From positions 5,704,001-5,768,000 of the forward strand of contig OY783216.1 in NCBI GenBank assembly GCA_963678705.1: a stretch of 64,000 nucleotides of DNA, given 5' to 3'. Positions 1 through 64,000 of the stretch are shown one piece after another (the first letter of the stretch is position 1; each line of letters opens with the position of its first letter). The DNA is from Panorpa germanica (Eukaryota > Arthropoda > Insecta > Mecoptera > Panorpidae). Under the pieces are notes generated by a model. It was not told where the DNA came from. It searched no databases and was given only the letters and a program-made list of their open reading frames with translations. The position numbers and the translations under genes were made by a program.

Positions 1-570
1 ACCACGTAGTCGATTACTGTCTCCCCTCTGCTTCCCACATAGGTATATTCTCCTTCTTCATCTCCTTCTTTGTTCCCATTTAGTACTATCCATCCTTGTT
101 CTTCTAGCATTTCCATTAGTTCTTTTCCCTCGGCGTTTATTGTTTTGTCTTTCGTTGTTCTTTTCTTTTTTCTATTCCCCCATATTTCGTCCACCTCTCC
201 CAACTCCCCAATTCTCGCGTTGAAATCCCCTCCAATTAATAGGTTTTCCTGTTTCTCATCCTTAATTATTTCTTTTATTTCTTTCATTGTTTCTTTTATA
301 TTGCCTTTACTGTATATTGTTACAATTTCCCATGTCTCTTCTTCCAGTTTTATCGTCCTCCTTACTGCTGTTTCTCTTCTGTCTGGTACCTTCTCCTCTT
401 CTAGCTCCCTACGTACCCCCATTATAATTCCACCTCTCGCTCTCCCTTTCTTATGCTCCCTAACAGCACCTTGGCACACCCATCTGTAGTTTTTCGGTAG
501 TTTGTCTTCCCATTCTTCCCAATCTTTGCTTTCCAGCCATGTTTCCACCATCCCAATCACATCCCAACAG
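1..570 (-). mobile_element. LINE endonuclease-domain fragment (inverted 5' part)
   Basis: Read on the minus strand this stretch encodes part of the apurinic-like endonuclease (EEP) domain of a non-LTR retrotransposon. The recognisable motif is LLIGGDFNARIGE near 200-240, followed by a segment ending in GSRGETVIDYVV at the window edge. An open plus-strand frame at 70-489 is only its antisense. The fragment runs off the left edge. It lies head to head with the plus-strand 3' part of the same kind of element starting near 570, so the two pieces are probably one insertion with an inverted 5' end. The reading frame is largely open, so the copy is not old. Confidence 0.8.
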
Positions 571-1690
571 AATTAAAAATCTGAAGAATTTAAATATCTG
601 GGCTACACTTTTAAAAAGAATAATGGAGAAGAGGCGCATATAAGGGAGGTGGCAAAGAAGGCAGAGCAAGCAATGCGACGGGTATGGGGACTAGGGGAAA
701 AGGTATTTGGGGGGGACATACAAAAGAGAATATGGATATACGAGAGACTGATAGCCAGTATGATGTCGTATGGAGCAGAGGTTTGGGGGTGGAAGGAACA
801 AGAAAAGTTGGAAAGAATACAGGTAAGATATATGAAATGGGTTCTAGGGCTGGACAGGTGCACGCCAGGATACATGGTGATGGAGGAGCTAAAGAGGGAC
901 AAGATACGAATTAAAACAGGGGAAAGAGCGGTAAAATACGAGGAGAAATTGAACAGAGCGGAAAGCAAAATCTTAAAGAAAATAAGAGAGGATTACATAA
1001 AGAATGGGGGGAAAGGAGGTCCAAAAAAGAGAAAAGAATACTTTGAAAGGAATGGAATGGCGATCGAGGAGGCAGAGAGGAGAAGAGAAGGTGGCGCAAG
1101 TGTGGCAGAGGAGCTAAGGAGAAGGGATAAGGAGACACAACAGCAGGAGAGAATGGGAAAAATAGAAAAAAGTAACTACAATAAAAGATATAAGAGGTTA
1201 TGGGAAAATAATGTGCCTCAGTACCTTATAGAAAAGGACATAAAACACATAAGAAGAACAGCAAGGTTTAGATTGGGAAATGAGGAAAAAGGAAACAGAT
1301 ACTGGGAAAAGAGTGAGGAAAGAAAGTGTAGAATGTGTGGAGCGGAGGACGAAACACTGGAGCACATTAAGTTTGAGTGTAAGGAAAAAGTAGCAAGCGA
1401 AAGGAATATTGGACAGCTATTAAAGGGAGGCAGTGAAGGAAAGAGGTGGATGGCGGAAATAGTAAGAAGAAAAGGAAAAACAGGAGAATAAATAATCTGG
1501 TGGAGGATAATAGAGAGGGTCAAAAGAAGAAGAAGCAGAAAGCACTTTTGGAAGTAGTAAAAGTCGAGAAGATTTTAAGTTTATTTTAAGTTTAGTTTTT
1601 AAGTTTGGAATGTATATAGGAATGAAATGTATTAGAAATATAATACTGTAGATTGTAAAGCCGAAAGGCATACACAATTAATATATAAAT
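570..1690 (+). mobile_element. LINE 3' part: reverse-transcriptase C-terminal region, zinc knuckle and 3' tail
   Basis: The plus-strand frame (about 570-1488) gives the region after the reverse-transcriptase core of a non-LTR element. It begins FKYLGYTFKKNNGEEAHI, continues with KYMKWVLGLDRCTPGYMV-like sequence around 830-880, has a long charged coiled-coil-like segment, and ends with a CRMCGAEDETLEHIKFEC zinc-knuckle-like motif (1326-1380). The 3'UTR ends with TGTAAAGCCGAAAGGC at about 1654-1669 and an A/T-rich tail. The same 3' part recurs at 39919, 52013 and 62736. The RT core is missing between this piece and the inverted endonuclease piece. Clade was not assigned; R1/I/Jockey-type elements are the likely group. 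Confidence 0.85.
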
Positions 1691-2200
1691 AATATAAATT
1701 TATTATTTATATGTTTCAAAATTATACTTGTTAATTAACGTTTTTACTTAATTTGTTTAATTTGGAAACAAAATTGTATTACTTAAAGAGTAAATACAAA
1801 TTGCAAAATACAATTATGACGACATTGCACTTTGCACGCCGTGTTTGAAACTTCTGAGGATGAACATGTTGTTTAAAACGTTCATGGTAGAGTTTTGCAC
1901 GTCGAAAAATGTCTTCTGCAAGATTTAGTAAACGTAGGTTTTACATAACCTCACTTTTCTTGATACGCTCTCGTTTTTTTAAGTCTCTTTTATCAATCTG
2001 ACTTTTCTAACCTCCAAAATCTGTTCCACAGTTAAGTATATGAAATAATAATGAAATCATACTTATATTAACCCGGTTATTATTATTATTTTTATTAATT
2101 ATTAATAACTTATTCTTTTATAACTTTCATACATTTAATGACTATTTTAATTGTTAGTTTCTTCTATAATATTGCAACTTGTTAAAAATCGAACTTAACT

Positions 2201-2345
2201 AACCTAGTAAACATTTTGGAGTCACTTTGACATCATATTAAAGATGCGTATGATTTTCTGTCATAAAACAATTCAATTTGATTTCACTCATTCAAGGAAA
2301 TGTCAGTAATATGAACTACAAATAGCAAAATCACTTCACCTGGCC
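2201..2345 (+). repeat. MITE family B, diverged and truncated copy
   Basis: Starts CCTAGTAAACATTTTGGAGT and continues with CACTTTGACATCATATT and ATGCGTATGATTTTCTGTCA, matching the copies at 28446, 31219, 31844 and 32221. The distal part is degraded and the far terminal repeat is not clear. Confidence 0.7.
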
Positions 2346-3116
2346 TCACTATAGTACCAGTATTGAATGAAGTTGCAAATAAACCATTAAAGTGTAACAG
2401 AGACAGATATATCTTGTTTCTTGTTCTATGATATTCTAGAATGTTATCTCTACTAAAATAAATATTTTCAAATGTAAAAAGACAACAACTATATCTTCAT
2501 TTAATTGTATGATGTTGGAAAGAGAAAGGAAACATTTATCTGAAATCTGAGTGAAAAAAAATTTATCTCTTGTAAACTGAAAAGCCACAAGGTCTTTCGT
2601 TATTTCATGAAGAAAGTTATATCACCCAATAGCAAAATAAGTAAGAATTGTTAAACATGAATTCAAAAGTATGGCGTTGTATTACACAGGCTCTGACCTA
2701 AAAAGGAACAGCAATCTGAGTAAATTGTGACTAGAAACAAGATGTAAAATTGTAAAATTATTACTGGAAAAACATCTATTTCTCAAAAAATTAATACTTA
2801 AAAATTTTCTGGCAAGACCTTCTCTTAGTTAAATCCGAAATTATTATTTCTTATAAAAAAAAGTGTCAGTAATTTTCACAGAAAAAAAACATCGCATTGC
2901 TCATAACAATTAACCGTTATTGCTAAATACATTTAATTTCAAAATTTAAAAAAAATAATAACTTATTTTATTTATAAAATATATAATTTGAAAAAGTATT
3001 TAACTCTTCTGGCGACAGATTGCGGTGCGCAGTGACTACTGGCGCCACTATGATTTCCCATGGTAGTTGTCGAAACTACCTTGACTGGTGTTTTGTAAAG
3101 AAGAGCACAACATTTG

Positions 3117-3144
3117 AAGATGATGATGATGCTGATGATGATGC
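3117..3144. repeat. GAT microsatellite
   Basis: A short run of GAT units with one GCT interruption. Confidence 0.8.
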
Positions 3145-5343
3145 CTGCATGCGATAACGCAACAGCCTGATCCAAATGTAAACCAACAACATTAAATTAA
3201 GATAAACATAGGGATTATTTTAATTATATTTCATTTAAAATTAAAATTGAATATGTTATAATAATAGAGAATATGTAATGTACAAAGAAAAACAAATTAC
3301 TTTTAATTGTTAATGTGTAATAAAAAGAAGAAGAATCCACTCGCTAGTCGCTACTGTATTGCAACTGGAAATACAGATTTAATTAAAATTTAAATATTAT
3401 GCAATACTAATTTGTAAATTTCAAATTATATATTTTAATGTAATTAATAAAAACTGCAAAATAAACAATTTGCAAAATCACATAACAAACCTTTAGTATT
3501 ACATTTACTCAAGGAAATCCATCGTTAAAAGAAGGGCAGACGACACAGTGGGCGAGAGCATACTTGACGCTCTCCTAGTTCTATTTTCTTTGGTTTGGTT
3601 GTAATTAAGTTAAATAATCATAAGGTTTTTAGGCAACGGTGTAGTGTCACAAAATCATCTTCTGAAAATTCCATATTATCTTTAGAAAAACAACAATACT
3701 TTCCTGAATTTTAATTTAAAATTTCCTTGAAAACCTAGAAAATATTGAGGTAATCAGATTCTTTCGTTTATTTCGAAAACTATAAGTTCCACAAAAATTT
3801 AGTAAAAAGCATTTTTGTAGATAGTAGTATTACCTACAACTTCTATTAATAACTGTTCAAAGTAACTTTTATAATATAAAAGTTATAAGCTTATTTCGAA
3901 AAGTTTATTTCCAATTTCGAAACCGTTTTCGAATAAGCGGTGCTAAAAGCTTTAAATATTAACACTTATTTAAAAACAAATAGCAAATTTGATATCAGCA
4001 TTTACAAAAACATTATAAAGCATCAAAAAAACTATTTTATCTTTTTGATTTGAACAAAGAGAAATTTAAATTTAAAGAGAAGCTTAAACTTCAAACCTAT
4101 TTTTATTATCTATTACGATTTTCAAATAATTTCAATAGGAGCCACAGCTATCGAACTATCTTATTTCACATTTTGATACGAGTGTGCATGCACCAACAAC
4201 GATGACTTCTAAGTCCCATAAAACATCATCTAAGAAACCCAACAATGTGTGAACAACTTCCTTCCGTTACTCTAATTGTGCTCTAAATTTATAAACATTA
4301 AAAAGCAGTTAATTTTATGTTAAATTCTATAATATCAAGTTATTTTGTTTTATTTTATTTTTGAAACTCTCACGATTTGATTCATTTCACGATTGCTGTG
4401 AAGTTACCAAAAACATCTCTTATTGTTTTAATTGTTGCAGATAAAAAATAATTCAAATAAAAACATGAGAAATGCAAATATGTGAATAAAACTTTTTATA
4501 TTTGATTTTTTGTCAGTTAAAATAAAAAGTAACAATCTCCATGGGTTATATGACGCAATTACGTTTGTGTGACAGCCGACAGCTACTGTGAGAGCAAAAA
4601 TACAGCGCTAGAAATATAATAGAAAAAGAATTCGTTTAGAATAATTTATGAATTGGTTTTTAATTGATCGCCCATTAAGGGGTTACCTTCTAGCTTATAT
4701 GATATATAAAGGATTATATAGTTTTGACGCAATCTTCAAGTATTGCATGTATTTTTAAATTATCATGAAATGCTCTCAGCCCCGGTTCGAGGGGGTGGGG
4801 GTCATTTCTTTGTGGCGCCAAATTCATATATTTGAAAAAGTAGGTGTATTCCAAAAGTCACTATGTACTCGTACACACAAAAAAAATGTTTATTTTTCAT
4901 TTATTAACAAAATTTGATCTTAGGGGAAATGGCTACTTTTTTTTACTTTATTTTTTCTTTCACAAATGTAAAAGGAAAAACTAAAAAAAAATTCAGTATT
5001 TAAGGGGTAAGGGGAGAGGCACCAATCCTGAAAGCGACTCAAAGTGCCAATGTTAAGTTTACATTTGTGAACAAATTTTTATAAAAAATACTAGCTGACC
5101 CGGCAGACTTCGTACTGCCTCATCGATAAATAAAAGACCTAATCTTTTGTATAAAATGATTTTAAAACAAACAAAATAATTATTAATGAAAAAGCATTTA
5201 TTGAATAAAGCATGAAGTTTTATTATTATTTTCGATACATCATGTTGCTTACTTAGAAATCAGAGTTTTCCTGAAATACTGGCTATTTATAAGGTTTAAA
5301 TTTGATATTCACAGACACACACTGTGAAAATACAGTCTGTTAA

Positions 5344-8300
5344 TTAATTTAAAGCTTTCTCATAAACTATATTTTTTGTTTTGTTTTGTGGTGCGTAAAT
5401 AAACAAAGAAGACGGTTTTCCGACGCGCGAACACGCGACGTATAATTGTCCATGCGCGAAACAGGGAAACTCCAAGTTGATTCCACAAACTTCTAAAGAC
5501 TGTCCTTGCGATTTATTTATGGTCATTGCAAAGGCCAGATGTACTGGAAATTGTAAGCGTTTAAAATCGAATGGTAAGTCCGTTGGAATCATCGGTATCC
5601 GCGGGATCAAGACATCCTCTCCTTTGTATTTTCCTTTTATGATTGTCGCCTCAATGACGTTATTCATCAGTCTTTTCACAGCCAGTCTTGTTCCATTGCA
5701 TAGTCGAGGTTGATTAATGTTACGCAGCATGATGACAACTGATCCTACTTTTAACTGCAAATTGTGAGGTGGTAATCCAGGCAATTCCAGTGAATTTAAA
5801 AACTCAGTGGGATAGTTGATTACGTCATCCTGGTTCATTACGGTGTCGACTGATTTGAAGGAAACCAACTGTCCTGGAAGAAAATTCTGAATGGTCGCAT
5901 TAAGATCCTCTACATCATTATTTTTCGCTGCTAATATTGCTCGTTCACCCAGCCAATTATGGTTATTGAACTTTTGCGCTATATCTGGGAAAACTCGCTG
6001 AATAAGCTCCACTTTTGAGTCTGTGATGTGACAGAAATCTGTAGGTAATGTGATGAATCCGGTCGAGGTGTCCACTGCAACTTTATTATTTCCAATGTCT
6101 AACAACTGCTTCGCAAACACATTAGCAGTTTCATCTTGTTGCAAAAATACTCGCATGTTAGTTGTTAAGTGGAGTGTCTTTACGTACTGCCACAAATTTG
6201 ATGATTTTAGGCATGCATTTAGTTCATCAGCAACAGTTGATCGGGGAATAACTGGAAGAGTCTGACGAAAATCACCTGACAACAGAATCATGGCCCCACC
6301 GAAAATATTTTGGTTGTCACGAAGATCTTTCAACGTTCTGTCCAGTGCCTCCAGTGACCTCTTATGGGCCATTGTGCATTCATCCCAAACAATTAATTTG
6401 CATACCTGTAGGATCTTGGCCATTGCGCTATTTTTGGCGATGTTGCAAATTGGTGTTTCGGTGATTTGCATGTTTAGTGGTAATTTCAAGGCAGAATGTG
6501 CAGTTCGCCCGCCTTCGAGCAGAGTTGCAGCTATTCCAGATGAAGCCAACGCTAGAGCAACATCATTTCGCGATCTGATCCTCGCCAAAAGCAATGAAAT
6601 TAAAAACGTTTTTCCGGTTCCTCCGGGAGCATCAAGGAAATAAATTCCACCAGATCCACTGTTCACAGCTTCTATCAAAGTGTCGTACGCAATTCTTTGT
6701 TGTTGATTTAATTGTGGAACATTTGTACGAACTGTTTCGGCCAATGCTTCAATGTCGTACTGATGTACTCTTTGCAACTCGTGGTTTAATGCATCGTGCA
6801 TATGACGATTGGGTGCTGTCATTCCCAAACACGACAATACTTTATTTGCCATCAATAAACACATATCTTCTATCATGATCAATGTGTCATTGTAAATTTC
6901 TTCAGTCATTTGTAGTGTAGGATTCAAAGTTTGACGGCGCACACGATACAAAACATCCTCAGACATGTCATCTCTATACTTAACCCACAAATCTTTTGGA
7001 TTCGAGGGGAAACATGTCGATATGATAATCGCAAACAATGTACGAATTTGATGCGGCGACGAAGATATTACGGAATCCTTGAGCGTATCATCCCAGTGCG
7101 AATCGTTCTCAAGTAAATGTAATAGTTGACATGCCTCACGGTAAGTCGCACACAGCTGTCCATTAACTGTTCTCAGTTGTTTAAACGATGTCGGACCACG
7201 AACATTCACCAACAACAACCGCAAATAATAACATTCATCGTTATTTGGATGTACTGTGTAGATGCGACCCAGAGCATCTGAAGCAAATACATTTGGATGT
7301 CCTTCAACTGGTGTTCCTTGTTTTCGACGCTGAAACGATTTCGATGATGCGTTCCATGTGTAATAGCGTGGCATGTCAGCATACAGCAAAGTGCGAGCAA
7401 AATCATCAGTTTGACAAACTGTGAAGAAACTTGTTAATGTTGTCGACGGTGGATGTGCCGCCCTGTCTGCCGCGTTAGATTCATTAAAATAAACTCGTTG
7501 ACCATTTTCTAAATGGACTGCCAAATGGACTACTGTAGGGTGTCTTTCATGGATCGCAAATGAAAAGATACGCCAAATAGCTTCGTTGCTACTTACATAG
7601 CGACCCATCTGGTACTGTGATATTTCATCATTTGCATTGGTTACACCGAAGACAGCCATATCACTACCTTTATTAACATATTTACATATGTACTTTATCG
7701 ACTTCACAGAATTACAATATTCCACATTGATGTGAGTCTCAAAAGCTTTGGACAATATTGGCGAGTATGGCACAATCCAACGATTGTCTACATCAACATT
7801 TTGTCCTCTTACCTTCACAACTACCGATCGCCCACTGTCCGCAACTGATCGCCGACGATACAATGGGTATCCATCATTTCCCGTTATGGTTTCAGCAAGC
7901 AGGTCTCTTGGGTATCGTTTGGAACACCTACCGTCGACCATACAGGGTGAATTGTAGTTGAAATGTCCGCAAGGTCCATGTATCATGTGTTTGGTTACTA
8001 CTGCATGCAATTTTGGGTCAACTATTTCATCTGGAATTTCAGCTGAAATTATAGAATCAATCTCATCTGGCCTTATTTTGTCCACTAACCAGACTAAAAT
8101 GTGCGCATGTGGCAATCCACGCTTTTGCCATTCTACAGAGTACATCCAACAACGGACTCGGCCATACACACAATGCTTTATTAAAAAATTCATGAGAGAT
8201 TTTAATTTTTGTTTAAAAACTCTGGCAGTTATGTCATGTCTATCAAGTGGTGTTTGGCTATGTAGTAATTCCTTCTCGATTTCGGACCATTTTGGGTTAC

Positions 8301-9932
8301 ATGTGAATGTAACAAATAAATCTGGGCGGCCATAATGCCTAACATATGACATAGCATCCTGAGCATATTCATGCATGTGACGTGGGCTTCCTATATAAGT
8401 AGCTGGCAAAATTGTCATTCTTCCTACATTATTCACATTGCCATCAGCATTTATAGCATCGCGGAGATGGATGTATTCCTCTGACCGTAGCCGTCGTTGG
8501 TTCAAAGGGATGTATGTCAATCGTTCAGTCTCAATTTTGACATACATGTCAACTGCAAACTGATGAAAAAGTCGTTGACACATCAAAATATGATTTACTT
8601 CACCTTGACGGATCATGAGTCTGTATGAATAGAAATTCATAGCACTAACTTTTTTGTTGGTTTCAGCACCTGCGATCAAAAATGATAAATGTTTAAATTG
8701 TTACTTAGATGTATTGAATTTAAAAATATTATTTAATCTTGTTCAATTGATTTACCTGTTACTTGATTTACCATTTTGATATTAAAATGGTATCCATCTT
8801 CCCCTTGCCAGAAGATCAAAGGATATTGTAGTGCATCATAACTCCTGTGTGTTTCAGATACACGTTTTAACTCACTATTCCGACGATGAAGCACAATATC
8901 TCTAGATTGTAAATTTTCGCCCACAATGACAACAGCCACTTCATCAATGGTAGGTGAATTGAACCTCCTTGTGTGTTCACCGGCAGGTGTTTTGTCAGCT
9001 CGAATAATAATATTATGGCTATCAGATGGCATCCGATCCAATGCTATTTTGAACATGTTTACTAAATTGTTATTCTTATGAAGAAATATTTGTAATTGTT
9101 GGACAATGGTTCTCTTCACTGTTGGATTGTGAGCACAACGATTATTAATTTCCGCATCTGAATTGCCCATAAAATAAATTTGTAAAAATTGATGATCTGC
9201 ATCAGTTAGTGGTAACAGAGTTCCCAGTAAGTGATAAATTTGTCCTTGAATCTGTAATTTTTAAAAATTTGTCCATTAATAATTTCTGATATATATATTT
9301 TAGTACAAACTTGAATAATATAAAAAAATATTCTTATATAATTTCTTGAAAGTGGGCATGAAATTGTCTTGTATAATATGTGTAGCACCGAATGATGTCA
9401 TCTGGAAACAGTTGTTATATTTCTGAATGTTGGTCAAGAAGTGCTTAGAATCATTTCCAATCCCAGAAACCAAAGAGCGTAAAGGATCTGGTGGTGGGAC
9501 CAATTGTGGCAATTTTACTTTGCCTTCAGCACAACATAATCCAGTAGATTCACCAGTGTATTTTAACGCCTTACAATATTTACAAATTGTTTTCATTTCC
9601 CCAATTGTTACCGATTTGTCGGCACAATAATCAATTGCCGGATCATAGTGGAATGCAGCTCGTTCAAGAATCACAGGAGCACTGCGTCTGCGGATTCGCT
9701 CAATTTCATTATGTCTAGCTTGCTGTTGTTGTGTTTGATGTGCACGAACTCGTTGCATTCTAAGCCTATCTCCTACATTGTCACTCACCAAAGAACGCAA
9801 TTCTGACATAGCAATACGACTATTTTCTTGATCTGTCTGTCTCTGGTCATCAGTGCGGTTAGCACGTGAGGTAGCTCTTCGCACATTTGATTGACTACGA
9901 CGACCTAAGTTAGGTCGTCTTCTCCTCGGCAT
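5344..9932 (-). CDS. Helitron Rep-Pif1 helicase, three exons
   Basis: Encodes the Helitron replication initiator plus helicase. Exon 1 (9932 to about 9346) starts MPRRRRPNLGRR, basic, and carries a CKYC...GLCC zinc-finger-like segment. Exon 2 runs from about 9254 to 8756 and begins IQGQIYHLLGTLLPLTDADH. Exon 3 is 8669-5344. The intron 8755-8670 (86 nt, GT-AG) restores the frame across VTG/AETN. Exon 3 carries the HUH nuclease motif HAHILVWL (about residue 190), the tyrosine region YICKYVNKGSD (about 330), Walker A GGTGKTF and the Walker B-like IVWDEC of the Pif1 helicase, and the C-terminal GQLYVACSRVG. The long frame is open to a natural stop. Weak point: at the exon 1 end after FMPTFK the sequence is AAG followed by AAATTA, with no GT donor where one is expected, so the copy may be slightly damaged there. 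Confidence 0.9.
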
Positions 9933-10267
9933 CGTAAATTGTAATTAATCAAAGTGAGAAAATTTCCCGCTCATTTAGCAGTAAAGTGTCACTATCACAA
10001 AAAAGAACACATTACTTGGAATGTCACTATCACAAAGGATCACCAAAGTAAAGAAAGTTCTCGCGCACGTAGCCACAAAGATAGATATAACGATAATATA
10101 ATTTTTTCCGTGCTCTGAAATGCGACAGGATGGAATGACATATCAGTTGGTTGTCAAATCTAATGTCAAATACATATTGAGATTGCGTTCAGAATTTAAC
10201 TTAAGATTTATAATTTAATTTGTCTTTATTATTATTGATTTATCTTTCGATTTCTATATAGTCTTAT

Positions 10268-10353
10268 TAAAAAAATAATCGGACAGAGTAACAACTTAAG
10301 TTAGCTAAAATAAAAAAATAATCGGACAGAGTAACAACTGAAGTTAGCTAAAA
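10268..10353. repeat. Two-unit tandem repeat (~43 bp unit)
   Basis: ATAATCGGACAGAGTAACAA and its continuation through AAGTTAGCTAAAAT occur twice in direct tandem, differing at one base. It lies in the 5' non-coding part of the Helitron. Confidence 0.9.
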
Positions 10354-10716
10354 TTGTGTTTATTTATGTACTATGTATTTTGAGACTATGCAATTTTGTC
10401 GCGTTCGCGATTCACTTTCACTTTTGTTGAGTTTCAGAACGCGATATTAGGTCCTCCAACGCGCACGCGAATTTAAACTTTATGCAGCGGTAATAAATTA
10501 CAAATTGACTCTCCATTTTATTTAGAAAACGTTTGTATGGGAAATAGAAAAATGCTGTTTTGAGGATTTTCCCGGCAATTATTCGAATTTTTCTCACCTT
10601 TTAAACCTTCCCTAGACCTCCACGAATAATTCAAGACCAAGATAAGATAAATCCGTTCAGCCGTTCTCGAGTTTTAGCGAGACTAACGAACAGCAATTGA
10701 TTTTTATATATATAGA

Positions 10717-13657
10717 TAGATAGATTAAATAAGTATTAGGCTTGTCGCACTATACAAGCATATTTAAGCTACTGCGAATTCGGATGTAAATCGGCGGCTT
10801 GATCTTTGCATGTGTTGTGTCACAATACATACATACCACATACCGATACGACAGTACACCAAGTCAAACTTGTGTACTGTAGGGTGTATTGGAGTTGTTT
10901 TGTACTAACATAATTTATCAAGAGAGCAAACTTTTACTTTAATTTTCATCGATACACCACTGTTCCATTCCAGTCTGAGCCGGCTGATTTCATTTACAAG
11001 GTAGGGATAAGTTTAAATGCGGTTTCAATGTTACAACTACGTAACGCCCGTATTCGGACAGCTTTGTCGCTTGCAGTGTGCGAGGGTTCATTATATTTAC
11101 AAGTTTCGAATAGGTAAAGCGTAGTAGCCCGTATACGTTCGGTCAAAATCCACTTAAATACGCAGGCATGTACTGCGACAGGCCTTAAAAACGCTGTTAC
11201 GTGGAACACGTGTACCGGGATGCTCGCCGATGTTATTTATTGATGGATTATAAATAAAATACAATGAAATAAGACAAAACCAAAAAGAAATGTAATAGAA
11301 ATATTGCTTTAAGTACGAATCGAACAACAATGGACGTATTACATTATCTATTTAATTGTAGACCAACGTAAATAGATGTTTTGTTAAGAAATCATCAATT
11401 CTCCTTTCTTCAACTCACTAAGCCGGTGATTTACTCAACAATCACATTCTAGTGATGCAACAATTCGAACCAATGATAACCTATTGTTATGGGCATCGGC
11501 ATCACCATCTGATTTTGCATAAAACTCTATTTGCCCCGTTGTACGAATCTAAGTTAATAATTAAATTTCTTTTTCATTGCATTTTTCTAAACCCGTAATA
11601 ACATCAAATTATAAAATAATATTTGAACGTGAATCTGAATTACTTTTATCTTCTTTGATGTGTTCTGATCACACAACGTTATTAGTTTTTTGATGGGCTT
11701 GTGTTCTCATTCTTTAGTGATCGATTTTTCAATTGTTGATTGAAATTGATGTTAATAAATGTGTATTGGCGTGTCTATTTTATTAAATATCTAAATATTG
11801 ACGGAGATATAGCAATTAAAAATTTTAATTGTAGTTTTAGCGCTAGAAATGGTCGGCCATATTTGTATGACGTGAAATGCATTTTAACGTCAGTTATTTG
11901 TTGAGTAGGTCAGTGCTGTGGTAATGTTTTGTAGCCGTTGGTAGTCGAAATAATCAAGTCAAGTCAAAGAATAATAAGTTTTTATTTTATTTAGCCCTGT
12001 TACGGTAGATGTAACTAATATTGAAATTCTATTGTGCCTCGAAATAGCTGTAAATAATATTTGATATTTTGATATATAAATACATATAGCAGAGATTTAT
12101 GAGCTGTAAGGCTGGTAACCTGTAAGCTTGTCAGAATTCTGTCAAGAATATATCTCTTTACTAGGAAAAATACATTTTTCTACTTGTAGTTTTCATAGGT
12201 TTTTTATAGAGTTCTCCAAAAAAGTGATAACTAAATTTTGCAATGTGATTTCACCAGAATATTCATCAGCAACATCCAGTGATGATTGAAGATGATCTTC
12301 AACACTTCCTTGTGTATGTCAGAGGTCATCTCGCTAGTCAAGTCAATGTGGTAGCTGAAGCAGACGATAATTACTAAATGATATGCCACATTGATGGAGC
12401 ATGAATTTCCAGTAATAGTAGCAGCAGCACCAGAGGTCGGGGTCAAGTATGGATCTTCTCCGTGGGACTAGACGATAATTGGCAACTACGATTAAGGGTC
12501 GTGACAAGGTAGTTACCATATTGGCCATTACTCTTCGTTGAAAACCACGAATTCAAAAAAATATCAGCATATAACATGCATTTGTTTTTGGGAAATATTC
12601 AAGTAAAAGTAAAAACTTTCTGGCTTAATAATCTCTTTACTTTCCTTTAACTATACCCTTTCTTCCCTTATCAATAATTCTTTTAGACTCACTCCGCTTT
12701 GAACCGTCTCACTACATCTACTATTAATTATTCATAGAGTATGAAAAGTACTAGAAATTATATTGAAAAATAATACAAATTATCAGTATACAATTGTAGC
12801 ATCGTATAAGTTATAAACTTGACACTAGCAGGGATGGCAGGGGTATAAAACTTAATGGAATTCTACTTTTTAGAGTCTGCAAAATATAAATATTTAAATG
12901 AAGAAATAAATAGATGTAATCTTTAGTACGGATCGTGATTTTTTTAATGAATATTATTCATCTTCAACAATACTCGTTATATTAGTTTTTTACATTGTTT
13001 TGGTGATTCAAAAATCCACAAACGGCAGGTCTGCGTTAGGTTTAAAACCTCTGTCTTACCATCGCTGGATACTATCTTCGTTTAAATACATTCTATTCAG
13101 GGATTGAGGGAGATTGCGTCTGTCTATTACCATTAAAGAAATATTTGTTGAAAAAGGATAGCATATACTTTAAACATACTGTACTGAACGAAATACGAAT
13201 GAAAGTGAACTAAGAAAAATATGAAAGAAACAACTGCTACTTAATGAATGATGTTGGAAAAAGAAAGAATATTATTATGAAAAAATTCTAACAACTAACA
13301 CAAAATCTGTGACAGGTAGAGAATGAATTTGAACTAAAATTGGTTTCTGTGTTGTTGCTTCGAACTTGTAAAGCGTTAGAATAGAATTGTACGAGTGACA
13401 AAATAACAAGGTTGGAGACAATAATATTACAATGTATAATCGATTGTGATAAGATTAAATTAAAAAACTAACTATATCTCAATATGTTCCAGCCAGATGT
13501 AAGTCCACTTCATATGAGAGTATTAATCTATAACTGATATTGATTATCAATGATATAAGTACCAATTATTAGAGATAGAATAATTAACACGTAGTAAATT
13601 TAACATTTAGTATCAACTTACAGTACAGTGTATACGTTATTATACAATTATTTAAGA
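10717..13657. other. Intergenic stretch; one MITE, no supported gene
   Basis: Contains the truncated MITE-A copy (11691-12129). A minus-strand open stretch at 12231-12446 gives a hydrophobic segment but no recognisable domain or clean exon borders. The last ~150 bp before 13658 resemble the sequence before the two other JHBP first exons and are probably promoter and 5'UTR. Confidence 0.55.
11691..12129 (-). repeat. MITE family A, copy 1 (truncated)
   Basis: Starts GATGGGCTTGTGTTCTCAT and continues with the sub-terminal TCGATTTTTCAATTGTTGAT shared by the other copies, in the orientation opposite to copy 2. It stops in the GAGCTGTAAGGCTGGTAACC segment, so about a third of the element, including the far terminal repeat, is missing. 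Confidence 0.85.
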
Positions 13658-16152
13658 ATGGCGTTTAAATTATTCTTACCTTGTGCTGCAGTATTTTGCA
13701 TTTTGTTAAGTATCCATTTGACAGCGGTAAATGGAAAACCTGGTAAGATATTAACATATATTCTAGGTTTATTTAACGTAACGAAGTTTACCTTTTACAT
13801 GAAAATTTTTAGGTTAAATTATTACATTCTAAATTCTAGTATTAGTTTTCTTGCAATATCTCCTTACCAGTGTATCCTACAACAAAAATAGTTGTTATCA
13901 ATGTGATGGAGGACTCAATTTCCTAAAATTTGTTCAAACAGCATTTTGTTGTATATGTGATAGTTATTGAGTTACACTGTTGTATAGTTGAACACTTCAC
14001 TGAAGGATTATTAAGAATTATATAGAAACAAGCGAGTTTATGCGTTTACAAGTTGTAGTATATTTCTTAAACCCATATACAGTATATAACATATTTTTGT
14101 ATAAAACAATGGGCTTGTGTCCTATATCTTAATTTCTATAAAAGTGTACTATATATTGATAAAGTGGGTTACTAGAACCTCAAATGTTCAATTATTTTTT
14201 AATAACTCCTTATATGTTAAGAGATATTAACAATTAATAAAGGGATTCAACGTTGTACACATTTCAAATGCATGTGACATCACAACCGCTGCCAACCTTA
14301 CAGTTCATAAATCTCTGCTATGTGTATTTATATATCAAAATATCAAATATTATTTACAGCTATTTCAAGGAACAATACAATTTCAATATTATGTCTGCCG
14401 TAACAGGGTTAAATAAAATAAAAACTTATTATTCTTTGACTTGACTTGATTATTTCGACTACCAACAGCTACAATATATTACCACAGCACTGACCTATTC
14501 AACAAATAACTGACGTTAAAATGCATTTCACGTCATACAAATATGGCCGACCATTTCTAGCGCTAAAACTACAATTCAAACTTTTAATTGCTATATCTTC
14601 GTCAACATTTAGATATTTAATAAAATAGACACGGCAATATACATTTATTAACATCAATTTCAATCAACAATTGAAAAATCGACACAAGCCCATTATTAAT
14701 TTCAAATTTAACATTTAAAAAATTAAAAAACTTCCAATTTAAATTTAAGGATGAGCAGAACATTTCATAAAGTTTTACGTGTCTTACATATATATATATA
14801 TACATATATTCAATTCAATAGGAATAATATATAAATTAGCACTATAGATTTAATAGTTTAGCTGTCACGTTAGACGATAGAAATATATTACAAAGTCAAA
14901 ATTAAACATAGCGAATAATTTTATCTTGAGCACCTGGCACCATAAAAACTATCAATGCAGTAGAAGGTCTTTTGTGAAGGAACTAAATAAAAGGAAAATA
15001 AAGTCTTATTTTATGTCTTATGCATATCATATATTTACAGAACCTCGTGCCTCTGGCTGTGATGTCCTATATGACGTAGCTGAACAGATTCGAGACCATA
15101 TTTCAGAACCAATTGATTCCCTAGGGCTACCACCTTTAGATCCATTTACTGCTGATTTTGTAGAACTGGATCTACAACATCCATCTTTAAAGTAAGATAA
15201 AAGTTACAATTACTTAGCAAAAGTCTAAGTGTTAAATGTGTTAAGATTATATCAGGCGTAATCTTATTTTCTGTATCTATTGGTTTAAATCTTTGGTGCG
15301 CTATTCAGTTATGAATCATAAATATTAAAACTGTACATTACGATTTGTTTCAGGTTAAAGGGTTCCATGGAAAACGTTATAGCAAAGGACTTAAAGTATT
15401 TTGAAGTAACTGCTTGTAAAATTGGCATGATTCCTCCTAAGTTTTCTATGTCTCTTCATATTCCGCTCCTTGACGTTGCAGGAAAATATGATATGGTAGG
15501 CAGTTTTGGCAGCTTGTTTGATCTCTTTGGAACAGGCACATTCTCGTAAGTAATTTAAACGTCATTTGTATATAATTTCTTATCAAAATTTCATTATTTA
15601 TATTTTGTGCGAATTGTATTTTGTTATATTTTTAAATTGGGAATTCCTGAAAGTCCTGGAATTCGGGTAGAAGTTTCCTCAAATGTCTTAAGATCTAATG
15701 TACATTTTTTGTTCGTAGTATCCTGTTACACGGACTGGACATATCCGTTACCGGTTTAATAGCTGGCTCAACACAAGTTCAACTAAAGAGTATACAACTC
15801 GATTTGGCTTTTGAGAAATTCGAGGGAAATTTTGAGGGTTTAATGGATGACGAAGAATTGGGCGAATTATTCAATGAACTTATCAACGAAATTGCTCCGG
15901 AAGCATTTGATTTACTTTGGCCTGACTTTAAACCAGATATAGAAGAAACTGTACTTGTGGTACGTATAGCAACAACTGTCTAAATGTATCAGATATGTAA
16001 ATATTATGTTTACGCTTATATGAACACCTCTAACACAACTAATTCTTTTTTTTCAGATGGCAAATGACATCTTGATAGATTATACTCTTAGCGATGCTTT
16101 GCAAGTTCTCAGTGGACAGAAAAATATAACACTTTTCCCACCTAAATTCTAA
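13658..16152 (+). CDS. JHBP/takeout-like secreted lipid-binding protein, gene 1
   Basis: Five exons: 13658-13742, 15041-15191, 15354-15545, 15719-15959, 16057-16152 (stop TAA 16150-16152). All junctions are GT-AG and in frame. The product is a haemolymph juvenile-hormone-binding-protein/takeout (DUF233) family protein, which binds small hydrophobic ligands in a tubular fold. It starts with a signal peptide (MAFKLFLPCAAVFCILLS). The family's N-terminal features follow (SGCDVLYDVAEQIRDHI; LPPLDPFTADFVELD), then KYFEVTACKIGM and the long amphipathic exon 4 with FEKFEGNFEGLMDDEE and EIAPEAFDLLWPDFKP. The length of about 254 aa is usual for the family. AATAAA is present near 16183. Intron 1 holds MITE-A copy 2. 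Gene 2 (20485-23723) has the same exon plan, so the pair arose by tandem duplication. The start was chosen because the signal peptide follows directly. Confidence 0.88.
14109..14694 (+). repeat. MITE family A, copy 2
   Basis: Bounded by AATGGGCTTGTGTCC at the left and ACACAAGCCCATT at the right, about 585 bp, non-coding. It lies in intron 1 of JHBP gene 1. No clear target duplication can be separated from the palindromic ends. Confidence 0.9.
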
Positions 16153-16867
16153 TAAAATTTGTTTAATATTGGTGGCAGCAAAAATAAATAGCTTTTAAAA
16201 CAATTATAAATATTGTGATATACTTATTTGCTAATAATTCATAATAAAATAATTTTAACAATTTACATTGTTATTTATAATATCCAAAGACACCCAAATT
16301 CGCAAACGTTGCATTTTAACTTTTGTATATTATTACTGAACATTCTATTTATTAGTCAATTTCTTTGTATAATATCATTTGTTTTATATGCAAAACGGAC
16401 AAAACAATTCAGCGTAAAGTTCTATCGTCTTTCAGTAGTTAACATAATAATAAAGTTCAGTAGTAAATACTTTTGATTTTTAAAAACGCCTAGCAAATAA
16501 TAATATGCAAACAGAATTACACTTATTTTATTAAATATCAATAACATTCACATCTTTTATTCAATCATCATGATAAGGACATATATAATCTGCATTTCCT
16601 TCTTTTTCCTCGCTCCTTTTCTCTATCTCATCTGCCATCCTTTAATAACTGAACAATCTTCTTTACACGAATATTTAATGTGCTCCAGCGTTTCTATCTC
16701 TCTCCAGCGCACACTTTCCTCTTTATTTTCGCAGAATATTCTGCCTTTCTTTTAGTTTCCAAAGCTAAAACTTGTTAGCATAACTGAGACAATAGTTAAG
16801 TAACTTAAGACAACTTCTAGCCATATTTTTGGAGTGATTATATTGATTTATTTTTACACTACTTTCA

Positions 16868-17066
16868 TTGATTGTTCGAGATGGCTGCCAATGATATAAA
16901 TAACCAACTATTCTATATAACATCATAGTTTACAATAGATATAATAACTCGTAATAAATTTACCAATAAGCATCAATTAACCGTTCTCTGTTTTACATTT
17001 ATTTGTGAATGGCGCCTAAATTATCTTTACCGAGTATGCATTGGGCACCAGGAAATGGAAATCCTG
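16868..17066 (+). pseudogene. Relic promoter and first exon of a third JHBP-like gene
   Basis: ATG at 17009 opens MAPKLSLPSMHWAPGNGNPG, followed by a good donor GTAAGATC at 17067. This matches exon 1 of JHBP gene 2 (MAPKLFLRVL...GNRKPG) but with most of the hydrophobic core of the signal peptide deleted. The ~130 bp upstream (CCAATGATATAAATAACCAA; GATATAATAACTCGTAATAA) match the upstream regions of both complete genes. No exon 2 to 5 counterpart is seen between 17067 and 20484. It looks like the remains of a third tandem copy. Confidence 0.7.
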
Positions 17067-18630
17067 GTAAGATCTTACTTCACTATCTATTATATCATTA
17101 TTGTCTACTAAACACAATTAGTTACATAAATTCAAGGGCTATTTAACCTAAGTTTACCTTTACTTAAAATTAAATATTTCGAATCATTTATGTAAGCACA
17201 TAATCTTCATTCATAATTTAACTTCAATATCAACGAAGCTAAGAAATTTGGATCCGGGTATTAGACCAGAGTACACATCAATCTGTTTTCAATCATCAAT
17301 CTGTTATTATTATTATTTTAATGTTTTTTCCATTAGGCACTACAATTTAATAATATAGAAGCACGGTATGAAGCAAAGGTAATTTGGAATTAGCATATGT
17401 ATGCAGATGAAACCTATTCCAAATATGTAGGTAAAAGTCCAAAACACGATAGTTCGATGATCACTTATGCTTAAAAGAGCGGTATAAATCTATAATACGA
17501 TAATAAATTTTATCGTATTCGTTTCTATATTCATTATAGAAAAATAAGTGAGTCAGTGCTTTTTAGTTATATCGGCAGTTTATACCCCACAACTTGTTTT
17601 AAATATGCGTTGTCGCCGAACTCTCGTAATTTGAACTATACCATAACTTATTTAGTATTAACTTAATTTTTATTTTCATGTTTGGAGTATTATGCAAGCA
17701 AGAGACTTACAACTTATTATATATTTATTAATGCAACAACTATATATTTTTGTCCAATTTATTATTTTATTTATTTCTCTATTAATATTATTAATAAAAG
17801 TTAATATAAAAATACAATAAACTGTTTTATTTATAAATAATTTGGTGGTTTGCGGGTTGCATGTTATAGGCGCATCCCCTAATCCCCTGCAGTCTCCGGT
17901 AGTCTCAATTCACACCATCAAATTATTAGGGAATGAAGTTTGTACTTAGTTCTCAATCCACCAAAATGCACGCATCAAGCACGTCTAGTTCAGCTAAAAA
18001 TAAAAATGTTTCATGTGAATAATATTTAAATGGAATTCGTACATGCTTTTAGAATACAACATTGCCGAAATAACATTTTTAATAAGAGTTACATCTGCAG
18101 TAACACAACATTCAATTAATAAATGTGGGATTAACTATATTTGAATAATCGTAGATTAAAATACTAAGAGGTCGTTCAATACAGTTATTTGTTCGATTAA
18201 ACAATATAAATTTTTTAGGTTATTTTATTTTATAGTGCATAGTTACATTTAAAAACACATTGCCTATCTGCATGCAGAAGATGTGGTTTTAAATAAAAAC
18301 TAGTGCAGATTACAAAATAATATAAGGTATTCGTTGCATATAACATTAATTGCATTGACATAACCTGTATAATTATCTATATCATTACTTAATGTAACAT
18401 TGCATGCACACTTATCGTAGTTTTATTTATTTATTTATATTCAGCAAGCTCATGGAATGAATTTTGTTATGTTTATTATTTAATCCGAGAAGAAATTGCA
18501 CTAAACAGGAATTTGTATTTATTAAATAAGATGTTATGCAGTGAGGTTAAGATTTAAAGATACTGTTTTTAGTTATTTATAAATATTTTAACAACGTGAT
18601 GCTTATACAAATATAATATTACTAAATGTA
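17067..18630. other. Stretch without a recognisable gene
   Basis: A+T-rich sequence with no long open frame, no JHBP downstream exons and no known repeat ends recognised. Confidence 0.5.
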
Positions 18631-19012
18631 TCAGTCTAACTCATGCATAAAGAATATTATTTCACCAAAATAAAGCTATAAATGAAACACCACATTGCTT
18701 TTCTGAACATTTTGAGGTTAAATGAAATAAAGTAAGTTTAATACCTTCTTGAAGCCGATATCCTTGGCGTATTCTCTGAAGCATTGACGGCATAACATGA
18801 GGCCGTATTTACGGATCAATCCATGACCGTTTGAACAAGCCCGACTAAAACATAGAACCATATATTAGTTATTAGCACGTGTATCTATAAAAATTTTACT
18901 CCCACAAAACTTTACTATTAAAACACTATATTTTATTCACAATAATTTACCATGATCTTGAGCCTTGCCCATATTTATTTGGATGCGAACACCAGATGTT
19001 TTGATGGCCCAT
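18631..19012 (-). CDS. RpS29: Ribosomal protein S29 (small-subunit zinc protein), diverged
   Basis: Three exons on the minus strand: 19012-18951 ([20 protein letters not shown]), 18844-18745 ([15 protein letters not shown], then [16 protein letters not shown]) and 18639-18631 (L D stop). Exons sum to 171 nt, 56 codons plus stop, exactly the family length. All introns are GT-AG. The CX2C...CX2C zinc site is complete. The final coding exon is only nine bases, with acceptor TTTATGCATGAG. The protein is a component of the 40S subunit. Several residues that are normally almost invariant differ (Cys in IWYSHP, Asn for Arg in SHPRK, Gly for Arg in CSNRHG), so this may be a relaxed duplicate rather than the main gene copy. 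Confidence 0.88.
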
Positions 19013-19553
19013 TTTTAGAGTTTTTAGAAAAACTTTTATGTATTTTCTTTTCTACGAGCTGTAAACTCTGTAAGCCACTGTAAGTGATAGAGAACGATAG
19101 TGTTAACGCTGTTGGCAATGTATATTTTAGTTTACGTATTACAACCAGCCAGTGAATAACAAATATGTATAACGATGCCATCTATTATTAACTAGATTAA
19201 ACATACTTTATAATTGAATATTATAATCAAAATAAATAAAAATATAATAGATAAAATAAATATTGAATGACTTTTATTTTATTTAATATATATTTATCTT
19301 TAATTAAAACAGAATAAATTATGTATTTTAAGTAAAAATTAAATAGTGTATTATTCTGGTAACTACGTTGTTGCCAGATTAGAGTAAGTTAAGAAAACTT
19401 CGCAAACAAATTAGAGTGCTATGGTATTAAAACTTTGTTCTAGATATCAACATTTAAATTGTATATAATGGAACCTATTACAAAATTACATTGGATAGAA
19501 GGTAGAATGCTTTGTCATGCAATTAAAATAATAAATTATATATAAATATTTGT

Positions 19554-19702
19554 CACGTCCGCTATTGATAAGCAGACCACATTCAGAGATGTACCATTAA
19601 TGAACTAGTCACTATCATGAAAGAATATATGCGGAAGCGAAATTGCATAAAATGTGGTCGAAACATTGAAACATTGTAGTCTGCTTATCAATAGCGGACG
19701 TG
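19554..19702. repeat. Short MITE with ~25-bp terminal inverted repeats (family D)
   Basis: CACGTCCGCTATTGATAAGC at the left is matched in inverse by GCTTATCAATAGCGGACGTG at the right, extending inward with AGAC. The interior of about 100 bp is non-coding. A single copy was noticed. Confidence 0.9.
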
Positions 19703-19904
19703 CCAATAGTTAAAAATATGATTCAATTAAAATTTATAGATAGTTTAACTTTAGTTTAATTTTATTTTACAATACATTGACAAACTATATCCGGTATATA
19801 TTTAAATATAGTGTATGCAAATTTATGAAATTTAAACAAATTTATTTATTTCTGTGAAAGACAAGAAAAGTTTGCCTTTCATTTTTGCACAAACTTTTTG
19901 CATG

Positions 19905-20135
<231 letters not shown>

Positions 20136-20484
20136 TCACTTAACGTTACACTTAACAAGAGAAGACTTCACGATAAACAGTTGTCGGTCGCTGGCGTTTG
20201 GCGCATACACACTTCTCCTATAGCACCGTCAGTCTCGTTATTAAATGATTAATATTGACTTTGATTATTTTTAAATTATGTTATTTTTACAACACTATTT
20301 TCGTTGACTGTTGTAGAGACTGCTAACTTCCCAACTTCCTAGATCTCTACCAATGATATACATACCAAATATCATAAATTATATTGTAGTTTAGGACAGA
20401 TATAATAACACATAGTAAATTTCCCAATAAGTATTAACTCACAGTGCTGTGTATACTATTAAATTATTTTATAATTATTTAAGA

Positions 20485-23400
20485 ATGGCGCCTAAATTAT
20501 TCTTACGTGTTTTGATGTTTGTCATTTTGTTAAGTACACATTTAACGGCAGGAAATAGAAAACCTGGTAAGAACATTAATCATTATTGCACACTAAGCAC
20601 AGTTACGTACAGAAAGTTCTAGCCAGGAATGGGCTTGTGTCCTATGTCTTAATTTCTATAAAAGTGTACTGTATATTGATAAAGTTGGTTACTAGAACCT
20701 CAAATGTTCAATTATTTTTTAATAACTCCTTATATGTTAAGAGATATTAACAAATAAAAAAGTCATTTTGTCTCTTTAATTATTAAAGGGATTCAACGTT
20801 GTACACATTCCAAATGCATGTAACATCACAATCCTTGTGTAAGGTTACCAACCTTGCAGCTCATAAATCTGTGCTATATGTATTTATATATCAAAATATC
20901 AAATATTATTTACAGCTATTTCAAGGAAGAATAAAATTTCAATATTATGTCTGCCTTAGCAGGGTTAAATGAAATAAAAACTTATTATTCTTTGATTTGA
21001 CTTGATTATTTGACTACCAACAGCTACAAAACAATACCACAGCACTGACAACAACAAATAACTGACGTTAAAATGCATTTCACGTCATACAAATATGGCC
21101 GCCCATTTCCAGCGCTAAAACTACAATTCAAACTTTTAATTGCTATATCTCCGTCAATATTTAGATATTTAATAAAATAGACACGCCAATACACATTTAT
21201 TAACATCAATTTCAATCAACAATTGAAAAATCGACCACTAAAAAATGAAAACACAAGCCCATTTGGAATCAAGCATAAATGCTCTCCATACCTGTGCTAC
21301 ATAAGCTTATTTTACCTATGTTATATATTTACAGAATCTAACTCCTCTGCCTATGATGTCTTGTATGCTGCCGGCGAACAGATACTGGGCCATATTCCAA
21401 AATCAATTAATTCCATAGATCTATCATCATTAGATCCATTTACTATTAACCTTTTGAAAATTGACATGGATAATCCATCTATAAAGTAAGATATACAAAT
21501 TACAATTAATTAACTAAAAATTAATTTAAAATGTGTTGAGATCATATCAGGCGTGGAATTATTTTGTTTAATTCTTTGCTAGTCATCCAGTTGGGTTTTG
21601 AACCATTTCTATTTATAAAACCAGTGCTAACCAGAACTTCAAATGTTCAAGTGTTTTTTAATTAGTCACAGTATTATAGAAGATATTAACAATTAATATA
21701 GTCATTGTTATATCTTTATTGATTTAACGGATAAAAATTATCTTTAATTTCTCGTTGTTCAATCAACCGGAGTAGCTCAATGGTTACAGAAGACTAACGC
21801 ACTTATTTAGGGATCACACTTACAGGTAGATAGACACATAGAGATATAGGAATAGAGTACACGAAAGAGGATACGATAAAGGCAAAGAGAGAGATTACCT
21901 ACCGAGAGTCCTAACTGTTTCTTCCTAGCCTAACCGCTGCTGTTGGCTTGGTTGATTGGCGGTATGATAAGGGGTAACCAAGCAAACTATTTGTAATAGT
22001 GAGTGTAGCATACAGTAAATTTTAAAATGAATAAAGACACTCTGACGGAACATGGCTCTAGTATAGCTATATTTTCGTTAGCGCGGCAGTCAATCACAGT
22101 ACTTGGGTCCAAAGAGACACAAAGGACTTTCGCGGTTATCTCTTTCTTTGCCTTTATCACACTATTCAGCCTCTTGCGCACTCTATTCTTATATCTCTAT
22201 AAATAAACATGAGCGAATGTAAGAATACAACGTCAATTGTTATTTACATCTGTCTCAAGCAACGCTGTAGTTTTGATTTTATGAAATAATAAATAATGTT
22301 AAAGAAAATAAATTATTTATTACACTTCGAGCCGTGTTATGTCAGAAAAATACAAAAGGTCCTGCCATGAATAAGCAGGTGTTACATTCAAAGGGGAGAT
22401 TGTTTTTTATTTCAGGTTAAAAGGAAAGATGGAAAACGTTGTAGGAACGGGTTTGAAACATTTTAAAGTAACTAAATGTGAAGTCCATACTATTCTGCTT
22501 GCAATTCCTTATAAGATGACCATGTCTGTGCACATTCCCTTCCTTGACATCATAGGAAAACATTATGATATAGTCGGCTCTTTTGGTAAATTGTTTAATT
22601 TGTTTGGAAATGGCACATTCTCGTAAGTGAATTAGATTCCAATAAAATTCTAAGTATCAAGAAAAAAGTATGATCAACTTTACATTGATTTTATTTGTAG
22701 TATGCTATTCAGTGGAATTGATGTATCCTATGGCGCTAATCTTGCTAGTCTACTTCCGCTTCAATTGAGGGAACTGGACATTGATATGCGTTTCGAGAAA
22801 TTCGAAGGAAATATCAAGGGTTTAATGAATGACGAATTGTTAAGCGAATTAATTAATAAAGTTCTTAACGAAGTTGCTCCAGAAGCGTTTCAACTGCTTT
22901 GGCCTGTTTATAAACCGGCTGCTAAAGAAATCATACGTAAGGTACGTGTAACAACTGAATGGGCTTGTGTCCTATGTCTTAATTTCTATAAAAGTGTACT
23001 ATATATTGATAAAGCGGGTTACTAGAACCTCAAATGTTCAATTACTTTCTAATAACTCCTTATATGTTAAGAGATATTAACAATTAAAAAAGTCATTTTC
23101 TCTCTTGAATTATTAAAGAGATTCAACGGTGTACACATTCCAAATGCATGTGACATCACAACCGCTGCCAACCTTACAGCTCATAAATCTCTGCTATATA
23201 TATTTATATATCAAATATTATTTACAGCCATTTCAAGGAACAATAAAATTTCAATATTATGTCTGCCTTAAAAGAGTTAAATAAAATAAAAACTTATTAT
23301 TCTTTGACTTGACTTGATTGTTTGACTACCAACAGCTACAAAACATAACCACAGCACTGACCTACTCAACAAATAACTGACGTTAAAATGCATTTCACGT

Positions 23401-23723
23401 CATAAAAATATGGCCGACCATTTCTAGCGCTAAAACTAGAATTCAAACCTTTAATTGCTATATCTCCGTCCACATTTAGATATTTAATAAAATCGACACG
23501 CAAATACACATTTATTAAAATCAATTTCAATTAACAATTGAAAAATCGACCACTAAAAAATGAGGACACAAGCACATTGCTGTTTGACCTTACAAGAAAT
23601 AACAATTCTTTTTATTTTCAGATAGTAAACGACATCTTACGAGATTTTAATTACAGTTTTATTGATGCATTGAAAGTTGCAGTTGGCTGTATTTTTCATA
23701 ATGTTCGTAATTCAATTTCATAA
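20485..23723 (+). CDS. JHBP/takeout-like secreted lipid-binding protein, gene 2
   Basis: Five exons: 20485-20566, 21335-21485, 22416-22622, 22701-22941, 23622-23723 (stop TAA 23721-23723). Exons 2 and 4 have exactly the same lengths as in gene 1 (151 and 241 nt) and the intron phases are the same. The product starts MAPKLFLRVLMFVILLSTHL (signal peptide), then ESNSSAYDVLYAAGEQI, LSSLDPFTINLLKID and, in exon 4, FEKFEGNIKGLMNDE and EVAPEAFQLLWPVYKP. The cysteine of SGCDVLY in gene 1 is replaced by Tyr here, so the family's first disulphide is probably missing. The last exon differs from gene 1 and ends HNVRNSIS. Introns 1 and 4 each contain a MITE-A copy and intron 2 an inverted-repeat element. 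Likely secreted into haemolymph; the ligand is unknown. Confidence 0.87.
20628..21263 (+). repeat. MITE family A, copy 3
   Basis: AATGGGCTTGTGTCC at the left and ACACAAGCCCATT at the right, about 636 bp, in intron 1 of JHBP gene 2. It ends only ~70 bp before exon 2, so it may supply intron sequence close to the acceptor. Confidence 0.9.
21838..22200. repeat. Inverted-repeat element (family C) in intron 2 of JHBP gene 2
   Basis: The left ~56 bp (ATAGAGATATAGGAATAGAG, ... GATAAAGGCAAAGAGAGAGA) are matched in inverse, with a few mismatches, by the right ~61 bp (TCTCTTTCTTTGCCTTTATC, ... CTCTATTCTTATATCTCTAT). The interior of ~250 bp is non-coding. Just outside, at 21775-21800, TAGCTCAATGGTTACAG resembles a tRNA A-box, perhaps a SINE piece. 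Confidence 0.8.
22958..23578 (+). repeat. MITE family A, copy 4
   Basis: AATGGGCTTGTGTCC at the left; right end GGACACAAGCACATT with one change. It lies in intron 4 of JHBP gene 2 and starts only 16 bp after the donor site at 22942. Confidence 0.9.
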
Positions 23724-24172
23724 TTTTTTTGTTATTTTTGATTTGTGTTAATTACTTTGTATATTCAATGTACACTATAAATAGTACAATATAAATAATT
23801 CCTTATAAGAACCATATTAATAAAGTAAAGTCAGTAACTCCAATCGTTTCTTATTAAACGATTACGCCTTAAAAATAGTAACACGCAAATAAAATAACAT
23901 TCATTTGAAAAATAATGATTACAAATAATTTCTTATTAATAAAAGAAAATTTGATCAATTTTCACTAATAAACTAATAATTAATATTAATAATTACTTTA
24001 CTTTAGAAACACAACTGTATAAATAATAAGCCAAAGCTTTGTAATTAACATTTTATTACAATTTAGATAGGATTATACATATTACGAAAATATTTTAACT
24101 AATAACTTTTATCTCCTCTATTTGTTCATTTTCGAATGTAAACGAACGTCTATTCGTTCATTTTAGTAGTCT
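23724..24172. other. Short intergenic gap, convergent gene ends
   Basis: 3' flanks of JHBP gene 2 (plus) and the S28 peptidase gene (minus). Very A+T-rich. No other feature seen. Confidence 0.6.
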
Positions 24173-26448
24173 TTATTCATGCTTCGACTGTTGAAGCCAA
24201 GTTCCGATAAGGTTTCCAACATATTCACGAGCTTTTCTTAATTGTGGTAAATCAGAACTTCTAGCGGGGTACATATTTGCACAATGTGCTGTCCCTAAAA
24301 TTGATAAAATATGTTAACGAAAAAAACAAATATCTTTAAAATGGTTGAACTTTTTTTTAAATGAATTACCTTCAATGTAGACTGCAGGACTGTCCTTACG
24401 TTGAGAATGAGTAATACCTAATGCATGCCAAGGATCAATGGAACCATGAACAAATACAGTTCTTGGAGCTGAAATTTCTAACGCTCCATAATATGTGTTT
24501 GTCCAGTTGACAGCAGCTTTTAAATAATCCATAGAATAACTGTAATTATAAGAAACATAATTTTGTTAACACCTAAATATATTTTTCCTGAATAATTAAT
24601 AACATGATACTCACCGAGGGCCAAAGATATCTTCACACTGCTTCACAAAGAATTCAACGGGAAAATTTTTACCAAAAATATTATCATCTGGATTTTGTGA
24701 GCTAGTCTGATAAAAACCAAATTCTGTGCACGTCTGATAAGTCCATTGCCGTCCTAAAATATAAATATTTCCTTAAAAAACTGTCACATAATAAAATTAC
24801 AACACAAACAAAATTAGTTATTGTTAACCTCCTTCTGACGTAGAACTATTCCAGGATGTGTTCCTCATTTCATTGACCATATTCTCGTAACGATAATCAA
24901 GACATTTTTCTTTAGAAAAATCTAAGAGTAAAGAATTGACAGCGGCTAATCTGTCCATTTCTGATCCCAGACTTGCATTTACCATTATATCACACACCTA
25001 TAAATTAAAACATATTTATTTATAATTATTTATATTTTTAAGTCAATATTTTCGAAACAATATTAATTGTATTCACCGTATCTATAGTAATGTTAGCATT
25101 TTTTCTGTTATCCTTATTGTATTGAACTACACCAGCAAAATTGCTGGCTAGGCTTTCAAAGAAATTCGACACGTCAAACGTATTGTCGATAACTTCTTCG
25201 ATGGGATCGCATAATCTATTGTAAAATGATATATTTAAAGTTACGTAGAATTTTTCAACATATTTAACAATGTTGTTTATCATACCTAAACTTTTTATTA
25301 ATACTTCTCATGCCTATCATATGTTGCATTACAATTCCAACTTGTTTTGTTCCTTGTTGCACCGCCTTAACACATTGATCGCTATGAGTAGCTAGTGCAT
25401 TCTTTACAACAATATAATATTCTAAAAAAATAAAAAATTATGCCATATAAATAATGGTAAATTAGTGAAAAATGATAAATATTTTTTCAATCCTACCCTT
25501 GAAGTCTATTTCTGCTAATAAGGGACCACTTGATGATACTGCTCCATGTACCAAATGAGGGTATTTTTCCCGCATCCATGCTGCTAAAGAACCAGGATAT
25601 GATCCTCCAAAAACAATCCATCTAAACATATCATAAATCAGTAAACACATATTAAATTTGTTTCATTATTTGAGAAAGTATACAATATTATAAAATGTTT
25701 TGTTTTTACTTTGTATCAGGAAGAAGTTCATATCGCTGACTTATTGCACTTATAAAATAAGCTATATCTGCTAAAGCTTGTTCACTATTTAGATATCTTA
25801 AATTCTTCGTGCTTAGATCTCTAAAAAGAATTATATTTGATATTAGTATAGCCTAATTATATTGTGTGCCTTGATCAAAAAAGGAATAAACACATCTTTA
25901 ATTTAAAAATATACGAATCTAAACAAACTAAGAGCATATATTCTTGCAAAAGTATAACACATAAGATAATTGGGTTAAACTACTTACTTGGTCGGATGAC
26001 TTGCTCCATAGTATCTGTGTTCCAATTGAAAACATAAAGCCTTATATTGTTTTGCATACTCAATCCATTGTCCTTCTGACATCCAATGTGGTGAAATAGG
26101 CCCTTCTCCACCGATCATAAGAAAGACTGGACCACCAGCTTCATAAAAATCTTCATTGGTATAATATCTCTGTAAAATACATAAATATATTAACTACAGT
26201 AAATAATATTGATACCTAATTTTATAAACAATATCTACCTGTAACCATGTCTTATTATGAGATGGACGAAAATGATCTAAAAGCTGTCGGAAATATTCTT
26301 CTGGAGGTAAGGAACTTTGAAGATTGTTTGAATTTGGAGCACCAACGTTGCCACCAGCATGACGACCCCGATGAAATGTTTTCCAGCTATGTGTACTACC
26401 GATGTATATTAATAACACTAGCGAAATACTTATTAAAATAGTTTTCAT
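24173..26448 (-). CDS. Serine carboxypeptidase of family S28 (PRSS16/prolylcarboxypeptidase-like)
   Basis: Ten exons on the minus strand: 26448-26239, 26169-25988, 25820-25710, 25621-25497, 25421-25286, 25215-25077, 24997-24829, 24753-24615, 24539-24370, 24294-24173. They total 1503 nt (500 aa plus stop), and all borders are GT-AG and in frame. The family removes residues after proline, usually in lysosomes or after secretion. The start [20 protein letters not shown] is a signal peptide. Next come the family segments [18 protein letters not shown] and [20 protein letters not shown]. The nucleophile serine is in [18 protein letters not shown]. The catalytic Asp is expected in [12 protein letters not shown], and the His in [12 protein letters not shown] at the exon 9/10 junction. 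Several N-glycosylation sites are visible (NKTW, NASL, NWT). The length fits the family and all three catalytic residues are present, so it is probably active. It is convergent with JHBP gene 2. Confidence 0.93.
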
Positions 26449-27062
26449 GATTATAATAAGTAAGGTTATATTTCAATGACTTAGTACTTTTATTTTACGT
26501 AAATCAATTTTACAAATTAAATATATAATGTTGAATATAATGCAAGTTTTCTTGCAAATTATATTTTTATTATTATTTATATATAGATAACTTATCTAAA
26601 AGCAAATTGAAAGTAGAACTTTGCAATCTAATGACAGCTGACATTTGAACTTAAATCTTAAACCATGATAAATTTCAGTTCAGTGGAGTACATTGCAAAT
26701 AGATTTTAAAGAATCTCTAGAAGTGTAAATATTTATTATTAAAATAACAAATTAATATATACAAATATGTATTATTCAGCAGTAATATGATATGTATAAA
26801 TATGCTAATAAGTGTGGAATTGTTATTTCTTTCTATCTATTTGTAAAGACCATTATTCAAATATTTTAATGAGTTTGCTTCAGTACATTGGATTCTGTAA
26901 TTTCGCACATTAATTATTATCATTGTTATCCCAAATATATAGCCAATGGCTATTTGCAACAATCAGTAATATCATTGGCTTCATTATTACATTGTTGTTT
27001 TCAGTAAGCTTTGCCTTGAAACAATAATTTTATATAATTTTTAAACAAGGCCTACTTACATT
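26449..27062. other. Divergent promoter region between S28 peptidase and microexon gene 1
   Basis: About 610 bp between two divergently transcribed genes, strongly A+T-rich. No repeat or coding sequence seen. Promoters for both directions must lie here, but no core element could be singled out. Confidence 0.5.
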
Positions 27063-29662
27063 ATGATTAGAAAAATGTCTACTTTAATAAAAATGTTCTT
27101 TATCTTAAATATTGTTGGTCTATCTGTAACGCAGACACCAGCAGGAAGTAAGCAGTATTTGTAATTACCACGTCTACATTTGTAATAAAAATATGTGCTT
27201 TATGTAAAATTAGAGGGTTTCATTTTGTATACGATAGTTTAGTAATATGGCTTAGGTGGTTATCACAGTGGTTTGAATCTTGAGAGAATTTCTTGAGAAC
27301 TATACAAATGCTTCAAAAAGGCTTTTTAAAGAAAAGAATATGCTTTAAAATGTATAAATGGATGTAAAAATCTTTGATGTTACTAAATTCGAACGTGCAT
27401 ATACCCGTAATATAAGGGGATAAGCGTTTTACGATATATTTTCAGCTACATCTAGTAAAAAATAGATAAACTAATTCTATTTAGCTTCAATGCTTCCATT
27501 ATATCTAAAAGTTATTATATTTTATAATTAAAAATCTTAAATAAATGTACAAACCAAAAATTATAGCTAGTACGTATACAATTTTCTAAATATATTAAAA
27601 TAGGAAAGAACTATTTACTTTGTGTACAGAGTTAAATGTACAAAATGCCGGATTAAATTGAAATGACTATCGTATGCTTGTTAACAAATTGCGTATTTTA
27701 AAGATCAAATTTATCATTACTTAATAGAACGTAAGGATTTGCCAGAATACCTAAAGTCAATAAAATGGACCCCTAAAAATGAGTAGACTAACCCTTTGAA
27801 TAAAATAAAACTCAAAATTTTTATTTAATATTACAATTACCAAATATCGAATTTAAATAATCATAAATTGTTACATTAAAGATATATTTATAAAAAAATG
27901 TTTAATGTTTTATTTAAGAAACAACATGTAAGTATGATGCGATATTTCTTTCGATCAGATAAAAGAAAATATTCAAATATACGATACAATCATTTCCTAT
28001 TTGCTTTTATAAATACGCCAAAAATATCACTCGATTTTCACTCATTTTTATTAGAAAATCCCTTGATTTATTTTTTTTATTTATTAGAAATAAAATACTG
28101 GTGTAACTACACTTCAAATGCATTTGCCTCTCATTCACTCTCATTGCTCATATTGGAAATGAATCGAACATTGATTCAATTTATCTCGAGTCCGACTAGG
28201 TCATTTGATTTAATATTTTTAGGACAGATAGATGACAATATCGTTGGTATAATTGTAAATATACATTCTACAGATAACTACCTTAAAGTAAAATATTATT
28301 CTTACAAAAATAATGTGTGTCTTTCCATTGTTTATTTTGTTTTACTTATTACTATATTTACTTTTGTTACTATGTTAACTGGAATGTAAGATTGTTATTT
28401 AGAGTAAAATTCATAAGTCTAAAGGGCATTTTTAACGATAAGTGACCCAGTAAACATTTTGGAGTCACTTTGCCATCATATTGAAGATGCATATGATTTT
28501 TTTTGTCATGAAAGAACTGTAAATGAACAGTGCGAATTATAATTGAAGTGCAATAGTGATAGAAACGTCACAAAACAGAACACTTCACCAAATTGTTTAC
28601 TGAACTTCACTAATTAAAAATTTCTTTAATTTTTATAATATTTTAGGAATAGTGCGTAAGTAACAAAGATTTTATAGATTTATACTTGATTAACTAAATA
28701 TTACTACGTATTAATATTATCTTTAAAATTTAATCAAATCAGGAAAAACCAGTAAGTAATAAATAAATGAAACAAGTCTTATGACTTGTGAAGCATTTAG
28801 AAATTTAGGAATATAATTATATAGCAATATTCCTTGTAACTTCTACTTACTTACCGATACAGTTCAATTGTTTACAGAAGTTTAACATTAAGTGTTACAT
28901 TGACATTAAATAAATATAAAATACACTTAAATTCTATTATTAATATATTAGTTTAGGCCTTGTACAGTCTTGCCGAAAACTTTTGATTTATTTCAGAATC
29001 ATACATTTATTTCGAAAGATAATTTAATTATTCAATCTGTTTTTTATAAATACTTAAAAATGTTATGATACATACTTTTTTATATTAAATAAACCTTATA
29101 TAACTTTATAATTGAATTATGTAAATATGTATATGTATTTTCAGCGGAAGAAAGTATGTAGTTAAATATATTGCGTTTCAAACAAACAATCAAAAACTAA
29201 TATTAATACTATACATACACCTAAAAAAACAGTTACAACAAGTAAGCATGTCATTTATTCAATATTACAATAATAATACAATTACAATAATACGACGTCA
29301 TTAAAATGCTGACGCTATAACTAGTAACTAAACAAACGTATATTTAGAAATATAAAATTCTTTTATATAAAAATTATTATTCATATGGAATTTTATTTTA
29401 ATTTTATATAGGAGGTTATTGTAAGTAAATATTAACGATATATGTTTATATAACAATATTTGTTTTTAACAGTACTTAAAAATGATACTTAGTTCTAAAA
29501 ATATATTCAAAAAAACATTAATGTACTTATATTTCAATAGATGAAGGTAAGTAATACGGCTGTCTGTTAAAACCTATAAATAATTAAGGATTAAATTAAA
29601 AAATTATATAACTGCAAAAACCTATTTTATACCATTTATAAAACTACAATTTCTCTTAGAAT
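27063..29662 (+). CDS. Microexon gene 1, block 1: signal-peptide exon and 9/6-nt exons
   Basis: Exon 1 is 27063-27147 (85 nt, start MIRKMSTLIKMFFILNIVGL, ends phase 1 at GGA-A before GTAAGC). The next exons are 28647-28655, 28743-28751, 29145-29153, 29233-29241 and 29412-29420, all 9 nt, then 29541-29546 (6 nt) and 29660-29662 AAT. Joined residues after the signal peptide read RIVRKTTEEITTRGYYEE, a hydrophilic stretch without cysteine. A further 9-nt candidate, 27446-27454, has a good acceptor (TATATTTTCAG) but a weak donor (GTAAAA). If used, it adds Thr-Thr-Ser in frame. Intron 1 is long (~1.5 kb), and MITE-B copy 2 lies in it at 28446-28604, ending 42 bp before exon 2. Confidence 0.85.
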
Positions 29663-32600
29663 GTAAGCGTAAAAAAATATGAATATAGTTTCTTTCCTTT
29701 ATATTTTATGCTTTAATGGGCTTGTGTCCTATGTTTTAATTTCTATAAAAGTGTACTATATATTGATAAAGTGGGTTACTAGAACCTCAAATGTTCAATT
29801 ATTTTTTAATAACTCCTTATATGTTAAGAGATATTAATAATTAAAAAAGTCATTTTGTCTTTTTAATTATTAAAGGGATTCAACGTTGTACACATTCCAA
29901 ATGCATGTGACATCACAATCCTTGTGTAAGTTTACCAACCTTACAGCTCATAAAGCTCTGCTATATGTATTTATATATCAAAATATCAAATATAATTTAC
30001 AGCTATTTCAAGGAACAATCAAATTTCAATATTATGTCTGCCTTAGCAGGGTTAAATAACATAAAAACTTATTATTCTTTGATTTGACTTGATTATTTGA
30101 CTACCAACAGCTACAGAACATTACCACAGCACTGTCCTACTCAACAAATAACTGACGTTAAAATGCATTTCACGTCATACAAATATGGCCGACCATTTCT
30201 AGCGCTAAAACTACAATTCAAATTATTAATTGCTATATCTCTGTCAACATTTAGATATTTAATAAAATAGATACGCCAATACACATTTATTAACATCAAT
30301 TTCAATCAACAATTGAAAAATGAGGACACAAGCCCATTACTATAAGGGGTCTGTATTTGTTGGTAATAAGACTGACAATGTAGACTACTTATTGTGAAAG
30401 ATGAGACTCGCCTTCAGTACAAGTTTGAACTTGCTCGCGTCATTTGGTGTTTTGCCCGTAGTGATTTTGATTATGATTCAATTTACAGATAGTGAGTTGC
30501 CTGAATGCAACAATACTTTATCCTTATCATATTTTTAAAATTATTGATTCAATTAATTCTTTATTACTGCAGTACGTAAATATAATAATAAATATATATT
30601 ATTACAGATATTATTATTCTTTCCACGACTGAATATACATATATTATTATTAAAAATATTATATATTTTTGTGACAGCTTGTAAGTCTAATCTATACAAG
30701 AACAAATTCCCGAGCTTAAATTTGGAAGCATTATTTGTTCATTCAAATAATTTCTTAATTAATTCACAATTTTTAATAATAAGAAGTACAATTTCTTTTA
30801 ACTTATTGATTAAAAACAAAATCAGTGCGCTATACGCCCAGGGTAGGGATCCTGGCTTGCTTCATCTGCTTTTACATCCTACTTCCAGCGATGGTTAATT
30901 TTTGATTATAATAAATTTTTTTAATTTGTTTAATGAACAAAATCAGTATGTAAGTAGTATATTTACAAATGATTATATGGTATAACAATTTAGCTACAAA
31001 ATATCAAATTTATATTTTACCGCAAGAATTTATTTGGTGTACCGCCTTGTACGGTAAATGTATGGCTTCTGCTAATAAAATACCATAATATTTGACCTCG
31101 AAAGAAGGGAATTTGTAACATATGTTAAAAGTATAACATTATTCAACTTAATTTGAAGACATTAAATTATTAAATAAAATTATAAAGGTCGTAAGTCTTT
31201 TTATACAAAATTGTTATTCCCAGTAAACATTTTGGAGCATTTTGGAGTCACTTTGCCATCATATTGGAGATGCGTATGATTTTTTTGTCATGAAAGAGTT
31301 CATTTATAGTTCAGTTTCTCACAATCGTTCATATGAAATGTCTGTTTTATCGGGTACAGATGACGGAACTACTCCATCTGTCGGAATACAAATGAAGATA
31401 AAGTTGATGCGAACGTTGTGTCACAAAAAGGGACACTTCACCAAATGTTTACTGGGTTTTCATATCTTATTAAACTAAATAGAAAGAAAATGTTTTCTAC
31501 ATAATACGATTTCAAATTATGTTAACTGCAAATTTTTCTTATTAATATTACTAATGTTATAATATTCTGTAAATAAAGAAAGTGAGTATGTATAAGCGTA
31601 TGTACATAGTTGTTACAATTCCTGTTAGACATTATTTTAAAATTAAAATGTCCTTAATCTAGTTTGATTTCTTTAATTCGAATTGATTTATTTGCTATTA
31701 GGTAGTAAGTCAAATACCATACAGATGCTTTGAAATAATATAGGTATTTTAGAAGACAATACACTGTTTACAATTAAACGAATATTCTACAAACAGAACG
31801 TGAGTCAGTTATATATTGCAAACAATAACACATCATGACACTTCCCAGTAAACAATTTGGTGAAGTGTCCTATTTAGTGACGTTTCTATCACTATTTCAC
31901 TTCAATTATAGTTCGCATCAACTTTATCTTCACTTATATTCCGACAGGTGTAATTTCGCGATTTGTAGCCGATAAAGTAGACATTTTATATGAAAGACTG
32001 TGAGAAACTGAACTATAAACGAACTCTTTCATGACAAAAGCATCATGACGCATCTTCAATATGATGTCAAAGTGACTCCAAAATGTTTACTGGGTTTGAT
32101 CATTACTTTATGAGTACCAGCAGTTTTAGGGATACTACTTTTGTAATTTTCAAAACAATGATTCCATCTAAATTTTGTGTGATGATAAAGCATTGCTTTA
32201 TAATGTGAATAAATACCGTTCCCAGTAAACATTTGGTGAAGTGCCCTATTTTGTGACGTTTCTATCACTATTTCACTTCAATTATAGTTCGCAACAACTT
32301 TATCTTCATTTGTATTCCGACAGGTGGAGTGGTTCTGTCATCTGTAGCCGATAAAACAGACATTTCATATGAAGAATTGTGAGAAACTGAACTCTTTCAT
32401 GACAAAAAATCATACGCATCTCCAATATGATGTCAAAGTGACTCCAAAATGTTTACTGGGTTCAAGCAAAGCAATGTCTTGACAATTATTATTCCGACTC
32501 AGTAATTTTTTTTATTTAAAAGAAATGCTTTATCAACACACGAAATACAGATGACACATCTTTGTTTTAAACATTACAAAAGTTCAGGGAATTACTACAC

Positions 32601-35600
32601 TATTTAGCAGAAACTGTTTTGGAGGGACGATGGAACCTTGATCTCGAAAGCAAAATGCTCCATTATTAATTATCTTTAAATGTCAAATATTATCCAACAT
32701 TTGGTATTACTATTATTACTGCATATTTAAAAAAATAGATTGTATGTTGAACGATATTTTCTGAGTTTTTAAATATTAATGTTCCTTTAAATGGCTTGTA
32801 TCTTAATAAAGTCTAAAATACTTTTTCAGCCATCTTACGTAAGTTATTGAATAGCCACATCATAGTTAACACAAAATTTTACTACAATTATAAATGTTTT
32901 TATATTATTATTGTTTTTCTAATAAAATAAACAGCATGTAAGTGAAATTACACTTTAAAAAAAAACATTCTAAAATATTATTCTTACCTACGTTTTACGT
33001 TTGGTTTTGATGTTATATTTAATTGCAAGAATAGTATTGTTGTGTGACCATAGAACCACTTAAGAGATCTATACAAAAAACCATCTTCAAACTATAAAAG
33101 TAGCTCAAACAATTAGAGAACTGACGTACTAAGTTAGCGGACGGTACGAAAACGAATATGCGTTTTCGTTTCCTGCATAAGTGTTAGTTTTATGTTTTAG
33201 TATTACAATCTTTTTAAAACTTAAAACTTAGATTATGAGAATGCACTCTACGTACATTTAAAACTAAAACTTAAAGCAGTATGAGGGAATGAGCCTTTTT
33301 TTTCAATTTTATTGTGAACTTAATTATTTTTATGGAGTCTAAAAGAGTTGACCACAATTATTTTCTAATTTTTAAAACAATTAAAAAACTTATCAACTTA
33401 TTCGTGGAATGTATCTATTCAGAATCACATTTAGTATAATTCTGATAAAGGTAGAGAATTTTATACAATACAACCAATACTGAGACGTAAGCCATGGTTT
33501 GCCAAACTAAAATGGCCAAGAAGATTAATTACAATGACCTCAAGACTAAGAATGAATCATACTGGAGCTCCGAAACATCTAGCAAGAAACAAAATCATTC
33601 CAAACTCTAAATGCGAATGTGGTGAAGATGAGGCAGATCCTGAACTACATTCTGTGGCAATGTAAAAATACATCAATGGCAAGAAATGGACTCCAACGGG
33701 CGGTGCTACAGACTTCGCAGACGCTTCCTGTTAACACCGCCTTTTTGATTGAGAAACCGAAATTTATAACAGCAGTAGCCATGAATAGATCATTCTTGTT
33801 GTCTGGCTATAAAGTATAAGAAGAAGCAGAACAATATTAGGGGCGATAAAAGGCTACGTGCCTAGGAAGCCCGAGAGACTATATTAAAAAAAAATCACAT
33901 TTAGTCTGTTTTATTAATGTTACTATCTATTAAATTAAATATATCCAGTATAAATTTGTATAATCCTTTAGTTGTTAAACCACTGATGCAGATATTCCTA
34001 TTTATCATCTAACAGGCAGTATGTACTTTTTAACCTAAGAAGCACTTATTAAATTCAACAAAAAAATTATGTATTTTAATACTTACTTTTTCAAAATAGT
34101 CTGTGAGTATATTTTTCAAACTTGACAAAAAACAAAAACAGTCAAATACCACTCTTTAAACACCTTATATTTTTAATTGGCTGCAACAGGCAGTAAGATT
34201 AATTCTGTATTTAATATTTGTATTGAAACATAAATTATCGTGATGTATTTAATTTTCTATTGACACGCTTTTAAATAGATGGTAATTGTGTATATTAATT
34301 AATTAAATTAATGGAAAATATTTTAAAAAAACTTTTGGTATTAATTATCACCATATGTTTCAGTAATTCTAATGTTTTCTTTATTACCATTCAACAACTC
34401 AGACCGTAAGATACATTTTAAATTGAATACTAGATCGTTCAGTTTATTAGATCATTAGATTAGACGAACTAGAAGGACGCAAAGTGCTCGGTTTTGTAAA
34501 AGTGTTTCAAAAATAAACATAGAAAATCATTTAATTTTTTTTAAATTAAATAACAACTAAAAACAATGAAATATTTAAGAAATAATACATTGTGATAAAA
34601 ATATTTTTATTTTATTATGAAATTAACCAGAGCTATAAAATTTTTCTAGCTATAATATTTTACAAAGGGTTAGAAAGGGAACTTCTTTTTTTGACGCAAA
34701 CTTTAAGTAAATTTTCTTTTGCATCAATTTATGAACATATTTACACAAAACGAATATTATAAAATGACAGAGATGTAACCTGTTGCGTTGAGTACTTTTG
34801 CCAGGAGTTAAAAAAATTAATATTTTCTTGTAACGTCAATAGAAAAAGACACTCAAACCAAGAAAGAAATATTCCATATATACAGTAAGTGAGTACCGTT
34901 AAATTCATTCAGACTCATGAGCCATTAAAATTAGTTTTTCTGTTGTACAGCCTGAATGCTAAAATAACTGATAGACAGTAAGTGATATACTTCTATCCAT
35001 CGGTGTAAGTAGTCTTGCATTACGAATTTTAGTTGAACGTTGCTCCATTTAATTTCGGTAAACACATTCCTAAATAAGTCGTCGTAGATTGACATATAGA
35101 TGGCGCTACTATTGAGAAATACATTTGATTTTCAGATAGTACCAATCTTCAAACGATATGTGTACAAATTTCTTGATATTCCGACCATTAACTTAGTTAC
35201 AATGGTTTTAGCGAAGGTACTCTTGTAATTCTCAAAATAATGGAAAATCAAGCATTGCTTTTCAATGGGAAAAAATGCGAAACAATTTTCTTTAATTTTT
35301 ATATAAAAATATATTCGTTTTTATGAAATAATTATAACTATTACAAACATTGGATTACTTTCAATAATTGGCTTCAAAAGGCCCCGAATGTGAGTAACTG
35401 GAATGATGAAATAAATATTTTTAAACATCAATCAGATATTTTTAAATTTACTTGTTTGTACTCGTATTATGATTTTAATTAAAGAAATAGAAATTAAGAT
35501 AGAATTAGAAAACGTGCAACGTTAAAACGTATTCGTAAGAACGAAAAAATAATATCATTTGTATTTAATAGACTGTAAGTTTTACAAAAATTATTTATCC

Positions 35601-38600
35601 ATTCAATAAAGTTATTATAAAGACAATACGACATAGATATTAATTTTTCTTTTAAAAATATAGGCAGTAAGTATAAATATTTTGATATACGGTCAAAAAT
35701 TAAAAGGGAATTTCATAAAATTGTATTTTAGTTTGTTATGTATGTTTGTTTAGACTACTAATTCAATCTGTAAGAATCTGCATGACATCTTTATCAATTT
35801 ATATACAAGGGTCTCTAGGATGACGCCTTTTTATCTCTCACTGCACATTAATTGCAGATCCACAATTAATCTAATAAGTCTTGTCAGCACCTGATTAGAA
35901 CCTCATATATTTCAGTCCTTATAATGAGACAAAATCTTTTTTCTTTTTGTTAATATCTTCTATAATATTGCGACTACTTCATTTAATAATATGTTATAGT
36001 AATATATATATGCAAAATATAATCATGAGTCATTGACACTATGATACTGTAAGAGGTGATTAAACTAGCACCAGTAATTAAAGAAAATCAAAATATTTCT
36101 CGATAAACATAATTGAGTTTGTGAGTAACGTTATTAATAAAATTGACATAAAACTTTTATTTCATATTTATTTATGTAAAATATACATTAATTATGTTTA
36201 GAAGAAATAGCTTTTTAGTGTTAAATGACATCATTATATTCCTTTATACTATTTCTTATATATTTGTATTAAAAGGCTGTAAGTCAGTAATTTCTATTGT
36301 TGTGTACGTACGTTGTGCGCTTTGTGGGCTCGGGTCAGTTTGTTTGTGATGTGTAAATTTAATTAATTAACATTCGTTAACTAATTTCAAGTTGCAGTCA
36401 GAACTTTTGTGTATATTAAACGATCATTTAGAGATGTGGCCGAGTGCACTACCGCTTTCACAATAATTTGTTAAATTTCTACTGCAATGTATCTCCTGTT
36501 TTGTAATAAATATATTAGCCAATATTAGCCAAGAAATCCTACACCAGGGTGGAGACATAGTTCTTTTTAATTATGTTTTTTTTAATTTCATTATTTATAC
36601 ATGCAGCCAGTGAGTCAACTATAAATATAATTTCTTAAAGGTGCAACACACACTGAACATACCTAATCATTTATGGACGAGATGAACATAGTTGTGGGGC
36701 CTTTAATAAACACTTTTTGAATTTATGAGTATACTTCATCCGGCTATCCTATTGTATACGTCATGCACTTTTATTATCATAACTAAATTACATTTTATCA
36801 CACAATGCAGATAGTAAGTATAAGTAATTATTAAGCTGATGTAATATCATTTCTAATCAAAGGAAATATTATTTTCTTTTACTTAATTTTACTTTAGAAA
36901 TAAAGAATTATTTGTTCATATCAAAACAGATTGTAAGTTACTAGGCATTTAAATACTACATCAACATGTTTTTAACAGTATTATCGGGACATACATATAC
37001 CAGGCGTGTTTTTTAAGTAAGTACCGTTTTGGAATTAAAAAAAGACGTGCAAAGATATCGCAATAATTTTATTTTTACAAGAAAGCCTGTACCTTAATCT
37101 ACTTTTCTACATAATTTCCGTGAATATTGAGGCACTTGTCATAACGTGGCACCAGTTTTTGAATACCCTCCTCATAAAATTCTGCCGCCTGACTTAAGTT
37201 AACAATTGTTAACCACTGTATCACAAGACCGAAGGACGCCCACTCCATTCTTCATCATGCACATTTGTGCGGCCATCTTTAAATGCTCTCACTCATTTCC
37301 TTACCATTCCATCACTCATAATGTTTTGTCCGTAAACTTCACAGATCTCACGATGAATATCGATCGATTTACGCCTTTAGCACTAAGAAATCGTATATCA
37401 GCCCGTACTTCACAATCGGCGAGACTCACGATTGTCGGTGGCATCTTAAACACTCAGTAAACAACGTATACAATGAAGAATCAGACTGTAATGGCGTCAG
37501 TGCGTAGACAAGAGATGTAGGTAACCAGCGCGCATGCGCGGAACGCCGACCGTAGCGCTGCAAAGGCGGAAACGCAAAACGGTACTTACTTAAAAAACAT
37601 GCCTCGTATATTATTTATTAATTTTATTTGATTTTATCATGCAGCCAGTAAGTACATTGACTTTTATTAGGTATATAAATAATTTAAATGATAAAAAAAT
37701 TGAAATTGGATCAAATTTAGTCATTAATAATGTATCAATGTAATGTAATGTATGTATATACTAGATTACCAACTGAAACGTAACAATATAAACTAAAATA
37801 TTTCGTAATGGTAAACTTCAAATGTCTGATTTAATTACTTTAAAATAATCTCTTATTTAATTGGGAAATTAGTAAATTACATCACAAATACATCAATAAT
37901 TATTAAATATCTTAAATATTGTTTAAAATTGTTCCATACTTGGATTTATCATTAGTCGTTTCTAATTTTTAATGATACAGTAGGTATGTTATTTCTTTTT
38001 TATATTAATATTTTCTTTTCTTATAATTTTCATTTAATCACCAGTTTTTTAAATTTCAAATGAGAAGATCATCCCGGTAAGTAATTTAATTTTAAAAACT
38101 AATGCGGTAGACATGGCAACTACAGTTTTAATTTAAAGTTTTACGTATATTACATATTATGGTGTATTTTTTAACTCAAATGTTGTGTATTTATTTATTT
38201 TTCATCAGATTGTAAGTTTTTAGCATTAGGTTATTGTATAATAATAACCATATGTTAAGACAATCCGATAGTTTGAAAAGGGCCACGTCTTAAAACAAAA
38301 TTTCTAGCTTTCTATCCTTTTGTTTAATGTATTACAGTCTTGCGCAGCATAATAGTTTTTTATTTAAAAAAATATAGGCAGTAAGTCTGAATTTATATTA
38401 CTGATATTATAAAACCGACGTTTATTTAACAAATAAATAAAATGATTATTCTTTCTTTATTATAATAAAAACGGTATATTAATTTAAATTAAAAATAAAA
38501 TTAGTTTGTGAGTTTATTTAAGTTAGTTGGATAATGTACAAGATGCCGATATAACAAGGAAGACCTAAAATAAACTTTGTGACATTATTTTAGGCTGTAA

Positions 38601-41600
38601 GTAGATTTAGTAATTGATTTTCTCAAATCTAATAAACATTTTTGACAAAGACAATATGTTCTCTATTTTAAAATAAATAATATATTTAGACTTATATCTG
38701 AATTTTTCAGTGGGTAAATATGCCTTTATATAAATATATATTAACTTAAATCTAAGTTTTATTTTTTTTCTGCTTATTATTCAGATGATTTCTAGAAGAA
38801 AAAAAGTTGAACTTTTCTTTGATTCCATTTTAGTTTTTATGCGGATAGCTTAGTTATTTTCATGTCTCAAACGTTACTTGAAAATATGAAGGATAGGAAA
38901 ATATGATACAATAATATTGAATGTTTATTAATACGAAAATATAAGCTTTGTAATTAGATTTTTAATTAACATCATAAAAAGACGGTAAGAAAACATAATA
39001 ATATTATTAACGAGCTTATAAATTTACTAATATGAACTCATAGAATCTTTATAATAATTATAATCCAAGTTTCAAATACTTCACTTGCTCCAACGGCTGA
39101 CTATATGCAAAAAAACTTCAGCGCCATCCATTTGTGTCGTTTTAAGTCAAATGTTGTTATTATTTTTAAAGGATGTATGTATTTTTAAGAAAATATACTT
39201 TTGTTGAAGTTTGCAGTTTATGAATATGAATTAAACTCAACTTACTAAGCTGTGATCAAATCTTTTCACTATACAAAATTGTTGAGCATAAACAAAATGA
39301 GCTTTCATTACATGATAATTATTTACAATGTAAAACAAAATTAGATAGTAAGTTTTAATATTTGTAATACATTCTATGCTACTCAATAATTATTCTTCGC
39401 TAGCTGAAACCTTTCAATGACTTTCACAACAGGAAGTAATGTAACATAGTTATCATTTTTAATTAAAAATAGTTAAAAAGCTTTTTTTTTTAATAAAAAT
39501 AACATTTTTTCTTTCTTGGTTATTTCATGGTATTCAGAACTTAGTAAGTTTTACATTAAATATAATTTGTGTTATATTATTATAACACATATTATATTAC
39601 ATATTCTATACATATAACAGACGGTGAGTTCAAAAATGTGGCGTGAAAATTATTGATGAGTATTAGCAACAAAATTAATTTGCAACATTGTTGTTGAAAA
39701 TTAAACCTGTAACAACCTGCAACTATTATTGTTATAGATAAATGAATACGCTTATTTAACGTTACAGGCAGTAAGTATTTTGAAAAAGTATACATTCTAA
39801 TGAAATATTTTTAAATTAATTCGACTCCGTATTTAATTATAAACAGAATGTAAGAGAATTGATAATTTAAAGATAAAGTAATACTTCAAATTTATTATTA
39901 TTATATTTCTTAAATAAATAACTACAATAAAAGATATAAAAGGTTATGGGAAAATAATGTGCCTCAGTACCTTATAGAAAAAGACATAAAACACATAAGA
40001 AGAACAGCAAGGTTTAGATTGGGAAATGAGGAAAAAGGAAACAGATACTGGGAAAAGAGTGAGGAAAGAAAGTGTAGAATGTGCGGAGCGGAGGACAAAA
40101 CACTGGAGCACATTAAGTTTGAGTGTAAGGAAAAAGTAGCGAGCGAAAGGAATATCGGCCAGCTATTAAAGGGAGGCAGTGAAGGAAAGAGGTGGATGGC
40201 GGAAATAGTAAGAAGGAAAGAAAAAAACAGGAGAATAAATAAGCTGGTGGAGAATAATGTAAATTTAATTGTAATTTGAAATATGTATTATATATATGTA
40301 TATAAATATGTAATTGTATTAAGAATGTAGATTGTAAAGCCGAAAGGCGAACAATAAACAATAAATAATATTATTATTTAATTTATTAAATATTTATGTA
40401 GGTGGTATGTGCTTCTCTATCTGCTTTCTTCTTATCTATGCAATTATTCAATATTTAAAATTATATTAAAATAAATCTACAGTTGTACTTTATTAAAAAC
40501 GATTGCGTTTCCAGTTTCCAGATTGAATTCAGTGTAAATCTGCAACAAATTTCTATTTATCAAACTAATTATTAGGATCTCATGTGTGTTTCCATTAAGT
40601 TTAGTCACAATATTATTGAATATGAACAATTAAAATATTCCAAAAGCAACTCCGATCACAAGGCAATGTGGTTTATTCTTATCATTTTCATTATTTGCAG
40701 TCCGTAAGATCATTTTATAAATTATTAAAAATATATTTGCACTGCACAATTTTAGAAAGAAATAATAATAATAATAATTAAAAATTTTAACCAAAGAATT
40801 TTATAAAAAAAGTAAACTTTTCTATATTAAACAAACCTCTATTTTGTTTTGTCTTTTGTAGAAGATGATATTTACATTTAATCAACAAAATTAATTTTAT
40901 TAGTTCGTAAGTAGCATACCTAAATGCAAATGCATTTTGAATTTTCTGATATTTTATCACTGTAAATATTTCATGATATTTTTTTATTATTGTTTCCTAA
41001 TTTGGTACGCATCAATGATAATATTAAACAAACAGAATGTAAGAAACATTCTTAAGCATTTTTTAAGTATTAGTTCTGATAACATGCCAATGCATAAAAT
41101 TGTTTTCTAAATTAATATTAATTTTAATTGTTTAGTTTTAAAAATGTATATTAAAAATAATTTCTAATTTTAATATACTCGTTAACATTTGCCTATTAAA
41201 TTTGCATTATATTTAAAAACATTTTTAATAGTGTAATAATGAATTTTTAATTCAATCAGGTCGTAAGTAAAAACAATTATTTTTATAAGAAATTATCCTC
41301 AGTTGTAGAAGTAAGAAGGACACATTACTGAGACTTTGATTTCTACAAGTAAATAATATTTATTTCAAAATCTAGACAGTAAGAACTTTATCTTTTTATT
41401 TATAGTAAAGGCCATCAAATAATAATTAATTATATATCCATCCGCATTCCATTAAGACAAATCTAAACGGGTACAACTGATGCTTAACCCACCATATCGA
41501 TTGATAAGGAATGATTCCTTATTTTATATCACAATATAGTGATAATTGATTGTTCATCAGAATGTAAGTAAAACAATTGTGTTTAAAGAAATATTACAAC

Positions 41601-44600
41601 CCTTTATTAAACTTTTTTTTTTATTTTATTATTATCTCAATGAGTTAACAGCAATCTGCCAGTGCAGGCAATAAGCTTATGATATGACATATTATAAAAG
41701 TGACATGTGAGAGAATCAATCCAATGACTGATCTCTGTAATTATTACATTCTATGTTACAAGATATTCTTTATTATTACTTTATTAAACTTAAATGTTAT
41801 TTAATATTAGCGCAGCCAGGAAGATGATGTCGTGAATATACTGTTGCTAATTTTAACTGCTTATTAATTAATAATTTTCTTGTTAATAGACCGTAAGCAA
41901 TTGCTTAAATTAAATGGGTCTACTAAGACCGTGAGGCCCCTCTCCACCTCATATACACTCGTATATGATCCTGATTTTACGTTTTCCATAAAGTTGGTAA
42001 GCGAAATGTGAATTGAACTGCTTGAAGTTAAAAAATTTGCAAAGTAATGTAGAACATTAAAGTAAAATTATTTTTGAAAGTATATTTTTATTACTATACA
42101 AATAGAACGTATGTACATATCTTTCCATTACACAGGTCCGGTCATAGGTAGGGGCAATCGCCACAGGCCCTACCATTGAATTTCTAGATTTTAATTATTG
42201 TCCTCCGGAAGATAAGTGAAAAGGACATTCTTTTAAATCATACGCGAAATGAAACCGTTACTATTTATCTTACTCATCATTACTTAGTGTGACTCTGTGT
42301 GGCACATTTAAATGTTTACACGAGACATCTGTTACTTTTGTGCGAGACAATTCCGCGCATTTCAGGACGTCTGGCATGACAAATTTACTAAACCCAATGT
42401 AATACTTCCACATACACATTCATAAACCTACAATAATCCAAAAAAAATAATAAATAAAAAGAAACGTTAATTTAATAATGAAAATCCAATAAAAATATTT
42501 TCAGAAAGTATTATATAAAAATAAATTTAATACTTTTTTAACATGTGTAGCAGGTGTACTACGCGTAGTACACAAACTTGAAAAACCCGTTTAGAAAATC
42601 GTGCTTGTATCGACCTTGCAAGGACGCGTTTGTAAAATCAGTGATGTATTCGAGTTTTCTATTATGGTTGTAAAAACGGATGTAAAATAGTTGAAAATGA
42701 CTCTAGTGCACCCTTGTGAGTTTTTAAATGGCTACGGTATTTTCATTCAAATAAATAAACAAAAATGAATGAACAAGTTGATTCATTGATAAATAGTGAA
42801 ATAGGTTATAGGTTTTTAAACTGTGATACTTGGTCGGTGGTGTTTTATGAGTTTTACGAGATTATATAACTTTACATTGGACAGAAATAAATTATATTGA
42901 TTGAATGAAAATATTAATTCATTAGTTGGTGAGTTAAGATACTTATACAAAGACTTAGTAGTTAGTACGAAAGTGTGCTATTCTTGAGATAATCTTACCT
43001 ACTACCATGTGCACGTGCGATTTAGTGGTAGATTTTATTTTCAGTTTTTATTTTTTAAATTTAACAGTTACTTAAATATGTGTTTTTATATTATTGTTGC
43101 CGTCTCTTTCGTACTAAATAGTACTGCTCTAACACATTATCTCTGATAATTTTACTTACTGTGTTCTTCATTAGAGAGTAAGTATTGTTTATTAATTTCT
43201 ACAAATAGGTACAAAACATCGTTTATCATATGGGTTAAGAACAAAATCGGGAATTGATAGTAAATGCGGTAAAAAAGCAGTGGTAACACAACAAACTTTA
43301 TCACGGACACATTTCTGAATAGTTGCGCCTGCTCAAAATACAATGAGCTTGTGTCCTATGTCTTAATTTCTATAACAGTGTACTATATATTGATAAAGTG
43401 GGTTACTAAAACCTCAAATGTTCAATAATTTTTTAATAACTCCTTAATGTTAAGAGATATTAACAATTAAAAAAGTCATTTTGTCTCTTTAATTATTAAA
43501 GGGATTCAACGTTGTACACATTCCAAGTGCATGTGACATCACAATCCTTGTGTAAGGTTACCAACCTTACAGATCATAAATCTCTGCTATATGTATTTAT
43601 ATATCAAAATATCAAATATTAGTTACAGCTATTTCAAGGAACAATCAAATTTCAATATTATGTCTGCCTTAACAGGGTAAAAATAAAAACTTATTAATCT
43701 TTGACTTGACTTGATTATTTCGACTACCAACAGCTACAAAACATTACCACAGCACTGACCTACTTAACAAATAACTGATGTTAAAATGCATTTCACGTCA
43801 TACAAATATGGCCGACCATTTCTAGCGCTAAAACTACAATTCAAACTTTTAATTGCTATATATCCGTCAACATTTAGATATTTAATAAAATAGACACGCC
43901 AATACACATTTATTAACATCAATTTGAATCAACAATTGAAAAATCGACTACTAAAAAATGAGGACACAAGCCCATTATTACAGATCATTATTAATAGAGA
44001 AATAAGGGTCTGATGTACAGTGTGGTGCTCGCTAACTCTCCTTGCTCGTTTTTTAGCAATAAAGATGACGAAAAACACCGGCAAAGTATTAACAAATAGA
44101 AAACGTGCTGTATCTAGAAAAAATAAAACGCACTGGTTTAATTTGCCTATATATCAAAAGTATCGAAATCCTTAAGTCAACTATATAGATACATTATAAT
44201 ATTGGAGCTATAATTAATTTTTCAAAGTGCGTAAGTTGAGTATAGATATAGTTAAAATAACCACACAAATTATTTTATAAGTGCGTATAAGTATAAAATG
44301 TATGAAGTACTTTGTTTAAATACAAATTTAGAGTAAAATTCGATATAATTTTGCAAAGTTTCGGACTGGCATTAATATGTATACACTATATGTAAATACA
44401 ACATTATATTTTCTATTTTATATTTAAAAGGGCGTAAGTTCATAGCATTTAATAATATATTCAGAACTTTTTGAAGGTAAATTGTACAGAATATATAAAA
44501 TATTAAACATTATTCAACTTCAGCAATTCAATAACAATAGTCATAATTAAATTTTGACTACTTTGTAGTTTAAAACAATAATTATAAAACACTTATTGTG

Positions 44601-46739
44601 TGTTGCTTTTTTTATTTACTGATAGCTTGTAAGTTACTATTACTAATTACTACTGATAATTATTTCTTCTGTTTAACATCTATTGTAATTTTTATGTAAC
44701 TGTATGTAAATGCTTATTTAAACTAATACCTATTGTGTACAGATTGTGAGTTATCCCGTTATTAATTGCAATTATACTTTCTTTTTCTTTCTCCAAATCT
44801 TTTTCCAAAAATACTTTATAAAATTAATTAACAAATTAAAATTTACACAACGTAATTGTTAGCCATATGTTTGAAATCACTGATCGTCTTAAAATCTGTA
44901 GAAAATAATAAGTAATCTTTGTATATAAAATTATAATGTATTACTGTGACAATTGCTAGTGCTGAGACGTTTATTTCTGCATCTCTTTTACACTATCTTG
45001 TTTAAAAGCGACAGCAATAATAGTGGCGAAAAGGGATTTTGAATTTTTTTGTACACATTTCAGATTCTGATCGCGAACTTTATCAATATACTGTACAGTG
45101 AAGCTCTTTCGCAGTTTTCTTTAGAGTTACTTAATTACAAATGATTACTATTTATTAACAGGTTGTAAGTACTAAATTCAGTATAGCTACTAGCGCTTAC
45201 GCGATAAAGCGATTATCTTAATAATTAAAATTAAAAAGTTAAACAAATTATTTTATAATCTTAGTTACTTTTCTCACGCAATCAGTTGTAAAAAAGTCCT
45301 GTTTTAGCAAACTTATTATTTTACATTTTGAAGACATTACATAGTTCCCCCATCACGCTTTTCAGTTTAAAACTTATTTCTTATTTAAATATAACGTAAT
45401 CGCTTGTGTTCATGTACGAAACAGTATGTAAGTAACTAAACTAAATAATTGTATCCATAAATATGAAAATAGGAAAGAAAAACAATATTTTACGTCATAA
45501 CCCTTTCACATAGGCGGTAAGTTTAAGTGCTCCAAAGGGCACTAAACATATTGCAATATGTGTGTTGAAACACAAAACATGTGTTCAACACATGTGTTGA
45601 AACTGATACAAAATAAATTACAATTTCATTTGACAAGAATTGTATTTTGAACCAACATTTTGCGATGGTTGTGAATTTAATATTTTGATATTTTTATCTA
45701 AAATTATATACATTGTTTTTTAATTTATTAAGACTATGGACCATGCAAACTAAAATAAATTATTGTTTTCTTACTCAACCAGCTGGTGAGTCAGTAATTC
45801 AAGTCAGTTACAAAAATTGGAAAAACAGCTAAATTCGTATTTTAGATACGTACGGTACTACTTATTATTATTTTAACAAAACTTATGTTTGCTTTTGGTT
45901 TATTGAACTGTCAACAAAAATATAATACAGACGGTGAGTTCAATAGTTTCTAAAAATATAAACTGAATTACATGCAAGTTTCTAAACAGATATTTTATAA
46001 TTAGGACGTAAGTCTATATTGTTTCGCCTAATATCTAAAAGTATTAGAAATACTGTAAAATCAGTTTTGTAATTAATCGATTTTTAGTATTCTGTGTCTT
46101 AAAAATTACGATGCAGTATGTTTAAACATCGTGTGCAAATTATGTATAATGCCGAATCACACATACGTGTTCGTGTATGAATGACTAAAGCGAATATACG
46201 TACACAAACATACAGCAAAAATATTCGTGTTACCAGTTTGAACAGTTCGTGTCACAAACAACATGTGTAAACCTCCCACCAACAATGTAAACATTAGAAA
46301 AAATTGATAATAACAGTTTGATATTATATATTTAGTACGTAAGTGAACTTATTAATTTTAACAAGAGTATCCTTCTTTCATTTCAAATAACACAGAAATA
46401 TTATTTTCAGCGCCTGATCAATATGCAACTACAATACAAGTATATATGTTTGCATTCTTATCAGGCGCTGTAATTTATAAACTAATATTTCAATCGATGA
46501 AACAAATAATTAACCTTATCTGGTAATATATATATTGTTTAATAAATGACATGTTTCATATTTAAATTATTGCTATACAATTATTTTTAGAAATTTAATT
46601 AATTACTTCATAAGATAAATAATTTACTAAACCGTTGACAAAGTACAAATATTTATTATTACAAACATGTAATAATCTCTGTTACTTCTTTCCTTTTTAT
46701 TACACTCACACACACACACACATATATATATATATAATA

Positions 46740-46798
<59 letters not shown>

Positions 46799-47964
46799 TA
46801 TCTAATATTAACAGCTCGTGAGTTATTTACCGCCATTTTATGCTAATAATTAATGCCTAATTAAAAACTTCTCAAAAATTAAAAAAAAATATAGCAAGTA
46901 TGTCAAATTACATATTTAATTTATCTGTGTTCTATCATTGATGATATGATTATAATTTAATCGATGCATTTGTACATTAGGTTGTACGTATTGACTTAGT
47001 ATATGTATTGGTTATTGAATCAATACATTTTTTTTGACGGCAGTTTTAAATCAGTTTATTTGATGACTACTAATATATTATAATTCAGGCGGTTAGTCAA
47101 ATTTACAACACATAGTTTTTAGTTCTTAAAGAATTTAATTTGCAACCCTAAAATGAATTTGAATCACTCAATCATAGTTTTAATCCTTAATTAATTTTAT
47201 TTAATGATTTTCATATTCTTTTGAATTGGTTTTCTATCAACTACTAGCTCTGCCATTTGAGGACTGTAAGAACAAGATCTTAATAAAAATTAAGTGTAAA
47301 TGATATCTCTTTTAATATTTCTTTAGTAGATTTTAGCGGACTCAAAATACAACCCTAACATTTAGACTGGTTATACGCTATACGCTGGGAGATATTCGGG
47401 CAGTTACGTTTGACTATTTACAAGGTTTAATGCTCTTCATTGTCACTATTCTGGCAAATACGTCATGATAAAGCAAATAAAATTGCTAACTATATAATTA
47501 TTATTGAAACTCAAATATGTGTTTAACAATTGTAGTCTTAAATTAAATATTTTAACAAGATTTCAACAATCTTCTCTTTTTTAATCAGCTGAAGAATATG
47601 AAGCCCGTAAGTTTAATAGGCTCTCACATTTACTTAAACGGCAACAATATTGCAGTGATATTTCTATATTCAAATCTGTACTTAACCACTTGCGCCTGAA
47701 AGTATGCAACGCAAATTACTTGATAAAAACAAGTAACGTATTTAGTACGTAGTTTTCAACTCTGTCTAAGGTACATTATGACGTGTATAATACGTGGTGA
47801 TATAGAGCGAAGGGTTTTAATACAGTTAAAATATACTTAGATATTATTAAGAAATATGCATTTATAAAATTAATTATACATTTTCAGCTCCAGTAGAATC
47901 TGCTGCATCCGTTTCTACCTTTACTGCCGTCGGCATCGTTAGCTGGATTACTGTTCTCTTTTAA
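27063..47964 (+). CDS. Microexon gene 1: secreted Cys-rich protein from ~73 coding exons, 59 of 3 nt
   Basis: A gene whose coding sequence (about 459 nt, 152 aa) is spread over 20.9 kb. Exon 1 encodes a signal peptide and the last exon a hydrophobic tail. Between them are 8 exons of 9 nt, 2 of 6, 2 of 18 and 59 of exactly 3 nt, each between an AG acceptor and a GT donor (51 of the 59 with GTAAG or GTGAG). All introns are phase 1. Joined, they read without a stop and give 11 cysteines with repeated C-x-C: CQSKPILPC, EYCICSNNSIDHPDCIC, NGKCVLQC, YCLCADGLPRC. Microexons reading TAA and TAG (34886, 37981) are harmless only in this phase. The protein should enter the secretory route and may be membrane-held. 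Function unknown; no family recognised. Exons at 31579, 36118 and 42505 have weaker sites, and a possible 9-nt exon at 27446-27454 (CTACATCTA) was left out of the count. Exon lists are in the block entries. Confidence 0.85.
28446..28604 (+). repeat. MITE family B, copy 2 (internally deleted)
   Basis: Starts CCCAGTAAACATTTTGGAGT and ends CACCAAATTGTTTACTGAA; the middle part of the longer copies is missing. It lies in intron 1 of microexon gene 1. Confidence 0.85.
29715..30338 (+). repeat. MITE family A, copy 5
   Basis: AATGGGCTTGTGTCC at the left, GGACACAAGCCCATT at the right, ~624 bp. It lies between the 3-nt exons at 29660 and 30489 of microexon gene 1. Confidence 0.92.
30489..34977 (+). 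CDS. Microexon gene 1, block 2: exons 9 to 21
   Basis: Three-base exons by first position: 30489 ATA, 30678 CTT, 31188 GTC, 31579 AAA (weak acceptor), 31702 GTA, 31797 AAC. Then a 9-nt exon, 32830-32838 (CCATCTTAC), followed by 32935 CAT, 34016 GCA, 34190 GCA, 34403 ACC, 34886 TAA, 34975 ACA. Read in phase 1, with the flanking exons, they give YTCQSKPILPCSNLN. The shortest introns are 86 to 104 nt (34889-34974, 31705-31796, 32839-32934). Introns here also hold three MITE-B copies and a LINE fragment, none touching an exon. Confidence 0.8.
31219..31456 (+). repeat. MITE family B, copy 3
   Basis: CCCAGTAAACATTTTGGAG at the left and CACCAAATGTTTACTGGG at the right: terminal inverted repeats of about 14 bp. 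238 bp, non-coding. It starts 28 bp after the 3-nt exon at 31188. Confidence 0.9.
31844..32094 (-). repeat. MITE family B, copy 4
   Basis: Opposite orientation: begins CCCAGTAAACAATTTGGTGA and ends CAAAATGTTTACTGGG. 251 bp. Confidence 0.9.
32221..32460 (-). repeat. MITE family B, copy 5
   Basis: Begins CCCAGTAAACATTTGGTGAA and ends CCAAAATGTTTACTGGG. 240 bp, same orientation as copy 4, only 126 bp away. Confidence 0.9.
33484..33893 (+). mobile_element. LINE 3' fragment of a second family
   Basis: Translates, with frameshifts and stops, to FAKLKWPRRLITMTSRLRMN, GAPKHLARNKIIPNSKCECG and EDEADPELHS, the C-terminal zinc-knuckle region of a non-LTR element, followed by a 3'UTR and an A-rich end. 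Unlike the LINE copies at 570 and 39919. Defective. It lies in an intron of microexon gene 1. Confidence 0.7.
35381..39347 (+). CDS. Microexon gene 1, block 3: the C-x-C core, exons 22 to 39
   Basis: 35381-35389 (GCCCCGAAT, 9 nt), then 3-nt exons 35572 ACT, 35664 GCA, 36118 TTT, 36276 GCT, 36607 CCA, 36811 ATA, 36930 ATT, 37645 CCA, 37981 TAG, then 38068-38076 (ATCATCCCG, 9 nt), then 38209 ATT, 38378 GCA, 38505 TTT, 38594 GCT, 38711 TGG, 38982 ACG, 39345 ATA. They give SPEYCICSNNSIDHPDCICL and then DD. The exon series GCA, TTT, GCT occurs twice, each time encoding C-I-C. The acceptor of 36118 lacks a good pyrimidine tract, but its place in the repeated series supports it. A mariner remnant (36997-37610) sits in one intron. 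Confidence 0.85.
36997..37610 (-). mobile_element. Internally deleted mariner element
   Basis: Terminal inverted repeats of about 30 bp: left CAGGCGTGTTTTTTAAGTAA, right TTACTTAAAAAACATGCCTC, flanked by TA. The minus strand from about 37205 to 37098 encodes the transposase C-terminus (AAEFYEEGIQKLVPRYDKCL, then N...GNYVEK). The rest of the transposase is deleted or broken. It lies between the 3-nt exons at 36930 and 37645. Confidence 0.88.
39538..43177 (+). CDS. Microexon gene 1, block 4: exons 40 to 56
   Basis: 39538-39543 (AACTTA, 6 nt), then 39621 ACG, 39768 GCA, 39847 AAT, 40402 GTG, 40701 TCC, 40904 TTC, 41036 AAT, 41260 GTC, 41376 ACA, 41561 AAT, 41890 ACC, 41994 TTG, 42106 AAC, 42505 AAA (donor GTATTA, weak), 42926 TTG, 43175 AGA. 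They give KLNGKCVLQCHKYLEQIE. A LINE copy (39919-40376) inserted between the exons at 39847 and 40402, ending about 25 bp before the acceptor of the latter. At 41668-41670, GCA follows a perfect AG acceptor but its donor reads ATAAGC instead of GTAAGC; it looks like a dead microexon that would add a cysteine. Confidence 0.8.
39919..40376 (+). mobile_element. 5'-truncated LINE copy
   Basis: Nearly identical to 1169-1680: NYNKRYKRLWENNVPQYLIE, then the CRMCGAEDKTLEHIKFEC knuckle and the 3' tail with TGTAAAGCCGAAAGGCGAAC. The high identity to the copy at the left edge indicates recent activity. It lies inside an intron of microexon gene 1. Confidence 0.9.
43342..43976 (+). repeat. MITE family A, copy 6
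   Basis: AATGAGCTTGTGTCC at the left (one change), GGACACAAGCCCATT at the right, ~635 bp. It lies in the intron between exons 43175 and 44228. Confidence 0.92.
44228..47091 (+). CDS. Microexon gene 1, block 5: exons 57 to 70, all 3 nt
   Basis: 44228 TGC, 44431 GGC, 44626 CTT, 44743 ATT, 45162 GTT, 45425 TAT, 45514 GCG, 45783 CTG, 45931 ACG, 46005 GAC, 46336 TAC, 46815 CTC, 46981 GTT (donor GTACGT), 47089 GCG (donor GTTAGT). In phase 1 they give MRPYCLCADGLPRC, a third C-x-C group. Donors are otherwise GTAAGT or GTGAGT throughout. A long CA/TA microsatellite (46708-46796) lies just before the acceptor of 46815. Confidence 0.85.
46409..46472. repeat. Perfect 11-bp inverted repeat (possible hairpin)
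   Basis: CAGCGCCTGAT is matched in inverse by ATCAGGCGCTG about 40 bases further on, in the intron between the 3-nt exons 46336 and 46815. The left arm includes a good acceptor (TTATTTTCAG), so the structure could hide it. Confidence 0.7.
46708..46796. repeat. CA/TA microsatellite
   Basis: A short CA run followed by a long TA run with two small interruptions, directly upstream of the 3-nt exon at 46815. Confidence 0.95.
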
Positions 47965-48107
47965 TACTTCCAGCGGATTCAATAAGGTAATCTTAATAAA
48001 TAAAAAGAAATTTCTACTACTCGTACTTCTTCCAATATTGGAATATTTAGTGAAACGTATTTTAATAACATTAACAAAAATTATCTAATTGTTTTTTTTT
48101 CTTTCAG
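47248..48107 (+). CDS. Microexon gene 1, block 6: 18-nt exons, tail exon and 3'UTR intron
   Basis: 47248-47265 and 47589-47606 are 18-nt exons giving LPFED and EEYEA. The last coding exon starts at 47888 after TTTTCAG and ends with TAA at 47962-47964. It encodes PVESAASVSTFTAVGIVSW followed by ITVLF. A run of small residues followed by a hydrophobic end with no charged tail is what a GPI-anchor signal looks like; a plain membrane anchor is the alternative. After the stop, GGTAATC at 47987 and CTTTCAG at 48107 bound a probable 3'UTR intron, 23 nt after the stop codon. The minus-strand gene has a 3'UTR intron in the same relative place. Confidence 0.85.
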
Positions 48108-48424
48108 ATTGCAGATATTAGATAATATTTAATTAAATTCAATGTAATTGTAATCAATCACTTTTGTATATTACTATATTATCGTATCTCTTGAGCTGTG
48201 TAATAATTTGTTATGTATTTATAAATTTAAAAATGATAATATATTCTAAAGTCTTCAGTGAATTGCAACTATATTTATTTTATAGTTTTAATTTAATATA
48301 ATGATCATAGGTGTATGAAGTATAACAATCTTACCACAGACCACCTCCTACAAGCTTAAGAATTACGTAAACAACATCGTTGCCTCATTACGAATATTTT
48401 TATGATTATGGGAGCACATTATCA

Positions 48425-48990
48425 AATGGGCTTGTGTCCTATGTCTATAAAAGTGTACTATATATTGAAAAAGTGGATTACTAGAACCTCAAATGTTCAA
48501 TTATTTTTTAATAACTCCTTATATGTTAGGAGATATTAACAATTAAAAAAAGTCATTTTGTCTCTTTAATTATTAAAGGAATTCAACGTTGTACACATTC
48601 CAAGTGCATGTGACATCACAATCCTTGTGTAAGGTTACCAACCTTACAGCTCATAAATCTCTGCTATATGTATTTATATATCAAAATATCAAATATTATT
48701 TACAGTTATTTCAAGGAACAATCAAATTTCAATATTATGTCTGCCTTAGCAGGGTTAAATAAAATAAAAATTTATTATTCTTTGATTTGACTTGATTATT
48801 TGACTACCAACAGCTACAAAACATTACTAAGGTACTGACCCACTCAACAAATAACTGACGTAAAAATGCATTTCACGTCATACAAATATGGCCGACCATT
48901 TCTAGCGCTAAAACTACAGTTCAAATTTTTAATTGCTATATCTTTGTCAACATTTAGATATTTAATAAAATAGACACACCAATACACATT
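48425..48990 (+). repeat. MITE family A, copy 7 (right end missing)
   Basis: Left end AATGGGCTTGTGTCC. The sequence follows the family to CAATACACATT and then stops before the right terminal repeat. It is just downstream of microexon gene 1. Confidence 0.88.
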
Positions 48991-49555
48991 CATTTTGAGA
49001 ATCAGTGGAATATTACAATTTGATGTTTATTGAGAATACAGAATAGAGTTTGAATACCACTTTGCACTTATCTTAAAACAAACAATATTAAATACTCAGT
49101 ACTTGTGGAACTCGAAGGAGTACTTTAGTGAACAAATGATATCGCTGTACTTAGGAATTGTTAAAGTCGACTATGCTTTGCGTATTTTCTACACTTTCTA
49201 CAATTAGTAAACTCGTTGCTGATTTGTTTAGTATTCTTAGGTTCTAACTTACTTCAGTTATTTAAGGGCATTTGCTTTATATTTAACGGTAATTTCGTGA
49301 TACGGCCTACTACACCACCCATAATAGAATATCTAGGTATAATGGATTAATCAACTATAGTGTAGACTCAAACCATTTTCTAACAATATCGTTTCACAGC
49401 TTCCACGAGATGTACATCGCAAAGATTAGTGCCAACTTAAAAAGTGAATTAACCCACGTGATCTACAATCATAGTTTACTGTATATAATTTCAAATCATT
49501 TGTTTTGATTTAATTTTTATAAATATACTTTAATTACATTTTATTTAATTGTATC

Positions 49556-49744
49556 ATGTGCGATTATGTGTTTTGTCGTTTCCGGTGCAATGAAGAATAT
49601 TGGCGCGATTTTATCAAGAGTTTCATTGCCGTCTTCATCGTTTTATCTGTAATAACAACGCTAATCGTTTTTGGAATTGCAGCATACAGAATCAAAGATA
49701 ACCATAACCTAACAGCAAAACTAGTTCGTTCTCCATTTCTATAA
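49556..49744 (+). CDS. Small membrane-protein ORF, 62 aa, unknown
   Basis: ATG at 49556 opens a 62-codon frame starting MCDYVFCRFRCNEEYWRDFI, with one clear hydrophobic segment at about residues 22-43 followed by a basic end. No family recognised. It lies between the two microexon genes. It has a hydrophilic, cysteine-containing start, a single transmembrane segment and more G+C than its surroundings, which speaks somewhat for coding. It could still be chance, since no splice or conservation evidence is available. Confidence 0.35.
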   Translation: MCDYVFCRFRCNEEYWRDFIKSFIAVFIVLSVITTLIVFGIAAYRIKDNHNLTAKLVRSPFL

Positions 49745-49798
49745 CACGACTAATGTAAGAAGTTATTTATGCACAGGGACGGACTGAGCGACTCAAAT

Positions 49799-49921
49799 AT
49801 GCCCCTGAAATTAAATATCATGTCAGTTGCATCTCTTATTAATATATTTGTATTTTTAGTTGTATTTTCGGTGTTCCTGTTCTACATTTCTTTAAGGATC
49901 AGCAGCTCAACGAATGATTAA
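49799..49921 (+). CDS. Small membrane-protein ORF, 40 aa, unknown
   Basis: ATG at 49799 opens a 40-codon frame, MPLKLNIMSVASLINIFV followed by a hydrophobic stretch ending FYISLRISSSTND. One transmembrane segment is predicted. It starts 54 bp after the 62-aa ORF, so both could sit on one transcript, as known for some insect micropeptides. Unproven. Confidence 0.3.
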   Translation: MPLKLNIMSVASLINIFVFLVVFSVFLFYISLRISSSTND

Positions 49922-51312
49922 AAGGAATAAGGTGCTTATTATATCGTTTATGGATTATCTGTACATGATAATTATTATTTGGGAAGCACCACGATATTTA
50001 AAACATCTTTTATAGATATGATTGAACGTGCAACAATATTTAAATAATTTAACATTAAATCTTCATTTAATTTTCTTATATAAGGAAAAATCATAATAAA
50101 ATAATACAAATTGAAGAAAGTTGTAGTTATAATTATTAATGAAATTTTATATTAAAAAATATTTAAAAAAAGTAACCGTATGTAATAGGTTTTTCATATT
50201 TTTCTCTACTACGTACACTACGTACGTTTCATACTTTCTCTACGAATATCGCACTTAATAACGATTAATGGGCTTGTGTCCTCATTTTTTAGTGGTCGAT
50301 TTTTCAATTGTTGATTGAAATTGATGTTAATAAATGTGTATTGGTGTGTCTATTTTATTAAATATCTAAATGTTGACGGAGATATAGCAATTAAAAGTTA
50401 AATTGTAGTTTTAGCGCTAGAGATGGTCGACCATATTTGTATGACGTGAAATACATTTTAACGTCAGTTATTTGTTGAGTAGGTCAGTGCTGTGGTAATG
50501 TTCTGTAGGTGTTGGTAGTCAAATAATCAAGTGAAGTCAAAGAATAGTAAGTTTTTGTTTTATTTAACTCTGCTAAGGCAGACATAATATTGAAATTTTA
50601 CTGTTCCTTGAAATAGCTGTAAATAATATTTGATATTTTGATATATATGCTAAATACATATAGCAGTGATTTATGAGCTGTAAGTTTGGTAACCTTACAT
50701 AAGGATTGTGATGTCACATGCAGTTGGAATGTGTACAACGATGAATCCCTTTAATAATTAAAGAGACAAAATGACTTTTTTAATTGTTAATATCTCTTAA
50801 CATATAAGGAGTTATTAAAAAATAATTGGACATTTGAGGTTCTAGTAACCCACTTTATTAATTTATAGTACACTTTTATAGAAATTAAGACATAGGACAC
50901 AGGCCCATTTCCTTTGTTAACTTTTGTTTTAATTATTTATTTCAGTGCATCAACTTTCGATAGTTATTAGCCCTATTTTTATACTTTATTTCTTATCAAA
51001 AACAATAGTCTTTGAACACAGCTCAGTTTATCTTTATTCATAACATGTACCACTTATATTAGATTGTAACTTTTACATTTACGACGTCTTAAAATGTGTA
51101 CAACTGTTCTAGTTGGATAATAAAACGCTATTTGAAATGACACCACAAGTTAGTTGAAATTTCACTTTGACAATTTATTATTACGATTACAATTTTCTAT
51201 TTGCAATATTGTTGAAAAGTATAAGAACATTTGATAAGAAGAATTACATTATAAGAATTTATGTTAATATATTTCTAAAGTAATGGAGAATTGGAAGGAG
51301 GTATCCGGAAAT
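49922..51312. other. Intergenic stretch downstream of microexon gene 2
   Basis: Holds MITE-A copy 8 and otherwise no recognisable gene. The 3'UTR of microexon gene 2 probably extends into it from the right. Confidence 0.5.
50267..50909 (-). repeat. MITE family A, copy 8
   Basis: AATGGGCTTGTGTCC at the left and GGACACAGGCCCATT at the right, ~643 bp, in the orientation opposite to copies 2 to 7. Full length. Confidence 0.92.
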
Positions 51313-51493
51313 CTGAAAATTAAATGTAATATTAATAATGATTTAATAAATTATGTAATCGTTATATAGCATTACTTACATTGATTAATATGTTTGTATT
51401 GTTAGACCCTGATTAAACAGCGGGCCAAGTTGGCTGCAATGAAGAGGACCAGTCCTATGATGAACTTGTTGGGGCTAATCATTGAAGCTAACT
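51313..51493 (-). CDS. Microexon gene 2, terminal coding exon and 3'UTR intron
   Basis: Coding part 51493-51402 after acceptor TTTTCAG. It reads, in phase 1, ELASMISPNKFIIGLVLF, then IAANLARCLIRV and the stop TAA (51404-51402). This is one hydrophobic segment followed by a short basic end, so a membrane anchor is more likely than GPI here. A probable 3'UTR intron (51379-51313, GTAAGT...TTTTCAG, 67 nt) begins 22 nt after the stop, the same arrangement as in gene 1. Confidence 0.82.
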
Positions 51494-52829
51494 CTGAAAA
51501 ATGAACACAAAAGTATTAATAGAAAAACTAATTAGTATTTAATGCATAGATTCAATAATCCTTGAATTATTGTCGACAAATCTATTTGTTTCCAGGCAAA
51601 AGAATTAATTTCACTTATAATAAACAAATAGATTTTTATTTCTTAGCAGAGCATTTCCAAATTTTGCAAAATATTCATCAAAAGTATTAGCTGTAGAAAG
51701 GCAATTACAAATTTTGTAAAAATTTTTATAACAATTTGATAAAATCGTTTACTTACCATCCACTTTTTATATAAAATAATATTATTTATGTAAATAAAAT
51801 TAACTACTATTTTTTAAATATGAAAGCGCATGATGTTTATTGACTCTAGCATTCCAAAGATGTTAAATATTCATTTAATTCTTCTTCTTTTTATAAGACT
51901 TTTGTTCATTACTCACTTGCTATTATTTTCACGTTTGGAAAAATAAATAATTTTCTATTTAATAGATGAGATTATACTGTCTATACATGTAGATGAATAT
52001 ATACTGCAATTACAACATACAAAAGAGACTATGGATGTTCGACAGATTGATATTTAGTATGATGATGTATGGAACAGAGATATGGGGATTGAAGGAGCAA
52101 GAGAAGTTGGAAAGAATACAGGAGAGATACATTAAATGGATACTAGGGCTGGACAGGTGCACCCCAGGATACATGGTCATGGAGGAGCTAACAAGGGATA
52201 AGATAAGAATTAAAGCAGATGAAAGAGCAATAAAATATGAGGAGAAAATGAGCAGTGCTGAAAGCAAAATTGTAAAGAAAATAAGGGAGGAAAGTATGAA
52301 GAAAGGGGGGGGGGGGGCGAAAAAAAAAATGGAGTATTTTGAAAGGAATGGAATGGCGATCGAGGAAGCAGAGAAAAGAAGAGAAGGAGGCGCAAGTGTG
52401 GAAGAGGAGCTAAGGAGAAGGAATAAGGAGATACAGCAACAGGAAAGATCGAGAAAAGCAATTACAATTCAAAATATAAAAGGATTTGGGAAAGTAATAT
52501 ACCTCAGTACTTAATAGCAAAGTTAGATTGGGAAATGAGGAAAAAGGAAACAGATACTGAGAAAGTAGGGATGAAAGAATGTGTAGAGTGTGCGGAATGA
52601 AGGACGAAACACTGGAGCACATTAAGTTTGATTGTAAGGAAAAAGTAGGGAGTGAGATGAATATTGGTCAGCTCTTAAAAGGGGGCAAGGAAGGGAACAG
52701 ATGGATGGCAGAAATAACTAGAAGAAGAAAGGCTGAAGCTATTTAAATCTTTTTAAAATGTGCAAAACCATGTATTTTCTTTTAGATATTAGGAGAATTG
52801 AGGTTTCTGTTTTTGGTTCTGGTAGAAGG

Positions 52830-52873
<44 letters not shown>

Positions 52874-52877
52874 CAAT

Positions 52878-52923
<46 letters not shown>

Positions 52924-55900
52924 AGGATTAAAATGTATTGTACTAAGGCAGAAGAATGTAATGCCGAAAGGTAAAACGTTAAATAAATAAATAATAATAA
53001 TAATATACTGTAATTTGTTTATAATATTCAATTTATGTGTATAATTCTTACCACCTATAATTAGTCATTTTAAGTTATTTACTATCTACTAATAATTAAT
53101 TTTTGAAACAGATTCATGGGTGCCGAAAGGAGTGTGCAAATTTTTAATAATCAAGTCACCGTTTGAATAAAAAGTAAAGGCGCCTAAGTTGTTATCCAAA
53201 TTTGTTCAGTGACCACTATTCCTATGAACACCTGATACAGATGACCCCATGTGAAAGTAATCCTCTCGGCGCCCATGAGTAGTTTGTTTAAAAGAAAATG
53301 CTGTTCAACCAACAAGTATTTGCCAACACATTCATGAAATCATTGTATTAGACTTCCTATAATGCTTTGGAATCAATGTATTACAATTTCAAATTATAGT
53401 AATTAAATGCTTACATTCTTAATTATACAAATATATTAATTTTATTTAAAATACGTGTCAAATCAATTTATAATTGATTCATCTACTAATACATATTTTA
53501 TATATTGCAACGACATGAAGTTCGTAACTTACCAGCTGTTTTGGAGATAATATTTATTGCAAGATTATTTTAATTGATAACACGAATATTTGCTAAAAGA
53601 AATACAAAGTGCTGAATAATACTGATCGTTACACATAAAATTAATTATATCAAGTTAAACCTTGGTTTTCTTACCGCCTATTTTTTTAAATATGAACATG
53701 TTATAAGTTATTTTACTATTCATTTCATTTTCTTATTAATTTGATTTTTTCAATCAAATAAAAAGTTTTGATGTTCATTGGTTTCAAATAAAATCTTAAA
53801 TATATGTAACTGTGTTTAGTTAAATAAAAAATATTTTTAGAAAAAATTTCGAAGCATCCAAGCACTTGGGTATTTTTATTTTATATGTATAAACTCACCC
53901 CCTGTATTTAAAAATAAGTTCAAGCTGTAGCAATTCTGATTTCCTATTAATAAATGATTTTATATAAAAGAAAATATGATAAAAAATATCTTACATCCTT
54001 TAAAAAGAAATTTTAATTTATATTTCATTTTGTTTAACACACATAAATTTCTTACTTTAAATTTTCTTTGATCTTTTTTACAACTTACCGTCTTTAAAAC
54101 CATCATAGTTTATGTTTTATTAAGTTGCACATTATTATTGCATTATTAAATAAATGTTGTTTTAGGGGAAACTAATTGATAATGCCATAATTATTAATAA
54201 GAAATTACCTGCTGCGTTTATTGATTTGAAAATTACCAGAATAATGGAAGAAACAAAACGATATAATATTAAGAATTAGTTGGAAGAAAGGGATTAAATT
54301 CTATTTCAATTGATACATTTCTATTTTACAATATTTGTTATAAATACCACCTATATAGATTCACAAATCATAGTAAGATAAATTTAACAAAGTATTAATA
54401 GACTACAAATAATAGAAGTACGTACAAACTGGGAAAGTAAATAATTATTGTTATTGAATGCAAATTTTATGAGATGGGTAAAGGAATTCATTTTAATTTA
54501 TTTTATTACTGCCTGTACATTTAACAATTAATATAATTAAAATAAAAATTGCAATAAAATAATTACGAAATTATTTATCAAAATTGATATATTTACAATC
54601 TGTAATTACAAAATGTGTAGAAAACGTTTTTATTTTCGTTTTAATAGATTATTACGTAAAAGTTATGTAGAATTTATTAAAACAATTACTGTTGCATGTC
54701 TTAAACAGGTAATAATTAAAGAGGAAAAGTACCTGGTTCAAATTACTCGATTTGAAAAAAATAAATAAATATAATAGAAAACATATTTGCTTACTAGCTG
54801 TAAAATAGAAAAGAAATTTTGATTATTATTTTGTATCCTTCACTAATGAAATAAATTAAATATATTGTCCCTTTTTCGAATCAAATATAATAAATTAATC
54901 AAACTTTTATTATAATTACTATTTTATTATAAAACTTGTTGAATGAATTCGTACAAACCACAAAGGATACAAAGGATATCTACGCACTAATGTGTACGGA
55001 ACTGTGACACGCTATGTAATAATAATTATGAGAAACTTACTATCTATTAATGGGTTGATTTATACGGCTCTTATAACATCTTTTAAGCATGAGTCACCAC
55101 CGAACTCTCGTAATGTAAACTATATAAATATTTTAAAGTATATATCATTGTAATGTTACTTACAATCTATAGAAAAACAATAATAGAAATAGAAAAACAA
55201 TAAACATATAAAACTTTTAATGAAGCTCATAAAATAAAATTAGATTTAATTATCAGAGCTGCATATCATAATCAACAAATTGTTACTAACCAGCTGCATG
55301 TCATGTAATAGAGGAACAAAACCAAATAAAAAACACATTTCGTTATCTTTTTTTGTACATTTACGTACGAGAATAATCAATGGGCTTGTGTCCTCATTTT
55401 TTAGTGGTCGATTTTTGAATTGTTAATTGAAGTTGATGTTAATAAATGTGTATTGGCGTGTCTATTTTATTAAATATCTAAATGTTGACGGAGATATAGC
55501 AATTAAAAATTTAAATTGTAGTTTTAGCGCTAGAAATAGTCGGCCATTTGTATGACGTTAAATGCATTGTATAGGTCAGTTATTTGTTAATTAGGTCAGT
55601 GCTGTGGTAATGTTTTGTAGCTGTTGGTAGTCGAAATAATCAAGTCAAGTCAAAGAATAATAAGTTTTTATTTTATTTAACCCTGCTAAGGCAGACATAA
55701 TATTGAAATTTTATTGTTCCTTGAAATAGCTGTAAATAATATTTGATATTTTGATATATAAATACATATAGCAGAGATTTATGAGCTGTAAGGTTGGTAA
55801 CCTTACACAAGGATTGTGATGTCACATGCACTTGAAAAGTGTACAACGTTGAATCCCGTTTATAGAAATTAAGACACAAGCCCATTATTTAGACAAAGTA

Positions 55901-58900
55901 AAAGATTATTTAACTTACACACTAAAAAGTTGTAACATATATTTGATTAATAATTAATTGAACACGTATTTATAACAGTTAATTAGTAGTGATTAACTTA
56001 CAAGCTGATTAATAACAAAAACATGAAATGAAAATAGGAACTGTGATACAAAAGAAGAACAATGACAGATGACATAATTTACGTACCTTCCACTATTTTT
56101 TAAATTGAAATAAATTACAAACAAAAATACAATTAGTCCAAAGTTACAATACTATTTTAAAACTAATTCTTTGGACATTTCACGTCACATAAGAAGAATT
56201 ATGTTTCGTTTTTTTATACTGTTTTTGTTTTAGTTTTAATAGTCGTTTACAAGTTTTATATTTGTTGTTTTAGAAGTATACACTCACCTTCTAAAAATAT
56301 AAATCACACGAAAAGTTACATTTATTGAATTTGTTCGGCCATGGTATATATATTATGTAAAATTACTTACTATCTATGTATTATCCAACGTAAGAGTATA
56401 ACCAAATTGAAACAGAAAAAAATAATTATTAGTTTCTTGTCAACTAAATAAATCACATATCAATAAAACGAAGTACAACGCTGGAAAGAATTCGTTTATC
56501 TCTTTTAAACGAACAACACTGTAATGGCATTCCATTATCAGAAAGTTTCAGAGACTTTGACTTCATTTTAATTCGTAAAGAGTTCGGGTTGAAATGTATA
56601 AACGAATCCTGTGACGAATCATAAAATGCGCTGCAAAAGTAGTCCTTATGCTAATAAAATACAACATTTACCGGCTGGATTATATATATAATAGAACAAT
56701 GCAGATAATAATTTTATAGGTTATAATTTCCAATATTCAATACGAAATTTTTTTAGTGTCTCGAAGGAAATTATGAATAAAGATTATGGCTAACTTACGA
56801 CCTGTGTATAATAAACAAAGTAGTTTTTTGTTCATTATTATTATACATCACCTTACAAATGATATTACTAGATACTAGTATGTAAATTATGTTGCAAACT
56901 GATTAGGCGCAATGAAATTGCTGTGACGTCATTGAATTTAACAAATCATTTACAATATATATTATAATATATACGTACAAACTGTTATTAATATAAAAGA
57001 AACGATGCTGTAACCAGAAGACATCAGGGGAGACCGATTGTCTATAAAAAATAGTTAGGCAACATCTGCAGAATTGTAAATTAAATAAATTTAGCGACAC
57101 AAAATGTCGACCAGTGTCTACAAAGGCCACAGTGCATAAACTGGTGAATGGTAGCGAATATTACAGAATTGAAATAGATGAAACTTTCTTATAAATAACA
57201 TTACACTGAATAACTCACCTTCTACAAAACCACACATATGAATGAGAAATGAAAAGTGTTAGAAGAATGTGAAGTATTCAAAATTTTCATAGCAAGATTT
57301 CACCAACTTCTTACCGACTATAAAAGCAAAAGTTACAGATAAGAAATGCACGTTTATAAATTTGAAGTAAATTCTATTTTTGTGTTTTTTTTTTTAAATA
57401 TTTTCAAGGAAAACGAAGCTTAATTTTAATGCAATAAAATTTGTATAGGTTTTTGAAAGTTTTACACTTACAGCCTTTTATATTTAGAAAATATATTTAT
57501 TTAGTTTTATTAAAACAAGAGTGTTAAATTTCTTAGTATTTATTTTCTATTTAGTTGATTTCGCGTCATTATCATATGTTTCTTAAAGTTTGTTGGAGAG
57601 AAGAACACAATATAAAAGAAAAGAAAGATATACTTTTAATTTTACTTACAGACTTTAAAAAAAATTTAATTTTCGTTTATTATTTATATTTATTATGTAG
57701 AAAATTTGAAGTTCTTTTTTAGTTTTCTTAAAGTTTCTATTTAAAATAAATTTCCATGAGTTTTCTATAATGCAATTTTAGACTACGCGTTATAGAGAGT
57801 CTACTGTACAAACACATATGTAAAAGCATAAGCTTGGTTCTTTGAAAAAGTACATACCGTCTAAATAATTACAACATTTTGCAAATATAATATTTGATAA
57901 CCTTTTATATACTCGTGCGCTAAGTTCTTCCTAAGATTTAGTTTTTAATCATTTAGCGATTTCTATACAACAAAAAATGTTGCACTTATTTTGCACTTTA
58001 AATTGATGACTTATTAATGTTATGTATTTTGATAACAATATGAAAATCTGATAATGTCCTTTCTACTGGCTGATCAAAACGAAGTGTAAAACGAGGGTAA
58101 CATTTTTATGATTAAAGAACGCCATAAATAACAAGAATATGAACTTTACAACTATTATTAGTTATAGCAGTATTATACATACCGTCTGGATTTAGTAACA
58201 ATATTCAAGTGGCAATAATCCAAGTGTTAAAATGAAATATTTGTATATTAAAATATACTGCATATAAATAATACGGAGCCACCCGAGAAAAACTATAATA
58301 GTATAATAATAAATATATAAATAATAAAAAGAAGCCCCCACACAAAATATTATTCAAAATTTAACTATAAGTTATTAAACAACTAGATGGGTTTTCTTTG
58401 TTTTCATTTATAACGATCTGGTTTTTGTGTCTAATTTTTCTCACTTCATAAACTAAACTAAAATTACAAAAAGTCAAAAAGTAAATTAATGACAAAGTGT
58501 ATGAACTCACTGGCTGTTTGTAACAAAATAAAAAAACTGAGAAACCTAATTCATTAGAATTCTTTTATCACAATTTTAAAATAAGATTTTTCTTAAAATT
58601 TCTAGTTTTGTTTGAACATCATAATATACTTTGTACTTACTAGCTGTTATGTAAGATAGATATAGTATATATATAACTAATTTGAATTCACAATTTTTGT
58701 AGGTCTCTTTTATTTAAAATACTTACCCACTATAAATACATCATTATAAAGCGTAAAGAAGGTCTTGTCAATAATCATTTTTCTACAACAGTTTTTAAGT
58801 TTCACGGACACTCATTTTGTTGTAATGAGTGTAATATGCTATACAAAAAGTTGTACTAGTTATGTATAGAAAGATGATAAAATATATTTAATTTAGTTGA

Positions 58901-61900
58901 GCTAACAAAAGCTTTTGCTTACAATCTGTTACATAAAAATGCCGTTACAATATAATACATGGTATAGGTATTGACAACGTATATTTTTTAGAGATAAGTT
59001 TATATAAAAAATGTAAAACTTACATTCTATTTATGTAATATATATAGAAACTATTCGTTAACTTTGCCATATTGCAGTTAGGACATGTTACATGTAGCTC
59101 TTTACTTACTGACTGTTACACAAACAAAAATGTGGATTAGATTAAATAAACTTATAAAGAAAATACAAAAAATTATTTAAATAATAAAACTCACTTTCTG
59201 TAAACAAAAATATATTTTTTCATTTATCAGTATTTCTTATCAACAAAATCTAGCCTAGTTAGTGTAAGCAATATAATTAATTTTCAGTTTACATTGATAA
59301 ATTCATCACTGTAAAGAATTGAAGTAGAGAAGGTAACGGATTTGTTAATTCTAATTATAAGATGAGTTTGAAATTGAAGTGCTTACCATCTAGTAATAAC
59401 AAATAAAATATTATTATTATTAATATAAATATTAACACAAGAATTTATGTGATTTAATCAAATCACTTATAAAAATTCTTACTTTCTGCATTGAATAATA
59501 AAATAATGAGATTCTGACACAAATGAGATTCTTAGGATAATTATCGATCTAAAAGCCTCATGGGTAGATTTTTTGTGTAACTATAAAAGATATTTTTATC
59601 TAATTATCCTAAAAATTTGAAGTCAATTTACTGTTTCAGATTTAAGATAAATTTGATCGAATCATTTGCATGCAGAGCAATACGTAAATTTTTCAATAAA
59701 AAAATAATCGAGATATTTTTTGCGAATGTATAAATAAAACTAAAAATTCGGTTTTGTACAGTGCGAGAAATGTCAATCCAATTTAAAAATGAAATTCAAA
59801 TTTGTAATGAAATCATCCACATAAAACAGACATCGCTTTGCTGGTATCTGCATATGTTTTCATGGCTCGTACGGAATACGTAGACTACCTAAAGACCTAT
59901 TAACCTACCATCTGATAATCACAACAATAGTAAGTAATAACAACCAAAGGAAATTAAAAAAACACATATAATAAATTCATTAAATATACAAAAGAAAATG
60001 CTTATTAGTGATCTAAAATAAGTAAATCCATTGCAAGAAGTTTGTAAATTTTTGAGTTAAAATATTTGTATTGTGTTTTGTTGATGAGATATATGTTCTA
60101 AGACTTACAGCCTGTATTGTATTAATTATAAGATAGTAGGTCGGAAACACTTCATCCGCTTATGAAGAGACTTCGAAGATAACTAACGTTTGGAACTAGA
60201 AAATATAAATTCTCTACCAGATATTTCACTTACATACTGTTTTTATTTATATAATAATAATAAATATGTAAAAGAAATTACACTAACTGTGAAACGCACA
60301 GCTTAATTTACAAATTCCAAATTTTGTTTGAATTTTCTTCAAAGAGAACTTCTCATTATTATATTTCCAATATATACGTTAAGTATTTAGATACTTTTAT
60401 TATATTAAAAACGTATCTATTATTACTATCTGTATTTGAAACTGTATTACATACCACCTTTTTATTGTTTAAATAGAAAATAATATTGCTTGCATTACTT
60501 TAAAAACATTTTATTAAAAAAAAGATATCAATGTGTTAATGCATAAATAACGCAGATATTTAAAAGGAATGTTTAGTTTTAAAATCAGCGTAAAAAACTA
60601 CACTAAAAAATATATTTAATAGTTTTTCTTTTTTCGAAAATTGTTATATTATGCAAACGATATATGTACTTACAAGCTGTTTGTAGTAGTATATATATAT
60701 AGTTTTTAGAAATATTCGCTCTATGCCTGCTTACTGTATTTATACTACTTAAACATATGTTTCTACTTACGAGGATATCCTAAAAAAGAAAAATAACAAA
60801 TCAATCAAAATCTATTCTATTTTATATATCTTTTATTATTACAAAAACATTACGTAAAATAGCTGCCTACCTCCTGTGTCATGGGAAAATGTCAAATTGA
60901 GTAAATAATAAGGTGTTCAACACCATACTTTATTTTAAATATGATTGCTTATTTTAAGTACTCAATAAAGCAATCAATATTAAATTGAACTACTCACCAA
61001 CTATTGAAAATTAGGATTAAAATGATCATTTATAAATATGTATTTATTTTCTTATATAGCAAAGTAAAATACGTTAAAAATCACGTTTTTTAAACATTTC
61101 CAGTAAATTGTTTTTTTGTAACTTATCTTATTTCACAAGATACAATTTTATTTGATTTCTAATGGATAAAATTCGAAAAGAAGGACTTCGAAGCGGGAAG
61201 AAGAATAAACATATAATGGTAGAAAGAGGAAGAATGGGTAAAGTGGAGCGAAAGTGAAAGAAAGAATGTGACTAAAACAAAACTGAGAGAATTTCAAAAT
61301 CTGGTGGAAAATTAAGCTAAGGAGAAGATGGCTTTTAGAAAGAGTGGTAGACATAGTAAATATATAGACATAGTGAAATAAATGATAGACAAAGAGAACT
61401 AAATTTGGAGGATGTGGAGAAACACTACGAACAGTTAGAGAAACGTGCATGTAAAATAGAATGAGAGAGTGAGAGAGAGAGATAATAGAGACACAAACGA
61501 AACAGGGAAAAGCTACAACATGTGACGGAGGAAAAATATAAGCAAAGAGGAGAAATAGAGGGTAAGAGATAGAGAAAATAGGGTGAGTATTGAATTATTT
61601 CTATGAATGATAACTTACGATCTTTATTTGCACAATGTTATGATAGCACCAATGAAAAGTAAAATAAATGTTTAATTATATTACACAGCTTGTTTTTACA
61701 GTGTATTCAAATGAACATTTATGTATCAGTTACATTATATTTTATTCAGTATGTTACATGATAATTACCGGCTGTGTTATTTTTTTAATTATTATAAAAC
61801 AAAGAACATCAACATTTTCTAAATTATATCTTAGTTTACTATTATTTTGACGTACAGCCTGGTTCATTATTTCACAGATACCATTATTAACAATATATTT

Positions 61901-63943
61901 TTTAAATGTCGTTGCATTGACGATCTCTTTTATTTAAATATACAACTTACAAACTACGTTAAACAATTAATATTTCAATAGAAAAGCGCACTTTTTGTAT
62001 GCGTAAATTTAAATGCGTTATAAATATTTAACATACTGCCTATTTTTCATATAACCGATATCGTTGATTAATAAATTCGTTAATGAAATTTAAAAAAAAA
62101 ACCGTTGAATTTCTTGAAGTGTGTCTTTGTAGTTATGTGACATATTTCGAATCGTTATTACGCACACATAAATACTTACATTCTAAAATTAAAGTTTATT
62201 CATTTTTATACCATTTTATTACGATGTTTTTCAGAAAGTGGAAAAAGTATGTCAGGTATTTAAATAAAAATCCCCTTTTAATATCGTCATCATGCTTAAA
62301 TGTTAATTTTATTATCAAATCTTACTTTCTGTTGATTTAATTGAATTCAAAGTATTATAAAACATATTTAATGTATTAATTAATTAATTTAAAAGTCTTT
62401 AAATTTATACAGACTATTCTTAAGTCTATAATTAAGCTACTCACTTTCTTGGTCGTAGGGTTCTGGTCCTTTTGTACAAAAATAAGATAAAAAATTAACA
62501 TGTTTCTTTGGCGTGGCAGTTGCAGCACATTCCACTGCATAAATATATTTTAAGAAAGATTACAAAAACCTTACTTCCTGTAAAAAATCGAGCAAAGCAC
62601 ATTTTTAATGATTTCAAGATTTTTTTGTTAGTTATAACATTGTCTGTAAAACAAACAACTGTTTTTATAATCCTACAGCATTTTCAAATATTCAAAATGG
62701 CGTCATATAGTTTTTAAAATTAGTCATAATTAGTCATAAAACATAAGGACAGCAAGGTTTAGATTAAGAAATGAGGAAAAAGGAAGCAGATACTGGAAAA
62801 GTAGTAAGGAAAGAATGTGTAGAGTGTGCGGAACGGAGGACGAAACACTGGAGCACATTAAGTTTGATTGTAAGGAAAAAGTAGTGAGCAAGATGAATAT
62901 TGGGCAGCTCTTAAAAGAGGGCAAGGAAGGGAACAGATGTATGGCAGAAATAATTAGAAGAAGAAAGGCTGAAGCTTTTTAAATCTTTTTAAGGCAGAAG
63001 AATGTAATGCCGAAAGTGATGGGAAGAGGTGGATGGCGGAGATAGAGAAAAAAAACTAGGAAAGAGAAGGAATGGCAGAGTAGAAACAGGAGGGACAGTA
63101 GCAGGAGGAGCGAAGCAGTAGCAGTAGCAGTTTTGTTTTTATTTTTATAAGGAATTTTATATATATTTTTTTTCGTTTGAAAAAAGTTAGAATGTTTAGA
63201 TTTAATAAGGATCAAAATTGAATTAAGGCACAAGAATGTTGGCACTACATGGTAAAAATATTAAAAAAATAAAAATAATAATAGTCATAATTAGTCTTTT
63301 AGTTTTTTACTTTGCAAACATAAAGTTAGATATTAGATAAATGCACATATTTACTTCTTCTTCTTCTTAAACTTTCAAATGAATCAAATGAAGCATTAAA
63401 ACTTTAACTTTATACTTACTATCGCTTACTGGTTAATAATTTGAAACATTTGTTCAATGAATAGATCACATTTATGTAACATACATGTTAGAGGTAAATG
63501 TTATGTAAACGCAATTATAAAATAAATTAAACGACCACAACAATTTGTATATGAAATGACTTACATGCTGGTAAAAAAATTATGTACAGCTGTAAAATAA
63601 AGAAACAATGGTTGCGTTCTTTTCCTTTCATAGCTACAGCAATACTTACTTCCTGTATCATCGTATCCAGAATTAACATAGCAACCAAATGAATAAAGAA
63701 ACATGCATGAATATCTTTACTACGTATTCATTTCTAAGCCTCTTACTGTTTTAGTTTCAATTTTTATTTTAATATTGAATATGCGTCAGTACTATAAAAT
63801 ATTTTATTTAATTTATAATATTTTAAAATATTAATTTTATTTCTTGATATTTGACAAGTAGAAACACACATTTAAGGTTAAAATATAAAGTTAAAACTAA
63901 AACTCTGTAGCTGGAGTTAGTCTAAGTAAATATTCCTTACCGC
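51402..63943 (-). CDS. Microexon gene 2 (5' part outside window): Cys-rich protein from >=56 exons, mostly 3 nt
   Basis: Paralogue of microexon gene 1 on the opposite strand, facing it tail to tail. In the window I find 56 coding exons: 51 of 3 nt, two of 9, two of 6 and a 92-nt terminal exon. Forty of the 3-nt exons have GTAAG or GTGAG donors. All introns are phase 1, and joined the exons read without a stop. The residues are TLSDRKKKCICSDLGGYPPC, then VCYENEIKYLATNDVCFEGP, then DKVEALSDYTTDGGAGAMDE, then the tail. The first group aligns with gene 1 (CICSNNSIDHPDCIC). Two further candidates are 58067-58069 (CCA, donor GTAGAA) and 54426-54428 (TTT, donor GTACGT, good acceptor); either keeps the frame. 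The signal-peptide exon must lie beyond 64000. Function unknown. Confidence 0.83.
51757..55293 (-). CDS. Microexon gene 2, block 4
   Basis: 55291 CTG (donor GTTAGT), 55164 ATT, 55041 ATA, 54795 CTA, (54426 TTT candidate), 54209 CAG (donor GTAATT), 54089 ACG, 53899 GGG, 53675 GCG, 53533 CTG, 53052 GTG, 51917 CAA, 51757-51762 (TGGATG, 6 nt). They give DYTTDGGAGAMD, or DYTISDGGAGAMD with the candidate. A small-residue linker of this kind before the hydrophobic tail exon fits a stalk or anchor-cleavage region. A LINE copy (52013-52996) fills the intron between exons 53052 and 51917. Confidence 0.78.
52013..52996 (+). mobile_element. LINE copy, 5'-truncated, frameshifted
   Basis: Same family as the copy at 570-1690: IQKRLWMFDRLIFSMMMYG, RYIKWILGLDRCTPGYMV, then a G run near 52306-52316 and a frameshift, an interrupted zinc-knuckle part and a 3' part with a TA microsatellite (52829-52920), ending ATGCCGAAAGGTAAAACG. 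Defective. Confidence 0.88.
52829..52920. repeat. TA microsatellite
   Basis: Two long TA runs separated by AACAATTAA, inside the LINE 3'UTR. Confidence 0.95.
55379..55886 (-). repeat. MITE family A, copy 9 (internally deleted)
   Basis: AATGGGCTTGTGTCC at the left and AGACACAAGCCCATT at the right, ~508 bp. The segment between GAATCCCG and TTTATAGAAATTAAGAC is shortened compared with copy 8. It lies in an intron of microexon gene 2, ending 33 bp from the 3-nt exon at 55919. Confidence 0.92.
55919..58185 (-). CDS. Microexon gene 2, block 3
   Basis: 58183 ACG (donor GTATGT), 57858 ACG (donor GTATGT), 57650 TCT, 57472 GCT, 57315 TCG, 57219 AAG, 56799 GTC, 56672 CCG (donor GTAAAT), 56371 ATA, 56288 AAG, 56087-56092 (TGGAAG, 6 nt, donor GTACGT), 56002 CTT, 55919 TGT. 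They give NDVCFEGPDKVEALS. The candidate CCA at 58067-58069 has a fair acceptor (TTTTGATCAG) but donor GTAGAA; it would change Asp to Ala-Asn. Confidence 0.8.
58511..61000 (-). CDS. Microexon gene 2, block 2
   Basis: 60998 TTG, 60871 GAG (donor GTAGGC), 60771-60779 (GATATCCTC, 9 nt), 60674 CTT, 60455 GTG, 60234 TAT, 60109 GCT, 59909 ATG (donor GTAGGT), 59483 AAA, 59387 ATG, 59195 AAA, 59110 TCA, 59024 AAT, 58923 ATT, 58727 TGG, 58641 CTA, 58511 CCA. They give LGGYPPCVCYENEIKYLA. The lone 9-nt exon followed by NTT, GNN, TNT, GCT parallels the 9-nt exon 38068 of gene 1, which is followed by ATT, GCA, TTT, GCT. Confidence 0.83.
61619..63943 (-). CDS. Microexon gene 2, block 1 (first exons in window)
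   Basis: In transcription order, by lowest coordinate and sense bases: 63941 GCG, 63650 GAA, 63565 CAT, 63420-63428 (TAAGCGATA, 9 nt), 62575 GAA, 62445 AAA, 62326 AAA, 62180 AAT, 62037 GCA (donor GTATGT), 61951 TTT, 61856 GCT (donor GTACGT), 61769 CCG (donor GTAATT), 61619 ATC. In phase 1: GTLSDRKKKCICSD. The GCA, TTT, GCT exon series, encoding C-I-C, is the same as in gene 1. A LINE copy lies between exons 63420 and 62575. Confidence 0.82.
62736..63281 (+). mobile_element. LINE copy with 15-bp target-site duplication
   Basis: Same family: begins in the KHIRTARFRLRNEEKGSRY-like region, has the CRVCGTEDETLEHIKFDC knuckle, and ends with an A-rich tail. TAGTCATAATTAGTC occurs on both sides (62721-62735 and 63282-63296), marking a clean insertion. 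The insertion is within an intron of microexon gene 2. Confidence 0.9.
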
Positions 63944-64000
63944 CTGTAAATTTGAATTTGAAAAATCGCGCCATAAAAGAAAATAATGGCGAGGTATATT

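Follow-up and report, generated by a model that had tools for sequence, protein, structure and literature searches.

P and Q, two convergent genes in a 64 kb stretch of DNA, very probably belong to a dispersed set of insect genes of like build, in which most modelled internal exons measure three nucleotides (nt). The stretch, hereafter the window, is the whole of the DNA analysed at first and covers positions 5704001-5768000 of contig C13 in a genome of 464 Mb and 249 contigs; its other contents (JHBP-like genes, a Helitron helicase, LINE pieces) are those of an insect. Gene P lies on the plus strand (27063-47964), and gene Q lies on the minus strand and runs past the right edge of the window. 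A first-pass annotation had proposed a gene of mostly 3-nt exons for P, and the features that can be tested on the DNA support such a coding gene, presumably spliced. What the annotation says is not wrong but incomplete: there are further genes of this kind, and the exon counts shift slightly.

Results

Three-nucleotide units in the window

The pattern AG-N3-GTRAG occurs 106 times on the two strands of the window, compared to a mean of 7.27 (sd 2.44, maximum 14) in 100 shuffled sequences. It was partly on this comparison that the first-pass annotation had staked its proposal. The units sit at 27-48 kb on the plus strand and at 52-64 kb on the minus strand. Strong enrichment is confined to a spacing of 3 nt: other spacings from 0 to 30 nt occur at most 13 times per strand, with 1-13 occurrences each on the entire plus strand.

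The earlier count of 59 plus-strand units could be reproduced (63 in the full 64 kb, 59 of them within 24001-48000), but three of these are not 3-nt exons in our preferred model of P. Exon 1 ends with the first of them (27145-27147), an 18-nt exon with the last (47604-47606), and the unit at 41928, 38 nt past the preceding one, is absent from both models of P. The array of P covers about 20 kb and not 17 kb as originally given, and the second array, on the minus strand (51757-63943), had escaped attention.

Structure of gene P

Exons were modelled with a chain model whose splice-site matrices were trained on the AG-N3-GTRAG units themselves. Applied to P without a frame rule and with a flat length preference, it returned 66 exons, 47 of them of 3 nt. 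The lengths of 62 of the 66 are multiples of 3, a regularity that the first-pass annotation had reported and that here arises unforced. With a preference for 3 nt, still without a frame rule, 74 of 74 exons are multiples of 3. Three other stretches of the window, scanned identically, yielded 9, 6 and 18 exons without a single one of 3 nt. Forty dinucleotide shuffles of the P region yielded four 3-nt exons in total, never more than one in a shuffle; the highest score was 36.6, versus 179.4 for the real sequence. Without a stop rule, the three frames of P contain 2, 10 and 0 stops, and the sole stop-free frame is the one whose phase exon 1 and the tail exon dictate, in agreement with the open joined frame described before.

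Exon 1 of P (27063-27147, plus strand, 85 nt) carries the start codon and a predicted signal peptide, MIRKMSTLIKMFFILNIVGLSVTQT-PAG, and ends in phase 1; it was assigned by reading of the sequence and by a hydropathy-ranked scan for first exons with a phase-1 donor. The last exon (47888-47964, plus strand), likewise read from the sequence and recovered by a last-exon scan, encodes PVESAASVSTFTAVGIVSWITVLF followed by the stop and enters in phase 1. Both ends are thus as initially described. By eye and hydropathy, the small residues and subsequent hydrophobic tail of the last exon point to a GPI-anchor or membrane signal.

Between these two, our preferred model, backed by the chain model and its shuffle control, places 78 internal exons (27567-47606, plus strand), of which 67 are of 3 nt, 8 of 9 nt, 2 of 6 nt and 1 of 18 nt. 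A second parameter set gives 74 internal exons, 65 of 3 nt, with 73 exons common to both. The two sets disagree at 27567, 29145, 38711 and 46895, and at the 3' end of the array, where 47589-47606 stands against 47604-47606. We favour exon 38711, present in the 78-exon model only, and the 18-nt exon (47589-47606) on the grounds of their likeness to gene R (see below) and their splice scores. The additional 3-nt exons of the model of P use GTATGT, GTAAAT, GTACGT or GTTAGT donors. Introns measure 71-1078 nt (median 190). The gene extends over 20,902 bp for a coding sequence of 465 nt, and its predicted product of 154 amino acids (aa) consists of signal peptide, Thr-rich stretch, C-x-C repeat region and C-terminal hydrophobic tail. 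Two runs of exons recur in the comparisons below. A 9-nt exon encoding Ser-Ile-Leu (32830-32838, plus strand) is followed by 3-nt exons at 32935, 34016, 34100 and 34190, which spell Pro-Cys-Ile-Cys. Further downstream on the same strand (38378-39347), 3-nt exons at 38378, 38505, 38594, 38711, 38982, 39172 and 39345 spell Cys-Ile-Cys-Leu-Asp-Gly-Tyr.

Gene Q and its duplicated introns

The last exon of Q (51402-51493, minus strand, 92 nt including the stop) was found by the last-exon scan and encodes ELASMISPNKFIIGLVLFIAANLARCLIRV. The window holds 51 of the 124 modelled internal exons (51757-63943, minus strand), 47 of them of 3 nt, and also the longest, a 24-nt exon encoding RPEPYDQE (62445-62468, minus strand). 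The signal-peptide exon lies to the right of the window (C13:5794630-5794558). In the entire model 108 internal exons are of 3 nt, 11 of 6 nt, 4 of 9 nt and 1 of 24 nt; the predicted product has 204 aa and the gene 39,229 bp.

Nearly all introns from 13 to 51 of Q, which interrupt an acidic, Gly/Pro/Arg-rich part, resemble others among these introns, with identities of about 67-100%, and three of them are 100% identical over 119 nt. From this identity we conclude that units of exon plus intron duplicate in tandem, every copy adding one or two residues. In the Cys-rich part of Q the introns show no mutual match except for scattered repeat-like pieces. An origin of the introns from one recent family of the introner type was unsupported, matches beyond the duplicated block of Q being scattered and transposon-like. 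Also rejected was a separate minus-strand gene with its first exon at 63631-63565: its apparent signal peptide corresponds to the pyrimidine-rich end of an intron of 82 nt that separates two good 3-nt exons, the scan for the last exon of an upstream gene gave nothing convincing, and a single model of Q spans the whole region.

Genes of like build elsewhere in the genome

Three further genes were modelled. R, on contig C1, has 88 modelled internal exons over 115 kb, 84 of them of 3 nt, and ends in a tail exon; no first exon of R turned up in the sequence scanned. The tandem pair W1 and W2 lies at C13:10.25-10.28 Mb. Of the internal exons modelled, 28 of 32 in W1 and 39 of 54 in W2 measure 3 nt; the first exon of W1 and the last exon of W2 were not found within the stretch of C13 examined. 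Hydropathy scans gave signal-peptide exons of matching phase for P, Q and W2, and tail exons in matching phase are present in P, Q, R and W1. The predicted proteins of P, Q and R are Cys-rich, those of W1 and W2 are not. Internal exons in all five models are multiples of 3 and start at codon position 2; all five were constrained to start and end in the phase typical of bicycle genes (see Discussion), and because stops were ruled out in building the final model of P and those of Q, R, W1 and W2, part of their openness is imposed.

Concerning the frame without that rule, the window part of Q contains 3, 9 and 0 stops by frame, in an exon set that included a later-dropped 42-nt exon. Stops counted in strict triplets without a stop rule number 1, 2, 1 and 2 in the exon-aligned frame of P, Q, R and W and 0, 3, 1 and 2 in the predicted frame, counts which, taken alone, are modestly informative at most; for W the count did not differ significantly from shuffled order (0.10). 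The 42-nt exon of Q, as well as a 36-nt and a 57-nt exon of R, arose under looser limits alone and disappeared with a maximum of 30 nt.

P, Q and R share a 9-nt exon followed by four 3-nt exons spelling P-C-[IV]-C. To the Ser-Ile-Leu of P corresponds Ser-Val-Leu in R, followed by Pro-Cys-Val-Cys, and Q has Gly-Tyr-Pro followed by Pro-Cys-Val-Cys. In the alignment of P and Q the program matched this exon of Q to another exon of 9 nt in P, which encodes Asp-His-Pro. The counterpart in R of the second exon run of P reads Cys-Val-Cys-Met-Asp-Gly-Trp. Aligned exon by exon, P and R, which lie on different contigs, score 113 versus a null maximum of 51, and W1 and W2 score 62 versus 33 (300 shuffles each). 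Exons of equal length make up 55 of 56 aligned pairs for P-R and 25 of 25 for W1-W2, with the reservation that the scoring rewarded equality and that most exons are of 3 nt. The P-Q alignment was not significant (3 of 300 shuffles reach its score) and that of Q-R is borderline (1 of 300).

The similarity of P and R appears in the predicted frame only (z 10.3 versus -0.3 and 1.6 in the others), with Cys at 11 of 89 and 11 of 93 residues, and that of W1 and W2 is strongest in the predicted frame (z 8.0 versus 3.2 and 4.3). Differences at the first, second and third codon position number 21, 17 and 35 in 58 codons of P-R and 12, 9 and 17 in 27 codons of W1-W2, tallied from amino-acid alignments, which biases them toward a third-position excess. 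In nine paired exons of W1 and W2, chosen as the best-matching stretch, 22 of 27 bases are kept, compared to about 41-47% in the flanks beyond the splice consensus, and the introns barely align. The DNA by itself establishes the array, the exon lengths and the open frame in P, and shows P and R to be paralogues, as it does W1 and W2. The membership of Q would follow from its build and motif, its sequence homology not being significant, and the relation of the W genes to P and R consists, as far as the DNA goes, in a likeness of build.

Genome-wide occurrence and tandem units

A plain pattern, YAGNNNGTAAGT, matches 6057 times genome-wide, its reverse 5463 times. Four stricter consensus patterns match 84, 46, 24 and 56 times versus 16, 41, 10 and 12 for the reversed controls, the second thus barely exceeding its control (46 versus 41). 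These 210 matches form 15 same-strand clusters on 7 contigs, a cluster being at least three same-strand matches with neighbours within 50 kb. Random placement gave a mean of 0.02 clusters and a maximum of 1 in 500 placements; this control scatters the matches uniformly on one line, and genomic repeats would cluster too. Four of the 15 clusters are P, Q, R and W, and the other 11 are known from pattern matches alone; repeats may account for those on C2 and C21.

Two clusters on C8 (9730015-9738851, minus strand, and 9810807-9835863, plus strand) form a mirror-image pair. Among the matches listed, five pairs share their triplet (GAC, ATA, GGC, TAA, CAC) with flanks identical or diverged, and four more matches have no partner, which suggests an inverted gene duplication. 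A CAC triplet with a similar flank is also found at C8:8371414. On C2 (3187503-3979593 and 8433789-8443182, plus strand), two or three microexon-like units of similar spacing recur in many copies, which would be either repeat elements or genes in an array. On C21 (31518812-31536015, minus strand), three identical units lie 8.6 kb apart among the matches listed, probably by tandem duplication.

Upstream of R, 19 units stand in tandem on the plus strand (C1:1162021-1197929), mostly 113-120 bp apart. Their central triplets vary (entropy 1.47, 1.78 and 1.09 bits) between nearly invariant flanks; since the search pattern itself restricts the flanks, the comparison used positions outside it, where the downstream flank shows a mean entropy of about 0.27 bits. 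The donor is broken in one unit (ATAAAA) and reads GTAAAA in two. By strand and position the 19 units would belong to R, and if they are exons of R, the codon is the evolving part.

Splice signals

Donors of the GTAAG or GTGAG type are found at 79-92% of the 3-nt exons across the five models. The 20 bases ahead of the acceptor AG contain no further AG in 259 of the 290 units that the pattern alone had identified in P, Q, R and W. The corresponding figures are 36 of 185 for units of other spacing from these regions and 3 of 15 for matches of this pattern on the opposite strand of R and W. The AG-free zone was not required of the units, while GT-AG is imposed by the models. With GT-AG ends, GTRAGT-like donors and the AG-free zone, the introns have the characteristics of ordinary U2-type introns. 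They are best read as such, in real genes that would be processed by the ordinary spliceosome.

Similarity searches and neighbouring elements

A search with the P protein gave no relatives at E<=10 in 5.8 billion, by a method that also missed the neighbouring JHBP-like protein, for which the control search returned nothing at E<=1e-10, so that its sensitivity is weak. In Pfam neither P nor R came near a cut-off (best FXa_inhibition with E=2 for P and PIF3 with E=0.17 for R). A PDB search with part of P returned two rows at chance level, and Rfam gave nothing at gathering scores in the window. No match was found to the lepidopteran 30K lipoprotein family, an uninformative result, as its controls gave none either.

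The window further contains two JHBP/takeout-like genes with ordinary exons on the plus strand (about 13604-16149 and 20431-23025), each with one exon scoring in Pfam (21.9 and 27.1 bits, below the cut-off of 29.2) and the remainder recognised by eye. A Helitron helicase ORF with Helitron_like_N and PIF1 lies at 5344-8700 on the minus strand, adjoined by ORFs at 8733-9944, and LINE-like pieces, by eye of one family, lie at 577-1491, 39914-40279 and 51993-52514. An inverted repeat (48441-48994 and 50329-50885) with arms 91-95% complementary separates the 3' ends of the convergent genes P and Q; by eye it resembles sequence near the JHBP genes and is probably a transposable element.

Discussion

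We hold with high confidence that the observations are explained by a set of split-codon genes with probably ordered splicing by intron definition and growth by tandem units. The coding sequence between the signal-peptide and tail exons would be split by a GT-AG intron after nearly every codon's first base. The two splice complexes are not expected to fit on a 3-nt exon together. Intron definition would therefore account for the recognition of each intron (71 nt to 1.1 kb in P), for which the strong donors and AG-free acceptors speak, as they hold information that a 3-nt exon cannot. Since both sites flanking an exon could not be occupied together, the introns are probably removed in order. 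Each removal would append one codon to the growing upstream exon, in the manner of a recursive-splicing ratchet which retains three bases per step. Such an architecture would be tolerable because all modelled exons are multiples of 3 in one phase, so that a skipped exon loses one or a few residues and never the frame. The arrays would expand by tandem duplication of exon-plus-intron units, as seen directly in Q and as probable upstream of R.

A tentative and rather doubtful extension is that both splicing and evolution have the codon as their unit and not the exon, with duplication, selective divergence and combinatorial variants through in-frame skipping. Single-codon exon-intron units would then duplicate in tandem, and the codon would diverge under selection inside a nearly frozen intron. 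If true, in-frame skipping of dozens of exons would allow one locus to encode an enormous set of protein variants.

Among the other explanations, we consider it unlikely, though deserving of a hearing, that these genes belong, in highly derived form, to the bicycle family, a group of hemipteran effector genes, or have an ancestor in common with it. Bicycle genes are described from aphids, phylloxerans and scale insects, and their internal exons begin at codon position 2 (PMC9168663), as do those found here. Exon phase, signal peptide, many tiny exons and fast protein divergence are all bicycle-like, and the secretion signal was met with in P, Q and W2, by hydropathy scan only. The published structure-only classifier, with its authors' way of counting phase, gives linear scores of 89.7 for P and 141.4 for Q and would on structure accept both; however, this score is driven by exon number and phase convention (P drops to -92.0 if counted as phase 1), and the classifier was trained on an aphid. 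Bicycle genes have about 17 exons on average (PMC9168663), whereas about 80-126 exons encode 154-204 aa here. Many unusually small internal exons are a trait that P shares with the family, but with 67 of 78 measuring 3 nt they are far smaller than those described in the sections of the bicycle papers drawn on here. The CYC motifs of bicycle proteins lie far apart, e.g. C30 and C92 in g3873 (PMC13041983), apparently unlike the C-x-C repeats seen in our genes. A C-terminal hydrophobic tail is not among the bicycle features given in the consulted portions of PMC9168663 and PMC13041983. As a weak hint of the order of the insect, all 11 rows that name an organism among the 32 matches of the LINE piece 577-1491 are Hymenoptera.

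Far less probable is that the units form non-coding splice-site arrays, as recursive ratchet points or as decoy exons in non-coding RNA. At recursive ratchet points, an intron is removed stepwise at an adjoining acceptor and donor, and no sequence is left. The resemblance of a 3-nt exon between consensus acceptor and donor to such a site, and the extent of P and Q (20 and 39 kb), favour this reading. However, the zero-length AG|GTRAG units expected of recursive splice sites occur at background level in the 64 kb (3 on the plus and 7 on the minus strand), and the multiple-of-3 lengths, the one open frame, the fitting signal and tail exons and the frame-limited alignment of P and R argue for coding sequence. 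Slighter still is the chance that these genes were once ordinary and have since decayed or been misassembled, with the arrays as leftovers of insertions: LINE pieces do lie within an intron each of P (39914-40279) and Q (51993-52514), and the donors of some modelled 3-nt exons are weak, but the frame of P is open throughout, acceptors and donors are strong, the exon bases of W1 and W2 are kept while the introns diverge, and clusters of units occur at 15 places on 7 contigs.

The set of split-codon genes, if so spliced, has several implications. Exons of 3 nt were previously single, rare cases; here there are 65-108 per predicted transcript, with introns down to 71 nt. The genes would make it possible to test how a cell recognises exons below the size that exon definition requires, and how strictly the order of intron removal is kept. 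The tandem exon-intron duplication in Q provides a concrete path by which one-codon exons multiply. Gene finders and aligners which disallow 3-nt exons would miss such genes, and others may hide in other genomes.

In the literature covered, which is a part of the whole and leaves their absence unproven, no gene made mainly of 3-nt exons is described. Bicycle and megacycle genes are alike in their tiny exons starting at codon position 2, their signal peptide and their fast-evolving secreted products. Aphid megacycle genes have more than 100 microexons (PMC9168663), and their internal duplication resembles the tandem unit duplication reported here (PMC9168663, PMC13041983). They differ in that one megacycle example uses 118 exons for 2092 aa, compared to about 80-126 exons for 154-204 aa here. 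Bicycle proteins have saposin-like folds and wide CYC spacing, in which they may differ too; exons mainly of 3 nt are unmentioned in the consulted parts of these two papers.

The micro-exon genes (MEGs) of Schistosoma are similar in their mostly short multiple-of-three exons, long introns and secreted products (PMC10526429). They have 10-20 very short exons, mostly of 15 bp, with a range of 6-81 bp in the text and 3-81 bp in the abstract, and their central exons are alternatively spliced (PMC10526429). Exons of that size class do not prevail here, 67 of 78 internal exons of P and 108 of 124 of Q measuring 3 nt. Further differences are that MEGs belong to a flatworm and that no series of single-codon exons is described in the part of PMC10526429 available to us.

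Known 3-nt microexons such as micro-exon 8 of Drosophila homothorax (PMC7392893) and those of RPS24 (PMC11162997, PMC12686416) show that splicing of such exons is possible; in the sections consulted they come as one or few per gene, in contrast to the dozens in series found here. Ratchet points of recursive splicing, a subject treated in PMC13149111, share the stepwise removal and differ in that the genes described here would retain three bases per step. We regard the gene set as an extreme form of micro-exon genes and, if transcripts confirm the models, it would appear to represent the most extreme gene splitting known to us.
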